Shown piece after piece: positions 1 through 64,000 of a stretch of 64,000 nucleotides of DNA (position 1 is the first letter of the stretch; each line of letters starts with the position of its first letter). The DNA is from Desulfobacterales bacterium. GTDB taxonomy: Bacteria; Desulfobacterota; Desulfobacteria; Desulfobacterales; JAFDDL01. Where the stretch lies: contig JAVEYW010000006.1 of the NCBI GenBank assembly GCA_034003325.1, positions 68,362 to 132,361 on the forward strand, in the 5' to 3' direction. A program made the position numbers and the translations under genes. The notes under the pieces were generated by a model. That model worked only from the letters and a program-made list of their open reading frames with translations. It was not told the DNA's origin and did not search any database.

Positions 1-326
1 AACATGCCGGTCACAAAAACGACCGCGCTGATCCTCAAAACCGATATACCGGCAGCCTGCATCGCGAGAAGTTCTCTCTGGTCGGCCATTTGCCCTAAAG
101 CAATAATGCCGCCAATAAGGGTACTTACGGGCATTAAATCGAGCAGACGTTTAGGCAGTGTCAGCGCCATAAAGATCACGGCATTATCCAGCCCGTAGGC
201 GCCTTTTCCCACATCGTCCAGTTGCGTTAATAACTCGATAAAACTGAACAACACCGCCAGAATGGCGAGGAGGAGGAAAACCCATTTAATAAAGCTGCTT
301 CCGATGTATAAATCAATTGTTTTCAT
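1..326 (-). CDS. lptG: LptG-type LPS export permease (3' part cut off by window edge)
   Basis: Only the first 108 codons are visible, read leftward from the ATG at 326. The protein begins MKTIDLYIGSSFIKW, followed by a long hydrophobic helix (about residues 14-33). Further on come an LPKRLLDLMPVSTLIGG segment and an ALGQMADQRELLAMQAAGIS segment, both typical of the YjgP/YjgQ permease family. In that family LptF and LptG form the inner-membrane channel that extracts lipopolysaccharide for the Lpt bridge. It lies 92 bp downstream of the lptF-like gene on the same strand, in the usual lptF-lptG order. The family call is firm. Whether the cargo is LPS or a different lipid is open, because a sphingolipid gene set starts 2 kb away. 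Confidence 0.88.
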   Translation of the reverse strand, partial: MKTIDLYIGSSFIKWVFLLLAILAVLFSFIELLTQLDDVGKGAYGLDNAVIFMALTLPKRLLDLMPVSTLIGGIIALGQMADQRELLAMQAAGISVLRISAVVFVTGM

Positions 327-418
327 AAAAAAACGAATAGGTATCCATAAATGAAGCAGTTCTTTTACGGTCGTTGCTAACCCACTGCAAGATGACTATT
401 CCGAAAAGATGATGCCGT

Positions 419-1486
419 TTATCTGCGAAAAAATTCGGCTGGGCGGTATAAAAAGAAGATCGTCAAACCGGCCAGGAGAATTTGACCCCACCAGATTCCC
501 GGAAAGGGGTCTATAACCCCCTGTTCCACCCATTTTTTCAAAATCGCGGTAAAATAATAGTATCCCGCAAAAATTAAAATCGCTGTCGGCACCTTCGCGT
601 ATTTGCCTTCTCTGGGAAATGACCGGCTCAGCGGCACGCCGAGAAGCGCTAACAGGATAGTGGCTACCGGTGCGCTAAGTCTCCACTCTAATTCAGCTAT
701 TTCTTCCAGACGGTCGGATCTGATGAGGTTGTCGGTTGGAATCGTTTTAACCTCGTATGGCGCATTACGCGATTGGGGATTGTCCAATTTCAGAGACAAT
801 TTTTTGAAATTTAGCGTTCGCAATTCCTTACTGAGCCGCGGAAATTCGTACAAACTGCCGTTGTGAAACAGGATATGGGTCGTTTGTGTCTTTTCATCCA
901 AAACTTGTTCAGCGCGCTTGGCATACAGAATCTGAAGCTTATCGTTTCGTTTGGTTTGGACAAACACGCCATCCGCAAAATTTTTCTGATTGTCGACGGC
1001 ATCTGCAAAAACAGCCCGCTCCCCGTTGTCAACTTCATAAAAAATTCCACCCCTCATTCGTGTCAGATCGAAACTCATTTTTGCCTGAGCCTTTAACGCG
1101 AAAAAATAATGCCAGGCCCATGGTCGAATGTAAACCGAAAGAGATGCAACCATCATGCTGACGATAATGGAAAGGAAAAAAACGGATTTAAGTATTCGCG
1201 GGATACCGATGCCACAGGAAAAGAGGGCGACCATCTCGGAATCCCTGTAAAGGCGGCCAAGGGCAAGCACCACGGATACATACAGAGTGGTTGGTAACAG
1301 CACCTCCAATGCAATGGCCGCTCTGAGCAGAATTAAAAGGATCACCGTGGAACCGGGCAATTGACCGTAGACCGCATCTTCCAGATACCTTGATGAGATA
1401 TAACAACCGTAAATTATAATTAAAATCGTACATGTCGCCACGGCGGGTTTCAGTATTTCACGCTGGATATAACGATCAATAATCAC
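419..1486 (-). CDS. lptF: LptF-type LPS export permease
   Basis: 355 residues, a normal length for YjgP/YjgQ permeases. It has the expected plan: an N-terminal pair of membrane helices (residues about 15-35 and 50-75), a third helix near 100-120, a periplasmic beta-jellyroll region (about 140-265) and three C-terminal helices. The segment LLGVPLSRSFPREGKYAKVP near residue 285-300 is family-typical. The start is GTG at 1486, three bases after the stop of the nucleotidyltransferase gene, so the two genes are probably co-transcribed and translationally close. In the known system LptF and LptG form the transmembrane part of LptB2FG. No LptB ATPase gene is visible in the window. Confidence 0.88.
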   Translation of the reverse strand: MIIDRYIQREILKPAVATCTILIIIYGCYISSRYLEDAVYGQLPGSTVILLILLRAAIALEVLLPTTLYVSVVLALGRLYRDSEMVALFSCGIGIPRILKSVFFLSIIVSMMVASLSVYIRPWAWHYFFALKAQAKMSFDLTRMRGGIFYEVDNGERAVFADAVDNQKNFADGVFVQTKRNDKLQILYAKRAEQVLDEKTQTTHILFHNGSLYEFPRLSKELRTLNFKKLSLKLDNPQSRNAPYEVKTIPTDNLIRSDRLEEIAELEWRLSAPVATILLALLGVPLSRSFPREGKYAKVPTAILIFAGYYYFTAILKKWVEQGVIDPFPGIWWGQILLAGLTIFFLYRPAEFFRR

Positions 1487-1489
1487 ATG

Positions 1490-2251
1490 CTATCCAATAT
1501 TAAAACTTTGGGCGACCTCAATACTCCCATCGCAAGCACCAACCACGCTATCTGCTTGCTTGAGATCGGACGGATAATCAATCTCGCACCATTTCAGGCC
1601 GTTGATCAAACAGGTCGATACCGGCATTTCACGGGCCATTTCACCAATGACGGATAAATACCATTGATGAAGCGCCGTTGGGTTATCTAAGGCCTTTTCC
1701 AGGGCATATCGGAACAACCCGGGCCCCTGACCACGAAACAATATCATCCCAATGGATTCTCCGTGAACGTTTTCCGGAGCCAAATCCTTTCCGATTTTAA
1801 CAAGCCGGCCATCCGCCATTTCAACTTTCATATCATCGGCATCATATCGCTCTTTACAACTTACCACCACGGTAACCGGAAGGGGCGGCGACGCAAACAG
1901 GTGTGCGATGACCCCCTTTTCAAATAACGTGTCGCCGTTCAGAAGAAGAAAATCTTCGGTCATCTCCTCTCTGGCGGCCCAGCAGCTTACCAGGTTATCT
2001 GTCTTTGCATAGGCCTCGTTGTAAAGGGTCTTGACCTGCCCTGGCTCGTAACGCCGGTCAAGAACCGCCTTGACTTTTTCTGAACGATAACCCGTTACGA
2101 CCGTGATCTGAGTTATCCCGCATTTGTTCAACTCATCGATCTGCCATTCGATCAATGTTTTTCCGCCGATCGGCAACAGGCATTTCGGTAATTCGGAAGT
2201 CAATGGTAAAAGTCGTTTCCCCTGGCCTGCGCTCAAGACAATCGCCTTCAT
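1490..2251 (-). CDS. Sugar/phosphocholine-type nucleotidyltransferase
   Basis: 253 residues from the ATG at 2251. This start was chosen over an ATG six bases upstream because GGAGG sits nine bases before it, and because the protein then begins directly with the nucleotide-binding signature MKAIVLSAGQGKRLLPLT. PKCLLPIGGKTLIEWQI and the metal-binding LLLNGDTLF motif follow, so this is a GT-A-fold nucleotidyltransferase resembling LicC-like cytidylyltransferases and sugar-1-phosphate transferases. The substrate cannot be read from sequence. It forms a tight leftward unit with lptF and lptG and is divergent from the ceramide-synthase-like gene. A role in activating a head group for an envelope lipid is a reasonable inference. 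Confidence 0.75.
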   Translation of the reverse strand: MKAIVLSAGQGKRLLPLTSELPKCLLPIGGKTLIEWQIDELNKCGITQITVVTGYRSEKVKAVLDRRYEPGQVKTLYNEAYAKTDNLVSCWAAREEMTEDFLLLNGDTLFEKGVIAHLFASPPLPVTVVVSCKERYDADDMKVEMADGRLVKIGKDLAPENVHGESIGMILFRGQGPGLFRYALEKALDNPTALHQWYLSVIGEMAREMPVSTCLINGLKWCEIDYPSDLKQADSVVGACDGSIEVAQSFNIG

Positions 2252-2451
2252 AAGCATACCCCTCCCATACCTATTTGAAATCAAACGAATAAATATTACC
2301 TGCGCGGAAGCAGGGGAAAATAAGCATCATCCCCTTTGGAATGATTGCTTTTTCGAAAATGCCACCGATACCCATTTTGCATATTGACCTTGTTCTAAAG
2401 GCTTTGTAATGTCAATAAATTTGAAACAGTCAACCCTGCTGACCACCCAAG

Positions 2452-3654
2452 ATGCTCACCGACAGGCAAACAGAAATGAATTTAAAAAAACAGGCGGTGG
2501 AGAAGCACTACTGCCTTCCCGGCAAGCCGTTGCATATCAAAAAAATAAACAGTAGACAAACAGGTAATGCGTTTATTCGCATGCCATGGCCGGTGTACAA
2601 AGACGACCCCATGTGGGTACCGCCCCTTCTGCTTGAACGGCGGATGCATCTTTCCCCTAAAAACCCCTATTTTGATCATGCCCGCTGCGGTTTTTGGATC
2701 GCATACCGGCATGGAAAACCAGTGGGAAGAATCAGTGCTCAAATCGATCAACTTCATCTTCAACGGTATCAGGACCGCACCGGTTTTTGGGGCATGCTGG
2801 AAGCCGAGGACAATGTTGATACGTTTCAGGCGCTGATGAACACGGCAGAGACCTGGTTGCAACGCCAAGGAATGACGCGGGCACGGGGGCCCTTTAATTT
2901 ATCCATCAACCAGGAATGCGGCTTACTCGTTGCAGGTTTTGACACCCCACCGTCGATTATGATGGGGCATGCACGGCCCTACTATCAAAAGCATATTGAA
3001 CAGTGCGGATATCAAAAGACCAAGGACTTATTCAGCTACACCATCGATTGGGGGTTCACCCATTCAGCAGCCATGCGGCTGATTATGAAAAGAACCCGGA
3101 ACCGCGTTCACACCCGACCGTTTCGAAAAGCGCACTTTCAGGAAGATTTAAATATCGTTCAAGACATCTTCAATGATGCCTGGTCCGGAAATTGGGGGTT
3201 TGTTCCTTTTACGCAGAAAGAATTTGACCACCTTGGAAAGGATCTAAAACTTCTGGTCAATGATAAACTGATTAGAATTGCCGAGGTGAATGGGGAGCCG
3301 GCCGCATTCATGCTGGTGCTTCCCAACCTCAATGAGGTGATTCGTGATTTAAACGGCAGGCTCTTTCCGTTTGGGTGGCTTAAATTGTTATGGCGCCTGA
3401 AAGTAAAATATCCTGAAACTGCGCGAATCCCGCTAATGGGCGTTCGCAGCCAATATCATGACAGTCTGTTGGGCGCGGCCCTGGCTTACCGGCTCATCGG
3501 CGATATTCAAGAGGCAGGGGAGGGGTGCGGTATCAAAAAACTTGAACTGTCCTGGATACTGGAAGATAATACGACGATGCGAAACATCATCACGAACATC
3601 GGCGGGACGGTATATAAAACGTATCGTATTTATGACAAACCGCTTTCAAGTTAA
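2452..3654 (+). CDS. bcerS: GNAT-fold acyltransferase, probable bacterial ceramide synthase
   Basis: 400 residues. The middle carries a GNAT-like core: WIAYRHGKPVGRISAQID near residues 83-100, and a conserved block GPFNLSINQECGLLVAGFDTPP near 144-165. A second acetyltransferase-like half runs through IAEVNGEPAAFMLVLPNLNEV. Long GNAT proteins of this type include the Caulobacter bacterial ceramide synthase, which N-acylates 3-ketosphinganine. The call rests on family resemblance plus the fatty acyl-AMP ligase, reductase, ACP and serine palmitoyltransferase genes within 7 kb. The start is uncertain: the ATGs at 2452 and 2476 both lack a strong ribosome-binding site. It is followed after six bases by a nucleotidyltransferase gene, suggesting co-transcription. 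Confidence 0.72.
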   Translation: MLTDRQTEMNLKKQAVEKHYCLPGKPLHIKKINSRQTGNAFIRMPWPVYKDDPMWVPPLLLERRMHLSPKNPYFDHARCGFWIAYRHGKPVGRISAQIDQLHLQRYQDRTGFWGMLEAEDNVDTFQALMNTAETWLQRQGMTRARGPFNLSINQECGLLVAGFDTPPSIMMGHARPYYQKHIEQCGYQKTKDLFSYTIDWGFTHSAAMRLIMKRTRNRVHTRPFRKAHFQEDLNIVQDIFNDAWSGNWGFVPFTQKEFDHLGKDLKLLVNDKLIRIAEVNGEPAAFMLVLPNLNEVIRDLNGRLFPFGWLKLLWRLKVKYPETARIPLMGVRSQYHDSLLGAALAYRLIGDIQEAGEGCGIKKLELSWILEDNTTMRNIITNIGGTVYKTYRIYDKPLSS

Positions 3655-3660
3655 GGGCGA

Positions 3661-4509
3661 ATGAAAATTTCCTCCCCGCATTTTACCGCCATTGTGCTGG
3701 CTGCAGACAGGGAATCGGTCAACCCGGTGGCCAAAGCCGCCGGTGTGCGGTGCAAATCACTGGCCCCGGTTAATGGGATTCCCATGGTCTTCGGGGTGAT
3801 GGCGGCATTATCTTCCGCCCGGAACATTAAGGACCAAATTCTATGCGGCCCCCCTGAACCCATCCTAAACCGGGAAGATCAACTGAAGGCACAGCTTGCC
3901 TCCGGTAATGTTCGATGGATTGAAAACAAGGCGACACCGAGCGCAAGTGCTTATCATGTGATGCAATCGCTGGCCCCGGGCATCCCCGTATTGTTAACCA
4001 CCAGCGACCATGCCCTGTTAACCGCTCAAATGGTCGATTACTTTTGTGTGAAAGCCCTATCGTCGGGATGCGATGTCGTCGCTGCCGTCGCCCTGCATAA
4101 AGCTGTAACCGCGGCTTACCCGGAAACGCATCGAACCGCTTATCGATTGAACGAAGGCGCTTATTGCGCATGTAACCTATTTGCCTTTTTGACGCCTCGC
4201 GGGCGGTCAGCCGCCTATTTCTGGCACCGTGTCGAGCAGCAGCGGAAAAGGCCATTGCGTGTCATCAGCGTTTTCGGGTGGATGACCGTGATACGGTATT
4301 TAACGAGGCGTCTGACCCTTTCCCAGGCTTTGAATCGAATATCACACCGGCTTGGATTTAAATCGGGCGTCGTTATCATGCCGTTTCCGGAGGCGGCCAT
4401 AGATGTCGACTCCGTGGATGATTGGCAACAGGTTCAACGGATTGCCGCAGGAAAAACAACGGATGCCCTGAAAGAAAATCGGCCGGTGTCGCCCCTTTCC
4501 TCATTTTAA
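3661..4509 (+). CDS. MobA-like NTP transferase, envelope-lipid context
   Basis: 282 residues with an N-terminal GT-A-type nucleotidyltransferase pattern (FTAIVLAADRE, then CKSLAPVNGIPMVFGVM) and the acidic metal site replaced by TTSDHALLTAQMVDYF near residue 117-132. It starts six bases after the ceramide-synthase-like gene, so it is probably translated from the same message. A nucleotidyltransferase gene is also associated with the Caulobacter sphingolipid locus and has been linked there to anionic ceramide head-group formation. A parallel role is inferred, not shown. Its last nine bases overlap the end of the convergent gene at 4501-5466. The substrate is unknown. Confidence 0.68.
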   Translation: MKISSPHFTAIVLAADRESVNPVAKAAGVRCKSLAPVNGIPMVFGVMAALSSARNIKDQILCGPPEPILNREDQLKAQLASGNVRWIENKATPSASAYHVMQSLAPGIPVLLTTSDHALLTAQMVDYFCVKALSSGCDVVAAVALHKAVTAAYPETHRTAYRLNEGAYCACNLFAFLTPRGRSAAYFWHRVEQQRKRPLRVISVFGWMTVIRYLTRRLTLSQALNRISHRLGFKSGVVIMPFPEAAIDVDSVDDWQQVQRIAAGKTTDALKENRPVSPLSSF

Positions 4510-5466
4510 TTCCGCATCACTAAGGTTAAGTATCAGATTTCCAAGCTTGGGATTTACCCCGCTAACCCTGATCGGCAACCGCCGGGAGGGATCGATATAA
4601 ATACAGATATCTTTTTCAAGACCCAGCAGCGAAAATGGTTCCGGTTTTATGGCAGGGGATACGGCCGGTAGCGCTGAAACGGAAAAAACGAGCGGTGTTA
4701 ACTGAGCCTCAACGCGATCATCGCCTGATGATGAATGCATCTTGAACGCTGTTTTTATCGGAAAGGATGCTTGCTCGTCAATGATCAGGCGATGAAACCG
4801 GGCTTTGCCGAAAACGCAGAGGACAGACGGCAACTTTCTGTATTCGAGGACTGATAACAGGTAACATAACATCGTCGAATCCGATATCACCAGGCACTCC
4901 CTCTCGTCGGGATAGGGGAAAAGCGATTGACTTTGACGGGTCCATTTGACGGGGGCCTGTTTTTTTTCATCAGGACTTGCAGGCATGATTTTTCGCCTTT
5001 GCACCCCTTGGCGCGTCCAATAATAGGCCTTGACCCAGGGATCGGTTCCGTGACGCTGCCTGATTCGACGATAGACCCGAGCATTTGCGGTATTAAACAA
5101 AATGTGTTCCGTGTATGTTGCATTAAAAAAAAGCAAATAGTGAACGGTGGTTTCAACCGTTAATAATGTCGTATTCTCGGCCATCTCCACACCATCGAGG
5201 GCTTTTCCTTCCCCTGTTGTGATCAAATCGCCGGGCATTTCGGCAGTGCTCGTTAGCTGAATTCGAGTGGTTATTTTAGCCGAGGTTCCCGAGCCATCAA
5301 AGGTTAGGCGCTTCCAGGAAGAGGGGGGCAAGAAAGTGCATGAACGCATATCCCCACCCGCAACGGCTGCATGAGCGCTCCCGATCAGTGTCAGGAGAAA
5401 CAAATAAATTGTTATCCGTTTATTTAAAAGCGTTCCGTGCAATGGCATCCTGGTGCTGTGGTTCAA
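4501..5466 (-). CDS. Exported protein of unknown function, DUF3108-like
   Basis: 321 residues. The N-terminus has a short basic stretch and a hydrophobic helix (about residues 16-33) ending in SAHAA, a plausible signal peptidase I site, so the mature protein should be periplasmic. The rest is predicted beta-rich, with many alternating hydrophobic positions. It ends DICIYIDPSRRLPIRVSG, similar in kind to the tail of DUF3108-type periplasmic proteins that often sit beside envelope-lipid genes. No catalytic motif was recognised. It is convergent with the nucleotidyltransferase (9 bp overlap) and divergent from the acyl-AMP ligase. A part in handling or exporting the local lipid is only a guess. 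Confidence 0.6.
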   Translation of the reverse strand: MNHSTRMPLHGTLLNKRITIYLFLLTLIGSAHAAVAGGDMRSCTFLPPSSWKRLTFDGSGTSAKITTRIQLTSTAEMPGDLITTGEGKALDGVEMAENTTLLTVETTVHYLLFFNATYTEHILFNTANARVYRRIRQRHGTDPWVKAYYWTRQGVQRRKIMPASPDEKKQAPVKWTRQSQSLFPYPDERECLVISDSTMLCYLLSVLEYRKLPSVLCVFGKARFHRLIIDEQASFPIKTAFKMHSSSGDDRVEAQLTPLVFSVSALPAVSPAIKPEPFSLLGLEKDICIYIDPSRRLPIRVSGVNPKLGNLILNLSDAELK

Positions 5467-5738
5467 GGCCTGTCGGCGGCTGAAGTTGGTAAATAAGTTG
5501 ACAAAGATGATGACAGAAATAAGGGCGAATGGTTAACATTATCAGTTATCAGCGAATACCACCCGTTCGAAATTTTTGAATTCCACTGGTTGATTTTTCA
5601 ATCGCTACCATATAACAATAAAACGCAAAAAAATATGTCCATTGTCGGTCGCAAGTAAAAATTCAACAAATGACCGATGTGGTGATGCGGCGATTCACTT
5701 TTTGAACGAACAATCCTCAAGGGAGAACCCCTCGCGCT
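5467..5738. other. Divergent intergenic region, no confident regulatory site
   Basis: This 272 bp AT-rich stretch separates the leftward exported protein from the rightward ceramide operon and should carry both promoters. A TTGACA hexamer occurs near 5499-5504, but no convincing -10 box follows it. No clear palindrome was found. The AAGGGAG near 5720 lies about 14 bases before the ligase ATG, further than usual. Confidence 0.3.
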
Positions 5739-7508
5739 ATGCAGGCAACGTCGACCGGCAATAGGTTTCAGGCAAACAAAACCTCTTTTTTTTCAACCCT
5801 TGCAGAGGCCTTGGATTACGCGGCCCAAGGACAGACCGGATACAATTTTTATTCCGGAAAGGGCAAGCTGATTACGGCACTTCCATACGATACGCTACGC
5901 AGCGAGGCGAAAATCCTGGCAAAAAAATTCAACCATCTGGGCGTCACCCGGGGCGCCCGCATGGCGTTGGTTGCGAATACCCATCCGGACTTTGTCCGTT
6001 TTTTTTTCGCTTGCCAATATGCCGGAATAACGCCGGTTCCATTGCCGGCTCAAATTCAATTGGGCGGTCACAACGCATACGTGACACAGCTTGCGCGATT
6101 GCTCTCTATTTGCCGACCCGATCTGGCGATGGCGACGGAAGATTTTTTTCCTTTTTTGACGGAAGCCGCCGAAAAATTAAATTTTCTTTTTCTGGGAAGT
6201 CCCAAAGACTACGATAGCCTTCCGGAAGCGGATACCCCGCCACACCCCGTTGAGCCGACCGATTTGGCTTATCTGCAATATACATCCGGAAGCACTCGCT
6301 TTCCGCGTGGCGTCATGATTACACAACGAGCGGTTTTAAACAACCTGTCCGCCATTATAAAACAGGGCCTTCGGATTCGACCGGGAGATCGCGCGGTATC
6401 CTGGCTTCCCTTTTTTCACGATATGGGGTTGGTCGGGTTGCTGTTAGCGCCGATGGCATGCCAGATATCCGTCGATTATTTGAGTACCCGGGATTTTGCC
6501 ATGCGTCCTCGGTTATGGCTAAAGCTCATGTCTGAAAATCGAGCCACCATTTCTTTTAGCCCGCCGTTCGGTTACGATTTGGTTTCGCGGTGTCTTAGAG
6601 ACAACGAACCGCAACCCTATGACCTGAGCGCATGGCGAGTCGCTGGTGTCGGCGCGGAAATGATTCGGACCGAATCGCTTGAAACATTTGCCCATATTTT
6701 GAAACATTGCGGTTTTACTGCCCGTTCGTTCCTGCCGTGCTACGGCATGGCGGAATGCTCCCTTGCCGTATGTTTCGGCGAGCTGGGCAATGGGGTGCAG
6801 GTGGATTGCGTTGATGCGAATCTTCTCGCGAATCAGAATCGGGCAATACCCGTCGCTGCAACAAAAGATAATCACGAGGGCAGATTCAACACGTTTGTGA
6901 ATTGCGGCGAGCCGCTTCCCGGATATGAAATATCGGTTCGGGATCCTAATGGGCAAGCACTTCCGGAACGACATTGTGGTGAGCTTTTTTTAAGGGGACC
7001 CAGCGTCATGTCCGGCTATTTTGGTGATTTAAAAGCCACACAAGACGTTCTTTCCCGGGATAATTGGCTCAACACGGGCGATAAAGCTTACAAAATTGGT
7101 GACTGTGTCGTTATTACAGGACGTCAAAAAGACTTGATTATCATAAATGGCCGCAATATTTGGCCTCAGGACATCGAGTTTCTGGTTGAATCACATCCCG
7201 AAATACGGACAATGGATGCGTTGGCGTTCTCGGTACCCGGCCCAAAGGGCGAAGAGGTGGCTGTCATCATGATCCAATGCCGCTTGACCGACCCCCAAAA
7301 ACGCGCTGATCTGGTAGACTATGTTCGCCGCTTGGTTCGTGAGGAGCTGGGAATAGACAGCCTCATCGAACTCGTCCCTCGAAACACCATTCCTCGAACG
7401 ACGTCCGGAAAGCCATCCCGCTCCGGTGCGCGAAAGGAGTATCTTAAGCGTTTCGCTGAGAATCAAGTCGATGGCTGCGATGAAAAACGGCGTGCCGAAG
7501 CGTGTTGA
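5739..7508 (+). CDS. aasR: Fatty acyl-AMP ligase / acyl-ACP synthetase of the ceramide pathway
   Basis: 589 residues, the normal size for fatty acyl-AMP ligases. The AMP-binding motif YTSGSTRFPRGVM lies near residues 181-193, GYGMAECSLA-type adenylation residues (CYGMAECSLAV) near 333, and NTGDKAY near 445. ITGRQKDLIIINGRNIWPQDIE near 465-487 is the signature that separates these ligases from acyl-CoA synthetases. The enzyme should adenylate a fatty acid and pass it to the acyl carrier protein encoded downstream. In Caulobacter the homologous step (AasR) loads AcpR for serine palmitoyltransferase. It heads a same-strand run: ligase, reductase, ACP, synthase, ABC exporter. Confidence 0.83.
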   Translation: MQATSTGNRFQANKTSFFSTLAEALDYAAQGQTGYNFYSGKGKLITALPYDTLRSEAKILAKKFNHLGVTRGARMALVANTHPDFVRFFFACQYAGITPVPLPAQIQLGGHNAYVTQLARLLSICRPDLAMATEDFFPFLTEAAEKLNFLFLGSPKDYDSLPEADTPPHPVEPTDLAYLQYTSGSTRFPRGVMITQRAVLNNLSAIIKQGLRIRPGDRAVSWLPFFHDMGLVGLLLAPMACQISVDYLSTRDFAMRPRLWLKLMSENRATISFSPPFGYDLVSRCLRDNEPQPYDLSAWRVAGVGAEMIRTESLETFAHILKHCGFTARSFLPCYGMAECSLAVCFGELGNGVQVDCVDANLLANQNRAIPVAATKDNHEGRFNTFVNCGEPLPGYEISVRDPNGQALPERHCGELFLRGPSVMSGYFGDLKATQDVLSRDNWLNTGDKAYKIGDCVVITGRQKDLIIINGRNIWPQDIEFLVESHPEIRTMDALAFSVPGPKGEEVAVIMIQCRLTDPQKRADLVDYVRRLVREELGIDSLIELVPRNTIPRTTSGKPSRSGARKEYLKRFAENQVDGCDEKRRAEAC

Positions 7509-7614
7509 TTTCGGACCGGCGCCATTTTTTCATCGCAAATGAGGCTGGCATAATGGGTTCGAATCGTTCAAACATTTCTCAATATGGCGCCAGCGAAGGG
7601 ATTTCCGTCTTTTT

Positions 7615-8547
7615 ATGCCGAACAGGATTGCTCTAACAGGCGCGACCGGGTTCATCGGCGGTATGATCGCCCAACGGTTGATATTCGGCGGGTGGCAAGT
7701 TCAAGCCCTGGTCCGTCCCACTTCGATTCATAAATGCTCAAACAAGAGCCCCATCAAGTGGATATTAGGTGATCTGGACGACCTCGCGAGCCTTCGGTCT
7801 TTGGTTCACGGCGCAGATGCCGTGGTGCATTGCGCAGGCGCTGTCCGTGGTTTCAATCCAATGGATTTTGAGCGGATCAATACCGGCGGTGTGGCGCGAT
7901 TGGTGCAGGCGGCAACCGAGCAATGTCCCATTCCCCGCTTTTTATTGATTTCCTCTTTAGCCGCGCGTGAACCGCATCTTTCGCCATATGCCGCGAGCAA
8001 ACAAAAGGGGGAAAAAGCGCTGGCCGCCATTTCAGAGAAAATGATGTGGAGCATTTTCAGGCCGTCTGCCGTATATGGCCCTGAAGACCGGGAACTTTTT
8101 CCGCTTTTTCAATGGATGGCAAAAGGGGTCGCCCCCATTATCGGCGGTGACGAAAACCGGTTTTCGCTTCTGTATGGGGAAGATTTGGCGGAGGCGGTTA
8201 TCTGCTGGCTTCATCACGGCGCACGATCCCGATGCCTATATGAACTGCATGACGGACATGCGGGTGGATACGCATGGAAAGAGGTTGTAAGGATTGTGTC
8301 GCAACTACACCGAAAACCCATCGGCCGTGTAAACATTCCGGTATCCTTGTTAAGGTTTCTATCCGTGCTGAATGTGACGGCCGCGCGGATCGCTGGCCGC
8401 GCCCCCATGCTAACACCCGGAAAAGTTCGAGAATTGATTCATTCCGACTGGGTGGCTGACAACACGGCGTTGATGCGCGACACGAAGTGGGCGCCGAAAG
8501 TCACTTTGGCGGAAGGGCTCAGGCAAACGTTCAGGCTCGGGGCATAG
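7615..8547 (+). CDS. cerR: NAD-dependent epimerase/dehydratase, probable ceramide reductase
   Basis: 310 residues with the extended short-chain dehydrogenase plan. The Rossmann motif GATGFIGGMIAQRL is at residues 8-21, HCAGAVRG near 72-80, a catalytic serine in LLISSLAA near 111, and YAASK (catalytic Tyr and Lys) near 125-129. In the Caulobacter pathway a member of this family (CerR) reduces the 3-oxo group after N-acylation. The assignment relies on position between the acyl-AMP ligase and the acyl carrier protein. The alternative is a sugar epimerase, but no other sugar-nucleotide genes flank it. The gap to the ligase gene is 106 bp. Confidence 0.75.
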   Translation: MPNRIALTGATGFIGGMIAQRLIFGGWQVQALVRPTSIHKCSNKSPIKWILGDLDDLASLRSLVHGADAVVHCAGAVRGFNPMDFERINTGGVARLVQAATEQCPIPRFLLISSLAAREPHLSPYAASKQKGEKALAAISEKMMWSIFRPSAVYGPEDRELFPLFQWMAKGVAPIIGGDENRFSLLYGEDLAEAVICWLHHGARSRCLYELHDGHAGGYAWKEVVRIVSQLHRKPIGRVNIPVSLLRFLSVLNVTAARIAGRAPMLTPGKVRELIHSDWVADNTALMRDTKWAPKVTLAEGLRQTFRLGA

Positions 8548-8593
8548 ACGCCCATTACCAGATCGTATTTGAAAATTTAAAAGGATGTATTTC

Positions 8594-8845
8594 ATGACAA
8601 CAAACGACGAGGTGATAGCCAAAATTTTGGATATATTGATCCCCCTGGTTCCGGCGGGAGTAGAAATCACGGCCAAAACGGAGATGACAGCCGATTTGGG
8701 CCTTGATTCGCTTAAGGTAATGAAAATTTTGGAGCGTCTTGAAGACGATTTTGACATTTCGATTCCGATCAATATTCTGCCGAAAATTCGCACCATCGGT
8801 GATTTAAGCCTGCAAATCGAAAAATTAAAAGGGAATGGGTGTTAA
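8594..8845 (+). CDS. acpR: Acyl carrier protein dedicated to sphingolipid synthesis
   Basis: 83 residues. The ATG at 8594 is preferred over 8585 because AAAAGGA precedes it by eight bases. The phosphopantetheine attachment motif is GLDSLKVMKIL, with the modified serine near residue 36, and the rest forms the usual four-helix acyl carrier protein pattern. It should receive a fatty acyl chain from the upstream ligase and present it to the downstream synthase. The stop codon overlaps the synthase start by one base (TAATG), indicating translational coupling and a matched stoichiometry. Confidence 0.87.
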   Translation: MTTNDEVIAKILDILIPLVPAGVEITAKTEMTADLGLDSLKVMKILERLEDDFDISIPINILPKIRTIGDLSLQIEKLKGNGC

Positions 8846-10017
8846 TGGGATTATTTGATAAATTTCAGCCGCTGGCTGAGAGGCGTCAGGCGATGAGAGA
8901 AAACGGCATCGAGTTTTTTAACATCGTCATGGAAGATATTATCTCGGCGACTGAAGCCGTTGTGAATGGCCGCCCCGTGATTCTCGCCGGAAGCAATAAT
9001 TATTTGGGCCTGACGTTTAACCCCGAATGTATTCGCGAAGCATGCCGGGCCGTCCAAAAAGAAGGAACCGGCACCACCGGATCACGAATGGCCAATGGGA
9101 CCTTCTCGGGACACGTGGCTTTGGAAGCGGAACTCTCCCGTTTTTTTAACCGCAGGGATACCATCGTGTTTTCTACAGGATATATCGCCAACCTATCCAT
9201 TCTGTCCACGGTTGTAGGCCCCGGAGAGGTCATTCTCATCGATGCCGATTGCCACGCCAGTATCTACGATGGATGTCGAATGGGCGGGGCGGAGGTGATC
9301 CGTTTTCGGCATAACGATGCAACGGATTTGGAAAAACGCCTCAAACGGCTTGAAAACAGAAAAACCAACGTATTGGTTGCGGTTGAAGGAATTTATAGCA
9401 TGCTGGGGGATCGGGCGCCCTTGGCGAACATTGCAGCATTGACCCAGCAATACGGCGCCTATTTAATGGTCGATGAAGCCCACTCATTGGGCATTCTTGG
9501 CGAGAACGGCCGGGGCCTGGCTGAGGAGGCCGGCGTTGAAGACAGCGTCGATTTCATCATCGGCACCTTTAGCAAAAGCCTTGGGGCCATTGGTGGCTTT
9601 TGCACAAGTAATCATCCGGAATTGAATCTGATTCGCTATGCAAGCCGGCCCTATGTGTTTACCGCGTCCCCCTCTCCGTCAAGTATTGCATCCACACGCA
9701 AAGCCTTGCAGATGATGATCTCTCATCCGGAGTTGAAACATCGACTTTGGAAAAATGCGAAAGATCTCTACCGACGTCTCAAAGCGTCGGGATTTTCTTT
9801 GGGACCGGCGCCCAGTCCCATTATCGCCGTTTGTTACGATCAAGAAAAGGCGGCCATCGCGGATTGGAACCGGTTGTTGGCAAGCGGCATTTATGTCAAC
9901 ATGGTGTTACCGCCGGCCACGCCTGATGGAAAGGCGCTGCTGCGCTGCAGTTTGAGCGCCGCTCACACGGATGAGCAGGTTCAAAAAATAGGAGAGGTGT
10001 TTGCTTCCTTACGTTAA
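8845..10017 (+). CDS. spt: Serine palmitoyltransferase (alpha-oxoamine synthase family)
   Basis: 390 residues from the ATG at 8845. A GTG six bases upstream is possible, but the ATG shares a base with the ACP stop. This is a PLP-dependent alpha-oxoamine synthase: GTGTTGSRMANGTFSGHVALE is the substrate-loop region near residues 75-95, LMVDEAHSLGILG carries the aspartate that contacts PLP nitrogen, and TFSKSLG holds the PLP lysine near residue 244. The family also includes KBL and BioF. The serine palmitoyltransferase call rests on the dedicated ACP, ligase, reductase and ceramide-synthase-like genes around it. The expected reaction is serine plus acyl-ACP giving 3-ketosphinganine, CO2 and ACP. 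Confidence 0.83.
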   Translation: MGLFDKFQPLAERRQAMRENGIEFFNIVMEDIISATEAVVNGRPVILAGSNNYLGLTFNPECIREACRAVQKEGTGTTGSRMANGTFSGHVALEAELSRFFNRRDTIVFSTGYIANLSILSTVVGPGEVILIDADCHASIYDGCRMGGAEVIRFRHNDATDLEKRLKRLENRKTNVLVAVEGIYSMLGDRAPLANIAALTQQYGAYLMVDEAHSLGILGENGRGLAEEAGVEDSVDFIIGTFSKSLGAIGGFCTSNHPELNLIRYASRPYVFTASPSPSSIASTRKALQMMISHPELKHRLWKNAKDLYRRLKASGFSLGPAPSPIIAVCYDQEKAAIADWNRLLASGIYVNMVLPPATPDGKALLRCSLSAAHTDEQVQKIGEVFASLR

Positions 10018-10064
10018 GTTACGGGGCAAAAACACACTTAATCAGTCCCAAACAGATTGTCGCC

Positions 10065-11783
10065 ATGCGCCTTATTATCACCTTTGTTCATCGCTATCCC
10101 ATTCAAAGCCTGTTCACGCTAATAGCCACGCTTTTGGCGGGTATTTCCGAGGGATTCGGCATCTCGATGCTGGTTCCGCTGTTGGGCATTGCGATGGGCG
10201 CCCCCGGATCACTCGGCGCTTCACATCGATCCGGCTCTGCAATGGAAGGAATTATTACCGGCTTTTTAACTGCAACCGGAATGCCCTCAACCCTTGGTGT
10301 TATGCTGTTTATTTTTGTTGTGAGCATCATGTTGAAAGCCATCCTGGTTCTTCTGGCCAACAAGCAGGTGGGATACATGGTTGCCCGGGTGGCCACGGAT
10401 CTTCGGTTGGCCCTGATTGGCGCCCTGTTTGCGACGCGTTGGGAATATTATGTCAACCAACCGGTCGGCCGATTCACCAATGCCTTTGCGACAGAGGCCA
10501 AACGCTCATCGGATGCCTTCCTCTATGGAATCAGGGCCATTGCGTTTTCGCTGCATGCGGTTATTTACGCCATCGTCGCCCTGTTGCTGGGGTGGAAGAT
10601 AACCCTCATCACCTTAGGCGCCGGTATTCTCATTCTATATGTGCTTCGACGCCTGGTTACAAAAGCAAAAAAAGCCGGCGCCCAGCAAACCAGACTGCTT
10701 AAATCGCTGCTGTCTCTCTTGACCGATACACTCCAATCCATCAAGCCGCTTAAATCCATGGCCCGGGAAAACGAGGCCGATTCGGTGTTACAGAGAGAAA
10801 CAAAGCAGCTCAATGCGGTATTGCAAAAACAGGTGTTCAGTGAAGAGGCCCTGCGAGCACTTCAGGAACCGCTCGTTATTATTTTTTTTGCTTTTGGGCT
10901 TTATGTGGCGCTCGTTTGGTGGCAACTACCGCTCGCCAAGGTCATCATTATGGTTTATATGTTGGCCAAGACTTTGAAAACGCTTCAAAAAGCCCAGAAA
11001 GAATACCAGTCCATGGTCATTGCGGAAAGCGCCTACTGGTCCCTGATGGCAAAAATAAAAGAGGCCGAAAATGAACGGGAAACCAGCGTCGGAACCCTCC
11101 TGCCCACCTTTACTCATTCGATCCGTTTTGAAGCGGTCAGTTTCTCGTATGGAGACCGTTTTGTACTCAAGAATATATCGTTGTCATTTCCAAAGGGGTC
11201 TTTCTCGGTCATTATCGGGGCCTCCGGCGCAGGAAAAACCACACTGATTGATTTGATCACCGGTCTTTTGGGCCCGCAAGCCGGGAAGCTCTGGATTGAT
11301 GACATTCCGCTATCAACTGTGGATATCAAGGCATGGCGTCACATGATCGGGTATGTGCCCCAGGAAAGCCTCCTTTTACACGATTCGGTGTTTATGAATG
11401 TGACGTTGGGTGATCCGTCGCTAACTGAAAAGGACGTGGCGCAAGCCTTGCAGAATGCGGGGGCTTTGCGCTTTGTAGCCGAGATGCCTCACGGAATTCA
11501 TAGCTCTGTCGGGGAAAAAGGCGCTCGCCTGTCAGGGGGACAACGGCAGCGGATCACCATCGCAAGGGCGCTGGTCCATAGACCGGAGCTGTTAATTCTG
11601 GATGAGGCCACCAGTTCCCTTGATCCGGACAGTGAGGCGGCAATTTGCGCTACGCTATATCAGCTAAGGGGAAAACTTACGATCATATCTATCTCACATC
11701 AGAAAGCATTGCTGCATGTGGCGGACAGGGGCTATCGATTAACCAACGGTGTTGTCGAGGTGCTAGAAAAAAAATGCATGTAA
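10065..11783 (+). CDS. MsbA-like ABC exporter, membrane and ATPase domains fused
   Basis: 572 residues. Residues 1-300 form a type IV (MsbA-like) membrane domain with about six helices. The nucleotide-binding domain follows: Walker A GASGAGKTTLI near 385-395, ABC signature LSGGQRQR near 487, Walker B LLILDEATSSLD near 508-519 and the switch histidine in ISISHQK near 541. It lies 47 bp after the serine palmitoyltransferase gene on the same strand and is the last gene of the run. Exporters of this type flip lipids or lipid-linked sugars, so moving ceramide-based lipid across the inner membrane is a likely job, by context only. Confidence 0.8.
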   Translation: MRLIITFVHRYPIQSLFTLIATLLAGISEGFGISMLVPLLGIAMGAPGSLGASHRSGSAMEGIITGFLTATGMPSTLGVMLFIFVVSIMLKAILVLLANKQVGYMVARVATDLRLALIGALFATRWEYYVNQPVGRFTNAFATEAKRSSDAFLYGIRAIAFSLHAVIYAIVALLLGWKITLITLGAGILILYVLRRLVTKAKKAGAQQTRLLKSLLSLLTDTLQSIKPLKSMARENEADSVLQRETKQLNAVLQKQVFSEEALRALQEPLVIIFFAFGLYVALVWWQLPLAKVIIMVYMLAKTLKTLQKAQKEYQSMVIAESAYWSLMAKIKEAENERETSVGTLLPTFTHSIRFEAVSFSYGDRFVLKNISLSFPKGSFSVIIGASGAGKTTLIDLITGLLGPQAGKLWIDDIPLSTVDIKAWRHMIGYVPQESLLLHDSVFMNVTLGDPSLTEKDVAQALQNAGALRFVAEMPHGIHSSVGEKGARLSGGQRQRITIARALVHRPELLILDEATSSLDPDSEAAICATLYQLRGKLTIISISHQKALLHVADRGYRLTNGVVEVLEKKCM

Positions 11784-11911
11784 AACATTTAGTCGCAGGG
11801 ACTTTCAGCAGATAGTCATCGTTTCATGCCGCTTTAAAAAGGTTGTTCAATCCACAAGCATCGGGCTCCCTATTTTTAACGCAACCCTTTCGAACCTATT
11901 ACAAAAATGTC

Positions 11912-11941
11912 TTGACACATGCGCTTGTCGCAACTTACTAT
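11912..11941 (+). promoter_or_regulatory. Candidate sigma-70 promoter for the TauE/SafE gene
   Basis: TTGACA at 11912-11917 and TACTAT at 11936-11941 are separated by 18 bases. They lie about 60 bp before the exporter start at 12002, in an otherwise gene-free 218 bp gap. Confidence 0.45.
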
Positions 11942-12001
11942 CACTAATAAAATAATATTCGTGACTAAATGTCGTCGCATTTTTTTGGATTGGAGGCGCT
12001 C

Positions 12002-12961
12002 ATGTTTTTTCCGACCGCCGGAATTGAAGTCGCTTTTTGGATACCGCCTTTAATGGCGTTCATAATTTCGTTTTTTACTTCCATGGGAGGTGTTTCCGGA
12101 GCCTTTTTGCTGCTGCCGTTTCAGATGTCGTTTCTCGGGTACACGCATCCGTCGGTCAGCGCCACCAACCAGGTGTTCAACATCGTGGCCATTCCCAGCG
12201 GGGTGTATCGCTATTGGCGCGAGGGCCGGATGGTGTGGCCCCTGACCTGGATCATCGTCGCCGGTACGCTGCCCGGCGTCTTTATCGGGGCTATCGTGCG
12301 TGTGGCCTACTTGCCGAATGCAAAACATTTTAAGCTCTTTGCCGCCGGCGTTCTGCTTTATATCGGTTTTAGAATGGTACGGGATTTACTGAAGAAAAAC
12401 ACAGACACTGGCACCGAAGCCAACAATAAAAACCGGCCTCGGGAGGAAGCGGGAGACGAAAGGTCGAAGACCGCCGGTACCGAAAAATCCGGCGGGGACG
12501 GTTATGGAAGGACAACGGTGACTCACTTCAACCTGAAGCGGCTGGGATACACCTTCAACGAGGAATCTTTTGACGTGTCCATTTGGGGTATCTCTCTTCT
12601 CAGCTTCATCGTCGGCATTGTGGGCGGGATTTATGGTATCGGTGGCGGTGCGATTATTGCCCCGTTTCTGATCACGTTCTTCAGGTTGCCGGTTTACACG
12701 GTAGCAGGCGCGGCCTTAATGGGAACCTGCGTGACATCGATAGCCGGTGTGGCCTTTTATCAGGCCATTGCGCCGTTTTATTCCCACCTTTCGGTGGCTC
12801 CAGATTGGTTGTTAGGAATCCTTTTCGGTTTGGGGGGAATGGCCGGAATGTACCTCGGGGCGCGTTGTCAGAAATTCGTTCCGGCCAAGGCCATTAAATG
12901 GATGCTGGCGGGCGTTATGACCTTCACGGCGACTAAATACATTCTTGAATTTTTAAGCTAA
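12002..12961 (+). CDS. TauE/SafE family sulfite/organosulfonate-type exporter
   Basis: 319 residues from the ATG at 12002, which has GGAGG five bases upstream. The upstream in-frame ATG at 11969 has no such site. About eight to nine membrane helices are visible. Each half contains the family repeat with a glycine-rich loop: SMGGVSGAFLLLPF near residues 20-33 and GGIYGIGGGAIIAPFL near 205-220. A hydrophilic, charged cytoplasmic loop (about residues 125-175) separates the halves. Members are implicated in moving sulfite, sulfoacetate or related anions, which would suit a sulfur-metabolising anaerobe, but the substrate cannot be read from sequence. Confidence 0.82.
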   Translation: MFFPTAGIEVAFWIPPLMAFIISFFTSMGGVSGAFLLLPFQMSFLGYTHPSVSATNQVFNIVAIPSGVYRYWREGRMVWPLTWIIVAGTLPGVFIGAIVRVAYLPNAKHFKLFAAGVLLYIGFRMVRDLLKKNTDTGTEANNKNRPREEAGDERSKTAGTEKSGGDGYGRTTVTHFNLKRLGYTFNEESFDVSIWGISLLSFIVGIVGGIYGIGGGAIIAPFLITFFRLPVYTVAGAALMGTCVTSIAGVAFYQAIAPFYSHLSVAPDWLLGILFGLGGMAGMYLGARCQKFVPAKAIKWMLAGVMTFTATKYILEFLS

Positions 12962-12992
12962 TCCGTACCCCGCCGGCTTGAGCGGTGGAATG

Positions 12993-13676
12993 CTACGGCC
13001 TGTCTGCTCCATGTTCATCTTCTATTGTTGGGTTTATCGCAATGAGGTTGCGCCCGAATTCATATGCCCGCAGGCAATCTTTGGGGAAAATCTCTTGACG
13101 CCGTTTCACCTTTGCATCCGCGTCAAAAGCGGTCGACAAATATTTTGAGTAATCGTTGAATTGCTGCGTATCGAAACAATTCAACACCTCACAGTGGCCG
13201 AAAATATGAGCAAGCCACCATCGGGACGCCGCCACCGACTTGTCCTGACCATAGACGGGCATCTGCTCTGCGGTAAGGTTCATCGTGTACACCAGACCCG
13301 TATGAATTTTTCGCGGGAAAAGAGACGCATACCCCGGGGTGTACGAAAGATACGGATAGATAAGCCGTTCCATGAAAGAACGCATCATGGCGGTCTCTGT
13401 AAAAAAATAGATCGGTGAGCCGAGTATTAAGAGGTCAGCTTCGGCGGCTCTGTCCAGAATCGGTGATAGCTCGTCTTTTTGCGCGCATCGGCCATGGTGT
13501 TTTCCACCGATTTTTTTACACGCAAAACAACTGATACACCCTTTAAACGTCAGGTCATAGAGATGCACAAGCGCCGTCTTCGCGGAGCCGTTTTTAGCGC
13601 CGGCCAATGCATTTTCGAGCAAGGTGGCCGTATTCCCTTTTTTTCTGGGACTACCGTTAAAAGCGATCACATTCAT
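12993..13676 (-). CDS. NADPH-dependent FMN reductase-like iron-sulfur flavoprotein
   Basis: 227 residues from the second of two adjacent ATGs (13676). The flavodoxin-like FMN-binding motif FNGSPRKKGNTATLL is at residues 5-19. CISCFACKKIGGKHHGRCAQKDEL near 48-70 is the cysteine cluster of the iron-sulfur flavoprotein subfamily, and LILGSPIYFFTETAMMRSFMERL is the second flavin-contact block. Such proteins shuttle electrons in anaerobes or reduce quinones and other acceptors. No partner gene is adjacent, and the gene is isolated between the TauE-type gene (convergent) and an intergenic repeat. Confidence 0.78.
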   Translation of the reverse strand: MNVIAFNGSPRKKGNTATLLENALAGAKNGSAKTALVHLYDLTFKGCISCFACKKIGGKHHGRCAQKDELSPILDRAAEADLLILGSPIYFFTETAMMRSFMERLIYPYLSYTPGYASLFPRKIHTGLVYTMNLTAEQMPVYGQDKSVAASRWWLAHIFGHCEVLNCFDTQQFNDYSKYLSTAFDADAKVKRRQEIFPKDCLRAYEFGRNLIAINPTIEDEHGADRP

Positions 13677-14403
13677 CATTTTTACCCCTTTTGCTATTTT
13701 CCGGAATGCCTGTAATTATGTCAGATCCTATCGAATTTACAAACCATTTCGTAACTGCTCAGTAGCCAGGAGACAGAATCCAGAATTCAGAATAAAAACA
13801 ACTGAAAGCAGCCGGATTAATATAGTTGAATGAAGATTCAGGCGGTTAGTGCATTATTCTGAATTCTGGCTCCTGAATTCTGTATTCCTAAGTAGTTACA
13901 CCATTTCTTTAAAAAAATCATGGAACGGTTTCCCCTTGTGTCGGAATAGAGCCCTTTTCAGAAGCAGTTACGTTTCAGCGTTTAGGTGGGGACGAGGCGG
14001 GTCCAACATTTCCCCCGTTTTTAATTTTACTTTTAATGACAATGTGCCGATAAGAGCAAATGTGAGGAAAAAGCGCGTTAAGCGGCAACGACATTTTCGG
14101 TTAATTCCCGCTTTCGACATGGTACCCGATTTTTTGATACCAGGAGATAATAATGAGGGACAAAAAAGGCTCACTGAAGCATTGGTAAAAAAAAGGAATG
14201 GACCGGAATAAGCTTGGATAACCTTTGGATAAGAATTGTCTTATAGCCATAATTAAGATATAGAAAACGACGTTTGATTCAGCGTCTCCCCTTTTAGCTG
14301 ATTTTTCACGGGTTGAATCATCAGGATGAAAAACGCGGTTCGAATTATCTCGTGCATGATCAATACGGCTTCAACAATCCTCATTGGGCGAAAGGAGAAA
14401 ATA
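13677..14403. other. 727 bp gene-free region with one inverted-repeat element
   Basis: Upstream of the flavoprotein and chemoreceptor genes. It holds the inverted repeat described separately (13751-13899). The remainder (13900-14403) has open frames on both strands, but they start in the repeat or lack a ribosome-binding site, so no gene is called. A GGAGATAATAATG near 14142-14154 opens an 11-codon frame only. Confidence 0.4.
13751..13899. repeat. Imperfect inverted-repeat element with GTAACT termini
   Basis: The left arm, 13751-13795, begins GTAACTGCTCAGTAGCCAGG and ends CAGAATTCAGAATAA. The right arm, 13854-13899, is its imperfect reverse complement and ends TAAGTAGTTAC. About 58 bp of unrelated sequence lies between them. 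The arms are themselves built of short CAGAATTCAG/CCAGGAG-type units. No open frame or transposase is inside, so it looks like a non-autonomous, MITE-like or palindromic intergenic repeat. Confidence 0.65.
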
Positions 14404-16704
14404 ATGTTCCAGAAAATCAAATTGAAAGGCAAGATTTTCGGCGGGTTTGCGATAGTCTTGGTTTTGCTGGTTGCCGTTGCTGTAGTAGGGCTTAAAGGTC
14501 TGTCAAATGTTTTAAATCTGAGCGAAAAAGTCGGCCAAGTGGGTGGTTTGGTTCAGGACCTGCTGGAAACGCGACAGTTTGAAAAGGATTACATGCGAAA
14601 GGCCACCCCCGAGATTGCTGAAAAGGTGCTGAAAAATATCCAATCGATCAAAGCGATTGCTGCAAATACCGCCAAACAATTTTCCAATACAAGTGAAGGG
14701 GAATTGTTCAAAAAGGTCGGAAAACAAATCGACCTTTATCACCAGGCGTTTAACCGGTATGTCGAGTTGACGGGGACGAAAGAAACCACCCTGAAGCATA
14801 TGCGGACCCGCGCCGACGTTGCCATGGAAGGCGTTCAGAAATTTCGGGAGTCGCAAAATGCCGAGTTGATCGATATTCGCAGCAAGGGGAAATCTCTTCT
14901 CACAGAGCAGATGGAAAAAACGGATAGGATAAACGAACTGCTGAACCGTATCCTCGAGAACAGGGCACTGGCTACGGAATTGATTTATCAGTTCGACGAA
15001 AGATATATGAAAACCTGGGAATTTGACAACTCCGAGACCTTTGGTCTTGCGGAAGATCTGAAAACAAAACTGCAAGACCCAAAGGCCATCGAACAATTGG
15101 ACCTGATGATGGCCAGCTATCAGGCGCATGTGGATGAATTTCGGAAAATTTTAGCGGAAAAGGATTTAACGGCATTAGAGTCCTTTGCCGGGAAATCCAG
15201 AAAAGCAATGGATAAAGGGCTTGAAGTTCGCGTTAGTTTTGCCGATGAGCTGACAAAAACCCTCGCCGAAACCGATCGGCAAATGGATGAGCGTCTCGCC
15301 AACACCAAGGAGGCCAATCTTCTTTATTCACAATTCAATGGTGTTCAGAATGAAGAAAAAGAATTTATTCTGTCCGGAGGGGAAGCCTCTTATAATCGGA
15401 TTGTTGAGGGTTTGGGTGAGTTGCTTAGACGAGCGCAAGCTTTGGCCATCAGTCTTCAGTCCCCGGTCGGTGTTCAGCAGGTGGAAGCCATTATTGCGGA
15501 TGTGATTGCATTTCGCGATGCCTTTGTCGAATTTGATCAGGTTGTAAAACAACAAGACGAGGCGGCCGATGAGATGTTAAAAGCCGCCCAGGCCACCCAG
15601 ACTCTCTGCTTTGAAGCCAGCGCATTGCAGAAAACACAGATGACCTCCCAGTCGGGCCGTGCAAACGGCATGATGCTTCTCGGAACGGTGATCGCGTCCG
15701 TTTTTGGCATTGTTTTGGCGTTTTTGATGGCGCGGGTGATCACGAAATCACTCAACCATATCATTCACGGGTTGATGGACAGTTCGGAGAAGGTATCCGA
15801 GGTCTCGGGCCAACTGGCGGGTACCAGCCAGTTGCTGGCCGAAGGATCGTCCGAGCAGGCCGCCTCGGTGGAAGAGACATCCTCTTCCCTTGAAGAGATG
15901 GCGTCGATGACAAAACAGAACGCCTCCCACGCCAACCAAGCCGACAACTTGATGAAGGAAACCAAAAACATCGTGACAAGGGCCAACGAAACCATGGCGA
16001 ATCTGGCGGAAGCGATGAAGGATGTTTCAAACGCCAGCGCCGAAACTTCCAAAATTATTAAAACCATTGATGAAATCGCTTTTCAAACCAACTTGCTGGC
16101 ACTTAACGCGGCGGTTGAAGCCGCCCGCGCCGGTGAAGCCGGCGCCGGATTTGCCGTCGTGGCGGACGAGGTTCGTAACCTGGCCATCCGTGCTGCCGAA
16201 GCGGCAAAAAACACCGCCGTTTTGATCGAACAGACCCGAAAGAAAGTCGATGAGAGTGCCAAACTGGTCACAAATACGGATGATGCCTTTGCAAAGGTTA
16301 CCGAAAGTGCCACCAAGGTGGCTGATTTGATCAGTGAGATCGCCTCGGCCAGTGAGGAGCAGGCCCAGGGCATCGAACAGATCAACAAAGCCGTTTCGGA
16401 AATGGACAGCGTCATTCAGCAAAATGCGGCGAGTGCGGAAGAGTCCGCCGGCGCGACCGAGGAACTCAATGCTCAGGCAAAACAACTGGAAGCCTTTATA
16501 GAAGATTTGGTTGCCATGGTCGGCCGGTCGGATAACGGCAATGCCCAAAAGGCCCTTGCGCAAGGCCGGGTTGGGCAACTCGAATTGACACCGGAACCAA
16601 CACGGGCATCCCAAAAGGAAATTGGCTACAATTCAGCTCAACACCTGAAAAAGACATCCAAAAAAGCAATCACAAGGGAAGAAGCGGATTCGGAGGATTT
16701 CTAA
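14404..16704 (+). CDS. Methyl-accepting chemotaxis protein
   Basis: 766 residues from the ATG at 14404, preceded by AAAGGAGAAA. An in-frame ATG 78 bases upstream has no site and would add a non-membrane leader. TM1 is at about residues 12-32. A large periplasmic helical sensor region (about 33-420) follows, long enough for a helical-bimodular type domain. TM2 is near 422-444, then a HAMP-like linker and the signalling domain. The conserved hairpin tip [21 protein letters not shown] starts near residue 557. No CheR-tethering pentapeptide is seen at the C-terminus. No other chemotaxis gene is nearby, so its ligand and pathway are unknown. Confidence 0.9.
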
Positions 16705-16783
16705 GCGCCCATGAAATTCGGACGGATTGCTGCGCGGTTACAGGTGCTTTTTAAAGTACATCTCTGAAGCTGAGCCATGCGGG

Positions 16784-19700
16784 TTATCTTTCTTGAGCCG
16801 GTTCAGGCGGCTGGTTTTCGGGTCCTGAATGAAACAGTGAATAAACGACCGGGATCAGTACCAGCGTAATCAGCGTTGATCCGGTAAGTCCGCCGACAAC
16901 CGCCCGCGCCAGAGGCGCTTGAGCGTCTGCGCCTTCGCCGATGCCGAGCGCCAGAGGCAGCAGACCGAGGATGGTGGTCAAGGTCGTCATCAGAATCGGG
17001 CGCAATCTGCGGCGGCCGGCCTCGATCAGGGCATCGTGTGTTCGCATTCTCTCATGAATCAATCGACCGGCCTGGTCCACCAAAAGAATGGCGTTGTTGA
17101 CGACGATTCCGCCCAGCATGACACAGCCGATGTAGGACTGCACATTCAACGTTGTGTCCGTAATAAACAACGTTACCAGCACGCCGACCGCCGCCAACGG
17201 GACGGAGAACATAACAACCAGCGGATCTCGTAGTGATTCATATTGACAGGCCAGCACCATATAGACGAGGACCAAGGCCAGCACAAGGGAGATGATCAGC
17301 TCCCCGAAAGCCTTTTGTTGCTCTTCGAAATTACCGGCGACGGTCAGGTCATAGCCGACGGGGCGGGGAAGCTGATTCAGCAACGCCTGCACGTCTCGGG
17401 CCACAGACCCCGAATCGCGGCCCGCGACATTGGCGCGAACCGTTATCATGCGCTGCTGGTCCTTGCGATCGATCAGCATCGGGCCACGGCTCAGTTCGGA
17501 TGTAACGACGTTGCGCAGTGCCACTTTGTCTCCGGATGCGGTGGTCAGCATCAGATTGAGAATTTCATCCAGCGTTCGTTTTTGGACATCTTTAAGTTGA
17601 ACCAGTATGCGATAAGAATTGCCCCCCGTTCGGTATTCGCCGGCCTTGGAACCGGCCACTGCGGTTTGCAGAAGCTGCGTGACGTCGCGAGCACTTAAGC
17701 CAAGATCGGCGACCTTGTCGCGATTCATGCGAATTTCCCACTGTGGGACGCCGGCTTCGAGACTGGTCTCAACGTCCGTGATGCCCGGCACACCCTCGAT
17801 CAATTCGGCCGTGCGGGCGGCCAGCACATCGAGCGTGGTCAGTTCGAATCCCCGGATCTCGATACTTAGCCCTTCGTCACTTCCCAGAAGACGCTCCAAA
17901 ATAAATTGCCCCTGGGGCGCCCGAACACGAATTTCCATTCCGGGAATGCTGCCTTCCAGTCGAGAACGCAGGTCTTGAGCGATGTCCGCATTGGAGCGTT
18001 CGCGCTGGGCGGCCGGCAGCAGAGACAGGCTGATTTCCCCTTCTGAACTTGCTTCAGGCCGCCCGCCCGAGGCGCCGACACTGACCACCGAGGCAACGGC
18101 TTCGGGCACAGCCGGTTGAACGATTTGCTCTATAGCGCGTGTCTGTTGGTCAACCAGATCGAGGCGGGTCCCGATTTCCATTTTTCCGGTGATGCGCACC
18201 TCTCCCTCATCACTGGGGGGCAAAAATTCACTACCGATCAGGGGCAAGAGCGATAAACTGGCGCAGAATACGGCAGCCGCTGAAACGATTGTGGCCAATC
18301 GATGGTTCAAAGCCCATCGCAGCAAGTTCAGGTAAGCGGTTTCAAGACCCGAAAAAACAAACCCTGCAGCCGTGGCCCAACGGTTCGTTCGGGATGATGT
18401 CGGCGACTTGGCCTGCGGCCCGCTTGTGGCGAGGAGTCTGGATGCCAGCATGGGCACCAGCGTCAATGCCAGGACGAGCGAACAGATCAGCGCGAAAATG
18501 ATCACATAGGCCAGCTCCTTGAAGAGAATGCCCGAAACGCCCTGCACGAAAATCAACGGCAGAAAAATGACCAGCGTGGTAATGGTGCTGGCAATGATGG
18601 CGGGCCCGACCTCGCGAGCGCCTTCCATCGATGCGTCTTCCGGTGTTTCGCCGTTTTCGACGCGGCGGCGGAAGATGTTTTCGAGCACAACGATGGCACT
18701 GTCGACCATCATGCCCACTCCCAGGGCCAGCCCTCCCAGCGTCATCAGGTTGAGCGTAAATCCCCCGAAGTAAATAAGAGCAAATGTGGTGATGATGGAA
18801 ATGGGAATCGATAGCGAAATCACCAGCGTACTGCGAAGGTTGCGCAGAAAAAACAGCAATACCACAATGGCCAGTCCGCCCCCGTAAAGCACCGATCGGG
18901 CGACATTGGTGATGGATCGCTCGATATAATTGCCCTGATTGGAGACCGGAACAATCCTGATCTGGGGATGGGCCCGGTTGGCGGCTTCAATCTCGGCCAG
19001 AACCCGCCGGGATACGTCGACCGTATTGGCATTGGCCTGTTTTCGAATCGCCACGCGCAGTCCTCGGCTGCCATTTACGCGCACGATGCGCGTCAGTTTC
19101 TCATAGGTATCTTGAACATCGGCGACTTGACCCAAGGTGATGGCCGCCCCATCCTGCTGAACCAGGACCGTGTTTCGAATCTGATCGAGGCTGGTAAACT
19201 CGGCCGGAGCGCGCAGCATGATCTCATAGCGGCCCTGTTCGATCTTGCCCGCCGGAAGATCCAGGTTGGCATCGGTAATCGCCTTGATGACCCGGTCCAG
19301 AGGTAGGCCGACGGCCTTGATCCGGTTCGGATCAAGTTCGATCCGGACTTCACGGTTGAAGCCGCCCCAGACGTCGACCTGCGCAACGCCCGGAATGCGG
19401 GCAAAGCGGTAACGGATCTGAACCTCGATCAGTTCGGTAAGTTCCACGGGATCAAGGTCACTGGAAATACCCAGCAATACGACCGGAAAACTGGCGATAT
19501 CGAATTTTCGAATGCGGGGCCGGACAATATCTTCCGGTAATTCGTTGATCTCGTCCTCGATTTTGCCCTGAACGTCGATCGCTGCGGTGTCGATGTTTGT
19601 TCCCCACACGAAAGTGACCCGGATTGTGCTCTGACCCTCTGAGGAGGTTGAGGTGATTTCCGCTACGTTCGGCACCGTGGCAACGATCTCTTCAATAATC

Positions 19701-19894
19701 TGCGTCACCAGGCGCTCGATCACCTCCGGGCCGGCTCCCTCGTACTCCGTTCGAATGGTCAGTGTCGGCAATTCGATGTTGGGCATCATGTCGATTTGTA
19801 ATCGGCCCAATGAGACCGCCCCGAGAATGACCAGAATCAGGGTCACCATGATGGTGAATACCGGTCGCTTGACGCTAAAGCTCGGTAAATTCAT
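16784..19894 (-). CDS. RND efflux pump inner-membrane transporter (HAE1/MdtB-like)
   Basis: 1036 residues, full length for the AcrB/MdtB family. It starts [20 protein letters not shown] (TM1), has two large periplasmic loops and twelve expected membrane helices. The proton-relay region reads [18 protein letters not shown] near residue 400, with one of the usual two aspartates replaced by serine, as in several Mdt-like subfamilies. It overlaps the upstream membrane-fusion gene by four bases (ATGA), so the two are co-translated. The divergent gene at 21239 encodes the outer-membrane factor, completing a tripartite pump. The substrate is unknown. Confidence 0.9.
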
Positions 19895-21105
19895 GGGGGG
19901 GGTTCCTGTTCGCGGCCGGCAGCGGTGTCGCCCTGCCCGTCGGAAAGGGTTATGGGGGAGCCGTCGCTAAGCAACTGCTGACCCAGCGTGACGACGCGGC
20001 CGGAGAGCCCCTCGCCTTTCACCTGCACCCGGCCGTCTTCACGAATGCCCACTTCCACTTCGCGCCAGGCGACTGATTGTTCCGACTCACGGACGACAAA
20101 GACACCGTGCCTGTCATGACGCATGGTCAACGCCTGTTCCGGGACGATGGCGGCTTCCGGCACTCGGGCCAATACCACCGTCGCCCGAATGAACATGCCG
20201 GGTTTGAGCCGATACGCTGAATTGTCGATGGTCATTTCAACGCGTGCTTGGCGCGTGGCGGTTTGAAAGACGGGCGCGATGCGATCAATGCGGCCGGTAA
20301 ATGTTTCGCCCGGATAGGCCTCCGTTGTTAACAAAACAGATTGTCCGGGTTTTAAATGGGCGTAGTCTCTTTCGGTAACAAACACCACCCCGACGATGGG
20401 ATGCAGCTCGACGATCAAAAGCAGGGGCGCGTTGGCGGCGACGGTCTGGCCTTCATCCACATAGCGCTCGGCAACGACGCGATGCTCGCTGCCGCCCGTC
20501 CAGCCGGCGGTTACCTTCGTGTAACCGAGCCGAATATTGGCGGTTTCCAGAGATGATTTGAATTTTGTAACCTGGGCCTCGGCGACCTTAAGTTTTGCCT
20601 GCTTTGCGAGAATGTCCTGGCGGGCGACATCGAACTCGGAATCAGATGCAATGCCGCGCTTTAACAGTGACTCGGTGCGCTTAAACTCGCGATCGGCTAT
20701 TTTCAGGGCGCTTCCGGCTTCGGACAGGTTGGCCCCGGCGACCAATAGGTCGGCCTGTGCCTGGGCGACCGCCTGAACATACTCATCATTGTCCAGCTCG
20801 GCCACTACCTGCCCCCGCGTGACCGTATCGGCGATATTCACGATCACATGCTCCACGCGGCCGCTTACCTTCGGAGCAACCACAAAGGCGGCCAGGGCTT
20901 CCAGCTCCCCGCTGAATGCGCGCTGTAACGCGATCGGCCCGTGCTGAATGGGTGCTACCTCCACCGGCACGGCGTGTAACGATTTACCGCTTTTGCCCGA
21001 GTCGGTTTGATCCCGAAACGGACCGAAAAAAAACCAGCTCAAACCCGCCGCCGCACCGATCAGAAGAATCGCCAGAAGAAAAATTTTAGGGCCGCCCGAT
21101 TTCAT
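19891..21105 (-). CDS. RND efflux membrane-fusion (periplasmic adaptor) protein
   Basis: 404 residues. An N-terminal membrane anchor (about 8-27) is followed by the HlyD/AcrA plan: a lipoyl-like half ([23 protein letters not shown] near 83-105), an alpha-helical coiled hairpin (about 110-190, rich in Ala/Glu/Lys), the second lipoyl half, and a beta-barrel domain ([29 protein letters not shown]). It links the inner-membrane pump to the outer-membrane factor. The 4 bp overlap with the pump gene shows an operon. Its start lies back-to-back with the outer-membrane-factor gene, giving a divergent locus with a shared roughly 130 bp control region. Confidence 0.9.
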
Positions 21106-21238
21106 GGTACCACACCCTTTCCGTTGTCATTGCGCATCGACCTGCTATATAACCTATCCAACGCGGTTTAAAAATACCAAAAAAAAAGGACACACCCGAC
21201 CGTTGTCGGAAGGAGCCGGGATTCGTGAGGATTCGAAT

Positions 21239-22873
21239 ATGATGGTTACCAGAGGGTATTTTCGTTTGCCGACGTTCATTGCCATAGGCTGGGTATTGAT
21301 GACATCGGTTGCCTGTGCGCCAATTGAAAAACGGATAGAGCGCGCTGCGGGAGGACCGAAGGTGCCGGCCGATTCAAGCGTGCTCATGCGTGCGGCGGAT
21401 GCCGGGCGACCCGAAGCGGTTGAGGCGCCGGTATCGACGCCGGGGCCCTTGAACCTAACCGTTACCGAAGCTATTTTGCTTTGTCTTGAAAACAACCGCG
21501 CGCTTTTGGTGCAAAGATTGAATCCCTCGATTCGTCAAACGGTGGAGGACGAGGAACGCGCTGTTTTCGATCCGGCGATAAACGCAGATATCTCCGCCGG
21601 CAAGGTGAAAGGAGAGCGCCTCGCCAGATCCGGCTCTGAAACCGAGGCGTTTCTCATCGATACCGCCGAAGGGACCATTTCGCTATCGCAATATTTTCCG
21701 ACCGGCACGACGGTGGCGCTGGAAGCCGGTACGCAAATGAGCGACTCCTCTCTTTATAATGACACCTTTTATCCGACCCGCCTGGGCATGACGGTCACGC
21801 AGGCGCTGCTGAAGGGCTTTGGAGCGGATGTGAATCTTGTTCGGCTGCAACAGGCGGTCATCGATACGCGCATGTCGGAATACGAGCTGCGGGGGTTTAC
21901 CGAAGCGCTGGTGGCGGAGATGGAGCGAACCTACTGGGACTACGCACTGGCCCGGCGCCAAATTGAAATTGTCGAGCAGTCGCTGAAAGTCGCCCGTCAG
22001 CAACTTGACGAAACTGAAACGTTGATTACGGTCGGCCGATTGGCCAAATCAGAATTGGCGGCCGTGCGGGCCGAGGTGGCGGCCCAGGAGCAGGCGCTTA
22101 TCGAAGTGCGGGCCAACAAGGAAACCATTCGCCTGCACCTGCTGAGGCTGCTCAATCCTGCCGGGCCGGGACTCTGGCAGCGGGAAGTTGAGCTTACCCA
22201 TCCGCCGGTCTTACCCGAGATCACACTGGAAGACGTTTCCCTGCATGTGGCCGTATCGATGCGCATGCAACCGCTATTAAACGAGGCTCGTCTGGAAATA
22301 GTTCGCGGCGATCTGGCGCTTGTCGAAACCCGGGACGGATTGCTGCCCGCAATGGATTTTTTCATCACACTTGGCAAAAGCGGGTATGCCAATTCTTTTA
22401 AGGATTCTATCGGCAATATCGACGAGGACAGCTATGATGCGTTGGCAGGCGTTCGATTTAATTTTCCCTTTTTCAACCGGGAGGCCAAATCCCTTCACCA
22501 GCGGGCGCTGCTGACGCGGGAGCAGGCGCAACAGTCTCTTGAGAACCTGGCACAGCTCGTGGAACTTGACGTTCGAACCGCCTATATCGAAGTGAACCGA
22601 ACCCGGCAGCAGATTGCCGCATCTTCAGTGACCCGCATGTTCGATGAGGAAAAACTCAGAATCGAAACCGAAAAACTGCGGGTGGGAAAATCAACCAGTT
22701 TTATGGTCGCGCAGGCTCAGCGGGATCTTCTGGTTAGTAGAATTGCCGAGGTGCGAGCCCTTACCAACTATCTTAAGACATTAATTGATCTTTACCGGCA
22801 GGATGGATCACTGCTTGAGCGCCGCGGAATCTCCGCGCCCGGACGCGAACCGGTCACATTTTCGATACCATAA
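21239..22873 (+). CDS. Outer-membrane efflux lipoprotein, TolC/NodT family
   Basis: 544 residues from the ATG at 21239 (a second ATG follows at once). The frame is open further upstream, but that leader would bury the signal peptide. Residues about 10-28 form a lipoprotein signal ending LMTSVAC, so the mature N-terminal cysteine should be lipidated as in OprM/CusC. Two outer-membrane-efflux-protein repeats follow, with long heptad-like helices (for example 215-265 and 430-500) and the family residues around YWDYALARRQIEIVEQSL. It is the exit duct for the divergently encoded RND pump and adaptor. Confidence 0.87.
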   Translation: MMVTRGYFRLPTFIAIGWVLMTSVACAPIEKRIERAAGGPKVPADSSVLMRAADAGRPEAVEAPVSTPGPLNLTVTEAILLCLENNRALLVQRLNPSIRQTVEDEERAVFDPAINADISAGKVKGERLARSGSETEAFLIDTAEGTISLSQYFPTGTTVALEAGTQMSDSSLYNDTFYPTRLGMTVTQALLKGFGADVNLVRLQQAVIDTRMSEYELRGFTEALVAEMERTYWDYALARRQIEIVEQSLKVARQQLDETETLITVGRLAKSELAAVRAEVAAQEQALIEVRANKETIRLHLLRLLNPAGPGLWQREVELTHPPVLPEITLEDVSLHVAVSMRMQPLLNEARLEIVRGDLALVETRDGLLPAMDFFITLGKSGYANSFKDSIGNIDEDSYDALAGVRFNFPFFNREAKSLHQRALLTREQAQQSLENLAQLVELDVRTAYIEVNRTRQQIAASSVTRMFDEEKLRIETEKLRVGKSTSFMVAQAQRDLLVSRIAEVRALTNYLKTLIDLYRQDGSLLERRGISAPGREPVTFSIP

Positions 22874-22910
22874 CCGTTGACGAACGCACCTGCCGTTTCC
22901 TTGTGATTCA

Positions 22911-22932
22911 GCCCCGGTCATGCCCCGGTCAT
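22911..22932 (+). repeat. Perfect tandem 11-mer GCCCCGGTCAT x2
   Basis: Two exact copies of GCCCCGGTCAT lie side by side, immediately before the candidate promoter of the zinc-ribbon/ubiB pair. It could be an activator site or chance slippage; there is no further support. Confidence 0.4.
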
Positions 22933-22933
22933 G

Positions 22934-22962
22934 TTGACACCCATTCTTGTTTGCGCCATATT
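22934..22962 (+). promoter_or_regulatory. Candidate sigma-70 promoter for zinc-ribbon/ubiB pair
   Basis: TTGACA at 22934-22939 and CATATT at 22957-22962 with a 17-base spacer, 57 bp before the zinc-ribbon ATG. Confidence 0.45.
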
Positions 22963-23018
22963 GTGTGTCACCATTCTATTCCGGTCACAAATACCCATCG
23001 TCTTCAGAAGGAGATCCT

Positions 23019-23264
23019 ATGAAAAACGGCAAGTGCCCCAAATGCGGTTCTGTTGAAATATTTGCGGCCAAGGAGTTGCCGCTTAAAAGCGGACCTTTCG
23101 GCAGCAATGCCATTCCCGTCAGTCTGACCTCAATAGCAGCTCTGGACAACTATGTTTGTGTGGCTTGCGGTCTGGTGGAACGATATGTGGCGGATGAAGA
23201 AAAACTGAAGGAGATTGCCAAAAAATGGAAGCCGGTTATGGCCAAACAAGATACCGGCGCCTGA
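23019..23264 (+). CDS. Small zinc-ribbon protein of unknown function
   Basis: 81 residues from the ATG at 23019, which has AAGGAG close upstream. Two CxxC pairs, CPKC at residues 6-9 and CVAC near 46-49, are spaced to form one zinc ribbon. The C-terminal third is charged and helical. The final 40 bases overlap the UbiB-family gene in another frame, which indicates co-translation, so a partnership with the UbiB-like protein is plausible. No further function can be read. Confidence 0.72.
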   Translation: MKNGKCPKCGSVEIFAAKELPLKSGPFGSNAIPVSLTSIAALDNYVCVACGLVERYVADEEKLKEIAKKWKPVMAKQDTGA

Positions 23265-24919
23265 GCGGTATTCTTCATTTCGGAACCATCTCGCGTATTC
23301 TGATCAAGCACGGACTGGGTGAAGTGGTTGGCCGTCTGTTTGGCGCCAAGCGGGGTAAGGCCAAATCGGGCCTTCCGGACCCCGTGCGCATGCGCCGCGC
23401 CCTGGAAGATCTGGGGCCCAGCTTCATCAAGCTGGGGCAACTGATGAGCACCCGCGCAGATGTGTTCCCACCCGAATATATTGATGAATTGAGCAAATTG
23501 CAGGACCGCGTGCCGCCGGTGCCGTTTGCGGAAATTCAGCAATTAATCGAAACGGAATTAAAGCAGCCGCTGAATCAGCTCTTTGAAAATATTGATACAA
23601 CCGCATTGGCTGCCGCCTCGGTGGCCCAGGTCCATTCGGCCCATCTGAAGAGCGGTGAAAAGGTGGCCGTTAAGGTCATTCGGCCGGGCATTGAAAAACG
23701 GATTCGAAACGACATTCGGTTGATGTATTATTTCGCCGCCAGGCTTGAAAAAAGATTCGATCTCGGTCGGGTGCTGGGGCTTGTCAATCTGGTCAAAGAG
23801 TTTGAGCGCACTATCTTCCGTGAGTTGGACATGCTCATCGAGGCTGGGAATATCGAGCGGTTCACCCAAAGCTTCAAGGACATCGCAGAAATATACATTC
23901 CCAAGGTGTATTGGCAATATACGTCCAAGTCGGTGCTGGTCATGGAGCACATTGACGGGATCAAGATGGATCAAGTGGCTGAAATCAAACGACATGGCAT
24001 CGATCCCAAAGAGGTCGCCATGATCGGCCTGCGCTCGTTTTCACGTCAATTGATGGTCGCCGGTATCTTTCACGCGGACCCCCATCCGGGCAATACCATC
24101 GTCATGTATGACGGCCGGGTGGGTCTGGTGGACTTCGGTATCGTGGGTTACCTCGACGAGGAGACCATGTTGCAGATCGCCCATCTGTTTTTGGGGTATG
24201 CGGAGCATGATTACGACATGGTGATGGAAGCCTTTGAGGCAGCCGGCCTCATTCACGCCGAGACCATGGATTTAAAGCGTTTTCGCATCGATCTCAAAGA
24301 GATGAGCGAACCGTTCTACGGCCGATCCCTAAAAACCATATCGGCCAAGGATGTTTATGATCAGGTCATGCGCCTGGTCTTTAAATACCGCATTCACATG
24401 CCGCGTAACCTGCTTCTGCTGCTCAAGACCTTCATTCAGACCGAATCGTTGGGCAAGATTTTGGAGTCGGACGCCAGCTTGCTGGAAGTCACCCGCCCCT
24501 ATGCCAAAAAGCTTCTTGAACAGGGGTATGAAGCGCAAAAGCTGCTTAAAACCCTCGGCCGGGATATCAAAGACACCGGCAGTTTGTTGCGCATGATGCC
24601 CAGATTCACCCACGATATCTTTAAAGGCCTTGCCAAGGGAATGCCGGCCGTGGAGTTGAAACACGGCGGTATGGATTCGGCTTCCAAGAAATTTGAGAGC
24701 GGTCTGAACCGACTGACGCTGGGGCTGGTGATCTCGGCTTCCCTGATCGCCGCCTCTTTGATTCTCAACGCTTCCAAAACATTAATGACGTTTGAATTCG
24801 AGTGGTTCGGCCTTCATCGGATATCCGTCACTGAGATACTGGGTATGGGCGGCTACCTCATTGCCACCTTCCTGGGGCTGTGGCTGGTGTTCTCCATTAT
24901 TCGATCCGGAAAGCTGTAG
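23225..24919 (+). CDS. ubiB: UbiB/ABC1/ADCK family atypical kinase
   Basis: 564 residues. Family landmarks: the KxGQ motif in FIKLGQLMSTR near residues 70-80, the alanine-rich nucleotide loop AAASVAQVHSAHL near 129-141 followed by the lysine in VAVKVIRPG, the catalytic HADPHPGN near 281-288, and the metal-binding aspartate in VDFGIVG near 301. Two C-terminal hydrophobic helices (about 500-520 and 540-560) anchor it in the membrane. Family members support quinone (ubiquinone or menaquinone) biosynthesis or lipid handling through an ATPase activity. No quinone biosynthesis genes are adjacent. The start overlaps the zinc-ribbon gene by 40 bp and has GGAG upstream. Confidence 0.87.
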   Translation: MEAGYGQTRYRRLSGILHFGTISRILIKHGLGEVVGRLFGAKRGKAKSGLPDPVRMRRALEDLGPSFIKLGQLMSTRADVFPPEYIDELSKLQDRVPPVPFAEIQQLIETELKQPLNQLFENIDTTALAAASVAQVHSAHLKSGEKVAVKVIRPGIEKRIRNDIRLMYYFAARLEKRFDLGRVLGLVNLVKEFERTIFRELDMLIEAGNIERFTQSFKDIAEIYIPKVYWQYTSKSVLVMEHIDGIKMDQVAEIKRHGIDPKEVAMIGLRSFSRQLMVAGIFHADPHPGNTIVMYDGRVGLVDFGIVGYLDEETMLQIAHLFLGYAEHDYDMVMEAFEAAGLIHAETMDLKRFRIDLKEMSEPFYGRSLKTISAKDVYDQVMRLVFKYRIHMPRNLLLLLKTFIQTESLGKILESDASLLEVTRPYAKKLLEQGYEAQKLLKTLGRDIKDTGSLLRMMPRFTHDIFKGLAKGMPAVELKHGGMDSASKKFESGLNRLTLGLVISASLIAASLILNASKTLMTFEFEWFGLHRISVTEILGMGGYLIATFLGLWLVFSIIRSGKL

Positions 24920-24942
24920 CATCGGTTTACGGGTGAGGGGAA

Positions 24943-25458
24943 TTACTTTTCAATCCCGACGCGGGCCGCAACGCCATTTTCGTAATAATGCTTAACGGCT
25001 CGCATTTCGGTGACCAGATCGGCCAATGCGATAATGCGATCCGTGGCGCCACGCCCCGTAATCACCAATTCGATTTCCGAAGGTTTGGTAAGAATCAGCG
25101 TCTCAAGTTCATTCTCCGAAATGAGCCCGCACCTTACAGCGACATTGGCCTCTTCAAGTATGACGACTTGAAATTGTCCGGAAGCGATCACTTCCCGAAT
25201 TCGCATCAGGCCCTTTTGGGAAAGCGCCATATCCTCCGGGTCGGGCTTGCCGCGCAAAAACCGGCCCTGGCCGAATTGCTCCACCATAATCAAATCGGAA
25301 AAACGGGACAATGCCTTGATCTCGCTATAATCTCCTTTTTTCATAAATTGCCCGATATAGACCTTGAATCCGGCGCCGGCCGCCCGAATGGCCAACCCCA
25401 ACGCGGCCGTCGTTTTGCCTTTGCCGTCCCCGGTATAGACTTGTACAAATCCTTGCAT
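24943..25458 (-). CDS. cobO: Cob(I)alamin/corrinoid adenosyltransferase, CobA/CobO type
   Basis: 171 residues from the ATG at 25458, which follows GAGGAG. An upstream in-frame start would add 19 residues with no such site. Walker A is GDGKGKTTAALG near residues 8-19. VVILEEANVAVRCGLI and LVITGRGATDRIIALADLVTEM are the conserved later blocks. It attaches the 5'-deoxyadenosyl group of ATP to cobalt in corrinoids. It is a single gene: its promoter region carries a palindrome (separate entry) but no B12 riboswitch, although one lies 8 kb away at 33771. Length is normal for the family. Confidence 0.88.
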   Translation of the reverse strand: MQGFVQVYTGDGKGKTTAALGLAIRAAGAGFKVYIGQFMKKGDYSEIKALSRFSDLIMVEQFGQGRFLRGKPDPEDMALSQKGLMRIREVIASGQFQVVILEEANVAVRCGLISENELETLILTKPSEIELVITGRGATDRIIALADLVTEMRAVKHYYENGVAARVGIEK

Positions 25459-25496
25459 GATGATTTCTCCTCGCTTTGTCTCATTTTTTTTCGGTG

Positions 25497-25531
25497 ATAA
25501 TAGCGATAATTGCATTTTGTTTCAAATGCAA
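25497..25531 (-). promoter_or_regulatory. cobO promoter with palindromic operator over the -35 box
   Basis: Read on the minus strand, TTGAAA (25525-25520) and TATTAT (25502-25497) are 17 bases apart, a good sigma-70 promoter for cobO. The perfect palindrome TTGCATTT-N6-AAATGCAA (25510-25531) covers the -35 box. This layout fits repression. The TTTGCATT core resembles part of the zinc-locus operators at 31393 and 31559, but the half-site order differs, so the regulator is uncertain. Confidence 0.55.
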
Positions 25532-25779
25532 ATAATGAATTGCCCTGATCGTCAACAATGGGCGAGCGATTGCCCTGTCTTTTGGACGACAAATAGTTGA
25601 CAACTGATTCATAAACGGGGCAATTGATGGGGGCAACCTTATCCTGCCGGACTTGACCGGGTATTCAGCGTCTTTTTATATATTCCGGTTTTTCCCGGAA
25701 GGCTAGCTTGAGAAGGCTTTTGAGCATGGGAGAGGCCGCTTTTAGCTGATGTCTTTGCAACGACTTGATGGGAGGAACG

Positions 25780-26565
25780 ATGGGGCTTAAGGAACATGAG
25801 TACATTCGTCAGACACTGGAGCGCTATACCAACTGTAAGCTGGAAGAGTTTTGCGGTCATGTGCTGATCACCAATTTCCGCCAGTACATCAAGGCCTTTT
25901 CCGAGCGTACCGGGGGTGAAATTCACGAGGGCAATTTTAGAATCGTCAATGCCCCCGAGATGGACTGCACCATGATTGATTTCGGCATCGGCTCCCCCCA
26001 GGCGGCGCTGGTGATCAACGGCTTGGCCTATCTTGATAACCTGAAATCGGTGATCATGCTCGGCATGTGCGGCGGCATTGATGATATTCTGAAAGTGGGT
26101 GATTTTGTGGTGCCATCGGCCGCGATTCGGGGAGAGGGGACCAGCCGCCATTATCTGCCCACGGAATTTCCGGCGCTTCCGGCAATGAGTGTGAACCTGC
26201 TATGCCTCGGAGCTGTCAAGGCCCGAAAGATCAGTCCCCGTTGCGGCATCGTGTATACTACGGACCGGCGCTTATGGGAGTTCGACGAACCCTTTGTTGA
26301 ATTTCTCAGGACACAGCGGATTCTGGCCATTGAAATGGAACTGGCCACACTGTTTTCCGTGGCATATCGGTATGAGGTGCCCATCGGATCGATCATGCTG
26401 GTCTCGGATATGCCCCTGCAGCGCCGTGGCATCAAGGACAAGAAACTGCACGATGAAATTTACAACAATTACATGAGTACCCATCTGGACATTGCCCTGG
26501 ATGCGGTGTCCAATCTCAAAGCCCGATGGCCGGAGGTGGAGCGACAACTGCGTAGCGAGTGGTAA
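25780..26565 (+). CDS. amn: AMP nucleosidase-type purine ribosidase
   Basis: 261 residues from the ATG at 25780, with GGAGG four bases upstream. The nucleoside-phosphorylase-like fold is clear: MLGMCGGIDDILKVGDFVVPSAAIRGEGTS near residues 87-116, AIEMELATLFSVAYRY near 185-200 (purine/ribose-binding glutamates), and LVSDMPLQRRGIKDKK near 210-225. The last block is characteristic of AMP nucleosidase, which splits AMP into adenine and ribose 5-phosphate. The E. coli enzyme has a long extra N-terminal domain. This protein is close to the catalytic half alone, a shorter form known in other bacteria. Confidence 0.78.
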   Translation: MGLKEHEYIRQTLERYTNCKLEEFCGHVLITNFRQYIKAFSERTGGEIHEGNFRIVNAPEMDCTMIDFGIGSPQAALVINGLAYLDNLKSVIMLGMCGGIDDILKVGDFVVPSAAIRGEGTSRHYLPTEFPALPAMSVNLLCLGAVKARKISPRCGIVYTTDRRLWEFDEPFVEFLRTQRILAIEMELATLFSVAYRYEVPIGSIMLVSDMPLQRRGIKDKKLHDEIYNNYMSTHLDIALDAVSNLKARWPEVERQLRSEW

Positions 26566-26577
26566 CCCGTTTTTTTT

Positions 26578-26606
26578 TTGCGGGCCCCCTTGCGGGCGGT
26601 TTTCTT
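26578..26606. terminator. Weak terminator-like element between convergent genes
   Basis: A T10 tract at about 26570-26579 is followed by a GC-rich segment. A short GCCC/GGGC hairpin can form there, followed by GGTTTTC. It lies between the stops of the AMP nucleosidase and response-regulator genes. The stem is only four pairs, so confidence is low. Confidence 0.3.
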
Positions 26607-27070
26607 TACGTGCCCAATATGTCGGATATCAGCTTGTTGCGTTCTCGTGTGGAAAGATAGGGGGTCATGCGGACATTGAGGATTTTATCCTCTCGTTCTT
26701 TTTTCCTCGCTGCCGCTTGGGTTGCCTTTGAAATGAGATCATTTAACTTGCTCGGTTTTGTCAGATAATCAAAGGCGCCGCATTTAAACGCTTCGACGAC
26801 GGAATTTACCGTGGGATGGCCTGTTAGGATGACGACTTCCACGAGGGGGTGCTTTTTCTTTAATATGCTAAGCGTTTGAATGCCATCGAGATCAGGCAGT
26901 TGAAGATCGAGAAATACAATGTCAATGGTGTTGGTTTCTTCCAGACGGTTCAGTGCCGTCATTCCGGAAAAAACACAGTCTACCGTGAATCCCCTTTCCC
27001 GCAGGCGTTGGGCAATTGTTTCAATAAATGGCTTATTGTTATCGACAAAAAGAATGTTAATCGAGGTCAT
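26606..27070 (-). CDS. Stand-alone response-regulator receiver protein
   Basis: 154 residues from the ATG at 27070, with GGAGG upstream. The receiver domain fills almost the whole protein: acidic site VDNNKP near residues 9-14 (one of the usual two acidic residues is Asn), phospho-acceptor aspartate in DIVFLDLQLPDLDG near 52-56, the threonine in VVILTGH near 82, and the lysine in YLTKPSK near 104. No DNA-binding or enzymatic output domain follows, only a charged tail of about 35 residues. No histidine kinase is in the window, so it is an orphan phosphorelay or adaptor-type regulator. Confidence 0.82.
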   Translation of the reverse strand: MTSINILFVDNNKPFIETIAQRLRERGFTVDCVFSGMTALNRLEETNTIDIVFLDLQLPDLDGIQTLSILKKKHPLVEVVILTGHPTVNSVVEAFKCGAFDYLTKPSKLNDLISKATQAAARKKEREDKILNVRMTPYLSTRERNKLISDILGT

Positions 27071-27576
27071 AATCGCCTCCATAGAGTGAATCGGAAAACG
27101 TAGCCTGTGCCCAAACACTTTTCGTGCCCTTTATCCCGATATTTTTGCCGGTTCGATAGGTTGGCTGCTTCATTGGTTTGGAACAGGCGTTAAGTCACCC
27201 CGTGATGAGATCCAAAGTTCAAGATCAAGGCGCGCCAATTTAGAAAACGATGCGCAGCTATGTCACACCACCATGGCGAGGAAATCTGTCTACCGTCGAT
27301 ATTGGATTTTTATGAAGTCGTCAAATAGAGGATGTTTTTAATTGACAATAAGCGAGGCGCTATTAGAATATTGATTATTCCATCCCAAATATTTGGGGTC
27401 GTTCCATTGAATCGTCTTGAACTCGGTTGCGGCGGTTTTTTCGTCCATTTCATAAACCGGGCGAATATGACTTGCCAGTTTTCATGGCACAGGCATTCCC
27501 GCAACAAGAACCATCTGATTCAAGATGATCGAAAAATTTCATTTCATATTCAACTACTTGAAAAGGAGAAAGCGAG
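27071..27576. other. 506 bp intergenic region with a perfect 14-bp palindrome
   Basis: Lies between the divergent response-regulator and cupredoxin-like genes and should hold both promoters. The clearest element is CCCAAATATTTGGG at 27384-27397, a perfect palindrome about 180 bp before the cupredoxin-like start. The remainder is AT-rich. Frames of 60-80 codons exist, but none has a ribosome-binding site or recognisable product. Confidence 0.35.
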
Positions 27577-28032
27577 ATGAAAAAATCAAATGTTGTCGCA
27601 TTTTGGGGGTTCACGTTGGCTTTTGCATTGGTGATGGCCGTATCGTATCAGGGAATTTCGAATGCTGCGGATGCGACGGTCATTAAGATTTGGGATTTTT
27701 CTGTGAAAACCGAGGCAACGGCCGCCGGCACCAGTTTAAAAATCGATCCGCAAGTCGTAAAGATTCCCAAGGATGGAATTGTGGTATGGGTGAACACAGC
27801 ATATTTTTCAGAGGTGAAGGTGATCTTTGAGGAAGCCAAGAGATGCGCAGACTTGGTCAGCAATCCCAGAGACTTCGTTACGAATACGGAAAGTAACTGC
27901 TTTGTAACCACTTTTATGCCTTATGGGGCCACCAGTTCTTTGGTTTTTCCGGAACCTGGGGTATTTAAATACAAGGTGCAATCCCAAGATGGGGCGTTGA
28001 CGACGGAAGGCACCATTGAAGTGGCGAAGTGA
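27577..28032 (+). CDS. Exported cupredoxin-like protein lacking histidine
   Basis: 151 residues. A classical signal peptide (residues 1-30, hydrophobic from 8 to 24, ending ISNAAD) sends it to the periplasm. The mature part has the plastocyanin/azurin-like strand order: KIPKDGIVVWVN near 63-74 and EPGVFKYKVQSQDG near 125-138. Two cysteines, near residues 88 and 107, may form a disulfide. The whole protein contains no histidine, so it cannot have the normal type 1 copper site. A strong AAAAGGAGA precedes the ATG. It may be a redox-inactive structural or binding cupredoxin fold; no partner gene is adjacent. Confidence 0.65.
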   Translation: MKKSNVVAFWGFTLAFALVMAVSYQGISNAADATVIKIWDFSVKTEATAAGTSLKIDPQVVKIPKDGIVVWVNTAYFSEVKVIFEEAKRCADLVSNPRDFVTNTESNCFVTTFMPYGATSSLVFPEPGVFKYKVQSQDGALTTEGTIEVAK

Positions 28033-28115
28033 TTACGACCGAACCACCGCTCTTCAAAAGCATCAAGTCCGATTTGTCATGCAAAAGGAGGGGGATGGAG
28101 CCTGCTTTATCGTGC

Positions 28116-28643
28116 TCAGTCGACGATTGGTTTCATCCCCTTTTCCAGATATTCTTTTGCCAGATCGATATAGATCTGTTTGCCCCAGTTCCAGACTTTC
28201 TCATCTTTCGCGCTGACTTTCCGAACGATCTGCGCCGGATTGCCGGCGGCAACGACCCTTGGCGGAATGATTTGGTTCATTTTTACCACGCAGCCCTCGG
28301 CGATAATGGCACCATCTCCGATTTCCGACCAGATGGAGAGAATGGCGTTCATGCCGATTACCGCTCGATCGCCGATAAAGTTGCCGTGAATGACGGCGCC
28401 GTGTCCGAGCGTAACGACAGCACCGATTCGGTTTGTTTTGCCGGGAGGCGCGTGTATAATGACGCCTTCCTCCACCGCTGTGCCGTCACCGATTTCGATT
28501 TGGCCATAGTCGCCTCTTAGAATAGCGCCGTGCCCGATATAGCAATTATCGCCAATGGACACATTCCCGATGACCATGGCCAGCTCACTGATATAGGTAT
28601 CTTTCCCAAAGGTGGGACGGTTACCGTTAAATTCATACCGCAT
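28116..28643 (-). CDS. Gamma-carbonic-anhydrase-like hexapeptide-repeat protein
   Basis: 175 residues made of left-handed beta-helix hexapeptide repeats (I/V-G-D/N-x-x pattern from about residue 20 to 125), followed by a C-terminal helix. Three histidines at the places expected for the gamma-carbonic-anhydrase metal site are seen: IGHGAILRGD near 37, IIHAPPG near 64, and VTLGHGAVIHG near 80-86. These, with Arg/Asp in LRGDYG, support a metal-binding YrdA/PaaY/CaiE-type protein. Whether it is an active carbonic anhydrase, a thioesterase-like relative or an assembly factor cannot be decided. It stands alone. Confidence 0.75.
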   Translation of the reverse strand: MRYEFNGNRPTFGKDTYISELAMVIGNVSIGDNCYIGHGAILRGDYGQIEIGDGTAVEEGVIIHAPPGKTNRIGAVVTLGHGAVIHGNFIGDRAVIGMNAILSIWSEIGDGAIIAEGCVVKMNQIIPPRVVAAGNPAQIVRKVSAKDEKVWNWGKQIYIDLAKEYLEKGMKPIVD

Positions 28644-28693
28644 GCAGAATCCTTTCTAAAAAGTCATGAGTGAAGTTCACCTTTGCAGGGGGT

Positions 28694-29560
28694 TCATCCG
28701 ACATTCTCTCCCCTGATCAAAGAGATGGCGGCGCTTGCCAAGAACCAAAGGCAGGCAACGAGAATGATGGTCGCCCCGGTGGCCGTGCCGGCCCATTGCT
28801 GAGCGGATATCAGAAGGCCGGCCACCGCGGACGATATGCTGATCAGCAGGGCCCACCAAAACATGGCGCCGGCCGAACGCGCCAGATTGCGGGCGCCTGC
28901 AGCCGGAACAATGAGCAGGGCGGTTACCAGCAGCACACCCACCGCCCACACCGAGAACATAACGATCAGTGCCAGCAATGCGGAAAAGCCGTATTGAAAA
29001 GCGGCGACGTGAACGCGGTGCGCCTTGGCCAGGGTGGGGTTGATGCCGATATACAACAGACGATTATAGCTGTAGGCGTGAAAGACCATGAGCGCCAGAA
29101 ATATAATCATCAGCCAGAGAATTTCGCTGTTGCTGATGGTTAAAATATCTCCATATAAAAAGCGTTGTAGATCGCGCGCTACCGAGCGGTCCCGGCTCAC
29201 CACGGCCAGACCGAAGGCGATCACGGCTGAAAAGAAAACGCCGATAATGGTGTCGGATGACAGATTGCTGTGCCGCTGCACGGCCATAATGCTGAGCCCG
29301 ACCAGCAACCCGAAAATCGGCATGGTCCAGTGGGGATTGACCGAAAAAATGAGCCCGAGGGCAACGCCGGCAAATGCCGAATGGCTGATCGCATCCGAGA
29401 AAAACGACATGCGAAAGTTAACGACTTGAACCCCCATGACGGCTGCCAACGGCGCGAGCAGCACCAGTCCTACAAGGGCTTGCTGCATGAACCGGGCGTG
29501 AAGGCAATCAAACGGCAACAGTTGTGCGACCAGATCATAGAGGAGGGATAGATCAAGCAT
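28694..29560 (-). CDS. znuB: Zinc ABC transporter permease ZnuB
   Basis: 288 residues from the ATG at 29560, which overlaps the end of the ATPase gene by eight bases and has GAGG seven bases upstream. About eight hydrophobic helices are seen. ABC-3 family landmarks include VVNFRMSFFSDAISHSAFAGVALGL near residues 45-70 and the AAGARNLARSAGAMFWWALLISI stretch towards the end. It forms the membrane channel for zinc (less likely manganese) with the ATPase and binding protein encoded just upstream. It is the last gene of the znuACB operon. Confidence 0.87.
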   Translation of the reverse strand: MLDLSLLYDLVAQLLPFDCLHARFMQQALVGLVLLAPLAAVMGVQVVNFRMSFFSDAISHSAFAGVALGLIFSVNPHWTMPIFGLLVGLSIMAVQRHSNLSSDTIIGVFFSAVIAFGLAVVSRDRSVARDLQRFLYGDILTISNSEILWLMIIFLALMVFHAYSYNRLLYIGINPTLAKAHRVHVAAFQYGFSALLALIVMFSVWAVGVLLVTALLIVPAAGARNLARSAGAMFWWALLISISSAVAGLLISAQQWAGTATGATIILVACLWFLASAAISLIRGENVG

Positions 29561-30374
29561 CGCGATCCTCATGACAGCAAGGCGCCGTGCAGGTTGCACG
29601 GCCGTCCGGCATGGAGCGTGAATCCACGAGCCCCATGTGCATACCGAAAATAGCGGTCAGATTGGCGTTGGTCAGCGTTTCCCGGGGCGGGCCTTCAGCG
29701 GCGACTTTTCGGTTCAGGCAGATGACATGGGTGGCGTGGTGGGTCACTGTGGCCAGGTCATGACTGACCATTAATTGCGTAAAGCCCCGGGACTTTCGAA
29801 GCCCGTCCAGTAATTCGCAGAAAACATGTTCACCCTGAAAATCCACGCCTGAGGCAGGTTCGTCCAGCACCAGCAACTCGGGCGTCTGCTGCAGGGCAAG
29901 CGCAAGAAGCACGCGCTGCATTTCGCCGCCGGAAAGCGCACCCAGCCGGCGCTCGGCTAAATGCGCCGCTTTTACCGAAGAAAGTGTTTCCATGGCGATA
30001 GACTTCAGTTCCCTGCGAATCCCGAACCACAGCGGCTTTTTCTGAATGCCCAGAACGAGAAATTCGGCGACCGTAAGGGGCATTCCCCGGTCAAACGTTA
30101 GTCGTTGGGGAACATACCCGATGCGTGAGCAGCCGCCGCTGACATTACACGCCGTAAATATTCTGCCCTTGTAAGGAATTTCGCCGAGCAGGGCCAGCAA
30201 CAGGGTGGTTTTACCGGCGCCGTTGGGCCCGACAATGGCCGTGCATCCGCCCAGGGGCACTGTGGCACTCACACCGTCCAGAATGGACACGTTGCCGCGC
30301 GAAACGGTCACGTCCTCAAATCGAATGGCCACATTCGACGGGGTTTCAATGAGATCCGGATTACCTGATGCCAA
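29553..30374 (-). CDS. znuC: Zinc ABC transporter ATPase ZnuC
   Basis: 273 residues. Walker A GPNGAGKTTLL near 50-60, Q-loop GYVPQRLTF near 89-97, signature LGALSGGEMQRVLLALAL near 149-166, Walker B LLVLDEPASGVD near 174-185, and the switch histidine in LMVSHDLATVTHHATH near 203-218. The C-terminal end carries CTAPCCHEDRD, a short Cys/His tail that may sense or bind metal. It overlaps znuA by 14 bases and znuB by 8, a tightly coupled operon under the zinc-responsive promoter at 31393-31435. Confidence 0.88.
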   Translation of the reverse strand: MASGNPDLIETPSNVAIRFEDVTVSRGNVSILDGVSATVPLGGCTAIVGPNGAGKTTLLLALLGEIPYKGRIFTACNVSGGCSRIGYVPQRLTFDRGMPLTVAEFLVLGIQKKPLWFGIRRELKSIAMETLSSVKAAHLAERRLGALSGGEMQRVLLALALQQTPELLVLDEPASGVDFQGEHVFCELLDGLRKSRGFTQLMVSHDLATVTHHATHVICLNRKVAAEGPPRETLTNANLTAIFGMHMGLVDSRSMPDGRATCTAPCCHEDRDA

Positions 30375-31353
30375 GTGTGTTCCCCAGTGCCGTTATATTT
30401 TGGCGCATGATGGTTTCATAATAATCCAACGGCGCATGATTTGGCCCGTTGGCGGCCGGATCCAGGGTCGCAAAGGCAATGCCTGTTTCCCGGGCGATGG
30501 TGCGACTGATGTTCGCTGGATATTGGGGTTCCGTGAAAACGGCGCCGGCCCTTTCGCGTTTGATTGTTTCGACGAGCTCAAGCATTTCGGCCGCTGACGG
30601 CTCTTGTCCGGCATGGGGTTGCACTGCGGCAACGATTTGAAGCCCCATGTCCCGGGCCAGATAATCGAACACGCCGTGCTGGGTTACAATTCGATTGTTC
30701 ACCAATTTCTTGCCGAGTGCGGCAAAATTTTCGGCCAGTTGGTTCATTTTATCAGCGTACGCCCTTGCGTTGGTGGTATAAAGGGTCGTCCCGCCTGGGT
30801 CTATTTCGCAAAGCGCTTCGGCGATGTTTATTGCCAACCGTGCTGCCATGCGCGGGCTGGCGAACAGGTGCGGATTTACGCCGCCGGATTTGTGGTGACT
30901 GTATGCGTGCTGCTTGTCGGAATCAAGCGCTTCTGAATGCCCGGTTTCATCGGTGCCATATCCGTGCTCTGCGTTTTTGTAAGGAAGGGTTTCTGTAATT
31001 CCGGCGGAACTGTCGATGATTTTCAAATTCCTGCCGGCTTTTTCCAAAAGTGATTCCAGAAACTCCTCCATCCCGAGCCCATTGATAATGAGCACATCGG
31101 TTCCGGCGAGTTGTCGCAGGTCCTGCGGCGTCAGGACATAATCATGCGGGCAGCCTAGCTGGGCCGGAATCAAAAGCGCCGTTTCAACGGTATGACTTCC
31201 CGCGACAAGGTTGCGGGTGATTTGATGAACCGGAAATGTGCTGGCCATCACTTTGAGTTTTTCCGGGGCGGCCGCAGCATCGGTAAATCCAGCGGCAAGT
31301 ATCAGGCAGCAACAGACCATTGCCATGCGCCACCATTCAAGATCTCTTTTCAT
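30361..31353 (-). CDS. znuA: Periplasmic zinc-binding protein ZnuA
   Basis: 330 residues. A signal peptide (residues 1-28, ending DAAAA) precedes the cluster A-I substrate-binding fold. Metal-site residues are placed as in ZnuA: FPVHQITRNL near residue 41, a His-rich loop (about 130-160, including HAYSHHKSGGVNPHLF), and VVAAVQPHAGQEPSAAE near 238. The charged, histidine-rich loop favours zinc over manganese. First gene of the operon; the promoter 40-80 bp upstream has a zinc-regulator box over its -10 region. The divergent neighbour is the Fur/Zur-family repressor. Confidence 0.88.
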   Translation of the reverse strand: MKRDLEWWRMAMVCCCLILAAGFTDAAAAPEKLKVMASTFPVHQITRNLVAGSHTVETALLIPAQLGCPHDYVLTPQDLRQLAGTDVLIINGLGMEEFLESLLEKAGRNLKIIDSSAGITETLPYKNAEHGYGTDETGHSEALDSDKQHAYSHHKSGGVNPHLFASPRMAARLAINIAEALCEIDPGGTTLYTTNARAYADKMNQLAENFAALGKKLVNNRIVTQHGVFDYLARDMGLQIVAAVQPHAGQEPSAAEMLELVETIKRERAGAVFTEPQYPANISRTIARETGIAFATLDPAANGPNHAPLDYYETIMRQNITALGNTLGIR

Positions 31354-31392
31354 CGATGCGGATTCCTTTTCAGCGGACAGTGTGCGCGCTAT

Positions 31393-31435
31393 TGCAAATG
31401 CATTTGCATTATAGTCCGTGTTTTTCTTCTGTCAA
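31393..31435 (-). promoter_or_regulatory. znuACB promoter with Zur-type operator
   Basis: On the minus strand, TTGACA (31435-31430) and TATAAT (31413-31408) are both perfect consensus boxes with a 16-base spacer. Directly downstream, overlapping the last -10 base, is the perfect palindrome TGCAAATGCATTTGCA (31393-31408), placed where a bound repressor would block initiation. The shared core GCAAA-N4-TTTGCATT recurs before the divergent fur-family gene. Confidence 0.75.
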
Positions 31436-31558
31436 GAGTTGAGAACTCAGTAGCCCCGAATGCGGCACGGACTGCGATGAAGGTTAATTAAAAATATTAT
31501 CAGAATATTGGATAATACGATGCCTATGCGTCGGATTTCAATGGGGAAGCGCTTTAAC

Positions 31559-31597
31559 GCAAAATGGTTTGCATTAAGGCGTCGCATTGGCTATGTT
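31559..31597 (+). promoter_or_regulatory. zur promoter with matching operator
   Basis: GCAAA-ATGG-TTTGCATT (31559-31575) matches the znu operator core (GCAAA-N4-TTTGCATT). Its right half overlaps a -35-like TTGCAT (31569-31574). TATGTT (31592-31597) is 17 bases downstream. This suggests negative autoregulation of the fur-family gene starting at 31620. Confidence 0.6.
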
Positions 31598-31619
31598 GTG
31601 ACAAAACGAGGCACGGCAA

Positions 31620-31991
31620 ATGAAACGAATAACAACCCAAAGAACCGCCATAGAACAAGTCTTTCTGCAACAAGACCGGCCATTGGGGATTGAAGAAATC
31701 CTTGATAAAGGGCGCTCCATTGTCAGTTCCCTGAACCAGGCCACGGTTTATCGCAATCTCAAGCTTCTGGTCGAAAACGGGTGGCTTACGCAGATCAGCC
31801 ATCCCGGCCTCGGCGTGTTGTATGAAAGAAGCGGAAAAGCGCATCATCATCACTTCCACTGTCATGCCTGCAACCGTGTTTTTGAACTTCCCGGGTGCGC
31901 CCTGAACGAGCGAGAGGCCGTCCCCGATGGGTTCGTGGTGGAAGATCACGAGGTATTCCTGTCCGGGGTTTGCCCGTCTTGTGCGAGGTAA
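31620..31991 (+). CDS. zur: Fur-family metal repressor, probably Zur
   Basis: 123 residues, somewhat short for the family. The winged-helix DNA-binding half runs from residue 1 to about 70, with the recognition helix in [19 protein letters not shown]. The metal half has [16 protein letters not shown] near 76-91 and CPSC near the C-terminus. The two CxxC pairs form the structural zinc site, and the histidines form the sensing site. The divergent znuACB operon and two matching operators make Zur more likely than Fur or PerR. Confidence 0.83.
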
Positions 31992-32069
31992 AGGCGCGTA
32001 TTGGTTTTGACCCGCACCCCGCATTGCCGGATTCGGATTTTTTGCGGTATTTTTTAAAAGGAGAGAATT

Positions 32070-33713
32070 TTGAGCAACCATCCAGAAGCGGGAAAACCGG
32101 CCGAGCCGGGTATGCTGATCGATATTCCCCGCTTGATTACGGCTTATTATACGGAAAATCCCGATCCTTCAATCCCTGCCCAGCGTGTCAGCTTTGGTAC
32201 TTCCGGGCATCGGGGGTCATCCTTTAAAAAATCGTTTAACGAAGCCCACATTCTGGCAATGAGCCAGGCTATCTGCGAGCACCGTGCTGCGCATCAAATT
32301 ACCGGACCGCTTTTTATGGGGATGGATACTCATGGCTTGTCTACGCCTGCCTTTGCGAGCGCCATGGAGGTGCTGGCCGCCAATGACGTGACGGTCATGA
32401 TCGCTCCGGATAACAGCTATACCCCGACACCCGCCATTTCGCATGCCATTCTGACCTATAACCGGAGCCGTAAAACCGGCCTCGCCGACGGGATTGTCAT
32501 CACACCGTCGCACAACCCGCCGGAGGACGGCGGCTTTAAGTATAACCCTACCAACGGGGGTCCGGCCGGTAGCGATGTCACCACCCGGATCGAGGCAAGG
32601 GCCAACGAGCTGCTGAATAGGCTCCCCGGCGGCGTGAACCGGATGCCCTATGAGCGGGCCATGCGCGCCGAAACGACGCATCGCCATGACTATATGGATG
32701 CCTACACGCGCGACCTGAAACACGTCATCGACATGGATGTGATTCGTGACGCAAAGATCAGCATCGGCGTGGACCCGCTGGGCGGCGCCGGCGTGCAATA
32801 CTGGGCGCCCATTGCCGAGCGATTCGGCCTGAACCTGGAGATTCTCTCAGTGGAGGTCGATCCGACCTTTCGGTTTATGACGTTGGATTGGGACGGCCGC
32901 ATTCGCATGGACCCCTCTTCGCCCTATGCCATGCAGCGTCTGATCCGCCTCAAGGATCGTTTTGATATCAGCTGCGCCTGCGATACGGATCACGACCGGC
33001 ACGGGATTGTGACCCGCAGTGCCGGGCTGCTGCCCTCCAATCATTATTTAGCCGTATGCATTTACTACCTGTTTCAGCATCGGCCCCGATGGCCGCAACA
33101 CGCTGCCGTGGGCAAAACCCTTGTCAGCAGTCAGATGATTGATCGCGTGGCCGCCAAACTGGGCCGGTTCGTTTGGGAGGTGCCGGTGGGATTTAAGTGG
33201 TTTGTCGACGGCTTGCTCGACGGCACACTGGGGTTTGGCGGGGAAGAGAGCGCGGGGGCATCCTTTCTGAGGCAGGACGGTACGGTATGGTCAACGGATA
33301 AGGACGGCATTATCGCTTCATTGCTGGGGGCCGAGATCACGGCCCGAATGGGGCGTGATCCGGGAGAGGTGTATCGCGAACTGACCCGCCAATTCGGTGA
33401 ACCGGTGTTCGAGCGCATGGATGCCCCGGCCTCACCGGCTGAAAAGACCAAGTTGTCCCGGCTATCGCCGTCTCAAATCCGGCGCAAAGATCTGGCCGGC
33501 GAACCCATTCAGGCAACACTTACGCATGCGCCGGGCAACGGCGCGGCCATCGGCGGCCTCAAGGTGGTGGCGCAAAACGGCTGGTTTGCCGCTCGCCCGT
33601 CCGGAACCGAGGATATTTACAAAATTTACGCGGAAAGTTTTCAGGGAGTGGATCACTTGCGACGCATACAAGAAGAGGCGCAAGCCATGGTCACGGAGGT
33701 CCTCTCAGCTTAA
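32070..33713 (+). CDS. pgm: Phosphoglucomutase, alpha-D-phosphohexomutase family
   Basis: 547 residues starting from TTG at 32070, preceded by AAAAGGAGAG at good distance. The active-site serine loop ITPSHNPPEDGGFKYNP is near residues 148-164, the metal-binding DTDHDRHG near 307-314, the sugar-recognition GGEESAGASF near 390-399, and the phosphate-binding RPSGTEDIYKIYAES near 509-523. SFGTSGHRGSS near 43-53 is typical of the E. coli Pgm subfamily. It interconverts glucose 1- and 6-phosphate for glycogen and envelope sugars. It runs alone, 79 bp after zur on the same strand. Confidence 0.93.
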   Translation: MSNHPEAGKPAEPGMLIDIPRLITAYYTENPDPSIPAQRVSFGTSGHRGSSFKKSFNEAHILAMSQAICEHRAAHQITGPLFMGMDTHGLSTPAFASAMEVLAANDVTVMIAPDNSYTPTPAISHAILTYNRSRKTGLADGIVITPSHNPPEDGGFKYNPTNGGPAGSDVTTRIEARANELLNRLPGGVNRMPYERAMRAETTHRHDYMDAYTRDLKHVIDMDVIRDAKISIGVDPLGGAGVQYWAPIAERFGLNLEILSVEVDPTFRFMTLDWDGRIRMDPSSPYAMQRLIRLKDRFDISCACDTDHDRHGIVTRSAGLLPSNHYLAVCIYYLFQHRPRWPQHAAVGKTLVSSQMIDRVAAKLGRFVWEVPVGFKWFVDGLLDGTLGFGGEESAGASFLRQDGTVWSTDKDGIIASLLGAEITARMGRDPGEVYRELTRQFGEPVFERMDAPASPAEKTKLSRLSPSQIRRKDLAGEPIQATLTHAPGNGAAIGGLKVVAQNGWFAARPSGTEDIYKIYAESFQGVDHLRRIQEEAQAMVTEVLSA

Positions 33714-33770
33714 TTTTTCTGTTTTTTTCTTGACTCCGTTTTCGTGTTTTGTTTTCATACAACGTATTCA

Positions 33771-33930
33771 GGTGCTCTGAAAGGAGCCGAAGAGGGAACC
33801 CCGTGTGAATCGGGGACGGGCCCGCCGCTGTATTCGGGGACGAAAGCAGCATGATGCCACTGATTTTTTTAAGAAGAATCGGGAAGGCGCTGCCGTTAGG
33901 TGAATCCGAAAGTCAGAAGACCTGCCTGAA
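33771..33930 (+). ncRNA. Cobalamin (B12) riboswitch
   Basis: The element begins GGTGCTCTGAAAGGAGCC and contains GAGGGAACCCCGTGTGAATC, CGGGCCCGCCGCTGTA and GATGCCACTG. It then reaches GGGAAGGCGC and ends with the B12 box AGTCAGAAGACCTGCC (33911-33926). These follow the order and spacing of the cobalamin aptamer. A TTGACT at 33730-33735 upstream could be its -35 box. A strong intrinsic terminator follows at 33999-34032. No cobalamin-related gene follows it on this strand. Confidence 0.9.
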
Positions 33931-33998
33931 TGAAGAGCCGCTGTTTTCTCGTGGATAGAGGAAGGCTCACTGATTCAGCCGGAGAGAAAAGGGATATT

Positions 33999-34032
33999 CC
34001 GGATCGATAGAATGTCGATTCGGGTTTTTTTT
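33999..34032 (+). terminator. Intrinsic terminator downstream of B12 riboswitch
   Basis: CCGGATCGA (33999-34007) pairs with TCGATTCGG (34015-34023), nine pairs with one G-T, around a seven-base loop. GTTTTTTTT (34024-34032) follows at once. It sits about 70 bases after the B12 box and is the likely expression platform. Confidence 0.8.
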
Positions 34033-34279
34033 GCTTACGCCGGCCTTTCTTTTCGCCCTTCATACCGGATACGGCCTATCGTCCAGGCCGGTTAAAAAGG
34101 CACGGATCAGATATAGTACAAGCGCCTTCCTCGCTTAAGCTGCGATTCACGGGATTATGGTGGAAATACTTTCGGCAGTCATGTTGGCATGCGTTGAAAA
34201 GACAGCCGCAGCGGATGCAATGCTGGTCCCGTGCTCGATTATGGCTTATTATATTAAATGATTTCGAAGGGGGGATAGG
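34033..34279. other. Gene-poor region after riboswitch terminator
   Basis: Where a riboswitch-controlled gene should begin, only a 34-codon frame (34157-34261, starting MVEILSAVMLACVEK) is seen. It has no clear ribosome-binding site or similarity. This may be the remains of a deleted target gene, or a leader for the small frame at 34280. Confidence 0.3.
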
Positions 34280-34450
34280 ATGTACCTTTATTGGCGTATT
34301 CAGCAGGATTTAACTTGCCTTGGGGAAGTGATATACTTCCATGATCCATCTTTCATCCGGTCGTTGCGTGAATGGGTGAGGAAAAATTCAGGGGGAATTG
34401 CTATGGCCGAAGGGCTTGATTTGGCGGCAGCCGCCGCAAATTCAAATTAA
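34280..34450 (+). CDS. Small 56-residue protein of unknown function
   Basis: A 56-codon frame beginning MYLYWRIQQDLTCLGEV, with a purine-rich GGGGGGATAGG five or fewer bases before the ATG. It ends in an alanine-rich stretch. There is no signal peptide, membrane helix or known motif. It is the first frame of any length after the B12 riboswitch on the same strand, so it could be the regulated gene, or a remnant. It is not recognised as any known family. Confidence 0.35.
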   Translation: MYLYWRIQQDLTCLGEVIYFHDPSFIRSLREWVRKNSGGIAMAEGLDLAAAAANSN

Positions 34451-34517
34451 GGACCGCGTAAAAAAACCCAAAGTCAATCCTTCGGCGCGGGCTCTCGGGT
34501 AGCCGGTTAAAGCACAT

Positions 34518-34973
34518 ATGGATTTTAGAAATATCAAAAAGTTGGAAAAATGGAAGCCGGGTGTTTCTAAAAGCGTGCTTTTGTTCATGGCGGGAATCAT
34601 GTGGATGATGGTGGGCATTATGCTGAATAGCTTGGCCTATTCATGGTTGAGCGCCGGAAGGCAAAACCATGTCCTTGTCACGGTGGTTGTTGGATTTATA
34701 TGTGGCCTTGTGATTCACCACTATGGATTTCTTCGCATCGTCGATCGAAATCTCGATCGAATTCTTCCAATGGAGGGGCGGCGGTGTCTTTTTTCATTTA
34801 TGCCCTGGAAGAGTTATCTGCTTATCATGATAATGGTTGCGATCGGAATGTTGCTTCGGCATTCGCCGATTCCGAAATCATATCTATCCGTTTTATACAT
34901 CGGAATTGGAACCGCTTTGATTTTTTCGAGCATTCGGTACTTGCGATACTTGATACGGGCGGTTAAAGGATAA
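34518..34973 (+). CDS. Small integral membrane protein of unknown function
   Basis: 151 residues. Four hydrophobic helices are seen, at about residues 19-40, 50-70, 97-113 and 119-137. A short basic N-terminus precedes them, and an arginine-rich loop (RIVDRNLDRILPMEGRRC) lies between helices 2 and 3. No recognised family motif was seen. The start ATG at 34518 lacks a strong ribosome-binding site. It follows the riboswitch and the 56-residue frame on the same strand and is convergent with ftsK. A link to B12 control is only possible, not shown. Confidence 0.55.
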   Translation: MDFRNIKKLEKWKPGVSKSVLLFMAGIMWMMVGIMLNSLAYSWLSAGRQNHVLVTVVVGFICGLVIHHYGFLRIVDRNLDRILPMEGRRCLFSFMPWKSYLLIMIMVAIGMLLRHSPIPKSYLSVLYIGIGTALIFSSIRYLRYLIRAVKG

Positions 34974-35060
34974 CGATAACCGGTTGACTCGGAGGGTGTT
35001 CAGGCGGCAATAGGTGGTGTTGCCGATAGTCTTTCATGCGGGTGTCCCTCGTTTTGAAGC

Positions 35061-37208
35061 TTAACTTTCATATCCCGGTACCAGCACTTCGCGTTGTTTG
35101 ACGCCGTCCGAAGGTCCGACGACCCCTTCTTTTTCCATGACTTCGATGATGCGGGCTGCGCGATTGTACCCGATGCGAAGATGTCGCTGAATCATGGAGA
35201 TGGACGCCTGCCGGGTTTTTGTCACCAGCGCCACGGCCTCGTCGTATTTTTCATCGAATTCGATTTCTTCATTACCGGTCGCATCTTCCTGACGGGCCTC
35301 GGTGACCTCCTGATCATATGAGGGGGCTGCCTGGCTTTTCAGAAACTCGGTGATTCGGGAGATTTCTTCCTCCGACAAATAGGCGCCATGAATTCTTTGA
35401 AGCTTTGCCGTGCCGGGTGGCAGAAACAGCATATCCCCCATGCCCAGCAGATGTTCCGCCCCGTTGCAGTCGATGATGGTTCGGGAATCGGTTTTGGATG
35501 AGACCTGAAACGTCAATCGGGTCGGGAAGTTGGCCTTGATGATGCCGGTCAGGACATCTACCGAGGGGCGTTGTGTCGCAAGGATCAAGTGAAGTCCGGC
35601 CGCTCGCGCCATTTGGGCCAGACGCATCAGCGAAACCTCCACATCACGGGAAGCGACCATCATCAGATCGGCCAACTCATCGATGATGATGACGATATAA
35701 GGGAGCTTGTTCGGCACGTCTTCTTTGCCCGCTTTTTTATCCTTGTCGATTTTCTGGTTGTATTGCAGAATATTCCGGGCTTTTTTTTCCGAGAGCAGCT
35801 TGTAGCGGTTCTCCATTTCCCGGACCGCCCAAAAAAGCGCATTGGTGGCCTTTTTGACATCGGTCACCACCGGGGTGATCAGGTGCGGAATGCCGTCATA
35901 GGTGGACAACTCAATGCGTTTGGGATCGACCATGATGAATTTGACTTCATCCGGCGTGGCTTTATACAGAAAACTGCATATCATGGTATTGAGTGCGACA
36001 CTTTTCCCTGCGCCGGTTGCGCCGGCGATCAACAAATGGGGCATTTTATCGAGTTCCGCCGCAACGGGATTCCCGACGATATCTTTTCCCAGGCATAAGG
36101 TGAGAAAGGATTTGGATGAATCGAACGCTTCTGATACCAGGACTTCTTTGAAGCGGACCATCTGACGGTTTGCATTGGGAATTTCAATGCCGATAACCGA
36201 TTTTCCGGGAATGGGTGCGACGATGCGAATGCTCATGGCCCGGAGCGCCAGGGCCAGGTCATCGGTCAGATTGACGATTTTGTTGATTTTAACGCCCGGC
36301 GCCGGCTCATATTCAAAGGTGGTGATCACCGGCCCCGGAATAACGGCGACGACCTTGCCGAGCACACCGAAATCTTCAAGCTTCTTTTCGACCAGCCGGG
36401 ACTGCATCTCGAGGTTCTCACGGTTTGTTTCAATGGCCTGTGGCTCCGGATCCACGAGAAAATCGGTGGAAGGCAGTTGAAAGCCGTTATCTTCCCGCAT
36501 GAAGCTGAAGACTTCCTGTTTCGGCTTCGGTATTTTTTTTGTCGCCGGCGAAGGCGGGGGCGGTGCCGTGATGTGTATCTGAATTTCTTTTTCCTTGGTC
36601 GGATTCTTTTTTACCTGTTTCTGATGCCGTTTCTTTTCCCGGCGAACTTTCCATTTGATAAGGATATCTTTGAGTAAAAGCAGTGACAAAGAATAATGCC
36701 GATGGCAGCGCAGGGCAAACGCGTGAATGGAAAAGCCGGTTGCCAGAATAAACCCTGCGATCCATACCAGTATCAAAATGAAAAAACCCCCGGTGGGATT
36801 CGCATAATGAATGAGGAGGGATTTGAGCGGAATGCCGATCAGTCCGCCGGAGGAGATCTTGGTGTTGAAGATTACATAATGGTCTTTTTGAAGGGCGAGC
36901 AGGCTTCCCGTGGTGACGGCCAACACGATGCCGCCGATGACGGTTAAAAGAATGCTTTTGCGCGGGTGTTTACTCAACAGATGAATGCTGGCCAGCATGA
37001 GTATCACGGGTATCCAGAAAGCGCCGATGCCGAAGAGCGAGATCAGAATGTCTGCGGAATAGGCGCCCAGTTTTCCGAAAAGATTATGGACCTGGTGGTC
37101 GGCCGTGGCGTTGTTGATGGAAGGATCCACGGGTGTGAAAGACAACAGGCTGATCAATGTGAAAATCACCAGGAAAAAAAGTAGAAGTCCGACAAGTTCC
37201 TTGCGCAT
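35061..37208 (-). CDS. ftsK: DNA translocase FtsK/SpoIIIE
   Basis: 715 residues. Four N-terminal membrane helices (within 1-165) are followed by a short basic and proline-rich linker (about 185-230), much shorter than in E. coli FtsK, and the motor. Walker A is LLIAGATGAGKSVALN near 388-403 and Walker B is VIIIDELADLMM near 504-515. HLILATQRPSVDVLTGIIKANFP is typical of the family. The C-terminal winged-helix gamma domain (about 640-715, with QASISMIQRHLRIGYNRAARIIEVME) recognises KOPS-like polar sequences. It pumps DNA at the division septum for chromosome dimer resolution. Confidence 0.93.
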   Translation of the reverse strand: MRKELVGLLLFFLVIFTLISLLSFTPVDPSINNATADHQVHNLFGKLGAYSADILISLFGIGAFWIPVILMLASIHLLSKHPRKSILLTVIGGIVLAVTTGSLLALQKDHYVIFNTKISSGGLIGIPLKSLLIHYANPTGGFFILILVWIAGFILATGFSIHAFALRCHRHYSLSLLLLKDILIKWKVRREKKRHQKQVKKNPTKEKEIQIHITAPPPPSPATKKIPKPKQEVFSFMREDNGFQLPSTDFLVDPEPQAIETNRENLEMQSRLVEKKLEDFGVLGKVVAVIPGPVITTFEYEPAPGVKINKIVNLTDDLALALRAMSIRIVAPIPGKSVIGIEIPNANRQMVRFKEVLVSEAFDSSKSFLTLCLGKDIVGNPVAAELDKMPHLLIAGATGAGKSVALNTMICSFLYKATPDEVKFIMVDPKRIELSTYDGIPHLITPVVTDVKKATNALFWAVREMENRYKLLSEKKARNILQYNQKIDKDKKAGKEDVPNKLPYIVIIIDELADLMMVASRDVEVSLMRLAQMARAAGLHLILATQRPSVDVLTGIIKANFPTRLTFQVSSKTDSRTIIDCNGAEHLLGMGDMLFLPPGTAKLQRIHGAYLSEEEISRITEFLKSQAAPSYDQEVTEARQEDATGNEEIEFDEKYDEAVALVTKTRQASISMIQRHLRIGYNRAARIIEVMEKEGVVGPSDGVKQREVLVPGYES

Positions 37209-37291
37209 GGCCTTATCTGCTTGATATTGTTATGTTCGTCATACCGGTTGCCGAAGCTGCCGGGACGCTCCCGCCATTATCCTCGAATTCG

Positions 37292-38959
37292 CTATATTTC
37301 AATAATAAAAGGGAGAATAACGGGACGCCGCTTAATGGTAAAGTAGAAATATTGCCGCAGGGAAGATTTTATTCTTGCCCGGATTTCATTGATTCGATTC
37401 GGGGCATCAGGCCTTATTTCCTCGATTATTTCAAGGATGACACATTGCGCGTCCGCCAAAAGATGCCCGGTCTGGGTTTCAAAAACAAATCCTTGGGAAA
37501 CAAGTTCCGGACCATAGACAATGATACCGGTTTCTTCATCAAGGGCCATATTGACCACCACCAGTCCATCCTCTGACAGGTGTTTGCGTTCCTTTAAGAC
37601 GCTTCGCCCCACATCCCCGATCCCTTTGCCGTCAATAAAGATTCGGCCCGTTGTGACGCGCTCGGGCAAGTGTGCGCCGTGTTTGTCGAACAGAATGACC
37701 TGTCCGTTTTCCGTAAGAATCACGTTTTTTTCAGGAATGCCGACCTGGCGGGCCAAGCGGCTGTGTAAAACCAGGTGCCGATACTCGCCGTGAATCGGAA
37801 TGAAATACCTGGGGTTGGTCAGCTTGATCATGAGCTTAAGCTCTTCCTGAAACGCATGCCCCGAGACGTGAATGCCGGAAATTTTCTCATAGATAACATC
37901 TGCGCCGCGTTTATACAGATTGTTGATGATGCCGGCAATGGCCTTTTCGTTGCCCGGAATAAATTTGGAGCTCAATATGACCGTGTCTTCCGCTTTTATT
38001 TTAATCTGTTTATGAGCGCCGGCGGCCATGCGGGCCAGCGCGGACATGGGTTCCCCCTGGCTTCCCGTCGTGATGATGACCAGTTGATCATCCGGATAGT
38101 TGTCGATCTCGTCAATTCCGATTTCCATGCCTTTTGGAATATCAAGATAGTGAAGCTCCTTGGCAATGCCGATGCTGACCTCAATGCTTTTTCCGTTAAA
38201 AACGATTTTGCTCCCCCGATCCTTGGCGATATTGACCACCTTCTGAATTCGGGCGATGTTGGAAGCAAACAAGGCGACAATAATGCGACCGGTTTTGCCG
38301 GCGATGATCTGCCGAAGCGTATCCCCGATCTGGTCGCCGGAGAAGGTGTACCCTTCCTTTTCCACATTGGTGGAATCGGAGAGCAGGGCCAGCACGCCTT
38401 CTTCCCCGTATTGAGCAAACCGGTTAACATCCGTCGCCATACCGGCCAGTGCCGTGTGGCTAATCTTAAAGTCCCCCGTGTGAATGACAACCCCGAGGGG
38501 GGTTCGAATGGCAAGACCCACCCCATCGATTACGCTGTGGCTTACCCGGATGAACTCAATCTCGAACGGCCCGATTTTTAATGTTTCCCGCGGCTTTACT
38601 TCGTGAAGATCCACCACGCCAAGCAATTCGTGCTCTTGCAGCTTATGACGCACGATGCCGAGCGTAAACGGTGTGCCGAATATCGGCACCGTTTTGATTT
38701 TGAGCAAAAAGGGCAGGGCGCCGATATGATCTTCATGGGCGTGGGTGAGAACCACGGCGCTGATCTTGGAAGCGTTTTGCTTGAGATAATCCATGTCCGG
38801 CGTCACAAAATCGACACCGAGCATATAGTCTTCCGGGAACATCAATCCCGCGTCCACAACGAAGATGGTGTCCCGGCATTCAAACGCCATCATGTTGAGG
38901 CCGATTTCCCCGAGTCCGCCCAGGGGAATTATTTTGAAATGGTCATGAGGGTGATTCAT
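37292..38959 (-). CDS. rnj: Ribonuclease J
   Basis: 555 residues, the standard length. The metallo-beta-lactamase core has the zinc motif THAHEDHIGALP near residues 73-84 and further ligands in HTGDFKISH near 160-168. The beta-CASP insert and the HVSGHAFQEELKLMIKL block near 365-381 follow. PIHGEYRHLVLHSRLA near 390-405 and the C-terminal RNase J domain complete the protein. It acts as a 5'-to-3' exonuclease and endonuclease in RNA maturation and turnover. It lies 83 bp upstream of ftsK on the same strand, so the two may share a message. Confidence 0.92.
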   Translation of the reverse strand: MNHPHDHFKIIPLGGLGEIGLNMMAFECRDTIFVVDAGLMFPEDYMLGVDFVTPDMDYLKQNASKISAVVLTHAHEDHIGALPFLLKIKTVPIFGTPFTLGIVRHKLQEHELLGVVDLHEVKPRETLKIGPFEIEFIRVSHSVIDGVGLAIRTPLGVVIHTGDFKISHTALAGMATDVNRFAQYGEEGVLALLSDSTNVEKEGYTFSGDQIGDTLRQIIAGKTGRIIVALFASNIARIQKVVNIAKDRGSKIVFNGKSIEVSIGIAKELHYLDIPKGMEIGIDEIDNYPDDQLVIITTGSQGEPMSALARMAAGAHKQIKIKAEDTVILSSKFIPGNEKAIAGIINNLYKRGADVIYEKISGIHVSGHAFQEELKLMIKLTNPRYFIPIHGEYRHLVLHSRLARQVGIPEKNVILTENGQVILFDKHGAHLPERVTTGRIFIDGKGIGDVGRSVLKERKHLSEDGLVVVNMALDEETGIIVYGPELVSQGFVFETQTGHLLADAQCVILEIIEEIRPDAPNRINEIRARIKSSLRQYFYFTIKRRPVILPFIIEI

Positions 38960-39092
38960 CTGCTTTTATCCGATCATACCGGCCGGGGGGATGTCTTTTT
39001 TCTTGCAGCCATTGGCCGAAGAAGGCAGTCGCCCGATTTACGGTTTGTTATCGATGGTTGTCGATATGCGTTTGTATGCGGAGCAAAGGGTG

Positions 39093-39425
39093 TTATGCAT
39101 ACAGACCGAGTTCATCAAATATGCCATCCGCCCAACCGATGAGCCAGTTACGCTGCGCTTCCGTGGCATATGCCATGCAATCACACTGCATTTTGTGACG
39201 GGTTCGAATCAATAGCTCACAGGATAGATGATCGGGCGAGAGCACAACCGCAAAAAACATCGGCCGGCACTCGGTATGGGCCTTCTGAAGATCGGTTAAT
39301 AGCGCCTCTTTCAGTTCAAGCCAGTACAGCCCCTTTACGCCGGAGGACTCCAGGTGTGCATCCAGGTATGCTTTCACGGCTTGGTAGTCTTGGTATCGCA
39401 GCCCATCAATAACGTAATGTTTCAT
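39093..39425 (-). CDS. Conserved-looking small protein of unknown function
   Basis: 110 residues from the ATG at 39425; an in-frame codon six residues earlier is less likely. The protein has a compact alpha/beta pattern beginning MKHYVIDGLRYQDYQAVKAYLD, a central strand MFFAVVLSPDHLSCELLIRTR, and two cysteines in HKMQCDCMAYA. It ends GWADGIFDELGLYA. There is no signal or membrane helix. Codon use and composition match the neighbours, so it is probably a real gene. The function is not recognised. It follows the RNase J gene's start on the same strand at 133 bp. Confidence 0.6.
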   Translation of the reverse strand: MKHYVIDGLRYQDYQAVKAYLDAHLESSGVKGLYWLELKEALLTDLQKAHTECRPMFFAVVLSPDHLSCELLIRTRHKMQCDCMAYATEAQRNWLIGWADGIFDELGLYA

Positions 39426-39752
39426 AAAAAGCCCAATTATCACAGTTTATTGTAGCATGCAAGGCGTATGTTGGTGCGGATAAGCGGCTGCAGATCAATT
39501 GACTTTGCAATGAGTCGCCATATAGTGTATCTTCCAAAAATACGTACGGTTTAGCACAATCTGGCAAAGCCATATCAGCCCCTTTTTTGAAACTTGCTTG
39601 AAAAAGCGTGTGGGCTTCGGAGGTAGGTTGTTGTGGCTGCCCAGCTTCCGGCTTTTTCGGATTAGGTTACAGGCGGAAAAGGCGGCCTGGCCTTTGAAGC
39701 CGGAATCCAATCAAACCCGTTAGCGCCCCTTCGGCGAAAAAGAGAGCGGAGT
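39426..39752. other. 327 bp intergenic region with one imperfect hairpin
   Basis: Separates the leftward small gene from the rightward DUF2914 gene. The strongest structure lies at 39601-39657: AAAAAGC pairs with GCTTTTT, and inside it TGGGC (39611-39615) pairs with GCCCA (39639-39643). It could be a bidirectional terminator or part of a structured RNA. No open frame here has a convincing start. Confidence 0.35.
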
Positions 39753-40190
39753 GTGAAAAAAAAGTTTTTTCTTGCCGTCCTTGTTTTTTGTGGAACCCTG
39801 ATCGGTTGCCCACGGGGATCATTTTTTTTATGGGCCCAAGATCCATCCGAACCCGCAGACTCGATGCGCTATGCACTGACGAGCGCCGTCATGTGTGAAG
39901 GAATTCAAGAGGAGATCCCTCTGAATCCGACCATTGTCTTTTCGGTCGGACATGGAAACGCTTATTGCTGGAGCGCATTTGATCAGATAGCCCAGAAAGA
40001 AATAATATATCATTTCTGGTATCGAAAAGATAGGCTGGTAGCGAGCATCAAGCTGGTTCTTCAGCCGCCTCGATGGGCCACTTACAGCAGCATTCGGCTT
40101 AGAGACGCGGACAAAGGCCCTTGGCGGGTTGATATCACGGATAGTGACAACCATGTTCTGAAAACCCTTAGATTCAGTATTTCGGATTAG
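39753..40190 (+). CDS. Exported DUF2914 domain protein
   Basis: 145 residues from a GTG start at 39753. Residues 1-29 form a signal sequence with LIGCPRG inside, so a lipoprotein site at Cys19 is possible though not canonical. The rest is the DUF2914 domain, with VGHGNAYCWSAFDQIAQKE near 66-84 and IYHFWYRKDRL near 86. It ends in beta strands RVDITDSDNHVLKTLRFSI. The function of DUF2914 is not known; it occurs in exported proteins of Proteobacteria. It ends nine bases before the diadenylate cyclase start, so the two are probably co-transcribed. Confidence 0.75.
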   Translation: MKKKFFLAVLVFCGTLIGCPRGSFFLWAQDPSEPADSMRYALTSAVMCEGIQEEIPLNPTIVFSVGHGNAYCWSAFDQIAQKEIIYHFWYRKDRLVASIKLVLQPPRWATYSSIRLRDADKGPWRVDITDSDNHVLKTLRFSISD

Positions 40191-40199
40191 CGTATCGGT

Positions 40200-41624
40200 A
40201 TGTCGATTGATTTTTTTTATACGATCCACTGGCAGGACGTGGTGGATATTGCGCTGAACAGTTATATTCTTTACCGATTATATACCTTGTTTCGTGGTAC
40301 CAACACTTTCCGAGTCCTGATCGGAATCGCTTGCCTGTGGTTTATTCAACGCATTTCTTCGTCCATGGGCTTTTTGGTTACCAGCTGGGCGTTGCAGGGG
40401 ATTACAGCGGCCGCAGCCCTGATCATTATCGTGGTTTTCCGTAATGAAATTAGGTCGGTATTTCAAACTCAAAACTGGCAGGCGCTTTTTTGGGGATCGC
40501 CAAAAGGGGCCGAGCACTCCGATGCCGATCAGATTGCCGATGCCCTGTTTGCGCTGGCGGAAAAGCGGATCGGTGCGATCCTCGTGTTCCCTGGAAAAGA
40601 AGACCTATCCGAGCTGATTCACGGCGGAATTCCCTGGCAGGGCACTGTCTCAACCGAAATGATCGTGAGTATCTTCTGGCCCGGAAACCCAGTTCACGAT
40701 GGCGCGGCTGTCATTATCGGCAATCAGATCAAAACCGTCGGCAGCATATTGCCCCTTACCGATCGCACGGATTTGCCCTCTCACTGGGGAACCCGGCATC
40801 GCGCTGCCGCGGGGCTTACGGAGAGAAGCGATGCGCTGGCCGTGATTGTTTCTGAAGAAAGAGGGCGGGTGATGATGTCCAAAGGGACCGTCATCAGCGA
40901 AATCAAGACACCCCGCGAAATGAAACTGACGTTGCAGTCGCATTTGAACATTCAGGAGAGCCCGGAAAAAGGTATTCAAAGCGAAAAATTCAGAAAGGCG
41001 ATGGTTGCGGTACTCTCATTTGTTCTGGTGGCGAGCGCCTGGGTCGGTTTAAGCCGGGGCCGTGACACCTTGATCAGCCTGGATGTTCCCATTCATTATC
41101 AGAATTTGCGCACCGGAATTGAAATTGTCGAGACTTCCGCCAATACGGTCCGGCTTCAATTGAGTGGATTCAGTACGTTGATCAATGCGGTTCGGCCGGA
41201 CCAAATCGCCATCAAAATCGATCTGGGCGCTGCCGAGCCCGGAAACAATACCTTTCAGATAAATGCGCCCAATGTCTCATTGCCGCCCGGTATTGCGTTG
41301 ACGGGATTAAGCCCTTCCCGTGTGGAGGTGCTTCTTGATGCCGTGACCACCCGAACCTTACCGGTGCAGGTGGATTGGACGGGGAAGCTGCGCGACGGGC
41401 TCTCGCTTACAGCGGTTCGGCTGGAGCCATCAGTGTTGGCGGTCAAAGGCCGCACACAATTGCTCGACGAATTGAAGACCGTTTATACTGAAAAAGTACC
41501 TTTGGATACCATAACGAAAAGCGGATCGCTGGAGGCCAAGCCGGTGCTCGAGGATGCCGTTCGTTTGGGGGAGGGACAGAAAGGGACCATTATTGTTCAC
41601 TATGAGGTGACACAAAGAAACTAA
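40200..41624 (+). CDS. cdaA: Membrane diadenylate cyclase fused to YbbR (CdaR-like) domain
   Basis: 474 residues. Three N-terminal membrane helices (about 14-32, 37-55, 65-80) precede a DisA_N domain. That domain has the catalytic NPVHDGAAVI (Asp167-Gly168-Ala169) and GTRHRAAAGL (Arg199-His200-Arg201), so it should make cyclic di-AMP from two ATP. A fourth helix (267-284) then carries the chain across the membrane into a YbbR-type domain (about 290-474), with repeats such as VRLQLSGFSTLINAVRPDQI. In Firmicutes the YbbR protein CdaR is a separate regulator of CdaA. Here both are one polypeptide. It is convergent by four bases with an RCK potassium channel gene. Confidence 0.88.
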   Translation: MSIDFFYTIHWQDVVDIALNSYILYRLYTLFRGTNTFRVLIGIACLWFIQRISSSMGFLVTSWALQGITAAAALIIIVVFRNEIRSVFQTQNWQALFWGSPKGAEHSDADQIADALFALAEKRIGAILVFPGKEDLSELIHGGIPWQGTVSTEMIVSIFWPGNPVHDGAAVIIGNQIKTVGSILPLTDRTDLPSHWGTRHRAAAGLTERSDALAVIVSEERGRVMMSKGTVISEIKTPREMKLTLQSHLNIQESPEKGIQSEKFRKAMVAVLSFVLVASAWVGLSRGRDTLISLDVPIHYQNLRTGIEIVETSANTVRLQLSGFSTLINAVRPDQIAIKIDLGAAEPGNNTFQINAPNVSLPPGIALTGLSPSRVEVLLDAVTTRTLPVQVDWTGKLRDGLSLTAVRLEPSVLAVKGRTQLLDELKTVYTEKVPLDTITKSGSLEAKPVLEDAVRLGEGQKGTIIVHYEVTQRN

Positions 41625-42616
41625 GTTATTACGATATGCTGCATCTGATGAAGGTCTTCTTTTTTTCCGATGGCCACAATCACATCATTGGCCTCCAGAA
41701 TTTCAGTCGGCGCCGGGTTAAAAACCATCCGGTTGTCCGGCTTTTTAATGGCAACAATAATCACGCCGAAATTACGGCGGATATTGCTGTCCACCAGGGT
41801 TTTTCCGGCGATCGGGGACCCGGTGCCGATCACGGCTTCCTCCATGACAAGGCCAAGCTTGCTGTTCATTAACGCCGTATCCAGAAAATCCACCACGGTG
41901 GGGCGCTTTAAGACCTCCGCCATTCTCTTTCCGCCGATCATATAAGGGCAGACCACTCGGCTGGCACCCGCGCGAAGCAGCTTGGTTTCGTTTTTTTCAT
42001 CGGAGGCCCTGGCAAGAATGAAGATGTCCGGCCGAAGCCCTTTGGCGGTCAGCGTAATATATACATTGTTGGCATCGGAATGGACGGCGGTGACAATACC
42101 CCTGGCGCTGTTTATTCCCGCCTTTATCAGGGCTTCCTCGGAGGTGGCGTCCATGTTGAAATAAAGGTATCCGAGCGCCTCGAGGTCCACGTTTTTTTCC
42201 GGATTTTGTTCAACAATCACAAACGCGATGTTATCCTCGGAGAGTTCGCTGCTGATGATTCGGCCGATTCGCCCGAATCCACAAATGATCCAGTGATTTT
42301 TTAGTCCGGCAATGTTTTTTTTCAACTTGTGCCTCCCCAATATAATGCCCAATTCCCCCTCAATCAGCATTTGAACGAGTTGACCCAGGGTGTAGGTGCC
42401 GACGCTGATGCCGGTGATAATGACGATGATGGTCAAGAGCCGCCCGGCTTCCGATAGGGGTTTTATTTCTGAAAAGCCCACTGTACTGACGGTAATGAGC
42501 GTCATATAAAATGCATCAAAGACGCTCATGTCTTCCAGAAAGGAGTATCCGATTGTACCGCAGGAAATGATAAGAAAGAAAAGCGCCAATGATACTCTGA
42601 GCTTTGAATAATCCAT
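41621..42616 (-). CDS. Potassium channel with RCK (TrkA-N/TrkA-C) domains
   Basis: 331 residues. Two membrane helices (about 7-27 and 60-84) flank a pore loop whose filter reads TVSTVGFSE, with Phe-Ser in place of the usual Tyr-Gly. A Rossmann RCK domain follows (WIICGFGRIGRIISSEL near 108-124, nucleotide-binding glycines and a later acidic residue in FVIVEQNP). A C-terminal TrkA-C/RCK-C domain (about 245-331) completes it. Cyclic di-AMP binds RCK-C domains of potassium channels and transporters in other bacteria. The convergent neighbour makes cyclic di-AMP, so regulation is plausible but only inferred. Confidence 0.87.
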   Translation of the reverse strand: MDYSKLRVSLALFFLIISCGTIGYSFLEDMSVFDAFYMTLITVSTVGFSEIKPLSEAGRLLTIIVIITGISVGTYTLGQLVQMLIEGELGIILGRHKLKKNIAGLKNHWIICGFGRIGRIISSELSEDNIAFVIVEQNPEKNVDLEALGYLYFNMDATSEEALIKAGINSARGIVTAVHSDANNVYITLTAKGLRPDIFILARASDEKNETKLLRAGASRVVCPYMIGGKRMAEVLKRPTVVDFLDTALMNSKLGLVMEEAVIGTGSPIAGKTLVDSNIRRNFGVIIVAIKKPDNRMVFNPAPTEILEANDVIVAIGKKEDLHQMQHIVIT

Positions 42617-42684
42617 ATTACCCGTTCAAGTGGATAGACCGCGGGTTAAAAAATCAATGACGGCATCGGCGATGGTTGTATGAA

Positions 42685-42737
42685 GGGGGGGATTTTAACT
42701 CCCCCCCGAATGTCTCCGGTAGCGGATCCATCCGGAG
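42685..42737 (-). terminator. Double hairpin after ferredoxin gene
   Basis: Two stems lie just downstream (minus strand) of the ferredoxin stop: CTCCGG/CCGGAG (42714-42737), then an eight-pair GGGGGGGA/TCCCCCCC stem (42685-42707) with a seven-base loop. There is no long T tract, so it may act as a terminator or an mRNA stabiliser. Confidence 0.45.
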
Positions 42738-42755
42738 GGGTACGTTGCGATGAAA

Positions 42756-42944
42756 TCAGGTCTCTTCGATCGTAATAGCGCCGGGCTCACATACTTCGAC
42801 GCAGCTTTCACATCCCAGGCACTCTTCGGCATTGACGGGGCTGGACTTGTCGTCCACCATCTCGAACACTTCCACCGGGCAAACATCGACACACTCTTCG
42901 CAGCCTTGGCATTTGTCTTGGTCAACAATCGGGTTAAAAGCCAT
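42756..42944 (-). CDS. 2[4Fe-4S] ferredoxin
   Basis: 62 residues from the ATG at 42944, with GGAG upstream. Two clusters of the bacterial type are seen: CQGCEECVDVCPVEV near residues 12-26 and CLGCESCVEVCEPGAI near 42-57. The second cluster has CEP instead of CP, a common variant. It is a low-potential electron carrier. Neighbours do not show which enzyme it serves, but rnfC at the right edge of the window shows that the cell has ferredoxin-linked electron transport. Confidence 0.92.
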   Translation of the reverse strand: MAFNPIVDQDKCQGCEECVDVCPVEVFEMVDDKSSPVNAEECLGCESCVEVCEPGAITIEET

Positions 42945-43115
42945 TGAACAAATCTCCTTTCTTAATAGTTGGTGAAGGGTGATGACACCACCCAAAATAG
43001 CCATGATGACAAACGAGTCCCTTATATCAATTGTTTCGGCCAGTCAACCTTTCTTATAGCGACCCGGCAAATAAACGGATTTATGGCCGGGTCAGGGGAA
43101 AGCGCTTTGGTTCTG

Positions 43116-44117
43116 TCATGAGACCAGTCCGACGAGGGTATTCACCTGAAGTGTCTTTATGACATGATGGGCGGATGCATCGGATTGAACGCCCGTAACC
43201 GCAGACAGAAACTCGGAGGGTGTTCGGTTGGGGATAACCGCTGTTTTCATGGACCCCTGCGCGCCGGTTGTGTGGGGGGGGACGTCTGTTTCCATGCCGG
43301 TCACATCCGTTGCTCGTGCCAGTTGGACGAGGCGCGAGACGCCTTTGCCCTTCACCAAATCAAGCTGATCCTGTGCGATATCAACAAATATCGTGTTTTC
43401 CGGCGCTTGTTCACTCAGATGTTCAAAAACAGGGCGGCTGTGAGTAATCAGAAGGATGGGCGTGGAATAGCAGGCGGGCTTTTTATCGCCGGAGGAAAGG
43501 TCACAAAAAAATAAACGCGTCCAAGCGGCGAGCCGCTCAGCCGGCATGTAGGCATCCTGATAGTTGTCCGAAGCGGATACCGGGGAAACCGAATTTTGAA
43601 AAAGGGTGTCTTCATCGCCTGTTAAATTCTTGAAAAGGGCGTTTTCCAGGCCAATGGACGCTTGCAGGCAATGTTCGATATCCTCCTGGTGGCGGTCAAA
43701 ATCCTGAGCGAATTGCAAAAAGAGGCAGGCCTGAATGAGGCGCTCTTTTTGCGCGATGAGCTGGTTGGCCGGTTGGTTGTCCTCTTTGAGTTGGTGAGTG
43801 AGTTCGGATCGAATGATAAAGGAGGACGAGTCTTCGACAAAGGGTAATTTTTCGAATTGATAATGTGTTGCTTCGCCTTTTCGATGGCCATGGCGTTCCC
43901 CGAAGGATCGAAATGAAGTTAAGCCGGATTCGATCTCCGATTCAAATTCAGCGGCTGGCACGCGAACGTCCAGCCATCCCATATCCCGCTGTCGCAGGGT
44001 GGCTTCGTCGATATGCCGGGCGGTTGGCTGATAAACGGTCATTTTTTTGAAACAGGCCGACAGCGTGTTGGCCAGATTAGCGGATAGGTGTGTGTATGGA
44101 AAATAGATCGCTTGCAT
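43116..44117 (-). CDS. Protein of unknown function, 333 residues
   Basis: Starts at the ATG at 44117 (MQAIYFPYTHLSANLANTL). The frame is open 54 bases further but without a ribosome-binding site. The protein is soluble. A Gln/Glu/Leu-rich helical middle includes AQKERLIQACLFLQFAQDFDRHQEDIEH (given in parts: AQKERLIQACLFLQ, then FAQDFDRHQEDIEH). Near residue 220 comes a strand-rich stretch, PILLITHSRPVFEHL. No catalytic motif was recognised. It follows the CysK/CysS-like fusion at 29 bp on the same strand, so a functional tie to that unusual protein is possible. Confidence 0.6.
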   Translation of the reverse strand: MQAIYFPYTHLSANLANTLSACFKKMTVYQPTARHIDEATLRQRDMGWLDVRVPAAEFESEIESGLTSFRSFGERHGHRKGEATHYQFEKLPFVEDSSSFIIRSELTHQLKEDNQPANQLIAQKERLIQACLFLQFAQDFDRHQEDIEHCLQASIGLENALFKNLTGDEDTLFQNSVSPVSASDNYQDAYMPAERLAAWTRLFFCDLSSGDKKPACYSTPILLITHSRPVFEHLSEQAPENTIFVDIAQDQLDLVKGKGVSRLVQLARATDVTGMETDVPPHTTGAQGSMKTAVIPNRTPSEFLSAVTGVQSDASAHHVIKTLQVNTLVGLVS

Positions 44118-44146
44118 GATATTCTCGTGATTTTTGGTTCGTTGTG

Positions 44147-46429
44147 TTACACTTTCTGGTCTTGAACACAAATGTTCAGGGCCGCCAGTTCGTCCCGGAG
44201 TTTATCGGCCAAATTCCAGTTTTTTTCCTTACGGGCAGCTTCGCGGGCCTGAATCAGGCTTTGAATGTGGGCATCATTCCGCGGCCGGCTGAAATCAAAA
44301 ATCTGAAGAACGGAGTTGATTCCTTGAAAACAATCCAGTATTTTTTCGGCGTCCGTTGGGTCGATACGCCCCTCGGCTATCAGCCGGTTGATCTTTTTAA
44401 CTACCTTAAAGAGAGAAGCGATGGCCGCGGAAATGTTGATATCCATATCCATGGCGGAGACAAACCCTTGCTTTAGGTCATAGAGCAGTTGGTTCAACTC
44501 GAGGTAGGGTTGGCCCGCCGTTATGCTTTCAAGTGAGTGAATGCAAGCGTCCAATCGGCCTAAAGATCGCCGGGTGCTTTCAAGCTGTTTGATCGAAAAA
44601 AGAATCGGCTTTCGATAATGGCTGGATAGAAGCCAGTATCGAATTTCCCTGCCGCTGTAACCTAACTCCGTTAAGCCGTTTAAGGTCATGCGGGCAGTAT
44701 CTCCCACTTTTTTCCCGTCTACTCTTACCTGTTCGCAGTGAAGCCAGTAATTGGCCATCGGTTTACCGGTCAGCGCTTCGGACAGGGCGATTTCGTTTTC
44801 GTTGTGGGGAAAAATAAGCTCGCGGCTGCTGATGTAGATGTCGAAATTATTTCCAAGGTATTTCATAGCGATAGCGGTGGATTGAATGTGCCAGGACGGC
44901 CGGGCGTTACCCCATTGCGTTTTAAAGAAAAGCCCTTTTTTTAACTCGGATAGGGTGATTCGCTTCATCAGGGTAAAATCCCTGGGATTGTCCTTTTCGT
45001 ATTCATCCAGGTCCACGGTGGCGCCAAGCTTTATTTTGTAGATATCAATGCCCGATAGTTTGCCGTAACCGGAGAACCGGGAGATATCAAAATACAGAGA
45101 ACGAAGTTTTTCGTAAGCGTATCCTTTCGTTGCCAGCCGCTCGGCCAGGTGAATCATATCCTCTATGTTTTCACTTGTTCTGGGGTGCTTAACGTTCGAA
45201 TGAATGGTCAGCAGGGTAAGGTTTCGCTGGTAGTCTTCCAATTGCTGACGGGTAAATGCTTCGAGGCTGGTGCCGGCTTTCTCCGCATCCTGAATGGTTT
45301 TGTCATCTAAATCGGTCACATGGACCACATGCGACACCTCATATCCCCGGTAGGAAAAGTAACGACCCAGAAGATCCGCGAAAACGAGCCGGCGGTATTC
45401 CCCCAGGTGCATTCGCGTGTGCGCGGTGGGGCCGCAGGTGAATAGGGTGACTTTTTCGGGCTGAATGGGTCGAAACCAAGCTTTTTCGCGCCGCAACGTG
45501 TCAAAAAGGATCAGATCAACCTTATCCTTTTCTGCAAAAAGGGAGGTGCTTAAATACCGCTCTCCGCCATCGGGAAAAATGACGACAATGATGCCTTCGC
45601 TCATGACGGCGGCCTGTTCACGAGCGACCACCATGGCGGCGCCGCTGCTCATTCCAACGAAAATGCCTTCTTTACGAGCCAGTTGCCTGGCCATTTCATA
45701 GGCGGGCTCGTCCTCCACGTTCACCTTGCTATCCAGACGACTTTTTTCAAAAATGCCGGGGCAATAGGCTTCTTTCAGGTTTTTAAGGCCCTGTAGTTTA
45801 TGCCCTAAATAAGGCTCTACGCCCACAATCCGAATGGCCGGGTTGTATTCCTTTAACCTTCTGGATAACCCCATGAGGGTGCCGGTCGTCCCCATGGTCG
45901 CCACCAGCATTGTGATTGTTCCCTCGGTTTGCGCCCAGATTTCGGGGGCCGTGCCGTAATAATGGGCTTTATAATTCGCTTCGTTATTGAACTGGTCCGT
46001 TACAAAATACTGATCCGGATGCTCTCTGGCCATGCGGTAGACTTCTTCAATGGCACCGTCCGTTCCCAGATGCCCCGGGGTAAGAAGAATTTCGGCGCCG
46101 CGGGCCTTAAGGATCTTGCGTCGCTCTTCACTGGCGGTTTCGCTCATGGCCAGCAGAAGCTTGTATCCTTTTACCGCGCAGACCATGGCCAGGCCGATGC
46201 CGGTATTTCCGCTGGTTGCTTCAATCACCATCTTGTTCGGCGTCAGCTCGCCGGATTCTTCCCCGGCCTTTATCATGTAATACGCTGCCCTGTCCTTAAT
46301 GGAGCCGCCCGGGTTCAGATATTCGAGTTTTGCGAAGATACGAACCTTCGGGTTCGGGCTCAACTGTTTGATTTCAACCAACGGCGTGTTGCCGATGATG
46401 TCCAGAATGGTTTTCCCTTCCATCGTCAT
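44147..46429 (-). CDS. Fusion of cysteine synthase and degenerate cysteinyl-tRNA synthetase
   Basis: 760 residues. Residues 1-300 are a complete cysteine synthase: PLP lysine in GGSIKDR (Lys45), TSGNTGIGL (72-80), GTTGTLMG (180-187), SSGAAM (261-266). Residues 308-760 follow the cysteinyl-tRNA synthetase fold, including CGPT (332-335, zinc ligand Cys332) and the C-terminal AARKEKNWNLADKLRDELA. Several active-site features are changed. HIGH reads HLGE (341-344). The second zinc cysteine in WHIECS is Ser (WHIQST, 513-518), while His542 and Glu546 are kept. KMSKS is replaced by KVGDT (574-578). It may therefore not charge tRNA-Cys, and a separate cysS would be expected elsewhere. It lies 23 bp after tmk. 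Confidence 0.85.
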   Translation of the reverse strand: MTMEGKTILDIIGNTPLVEIKQLSPNPKVRIFAKLEYLNPGGSIKDRAAYYMIKAGEESGELTPNKMVIEATSGNTGIGLAMVCAVKGYKLLLAMSETASEERRKILKARGAEILLTPGHLGTDGAIEEVYRMAREHPDQYFVTDQFNNEANYKAHYYGTAPEIWAQTEGTITMLVATMGTTGTLMGLSRRLKEYNPAIRIVGVEPYLGHKLQGLKNLKEAYCPGIFEKSRLDSKVNVEDEPAYEMARQLARKEGIFVGMSSGAAMVVAREQAAVMSEGIIVVIFPDGGERYLSTSLFAEKDKVDLILFDTLRREKAWFRPIQPEKVTLFTCGPTAHTRMHLGEYRRLVFADLLGRYFSYRGYEVSHVVHVTDLDDKTIQDAEKAGTSLEAFTRQQLEDYQRNLTLLTIHSNVKHPRTSENIEDMIHLAERLATKGYAYEKLRSLYFDISRFSGYGKLSGIDIYKIKLGATVDLDEYEKDNPRDFTLMKRITLSELKKGLFFKTQWGNARPSWHIQSTAIAMKYLGNNFDIYISSRELIFPHNENEIALSEALTGKPMANYWLHCEQVRVDGKKVGDTARMTLNGLTELGYSGREIRYWLLSSHYRKPILFSIKQLESTRRSLGRLDACIHSLESITAGQPYLELNQLLYDLKQGFVSAMDMDINISAAIASLFKVVKKINRLIAEGRIDPTDAEKILDCFQGINSVLQIFDFSRPRNDAHIQSLIQAREAARKEKNWNLADKLRDELAALNICVQDQKV

Positions 46430-46452
46430 GGGGCTTCGAATACCTTTTCGGG

Positions 46453-47103
46453 TTATGCTGTTTTGGCCGTTTGGCGCATGGCGGCCGATAGCGTTCGAAT
46501 GATTTGTCGTGTGACCTGGTCCTGATCTTGTTCGGCGTCGATAATATGAAACCGGCGAGGTTCCCGCTTTGCGAGCGCCAAATAACCGGCGCGCACCCGT
46601 TCATGAAATGCAACGGCTTCCTTTTCAAATCGTGTTTCCATATCACGGCGTTGCCCCTGATGAATCTGTTGCCAGGCGCGGGCCAACCCGACGGCCGGGG
46701 GCAGATCCAAGAGCAGGGTGATGTCGGGCGTCAGCGTAGAAAAGAGCAGCGCATGCAGCCGGTGAATTAAGGCAATGTCCTGCTGCCGGGCATACCCTTG
46801 ATAGGCGGCCGTGGCATCAAAAAAACGATCACAAACAACGGTTTTCCCGGCCCTTAACCACGGTATAATGGTTTCATGGATATGCTGTGCCCGATCCGCC
46901 ATATACAACAGCAGTTCCGCCATGGGGTCCAATCCGCTGCTTGCCGGATCTAGTAGAATTGCCCGAATCTTTTCGCCGATCTGAGTGCCGCCGGGCTCTC
47001 GCGTGATGGCGCAATCCAGACCGATGGACTCAAGGTAGGTAACGATTGGGTTGACCTGCGAGGTTTTCCCGGACCCCTCAATGCCTTCCAGAGTGATGAA
47101 CAT
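46453..47103 (-). CDS. tmk: Thymidylate kinase
   Basis: 216 residues. P-loop LEGIEGSGKTSQV near 5-17, the DRF motif VCDRFFDATAAYQGYARQ near 93-110, and the LID region RRDMETRFEKE near 148-158. It phosphorylates dTMP to dTDP for DNA synthesis. It lies 62 bp downstream of surE and just upstream of the CysK/CysS-like fusion, all on the minus strand, a likely operon. In many bacteria tmk sits next to holB; here holB is 4 kb away on the other strand. Length is normal. Confidence 0.92.
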   Translation of the reverse strand: MFITLEGIEGSGKTSQVNPIVTYLESIGLDCAITREPGGTQIGEKIRAILLDPASSGLDPMAELLLYMADRAQHIHETIIPWLRAGKTVVCDRFFDATAAYQGYARQQDIALIHRLHALLFSTLTPDITLLLDLPPAVGLARAWQQIHQGQRRDMETRFEKEAVAFHERVRAGYLALAKREPRRFHIIDAEQDQDQVTRQIIRTLSAAMRQTAKTA

Positions 47104-47164
47104 AAAATTAAGAGACCTATTCGACGCTGCTTGAAATGTTATTGCCGACCTTTTTTCCGAGTCA

Positions 47165-47935
47165 TCATTGGTTGCTTTTCAGCACAATATTCCATGTCTT
47201 TAAATCATCCATAAGACCGTAATCCGTCATATCGCATTTGATGGGGGTAATGCTGATATAGTTATCTTTCAAGGCGGCGCCGTCCGAATCCGGATTGACA
47301 AATCCACATTGGGTATCGCACCCCGGCCAGTAATAAGGACGGTTTCGCGGGTCATTGCGTTTTTCATAATAATCTCCAAGGAGCGAAATGGACTGGCTGC
47401 TTACGCGCACGCCGGATATCCGGTCCATGGGCACGCCCGGGAAATTAACATTTAAAATGGTGCCGAACGGGAGTCCCTTTTCCAGCGTTTTTTCGGCCAA
47501 ATCCGTAATAAACACGGCTATGCCGGCCAAGTGATGCCGGGGGCTTTTTTCCGCGGAGACTGCAATAGCCGGCAGTCCGTACAAAGCGGCTTCCCTGGCC
47601 GCGGACACGGTTCCGGAGTAGTTGATATTAATGCCCACATTGGCCCCCTGATTGATTCCCGAAATAACGATGTCAGGCTTGGTTGCCAGCAGTTCCAGAA
47701 CGCCCAACTTGACGCAATCCGCGGGAGTGCCGTTTACGGCAAGACCTTCGCCGCTGCCGTTCATGCTGACCGAGTGGACCCGAAGCGGTGAATGCAGGGT
47801 GATGCCATGGCCTACCGCGGTCCGTTCCCGATCCGGTGCGACAACGGATACCGAATGGCGCAAGGCCAACTCCTGTTGGAGTGCCCAAAGCCCTTCGGCA
47901 TAAATTCCGTCATCGTTTGTCAGTAGTATTTTCAT
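47165..47935 (-). CDS. surE: 5'/3'-nucleotidase SurE
   Basis: 256 residues from the ATG at 47935, giving the canonical start MKILLTNDDGIYAEGL with the metal-binding Asp-Asp at 8-9. Further metal ligands are in PDIVISGINQGANVGININYSGTVSAA, which starts near residue 85 (given as two parts: VISGINQGANVG and NINYSGTVSAA). VNFPGVP near 167 and the C-terminal DYGLMDD complete the family signature. It dephosphorylates nucleoside 5'- and 3'-monophosphates and helps stress survival. It is divergent from lptD, with which it shares a 218 bp gap. Confidence 0.92.
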   Translation of the reverse strand: MKILLTNDDGIYAEGLWALQQELALRHSVSVVAPDRERTAVGHGITLHSPLRVHSVSMNGSGEGLAVNGTPADCVKLGVLELLATKPDIVISGINQGANVGININYSGTVSAAREAALYGLPAIAVSAEKSPRHHLAGIAVFITDLAEKTLEKGLPFGTILNVNFPGVPMDRISGVRVSSQSISLLGDYYEKRNDPRNRPYYWPGCDTQCGFVNPDSDGAALKDNYISITPIKCDMTDYGLMDDLKTWNIVLKSNQ

Positions 47936-48027
47936 CGGTACTGAATACAAGGCGAAAGGTTAATCCCCTGCCAGTTATGTTTCGGCATTTTGAAGCTTCT
48001 AATAATGGATCACCCTACATCTATATC

Positions 48028-48057
48028 TTGACTTTTTCAATAATTATTGGCTTTATA
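48028..48057 (+). promoter_or_regulatory. Candidate sigma-70 promoter for lptD
   Basis: TTGACT at 48028-48033 and TTTATA at 48052-48057 with an 18-base spacer, about 97 bp before the lptD start, in the surE/lptD divergent gap. Confidence 0.4.
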
Positions 48058-48153
48058 CGAAGATTTGAACCGTTCGTTGTCCGTTGATTTTCCGGTCCCG
48101 AAGACTTAAGGGGGCCTGCCAACCCCTTACCTTAATTATAAGGGATAACGCGC

Positions 48154-50559
48154 ATGCGTAATACCGGCCGGTGCCACTTGAGAAAGGGGCTGAAAAGAAC
48201 TTTGAAGAAAAAGACCTGCCATCATTTGGCCGATTTATGCCACAAGCCGTCTTGCATTCGGGGGAAACAAAACCCGCTCTCACTGTCTTTCCAATGGTTG
48301 TTTTTTATTTTCGCAGCTTGCTGGTTGCTATCGTTCGGCAGCCTGACGAATGCCGCTGATCTGGAAAAATATTTTGAGGCGGACCCCTCTTCTCCCTGGC
48401 GGATCAACGCGGACAACATGACCTATGATAAAAACACCGACCAGACCACTGCCAGCGGCAATGCGATTATTCAAAAGCAGAATGTGCGGCTTACCGCGGA
48501 TGAAGTTCGCTATAACCGTACCAGCCTGAAAGGAGAGGCGCAGGGAAATGTGACGATTACCTCAGGGGCGGATGCGCTGACCGGTGAGCGAATGGAAATG
48601 GATTTATCGACCGGCACCGGAACGCTCTATGACGGCACGCTTTTTTTGAAAGAGAAAAATTATCATGTCTCGGGCCAAAAGATTCAAAAAACGAGTGAGA
48701 ATGAATATTCCGCTGAAAACGTGAAAATTACCACCTGTGACGGTGATGTCCCCGCATGGTCCATCTCGGGGCAAACGCTTGATGTCACGCTGGATGGGTA
48801 TGGTGTTGTTCACCATGCGGTATTTCGGGTGAAGGACATTCCCCTTCTTTACACGCCCTTTTTTATGTTTCCCGCTAAATCCAAACGTCAGTCCGGTCTG
48901 CTGATGCCTCAGTTCGGCAGTTCTGATCGAAAGGGGGCCGAGTATATTCAGCCGTTCTTTTGGGCGATTTACGAGAATTCCGACATGACCCTTTACGAGC
49001 ATTTCATGGGCGAACGGGGAAATAAACTCGGATTGGAGTATCGTTATGTCTTGAGTGAAGATAGCCGCGGCACACTTATGGCGGATGGATTCAAGGACCG
49101 AAAGGTGGATGACGGAACTGGAAGCACCACCGCGGATTACGGGTATCTGGACGGTTACGGGCTTCGGCCCAATTCCGACCGTTACTGGTTCAGAGCAAAA
49201 CATGATCAGGCGCTTCCCTTCGACATCTCGGCTCAATTGGATCTGGATATTCTCAGCGACCAGGACTACCTGCATGAATTTAAATCCGGATACGCCGGTT
49301 TTGATGACAGCGACGCTAATTTTTTAAAGTATTTCGGACGGGATCTGGAAGATTATAATGATCCGGTTAGGACCAACCGGCTGAAGCTGAACCGGCTTTG
49401 GTCCAGTGTCAGCATGAACACTGAGGTTCGCTGGCTTGATGATGTGGTTGCGCGCCGCCGGAACACGGAAGATGAAACGGTGCAGCGACTTCCCGAAGTA
49501 TCGGTTGCCGGTGCCCGGCAGACCCTCTTCAACATGCCGCTATTCGTTGGATTTGAAACCGAATACGCCTATTTTTACCGGGAAGACGGAACCCGGGGCC
49601 ATCGGACGGATGTTTATCCGCGGTTTTATCTGCCTTATCGTTTCGGCAACTATCTGAGTGCGGAGCCATCGGTCGGGCTGCGGGAAACCGTATGGCATCT
49701 GGATAAATTTGATGACTTTATAGGGGATACAGACCGGACCATGAACCGGGAGACCTATGATTTTAAACTCGATTTTTCATCGGAACTGCACCGGGTCTAT
49801 CCTATCGACACCGACTGGGCCGATCGAATGAAGCATATCATGCGGTTTCAGGTCGGATATGAGTACGTGCCCGAGCTCAGCCAGAGCAAATACCCGGAAT
49901 TTGATGAGATTGACCGTCTTGAAAACAGAGACCTCATTGTCTATTCATGGACGCACAGTTTCGTTACCCGATCGATCATTCAACGGCCCGAGGACGCCAA
50001 GGGAACCGGGAAAGATCTTCCGGATTACGATTATCACCAGATCGCGCGGATAAAATTTGAACAAAGCTATGATATTTTCAGAGAGGATGAGGATCTTCCG
50101 GAACCTTTTTCACCCATTACGACCGAGATAGAATTTAGCCCCTGGCAGAGCATCTCTTTGCTGGCGGATACGGCGTGGTCCGCCTATGACCATAAATTCA
50201 TTGCTCATAATGTGGCCTGCCGGCTTTCCGATACCAGAGGAGATGAATTTTATATTGAACGCCGTTATAGGAAGGATCAGCTGGAAACGATTTACATGGA
50301 TGTGGTCATGCAGGCCACTTCATGGCTGTGGGTGTACGGGAATTTCGAACGAAATTTGCTGGACAGTCGGGATATTGAGAAAGGTGCCGGCGTTTCATTT
50401 AAAGCCGGATGTTGGTCCGTTAACATCGGATACGCCAAGGAAGACGAAGACGAGCAGTTATTATTCTCCATATCACTTTATGGATTGGGGGAATTTGGCT
50501 CTGGCGGCCGCGCCATCGGGAAAACCCCTTATTACGAGCGCTGGGATAGGACCGATTAA
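48154..50559 (+). CDS. lptD: LPS assembly outer-membrane protein LptD
   Basis: 801 residues. A long basic N-terminus precedes a signal-type helix (about residues 47-68, ending LTNAAD). An OstA/LptA-like beta-jellyroll domain follows (about 75-185, with INADNMTYDKNTDQTTASGNA (split: INADNMTYD, DQTTASGNA) and GEAQGNVTITSGAD). The barrel domain from about 200 to 801 has many alternating aromatic strands and LLYTPFFMFPAKSKRQSGLLMP (in parts: LLYTPFFMFP, SKRQSGLLMPQFG). LptD with LptE inserts lipopolysaccharide into the outer leaflet. No lptE is adjacent. The ATG at 48154 gives an unusually long leader; a later start is possible. Confidence 0.87.
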   Translation: MRNTGRCHLRKGLKRTLKKKTCHHLADLCHKPSCIRGKQNPLSLSFQWLFFIFAACWLLSFGSLTNAADLEKYFEADPSSPWRINADNMTYDKNTDQTTASGNAIIQKQNVRLTADEVRYNRTSLKGEAQGNVTITSGADALTGERMEMDLSTGTGTLYDGTLFLKEKNYHVSGQKIQKTSENEYSAENVKITTCDGDVPAWSISGQTLDVTLDGYGVVHHAVFRVKDIPLLYTPFFMFPAKSKRQSGLLMPQFGSSDRKGAEYIQPFFWAIYENSDMTLYEHFMGERGNKLGLEYRYVLSEDSRGTLMADGFKDRKVDDGTGSTTADYGYLDGYGLRPNSDRYWFRAKHDQALPFDISAQLDLDILSDQDYLHEFKSGYAGFDDSDANFLKYFGRDLEDYNDPVRTNRLKLNRLWSSVSMNTEVRWLDDVVARRRNTEDETVQRLPEVSVAGARQTLFNMPLFVGFETEYAYFYREDGTRGHRTDVYPRFYLPYRFGNYLSAEPSVGLRETVWHLDKFDDFIGDTDRTMNRETYDFKLDFSSELHRVYPIDTDWADRMKHIMRFQVGYEYVPELSQSKYPEFDEIDRLENRDLIVYSWTHSFVTRSIIQRPEDAKGTGKDLPDYDYHQIARIKFEQSYDIFREDEDLPEPFSPITTEIEFSPWQSISLLADTAWSAYDHKFIAHNVACRLSDTRGDEFYIERRYRKDQLETIYMDVVMQATSWLWVYGNFERNLLDSRDIEKGAGVSFKAGCWSVNIGYAKEDEDEQLLFSISLYGLGEFGSGGRAIGKTPYYERWDRTD

Positions 50560-50665
50560 AAACCCGATTTTGAACGGCTTGACCCGGCAACAAAGAAAAC
50601 AATCATGGCGTTTAGCCAGCGGATGGAATCGACGACAGCCCGTGTGAAAAAAAGAGACAGTTGAT

Positions 50666-51193
50666 ATGAGTGGAGATAATCTGACACCCGCTTGGTATGT
50701 GCTGCATACGAAGAGCCGTTTTGAAAACGTAGTGCATGACGGGTTGGTTAAAAAATCGGTGGATGTATTTTTGCCCAAGGCGCTGGTTCAGAGTAAACGT
50801 AAGGACCGGAAAAAAATGATTCGGGTACCGCTGTTTCCGGGATATCTTTTTGTCAAAACGGATCTGAATCCTTACGCTTACCTGGAAATTCTTAAAACCG
50901 TCGGCGCCGTGAGGCTTATCGGGAATAAAAACGAACCGATTTCCGTCGCAAACGATGTGATCGATTCGCTCAAAATAATGGTCAGTGGGGAGTTTCCGAT
51001 AGAGACGGGGAACCGATTCCAACCGGGAGACCGGGTGGTGGTATTAAGCGGGCCTTTCACGGGTATCGTCGGGATTTTCGTTCGCTATAAGGGAAGCGGG
51101 CGAGTGATCGTGAATGTGGAGGCGCTCGGCCAGTATGCGGCCGTGGAGGTTGATGCGCAGGATGTGGAAATCCAGCCGGCATTTCTATCATAA
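50666..51193 (+). CDS. NusG-family transcription antitermination protein (RfaH/LoaP-like paralogue)
   Basis: 175 residues. The NGN domain begins PAWYVLHTKSRFENVVHDGL (residues 8-27), and the conserved VPLFPGYLFVK is near 52-62. A KOW domain follows from about 118, with FQPGDRVVVLSGPFTGIVGIFVRYKGSG (parts: FQPGDRVVVLSGPFTG, IVGIFVRYKGSG). The lack of secE and ribosomal protein genes nearby shows this is not the housekeeping nusG. Such specialised paralogues prolong transcription of long envelope or polysaccharide operons. It follows lptD by 106 bp on the same strand. Confidence 0.83.
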   Translation: MSGDNLTPAWYVLHTKSRFENVVHDGLVKKSVDVFLPKALVQSKRKDRKKMIRVPLFPGYLFVKTDLNPYAYLEILKTVGAVRLIGNKNEPISVANDVIDSLKIMVSGEFPIETGNRFQPGDRVVVLSGPFTGIVGIFVRYKGSGRVIVNVEALGQYAAVEVDAQDVEIQPAFLS

Positions 51194-51197
51194 CTGC

Positions 51198-51226
51198 TTG
51201 ACTTCCTATTAACACCCGGTTAATAA
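51198..51226 (+). promoter_or_regulatory. Sigma-70 promoter for the HU/IHF gene
   Basis: TTGACT at 51198-51203 and TAATAA at 51221-51226 with a 17-base spacer, 49 bp before the HU-type ATG. Confidence 0.5.
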
Positions 51227-51275
51227 AAAGGAATATTAATTGCTGAATACCAGCTTCAGGGCGCAAGGAGGACAT

Positions 51276-51551
51276 ATGAACAAATTGGAAATTATTGCGG
51301 CATTGAAAAACGATGCAAACATTTCCAAGGCAGAGGCGGCAAAGGTGGTGCAGTTGTTTTTTGACAATATGGCCGATGCGATGGCTCAGGGAGAGCGTGT
51401 AGAAATTCGCGGCTTATGCAGCTTTTTTGTAAAAGAGTATAAAAGCTATACGGGGCGAAATCCCAAAACCGGCGATAAAGTTGTCATCAAGCCCAAACGC
51501 TTGCCGTTCTTTAAGTCCGGAAAAGAATTAAAGGAACGGGTTGATAGTTAA
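51276..51551 (+). CDS. HU/IHF-family DNA-binding protein
   Basis: 91 residues from the ATG at 51276, with AAGGAGGACAT immediately upstream. The DNABII fold is clear: an N-terminal helical pair (MNKLEIIAAL to ADAMAQGE), the VEIRGLCSFFVKEYKSYTGRNPKTGD saddle-and-arm region (in parts: VEIRGLCSFFVKEY, KSYTGRNPKTGD), and the closing KPKRLPFFKSGKELKERV. The arm has RNPKTG where most HU proteins have RNPQTG. It bends and packages DNA. Its last 11 bases overlap the start of holB, if the TTG start of holB is right. Confidence 0.9.
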   Translation: MNKLEIIAALKNDANISKAEAAKVVQLFFDNMADAMAQGERVEIRGLCSFFVKEYKSYTGRNPKTGDKVVIKPKRLPFFKSGKELKERVDS

Positions 51552-52647
51552 TGGCGTGATCGGGTTTGCATGCATTAAAGATCAGCAACAGCCTATCCGT
51601 ATTTTGACCGCCTTTTCCCGGGCAGGTAAGATACCGCATGCCATGCTATTTACGGGCAGTGACGGTGTCGGCAAGCGAACCACGGCTTTGGCCTTTGCCA
51701 TGGTATGCAACTGCACGGGCAACCGGGTTTCCACCGGTTTGAATCCAGGCGATGACGCTTGCGCCGAGGCTGGCGCGGATGAAATGGCCGGGTTGCCGAT
51801 GGCATGCGGACAGTGCCGCTCTTGCAAGAAGATTCAGGCCGATAGCCACCCGGATGTCATTCGAATTGCGCCGGTTGGACAATTTGTTCGGATCGCCCAG
51901 ATTCGTGAATTGCTTCATATTCTGGCCATGAAGCCGTATGAGGCGAGTTGGCGGGTGGTGATTATTTCCGATGCTCACGCCATGAATTCGGAGGCGGGCA
52001 ATGCCCTTTTGAAAGTTTTGGAAGAGCCTCCGGACCGAACGATTCTGATTTTAACCGCTCGTGGTACAGCAGACCTTCTTCCTACCATTGTTTCCCGCTG
52101 CAGGCGAATTCGATTCAATCCCCTGTCCAGGCAAAGCCTGGCGGCCTTGTTGATTGAAAACCAGGCATTACCCGCTGACACAGCCAATGCACTGGCCGCG
52201 ATGGCGGACGGTAGTTATGGACGGGCGCTTCGTTTTTACCGGCAAAACTGGTCCGATACGCGCCGTTGGCTGATTGATGCCGGCGGGTTTCTGGAGGTGA
52301 CGCCTTCCACCAAGCGTTCGATATCGGTCCTGATGGCTTTGGCGCTTCGATTGGTGGAGAATAAACATAAATTGATGGATGCAATGGATATGTTAACCAT
52401 CCTTTACCGGGATTTGGCCGTGTGTGGATTTCGGCGGGGGGCAATCATGAACGAGGACCTTGCGAGCAGAATTCAGCGCGCCGCCGAACATATGAATGAG
52501 ACGGATATCCTTTTACATATGGAGGCAATCGAGACGGCCCGTAAGCATATTCAGGCAAACGCCAATGCCCGGCTGACGGTTGAGCGCTTATTGATGCGCT
52601 TGGCGGGCCATCTGCCGGCAGCCGCTCGCGCCATCGGATCGGCTTGA
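51541..52647 (+). CDS. holB: DNA polymerase III delta-prime subunit
   Basis: 368 residues from TTG at 51541 (AAAGGA upstream); GTG at 51556 is an alternative start. A Walker A-like loop GSDGVGKRTTALAFA lies near 39-53 and a zinc cluster with CGQCRSCKKIQADSHPD near 96-112. The AAA+ SRC motif is in TIVSRCRRIRF near 182. NALLKVLEEPPDRTILIL near 156-173 is strongly typical of clamp-loader subunits. It loads the beta clamp as part of the tau/gamma complex. It overlaps the HU gene and precedes ricT, an order shared with Gram-positive bacteria. Confidence 0.88.
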   Translation: MIVNGVIGFACIKDQQQPIRILTAFSRAGKIPHAMLFTGSDGVGKRTTALAFAMVCNCTGNRVSTGLNPGDDACAEAGADEMAGLPMACGQCRSCKKIQADSHPDVIRIAPVGQFVRIAQIRELLHILAMKPYEASWRVVIISDAHAMNSEAGNALLKVLEEPPDRTILILTARGTADLLPTIVSRCRRIRFNPLSRQSLAALLIENQALPADTANALAAMADGSYGRALRFYRQNWSDTRRWLIDAGGFLEVTPSTKRSISVLMALALRLVENKHKLMDAMDMLTILYRDLAVCGFRRGAIMNEDLASRIQRAAEHMNETDILLHMEAIETARKHIQANANARLTVERLLMRLAGHLPAAARAIGSA

Positions 52648-52688
52648 TCCGGTTCAAGAATCTTAAGATGAACAGCTAAGATGACGAT

Positions 52689-53561
52689 ATGAAAAAAGTA
52701 GTTGGAATCCGGTTTAAATCCGCAGGAAAGGTTTATGACTTTGAATGCGGTGCCTATGTGCTCAATCCGGGGGATCATGTGATTGTCGAAACCGAACAGG
52801 GGCTGGGGTTCGGCACTGTGGCGATGATGCCCCGGCCCTATGATGAAATGGATGCCCCCCGCCCGTTGAAAAAGATCTTTCGCCCGGCCAACCAAACCGA
52901 TTTTTCTCAGATCGAAAAGAACCGGCAGACCGAAAAAGATGCGCATGCCTATTGTGTGGAGTGTATCAAGGAACTTAACCTGAGCATGAACCTTTTTTCA
53001 GTGGAAAGCACCTTTGACGGCGGTAAACTCACTTTTTTCTTTACCGCCGAATCACGTGTCGACTTTCGCCAATTGGTCAAGCTGTTGGTTAAGAAACTAG
53101 GGGCTCGGATTGAAATGCGCCAGGTGGGCATTCGAAATCAGGCCAAAATGTGTGGCGGGCTCGGCCGATGCGGTCGCGTGCTGTGTTGCGCCTCTTTTCT
53201 GGATAAATTTGAACCGGTGTCCATTCGAATGGCAAAGGAACAGGGGCTCTCATTAAATCCGACCAAAATTTCCGGCCAATGCGGCCGGTTGATGTGTTGC
53301 CTGACCTATGAGTTTGAAACCTACCGGCAATTAAAAAAAGGGTTGCCCAAAATCGGCAAAAAGGTCATGACGGAAAAAGGCATCGGCAAGGTGATTCGGC
53401 ACAACGTTATCGGCAACCGGATTTCCGTTCGTTTAGAGGACGGCATCGAGATGGAGGTGCCGATCGATGCGATCAAGAAAGAGGATTCCGAAGACAATCA
53501 TACCGCCTGCGACGATGAAATAAACGATATAGAAGATTTGGATATAACGGAACAGGAGTAA
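52689..53561 (+). CDS. ricT: PSP1-domain protein RicT (YaaT family)
   Basis: 290 residues. It carries the PSP1 C-terminal domain. The cysteine-rich block GGLGRCGRVLCCASFLDKF near 154-172 and ISGQCGRLMCCLTYEFE near 195-211 hold the conserved cysteines that in Bacillus help RicA/RicF/RicT bind Fe-S clusters. In Bacillus this complex promotes mRNA processing by RNase Y and phosphorelay. No ricA or ricF is nearby. It lies 41 bp after holB and 2 bp before metG, matching the holB-yaaT order of Firmicutes. Confidence 0.87.
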   Translation: MKKVVGIRFKSAGKVYDFECGAYVLNPGDHVIVETEQGLGFGTVAMMPRPYDEMDAPRPLKKIFRPANQTDFSQIEKNRQTEKDAHAYCVECIKELNLSMNLFSVESTFDGGKLTFFFTAESRVDFRQLVKLLVKKLGARIEMRQVGIRNQAKMCGGLGRCGRVLCCASFLDKFEPVSIRMAKEQGLSLNPTKISGQCGRLMCCLTYEFETYRQLKKGLPKIGKKVMTEKGIGKVIRHNVIGNRISVRLEDGIEMEVPIDAIKKEDSEDNHTACDDEINDIEDLDITEQE

Positions 53562-53563
53562 GT

Positions 53564-55489
53564 ATGCCCTCGGATACATTTTACATTACTACCCCAATCT
53601 ATTATGTGAATGCGCGTCCGCATTTGGGCCATGCATATACCACCATCGTTGCGGACGTAGTCTCCCGGTTTCATTCCATGAAAAAACAGGAGACGTTTTT
53701 TCTGACCGGTACGGATGAGCACGGTGATAAAATTGTTCGTGCCGCGAAAAAAGAAGGGCTTTCCCCGAGAATCTACGTGGATAAGATCAGTGGGCTGTTC
53801 AGGGCGCTGTGGCCGGAGTTGAATATTCGGCACAATGCCTTTATTCGTACCACGGATCCTTCCCATATCGCCGTGGTAGAGCAAATTCTTCAAAAGATTT
53901 ATGATCAGGGGGATATCTATTTCAGCGAATACGAGGGGCTTTACTGTTACGGCTGCGAGCGGTTTTATACGGAACGCGAGTTGGTGGACGGCAAATGCCC
54001 GGACCATGAAACCGCGCCGGAAATCATAAAGGAATCGAATTATTTTTTCCGGATGAGCAATTATCAGGATTGGCTGATCGACCATATTAAAGCGCATCCC
54101 GATTTTATTCGTCCCGAGCGTTATCGGAACGAGGTACTGTCTTTTCTCAAAGAACCATTGGAAGATCTTTGTATTTCAAGGCCCAAGTCCAGGCTACAAT
54201 GGGGCATCACCCTTCCGTTTGACGTTAATTATGTCACCTATGTGTGGTTTGATGCGCTGATCAATTACTTAAGCGCGCTGGGGTATCCGGATGGCGCGCA
54301 GTTTAAGAAGTTTTGGCCTTCGGTGCAACATGTGGTGGCCAAGGACATTCTGAAACCTCACGGTATTTACTGGCCGATCATGCTCAAATCCGCGGGTATT
54401 CCCGTTTTTAATCACCTCAATGTGCATGGATACTGGAATATCGATCAGAGCAAAATGTCCAAAAGCATCGGGAATGTCGTGGATCCGCTGAATTTGAAAA
54501 ATGATTACGGTGTGGATGCGTTTCGCTATTTTTTAATGCGCGAGATGTCCTTTGGCTTGGATGCCGGTTTTTCCGAGGAATTGCTGGTTCAGCGCATCAA
54601 CTCGGATTTGGCCAATGATTTGGGAAATTTATTTTCAAGAGTCATTGCCATGGCGCATAAGTATTTTTCCGGGGTGGTGCCGAGTGTGGATGGAACCGTT
54701 GAAAATGATCTGAAGCTAGGGTTGCAGGCTTCGGCCGGAAGAATAGTGGCCGAGTATGACATGGCCATGGAGGCGTTTGCCTTTAACAAGGCTTTGGGCT
54801 GGGTCTGGGAATTTATTAATCAGCTCAACAAATATATCGATACGACAGCTCCCTGGGAACTTGCGAAGAAAAAAACGAGTCGGAAAGAGCTTGAAGCTGT
54901 CATTTACAACCTTTTGGAAGGGCTTCGAATCATTTCCGGCTTGATTTATCCGGTGATGCCGGATACGGCTGTAAAGATGCAGACGCATCTGGGAATGGAT
55001 CCCGCTTTGCCGTTTTATGCCATCGAACAATTAAAGATGTGGCGGCTCACGCAACCGGGAACCCGGCTGCCGAAATCAATCGTTCTTTTTCCCCGGATTG
55101 ACATGCAGAAGAATAAAACGGAGGCATCTCCCGTGGCGGACTCGATTCCCGTGGAGACGGAATTAAAACCGGAAATTACCATAGAAGATTTTGCCAAGGT
55201 TGACCTGCGGGTTGCGACCGTGGTAAAGGCTCAGGCAGTCCCCCGGGCTAAAAAACTGCTTGAACTTGAAGTCGATATGGGAACTCGGCGGACCATTGTG
55301 TCCGGAATTGCGCTCCAATATGAACCCGAGGACCTGGTTGGGAAACAGGTTATTATTATCGCCAACCTCAAACCCGCCAAACTCATGGGCGTTTTATCCA
55401 AAGGAATGTTGCTGGCTGCGGTGGATGACGCCGGCCCGACCATCGCCACAGTGGATAAGGCGGTTAAGCCGGGGACGCGATTAAGCTAG
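53564..55489 (+). CDS. metG: Methionyl-tRNA synthetase with C-terminal tRNA-binding domain
   Basis: 641 residues. HIGH-type motif in NARPHLGHAYTTI near 12-24. A single zinc knuckle-like CYGCERFYTERELVDGKCPDHE starts near 127 (in parts: CYGCERFYTERE, GKCPDHE), with the fourth position His rather than Cys. KMSKSIGN is near 299-306. The anticodon domain spans about 370-500. From about 540 a Trbp111/EMAPII-like domain (FAKVDLRVATVVKAQAVPRAKKLL in parts: FAKVDLRVATVVKA, VPRAKKLLELEVD) aids dimerisation and tRNA binding. It charges tRNA-Met. The start is two bases after the ricT stop. Confidence 0.93.
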   Translation: MPSDTFYITTPIYYVNARPHLGHAYTTIVADVVSRFHSMKKQETFFLTGTDEHGDKIVRAAKKEGLSPRIYVDKISGLFRALWPELNIRHNAFIRTTDPSHIAVVEQILQKIYDQGDIYFSEYEGLYCYGCERFYTERELVDGKCPDHETAPEIIKESNYFFRMSNYQDWLIDHIKAHPDFIRPERYRNEVLSFLKEPLEDLCISRPKSRLQWGITLPFDVNYVTYVWFDALINYLSALGYPDGAQFKKFWPSVQHVVAKDILKPHGIYWPIMLKSAGIPVFNHLNVHGYWNIDQSKMSKSIGNVVDPLNLKNDYGVDAFRYFLMREMSFGLDAGFSEELLVQRINSDLANDLGNLFSRVIAMAHKYFSGVVPSVDGTVENDLKLGLQASAGRIVAEYDMAMEAFAFNKALGWVWEFINQLNKYIDTTAPWELAKKKTSRKELEAVIYNLLEGLRIISGLIYPVMPDTAVKMQTHLGMDPALPFYAIEQLKMWRLTQPGTRLPKSIVLFPRIDMQKNKTEASPVADSIPVETELKPEITIEDFAKVDLRVATVVKAQAVPRAKKLLELEVDMGTRRTIVSGIALQYEPEDLVGKQVIIIANLKPAKLMGVLSKGMLLAAVDDAGPTIATVDKAVKPGTRLS

Positions 55490-55538
55490 GTGTCGTCGTT
55501 AGCCAACTGAAACTGGAGAAACTCGGTCAAAAGCGTTC

Positions 55539-59286
<3,748 letters not shown>

Positions 59287-59293
59287 CGAATAG

Positions 59294-62200
59294 ATGAAAC
59301 GCTTTTTCAGCGCAACCCGGGTGTCAATCTCAGGATGCAAAGAGCGAATTCGAAACACGCTGTTATCGCGCGTCTATTTTGGCAGGCACATGAGGCAAGT
59401 GCCTGCGGGCGCCATCGTGTTTTTCCCTTGCCGTTCGACGGTTCTCAACTGCGGGCTGGCCGGTCTTGTTTCCGTTAAATCCCGTGAAGACGGTATTGAC
59501 CGTATTGATATTCGGCCGCTGGCGGAATTGATTTCACGGATTGAAGCGCGTGGGCTTCATTTTTGCCTCGAACAGAACCTGCCAGTTGCCACGGATTATT
59601 TTTCCGGCGCTGGTACCGTGGGTACCCTGTTGAAAACCGTGCGACAATTTAAACGGTCCAATGCGTTTTTTCAGGTATGTGCTCAGCCAGAAGTGCAGCG
59701 CGCGTTTGCGGATTACGCCGATCGGTTGGCTCATTTTATCGTGGTGGAGGAAAATCTGCTTAAAGCGAAGCTCGGCATGTTGCCCGTTGATGTGGTGCCG
59801 GCGATGACGGCGTGCATTGAGGATTTAAAGGATGTCCGGTGGTGCCTGAATGCAGAGATTTTGGATAACATCGAAAAAGTAAAATTGCTGGCCGGCGGAG
59901 ATGGTTCGCCTCGGAAGGCGTCATCCTTCAAGCTATATAAAGAAATCAATGCGGTGCTTAACAGCATGGATCGGCTCGAGGTTCGGGGGCGGGATTCGGC
60001 CGGCATCTCCGTTCTGATGAGCATGTCGGCCGGCGAATATGAACGATTCGAGACGTCACTGTCTCAGCGGGAAAACGGGAGGCTTTCGGCTGAATTTTCC
60101 GAGCGAAAGAACCGATCGATACTGCTCAACCGGGGGATCAGCGTCCGTGAAACAACGAATGGCCAAGGGGTCAAAACGACGGCTGTTTGTATGACCTACA
60201 AGGTGGCTGCCGAAATCGGCAGCCTCGGGGATAACATTCGTTTTATTCGTGAACAGATATCAGCGGATGTGATATTTCAGGCGCTTACCGAGTGTGCCTA
60301 TGAACATTACTCCCTGTCGAGTCACACCCGGTGGGCATCGGTCGGCGCCATTTGTGAGGCAAACTGTCATCCGGTGGATAATCGGGCCGCCCATGGGGTT
60401 GAGTCGGTTGGAATTATTCAGGCCTGTCTTAATGGCGATATCGATAACCATCTGGCGCTTACCGAAACGCTGGCGCAAAGCGGGGTCAGGATACCCGAGG
60501 AGATTACAACCGACACAAAAATTATTCCGCTTCAGATTCAAAAATACATTCAGCAAGACCATGATATAGCGGAAGCATTTCGGCTGGCGGTAAATGATTT
60601 TGATGGATCGCATGCTATCGCGATTCAAACTGACCTGGCTCCGGGGAAACTTTTTCTGGCGCAAAGAGGCAGCGGGCAAGCAATTTTTGTGGGGCTTGCC
60701 GATGATAATTTTATGACCGTATCAGAGGTTTACGGTTTTGTCGAAGAAACAGAACGGTATATCAAATTGAACGGCGAGAAGGTGATTGAGGGGAAAAACG
60801 GCCCGACACAAGGCCAACTTTTTATACTCAATCGGGAAGGAGGCGCCGGTCTTGACGGCATTGAGGCCATGTATTATGACGGCACCCCAATCATCCTATC
60901 TGAAAACGATATCAAGAGAACCGAACTGACCACCCGCGATATCGATCGGCAGGGGTTTCCCCATTATTTTTTAAAGGAGATTTCCGAGTCTCCGGCTTCG
61001 GTGGAAAAAACCCTGCATAATCGATGGAAAATTGAAGAAAAAGATGGCTTGCGGCGCTACCGGGTGGCTCTGAATGAAACCATGGTGCCGGTGCAATTGC
61101 GGGATGCATTGACCGGCCGCAATGATGCTGCGCCCATTCGGCGAATCTATTTTGTGGGGCAGGGGACCGCAGGCATTGCGGCCAAGGCTTGCGCCGATAT
61201 TCTCAACTACTATTTGAATGATCCGGTATTGCCCATTACGGCATTAAAGGCCTCGGAGTTGAGCGGATTTCGTATTCAAGGGGAGGATTCCGACGCCCGC
61301 AGCATGGCCGATACCCTGGTTGTTGCCATCAGCCAATCCGGTACGACCACCGACACCAATCGAACGATCGATATGGTTCGGGCGCGCGGGGCACACAGCA
61401 TTGCCATTGTCAATCGACGGGATTCGGACATCACCTTTAAAGTCGGTGGTGTGATCTATACCAGCAGCGGTCGGGATATTGAGATGTCGGTGGCGTCCAC
61501 CAAGGCGTTTTATTCTCAGATTATTGCAGGTGCGCTGTTGGGACTTTTTATTGCCGAACTCAAAGGCAAAAGATCGCCTGAGTTTATCTCGGAAGAGATA
61601 CTGCGCCTGTTAAGGATTCCGGAGCACATGAGAGCTGTTCTGGCCGATAAGACGGAGATTGAGCGTTCGGCCCGGAAATTCGCGCCGGCCAAAACTTACT
61701 GGGCGGCCGTCGGCAGCGGCCCCAATAAGGCGGCTGCTGATGAAATCCGTATCAAACTCAGTGAGCTGTGCTATAAGACCATCTCATCAGATTATGTGGA
61801 AGACAAAAAGCATATTGATTTGTCTTCAGAGCCCCTGATTATTATTTGCGCCGCCGGCACCAAGCCGTCGGTTTTGGGGGATATTATAAAAGATACGGCC
61901 ATATTCAAGGCTCATAAGGCCACGCCGGTGGTCATTACGGATGAGGGGGAAGATCGCTTTGCGCCCTATGCGGATTCGGTGTTTCATGTTCCGGCGGTTC
62001 CGCAGCACCTATCGCCGATATTAAATACCCTGGTTGGTCATCTCTGGGGATATTATGCGGCCCTCGCCATTCACGACGGATCGAGATTTCTCTTTGAATA
62101 CCGGTCGGATTTTCATAAAGCGGTCGACCGGCATGTGGCCGAGGGCCTGGATGTCTTTGAAGTCATCTTGGAAAAGTCCTTCCGTGAAACGGTTGCCAAG

Positions 62201-63076
62201 TTTTACAACCAGGTTCGAGTCCGCCAACGGGCAACGGACTCTCCAATGCCCATTGCACTGGCTTCGGAGATTATTCTATTGCTCAAATATCTCTCGGGCA
62301 GGCTGCCCGCTTCTGATTTCGAACTTGATTTCGGTACTAAGGGCACTGCCCGGAAAATGCTGGAAACCTTTTTTGAAGTGATGGGAAAATCCATCAATAT
62401 CATGGCCAGACCTGTAGATGCCATTAAGCATCAGGCAAAAACCGTGACGGTGGGAACCAGCCGAATCAAAGAGAAGGTGGAGGGGATTTTGTTTGATGTG
62501 CTTGGCGTGCATGGCGTCACGCTCTCCCAATTGGTCAATCACAATATTATTGTGTTGAAGCATCTGCAGGGAATCGTGTCGGAGGTCAAGGGGGCCATTT
62601 TATATCGGATCGGCGGGTTGAATCTTCTCGGTGAGTTAACCGACGATACCACCATTGAGGTAATTGCAAAAAGCGGTATCCTGAATTCGATTCCCTCGCG
62701 GGTTGAAAAAGACCATCGACTCAAGGGCACCAAACGAATCATTGTGCGGCAGGGAAATGTCTATATCGGCAAAGGCCGAAAGGACGATCGCAGTATTATT
62801 GTGATTCCGATTATTTCCGCATCGCCTGAAACACCGAATATGATCGAGTTCTTGCTGCTGCTCAACATCGCGTTTAAACCCGAGGTGCCGTTAACGGCCA
62901 GGGTCAAGGCGCTGGGCGGTAAGTATGAGCACATTAAAAACATCGTTCAAGAGAACAATATTTCTTGGGATGACGAATACTTAAATCTGATGGACATGGA
63001 CGCGCTGTTTGGTTTGTCCGCCGAAAAAATAGGGGAGTTTATTGTCGGCCGGATGGCGGCGACAGCTAAAATATAA
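59294..63076 (+). CDS. Outsized GlmS-like protein: amidotransferase, SIS domains and C-terminal extension
   Basis: 1260 residues, about twice GlmS. The glutaminase half starts only at Cys53 (NCGLAGLVSV, compare CGIVG). No start codon lies next to this cysteine, so 52 residues would need processing. Between Cys53 and RGRDSAG (231-237) is an insert of roughly 160 residues. HTRWAS lies at 344-349. Two SIS sugar-isomerase domains follow, with SQSGTTTDTNRT near 679 and SVASTKAFYSQ near 733. The last 300 residues are an extension of unknown type. It starts seven bases after kdnB, so it probably acts on an amino sugar for LPS or a related envelope polymer. Confidence 0.78.
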   Translation: MKRFFSATRVSISGCKERIRNTLLSRVYFGRHMRQVPAGAIVFFPCRSTVLNCGLAGLVSVKSREDGIDRIDIRPLAELISRIEARGLHFCLEQNLPVATDYFSGAGTVGTLLKTVRQFKRSNAFFQVCAQPEVQRAFADYADRLAHFIVVEENLLKAKLGMLPVDVVPAMTACIEDLKDVRWCLNAEILDNIEKVKLLAGGDGSPRKASSFKLYKEINAVLNSMDRLEVRGRDSAGISVLMSMSAGEYERFETSLSQRENGRLSAEFSERKNRSILLNRGISVRETTNGQGVKTTAVCMTYKVAAEIGSLGDNIRFIREQISADVIFQALTECAYEHYSLSSHTRWASVGAICEANCHPVDNRAAHGVESVGIIQACLNGDIDNHLALTETLAQSGVRIPEEITTDTKIIPLQIQKYIQQDHDIAEAFRLAVNDFDGSHAIAIQTDLAPGKLFLAQRGSGQAIFVGLADDNFMTVSEVYGFVEETERYIKLNGEKVIEGKNGPTQGQLFILNREGGAGLDGIEAMYYDGTPIILSENDIKRTELTTRDIDRQGFPHYFLKEISESPASVEKTLHNRWKIEEKDGLRRYRVALNETMVPVQLRDALTGRNDAAPIRRIYFVGQGTAGIAAKACADILNYYLNDPVLPITALKASELSGFRIQGEDSDARSMADTLVVAISQSGTTTDTNRTIDMVRARGAHSIAIVNRRDSDITFKVGGVIYTSSGRDIEMSVASTKAFYSQIIAGALLGLFIAELKGKRSPEFISEEILRLLRIPEHMRAVLADKTEIERSARKFAPAKTYWAAVGSGPNKAAADEIRIKLSELCYKTISSDYVEDKKHIDLSSEPLIIICAAGTKPSVLGDIIKDTAIFKAHKATPVVITDEGEDRFAPYADSVFHVPAVPQHLSPILNTLVGHLWGYYAALAIHDGSRFLFEYRSDFHKAVDRHVAEGLDVFEVILEKSFRETVAKFYNQVRVRQRATDSPMPIALASEIILLLKYLSGRLPASDFELDFGTKGTARKMLETFFEVMGKSINIMARPVDAIKHQAKTVTVGTSRIKEKVEGILFDVLGVHGVTLSQLVNHNIIVLKHLQGIVSEVKGAILYRIGGLNLLGELTDDTTIEVIAKSGILNSIPSRVEKDHRLKGTKRIIVRQGNVYIGKGRKDDRSIIVIPIISASPETPNMIEFLLLLNIAFKPEVPLTARVKALGGKYEHIKNIVQENNISWDDEYLNLMDMDALFGLSAEKIGEFIVGRMAATAKI

Positions 63077-63363
63077 TTTGACAAGCGCTGGAATTGGAGG
63101 CATAAAATATCTCCTTGTGCACAAGTGATGCGCGAGTGAGAAGATGATCTGCGCAAGCGATGACAGCTCGAATTTTGTGTTGTCCTTTTTTGCATCGGGT
63201 CATTTCAACCGGCTGAAGCCTCGGCCCGCTTTACTTTGAAGCGGGAGAGCATTCATTATCAAAATTTAAAACCGAATTAGATTCGTGAATTTAACATCGG
63301 GTGAGCCTTCTTCGCTTAATTTCCGATGATGCGACTAAAGCGGAATCGTTTCAAGGAGGCATC
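63077..63363. other. Intergenic region before rnfC
   Basis: 287 bp with no supported gene. CTTGTGCACAAG near 63113-63124 is a perfect 12-bp palindrome about 40 bp after the GlmS-like stop. No T-rich terminator is clear. GGAGGC sits just before the rnfC start. Confidence 0.35.
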
Positions 63364-64000
63364 ATGAGCCTTGGCCTGGAAGGGTTGCCGGGCAGTGGCA
63401 CATTCGCTCACGGCGTTCACCCGCCGGAGAGGAAAAACTTTTCAAGCGATGTGCCGATTGAAGTAATCCCGGCGGCAAATAGTGTTCTGCTGCCCTTGAC
63501 CCAACATGTGGGCGCGCCCTGTGCGCCGATTGTGAAGGCAAAGCAAGCGGTATCATATGGCGAGATGGTCGCCAACGCGGAAGCGTTCGTTTCCGCGCCG
63601 ATCCATTCCCCCATCAATGGTAAGGTCCAGAAAACCGGCGTTACCACCCTTCCCAACGGCAGGCATGTGCCGGCCATTCCCATTGTGGCGGAAGGGGATC
63701 AAATTTCCGCGGATCAATTGTGGGAAGAAACCTTTGGCGGGAAATGGTCGCTGAATGAGGCGGCCGAATTTGCGCCTGAAAAGATCGGCGCCGCCATTCG
63801 ACAAGCCGGTATCGTCGGCCAGGGCGGGGCAGCGTTTCCGACGCATGTCAAATTCGCCAAAAATGAGAAAAAACCGATCGAAGCCCTGTTGGTGAACGGG
63901 TGTGAGTGCGAGCCGTACCTGACCACTGATTACCGGCTGATGCTGGAGGCGTCCGAGCCGATCATCGCGGGCGCCATTCTGGCGGCGCGTGCCGTGGGTG
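63364..64000 (+). CDS. rnfC: Rnf complex subunit RnfC (cut by right window edge)
   Basis: The first 212 codons are visible from the ATG at 63364, with AAGGAGGC upstream. The N-terminal RnfC barrel-sandwich domain is clear: FAHGVHPPERK near residues 14-24, VLLPLTQHVGAPCAPIVKAKQAVSYGE starting near 41 (in parts: VLLPLTQHVGAPC, VKAKQAVSYGEMV) and SAPIHSPINGKV near 77. Then comes the start of the flavin/NADH-binding part, GIVGQGGAAFPTHVKF and LLVNGCECEPYLTTDYRLM near 180-198. RnfC accepts electrons for the sodium- or proton-pumping ferredoxin:NAD oxidoreductase. The [4Fe-4S] motifs lie beyond the window. Confidence 0.9.
   Translation, partial: MSLGLEGLPGSGTFAHGVHPPERKNFSSDVPIEVIPAANSVLLPLTQHVGAPCAPIVKAKQAVSYGEMVANAEAFVSAPIHSPINGKVQKTGVTTLPNGRHVPAIPIVAEGDQISADQLWEETFGGKWSLNEAAEFAPEKIGAAIRQAGIVGQGGAAFPTHVKFAKNEKKPIEALLVNGCECEPYLTTDYRLMLEASEPIIAGAILAARAVG

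Follow-up and report, generated by a model that had tools for sequence, protein, structure and literature searches.

A locus of sulfate-reducing Desulfobacterota predicted to make and export a ceramide phosphoglycerate lipid

The phosphosphingolipid locus of Caulobacter crescentus extends over CC_1168–CC_1152 (PMC11324152) and includes the headgroup genes cpgA–D, of which cpgC has hitherto had no known mechanism (PMC12275187). In Caulobacter, the first phosphoglycerate addition does not require CpgA. Neither a transporter nor a flippase was yet known for export of such lipids (PMC11087976). Sphingolipid genes are also described in other lineages: Black Sea metagenome-assembled genomes (MAGs) from many phyla carry Spt-like genes with bCerS and CerR, and Desulfobacterota are named there as probable producers (PMC11334938). 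An initial annotation of the locus described here had considered a full ceramide gene set outside Bacteroidota and Alphaproteobacteria worth testing; such a set is not new in itself, having already been described in beta- and gammaproteobacteria (PMC11324152). The headgroup and export half we found for sulfate reducers in no paper searched.

We analysed a window of 64,000 nucleotides from a Desulfobacterales bacterium (contig JAVEYW010000006.1), in which all open reading frames named in the initial annotation were found. The ceramide cluster proposed there at 2452–11783 was correct as to pathway but too narrow, since it is bordered by genes for the headgroup and for export, most of which fall beyond that interval; both of the nucleotidyltransferases it listed exist, but one (1490–2284) lies to the left of the interval, as does LptF (419–1486). 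The block comprises 15 genes in 16,956 bp (~17 kb) and extends beyond the window's left edge, immediately left of which lie cpgC, the putative ceramide kinase gene cpgB, the putative CDP-alcohol transferase gene cpgA and a phosphoesterase gene. The same 15 genes recur in identical order and orientation, at 33–64% identity, in a genome from another family of the phylum (G416), which argues that the block is more than a chance assembly. Related clusters occur in Nitrospirota, Rokubacteria, and beta- and gammaproteobacteria. Judged from its genes, the source organism is a sulfate reducer, as had been thought probable: its DsrA exceeds the family cut-off in a profile search. The block's genes within the window are:

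1–326, minus strand: 5′ part of lptG2 (whole gene G000:C6:67620-68687, crossing the window's left edge), assigned by Pfam LptF_LptG and tree
419–1486, minus strand: lptF2, a second LptF permease (Pfam, NCBIfam), distinct from the genome's housekeeping lptF
1490–2284, minus strand: cpgD, putative CTP:phosphoglycerate cytidylyltransferase, with its start probably the ATG at 2251; 47% identical to Caulobacter-type CpgD, 11/11 substrate positions
2452–3654, plus strand: bcerS, putative GNAT-type bacterial ceramide synthase; 45% to the Caulobacter-type locus
3661–4509, plus strand: MobA/CofC-like nucleotidyltransferase (NTP_transf_3), counterpart of CC_1153, adjoining bcerS as in the Caulobacter-type locus
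4501–5466, minus strand: exported beta-rich protein of EipB/DUF1849-like predicted fold (24 invariant columns, structure model)
5739–7508, plus strand: aasR, putative fatty acyl-AMP ligase/acyl-AcpR synthetase (NF006624); 43% to the Caulobacter-type locus
7615–8547, plus strand: cerR, putative ceramide reductase of SDR/epimerase fold (Pfam); 31% to the Caulobacter-type locus, at the matching position
8585–8845, plus strand: acpR, dedicated acyl carrier protein (PP-binding Pfam, DSL motif)
8845–10017, plus strand (longest reading frame from 8839): spt, putative serine palmitoyltransferase (NF047599, tree)
10065–11783, plus strand: ABC exporter, candidate inner-membrane flippase (Pfam ABC_tran, ABC_membrane)

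Since headgroup and export genes flank the ceramide genes, ceramide phosphoglycerate is the likely product, and the block probably makes and exports a phosphosphingolipid of this type (CPG/CPG2). The direct support comes from orthology and gene order, from retained substrate residues, from predicted folds and from a separate LptFG lineage, and from these we infer all the reactions and the lipid itself.

For the headgroup, CpgA, CpgB, CpgC, CpgD and the counterparts of CC_1153 and CC_1158 all match the Caulobacter-type locus (6/6, 29–47% identity), with CpgB and CpgC just ~30% identical to their counterparts. The comparison locus is called Caulobacter-type because it was recognised by a CpgD that fits every published residue number; it is not the named C. 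crescentus record itself. CpgB has GGDG at residue 92 and no CxxxCxxC, in agreement with the description of this protein. Points against the proposed lipid are that two relatives (G028 and G053) lack full-length CpgA and that Caulobacter adds the first phosphoglycerate without CpgA. A ceramide bearing some other phospho-alcohol, such as phosphocholine, phosphoethanolamine or inositol phosphate, is conceivable if the LicC-like cytidylyltransferase uses another substrate: its family accepts several, and among solved structures its sequence comes closest to a CTP:phosphocholine cytidylyltransferase (1.3e-16 in a PDB sequence search whose matches did not include the CpgD structures 10WG–10WK). However, all 11 published CTP- or glycerate-contacting positions of CpgD are kept (G12, R16, T88, N90, T93 (as Ser), N110, G111, M147, K161, S170 and W201), identity to Caulobacter-type CpgD is 47%, and a complete CPG2 gene set surrounds cpgD, so that we consider a different headgroup rather unlikely.

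CpgC is predicted to have a Tam41-like (CDP-diacylglycerol synthase) fold. It scores 30.7 against Pfam PF09139 (Tam41; cut-off 24), and its model aligns to Tam41 with CTP-Mg at Z 18.0 (229 residues, rmsd 3.4), the next family reaching Z 7.3; YGS and D61 are invariant. Among the 18 genomes of the phylum with an Spt over the cut-off, 17 contain CpgC. The predicted fold suggests CDP-ceramide as an intermediate, and we propose a CDP-ceramide step via CpgC; CDP-ceramide would be an activated sphingolipid that we met in none of the papers searched.

For export, the block encodes its own permease pair, LptG2 scoring 220.6 against Pfam LptF_LptG (cut-off 27.9) and LptF2 316.6 against the LPS-export family (cut-off 230). 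The latter score, and the presence of LpxC, by which lipopolysaccharide is probably made, would fit permeases that serve lipopolysaccharide and are mere neighbours of the sphingolipid genes. Against this, the genome holds two LptFG pairs, the housekeeping one lying elsewhere and scoring better, and the cluster pair groups in trees with LptFG of sphingolipid clusters from other phyla (100/100 and 100/99; LptG 100/99), a lineage present in such clusters of several phyla. A lipopolysaccharide role for the cluster pair is thus unlikely. The second pair rules out the block's LptF/G as the sole housekeeping pair, and the cluster as a substitute for absent lipopolysaccharide is unsupported, with LpxC in the genome and LptD in the window. 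The exporter beside spt is likewise adjacent to it in Desulfococcus multivorans, G028, G416 and Pseudomonas veronii. It is an ABC exporter, for which the label 'MsbA-like' was loose: its score against the MsbA family TIGR02203 is 230.1, below the cut-off of 602. Neither LptC2 nor the CC_1166 flippase is among the block's 15 genes, a point against our reading; in a published survey, orthologues of CC_1168 and CC_1166 are also missing from Nitrosomonas eutropha and two gammaproteobacteria (PMC11324152).

Support for the ceramide pathway itself comes from scores over family cut-offs, from a tree and from gene order shared with the Caulobacter-type locus. The five genes reported to stand together do so, as putative orthologues of bCerS, AasR, CerR, AcpR and Spt at 2452–10017, and form a complete Rhodobacteria-type ceramide set (aasR, cerR, acpR, spt and cerS) in which each member matches the Caulobacter-type locus at 31–56% identity. 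AasR scores 754 against NF006624 (cut-off 600), CerR has the SDR/epimerase fold and AcpR carries a DSL phosphopantetheine site in a PP-binding domain. bCerS matches the GNAT family weakly (23.5, cut-off 20.7) and retrieved no useful match in a PDB sequence search; it is 45–63% identical to bCerS from other clusters, and one scan confirmed 569 relatives. The TAATG coupling noted earlier between carrier protein and synthase is borne out (TAA 8843–8845, ATG 8845–8847, the latter being the start of spt), as is the assignment of the synthase to the serine palmitoyltransferases, by a score of 618.1 against NF047599 (cut-off 500) and by a 100/100 clade with Sphingomonas, Roseomonas and other Spt sequences, outside which BioF, Kbl and a paralogue from the same genome fall.

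Could this enzyme accept alanine or another amino acid, yielding 1-deoxyceramides or sulfonolipids? Black Sea 1-deoxyceramides correlate with Desulfobacterota MAGs (PMC11334938), and many genomes of the phylum have another type of Spt-like enzyme, placed in the tree beside a Bacteroidota sequence. We regard this as improbable, because ceramide kinase and the headgroup set require a 1-hydroxyl, which serine supplies, and because the Spt type found here is the one accompanied by CpgC in 17/18 genomes. A Kbl/BioF-type enzyme of other metabolism with unrelated neighbours, suggested by the common alpha-oxoamine synthase superfamily and by a top Pfam match to the merely general Aminotran_1_2, is ruled out at the sequence level and has almost no likelihood left given scores below the BioF (327, cut-off 426), Kbl (325, cut-off 460) and ALAS cut-offs, the tree, the AcpR coupling and the conserved 15-gene order. 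Recent transfer from Alphaproteobacteria is also unsupported, as the Spt sequences of the phylum group among themselves (86/84, slightly below the mark).

The product of 4501–5466 is, as annotated, exported and beta-rich. It has 24 invariant columns among eight relatives, its gene lies within the block in G416, G172 and G167, and it has no Pfam match at E up to 1, that of the EipB/DUF1849 family included. Its model (pLDDT 78) resembles EipB, the DUF1849 protein of Brucella (6ntr; Z 14.4, 8% identity), a likeness of predicted fold alone. A role as a stand-in for LptC2 is unsupported, there being no LptC Pfam match and no LptC among the fold matches listed.

In the pathway we propose, AasR would load a fatty acid onto AcpR, Spt would join it to serine, bCerS would then add the amide acyl chain, and CerR would afterwards reduce the 3-oxo group. 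CpgB would phosphorylate the ceramide, and Tam41-like CpgC would convert ceramide 1-phosphate and CTP, probably to CDP-ceramide. CpgD would make CDP-glycerate, whose phosphoglycerate CpgA would then transfer, with the CofC-like transferase and phosphoesterase as putative helpers. The ABC exporter may flip the lipid and LptF2/LptG2 may lift it toward the outer membrane. More broadly, with chances we put a little short of even, sulfate-reducing Desulfobacterota, including cultured D. multivorans, may have an outer membrane partly covered by ceramide phosphoglycerate, using a dedicated second LptFG common to several phyla and a headgroup added through CDP-ceramide from Tam41-type CpgC.

The locus predicts a headgroup and a dedicated export route, and offers a concrete candidate enzyme activity for CpgC. 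Desulfobacterota have so far been linked to sphingolipids of anoxic water and sediment by co-abundance only; finding the complete locus in a sulfate reducer that can be grown makes that link testable. In the genome assigned to D. multivorans DSM 2059 (G010), the locus lies at 1.50–1.52 Mb with 14/15 genes (42–72% identical), and differs in having two cpgA copies, on either side of cpgC; no EipB-like exported protein was found in it. With a block of almost the same gene content in this type strain, the lipid can be sought directly in pure culture.

Compared with known systems, the Spt-like clusters of Black Sea MAGs have Spt-like, bCerS and CerR homologues in common with the block. The main text of that study does not mention a phosphoglycerate headgroup, and the lipids it links to Desulfobacterota are 1-deoxyceramides (PMC11334938). 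1-Deoxyceramides have no 1-hydroxyl for phosphorylation, and this link counts against the ceramide phosphoglycerate proposed here. Mitochondrial Tam41 (6ig4, 7ecd) shares its fold with the CpgC model (Z 17–18 over 224–229 residues) at 16–18% identity, and acts on phosphatidate, whereas the supposed substrate of CpgC is ceramide 1-phosphate. The Caulobacter-type locus matches 12 of the 15 genes at 29–56% identity (tblastn; lptG over 102 residues only). The block shares with Caulobacter the aasR-cerR-acpR-spt order, bcerS beside a CofC-like gene, cpgD, cpgA-cpgB-cpgC, the phosphoesterase and a second LptF/LptG. It lacks LptC2 and the HIT gene and has the EipB-like exported protein in addition; its ABC exporter is unmatched in the Caulobacter-type locus, CC_1166 being the proposed flippase of Caulobacter, and its host, unlike Caulobacter, is a sulfate reducer.

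The five ceramide genes that the initial annotation had described are present in the window, namely bcerS (2452-3654), aasR (5739-7508), cerR (7615-8547), acpR (8585-8845) and spt (8845-10017), and the proposed TAATG coupling is confirmed, with the ACP stop codon overlapping the synthase ATG at 8843-8847. The block is, however, larger than had been noted, and the window starts inside it. To the left on the same contig lie lptG and genes for a calcineurin-type phosphoesterase, a CDP-alcohol transferase, a DAGK-type kinase and a Tam41-Pfam protein. From cpgC through the ABC exporter, the block comprises 15 genes over 16,956 bp; on its left it borders sugar genes and on its right a TauE-type permease, none of them with an evident link to it.

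Family profiles placed the synthase over the curated serine palmitoyltransferase cut-off and under those for BioF, Kbl and 5-aminolevulinate synthase, and a sequence search returned bacterial serine palmitoyltransferases as its closest solved structures. In a tree of 60 sequences, it fell in a 45-row clade (support 100/100) with Spt from Sphingomonas, Roseomonas, Nitrospirota, Escherichia and other Desulfobacterota, while E. coli BioF, E. coli Kbl and a second paralogue encoded by the source genome all lay outside. Because the outgroup branches are long, we claim separation from the outgroups and not the order among them. At the sequence level, the synthase belongs with Spt and apart from KBL/BioF, as initially proposed. 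Many Desulfobacterota (L042, L044, L046, L049, L050 and other loci) have a second type of Spt-like protein, which scores under the cut-off, clusters with a Bacteroidota sequence and may make 1-deoxyceramides.

The headgroup genes point to ceramide phosphoglycerate. Caulobacter knockouts have shown that CPG requires CC_1160 and CC_1161, and CPG2 requires CC_1159, CC_1158, CC_1153 and CC_1152 (PMC11324152); the window genome has counterparts of all six. Its CpgB retains GGDG and lacks CxxxCxxC, as does the Caulobacter ceramide kinase CpgB (PMC10331486). Caulobacter CpgD produces CDP-glycerate (PMC12275187), with contacts to CTP or glycerate at G12, R16, T88, N90, T93, N110, G111, M147, K161, S170 and W201 (PMC13228409). 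Window CpgD is identical at 10 of these 11 positions, and the exception, T93 to Ser, retains the hydroxyl.

A model of CpgC built from 28 homologues (pLDDT 89) matched Tam41 best (Z 18.0, 229 residues), the next fold family being aminoglycoside nucleotidyltransferases (Z 7.3, 113 residues). Tam41 is the mitochondrial CDP-diacylglycerol synthase, which converts phosphatidate and CTP to CDP-diacylglycerol. By analogy, CpgC would convert ceramide 1-phosphate and CTP to CDP-ceramide, a role suggested by the modelled fold and its place in the pathway. An NDP-activated ceramide has been proposed for Caulobacter (PMC11324152), and a later paper calls the CpgC mechanism unidentified (PMC12275187). In locus L191 of a genome that we firmly infer to be Desulfococcus multivorans DSM 2059, two full-length cpgA genes (10267-11454 and 12499-13698) flank cpgC on both sides; the window genome has one. 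As a lead, one of the two copies could be the user of CDP-ceramide.

The window genome carries two LptF/LptG pairs. In trees, the block pair separates from the housekeeping pair and clusters with sphingolipid-cluster pairs of Nitrospirota, Rokubacteria, beta- and gammaproteobacteria (LptF 100/100, LptG 100/99), alphaproteobacterial cluster pairs forming a separate branch. As the genome has LpxC, it probably makes LPS too; the window also encodes LptD, the outer-membrane LPS assembly protein (48154-50559). The ABC exporter adjoining spt had been called MsbA-like, a loose label: it scored under the MsbA family cut-off. The exported protein (4501-5466) is one of a conserved family and has counterparts inside the block in three other genomes. 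Among 58 relatives, it occurs in six of nine with bCerS versus one of the rest (P ~1.4e-5, counting genomes as independent despite kinship). Its model (pLDDT 78) is similar in fold to EipB/DUF1849 (Z 14.4), with weaker matches to proteins of the LolA and RseB types; our guess is periplasmic lipid handling.

All 15 genes recur in identical order and orientation, at 33-64% identity, in a genome from another family of the phylum, and D. multivorans, of the same order as the source, has 14. Related clusters in Nitrospirota, Rokubacteria, Nitrosospira, gammaproteobacteria and alphaproteobacteria indicate a widespread locus. Few Desulfobacterota have it: 18 of 395 genomes encode an Spt that exceeds the cut-off, and 17 of these 18 have CpgC (hypergeometric P ~1e-21, genomes again treated as independent despite kinship). 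Separately, E. coli E69 and relatives (L120 and other Escherichia loci) carry the ceramide core and LptFG2, with no cpg genes within the stretch examined.

Other features of the window are:
44147-46429, minus strand: single ORF fusing a cysteine-synthase-type PLP enzyme to a cysteinyl-tRNA synthetase (PALP and tRNA-synt_1e Pfam)
33753-33943: cobalamin riboswitch (115.7 bits versus gathering 31.5)
59294-63076: long GlmS-like protein of 1260 aa whose ORF encodes glutamine amidotransferase and SIS domains

The five ceramide genes have been published for alpha-, beta- and gammaproteobacteria (PMC11324152), and CpgB homologues for many bacterial classes (PMC10331486). Spt-like genes are on record from many phyla, and the same work regards Desulfobacterota as likely producers (PMC11334938). 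Distant AcpR and AasR have been reported in myxobacteria. Our search of open-access papers turned up neither a description of the headgroup and LptFG2 genes from Desulfobacterota nor one of the Tam41 relation of CpgC.

Caulobacter comparison loci came from several genomes of the order holding a Parvularculaceae genome. Three were taken as Caulobacter (C. crescentus group) because their 253-aa CpgD carries each of the 11 residues from the structural preprint under precisely its published number; the genes follow one another as in CC_1152 to CC_1165. By tblastn, 12 of the 15 block genes match L247, the locus of one of the three.

Identity of block proteins to L247 (tblastn)
Spt 56%, AcpR 47%, CpgD 47%, bCerS 45%, AasR 43%, CpgA 41%
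phosphoesterase 38%, CerR 31%, CofC-like 30%, CpgC 30%, CpgB 29%
LptG 29%, across 102 residues

The LptF match to L247 was under threshold, and the ABC exporter and exported protein had no match there. In place of that exporter, the Caulobacter-type locus carries LptC and, where CC_1166 would stand, a 497-aa protein with no Pfam match. The block is of a known locus type, with a different exporter and one extra exported protein.
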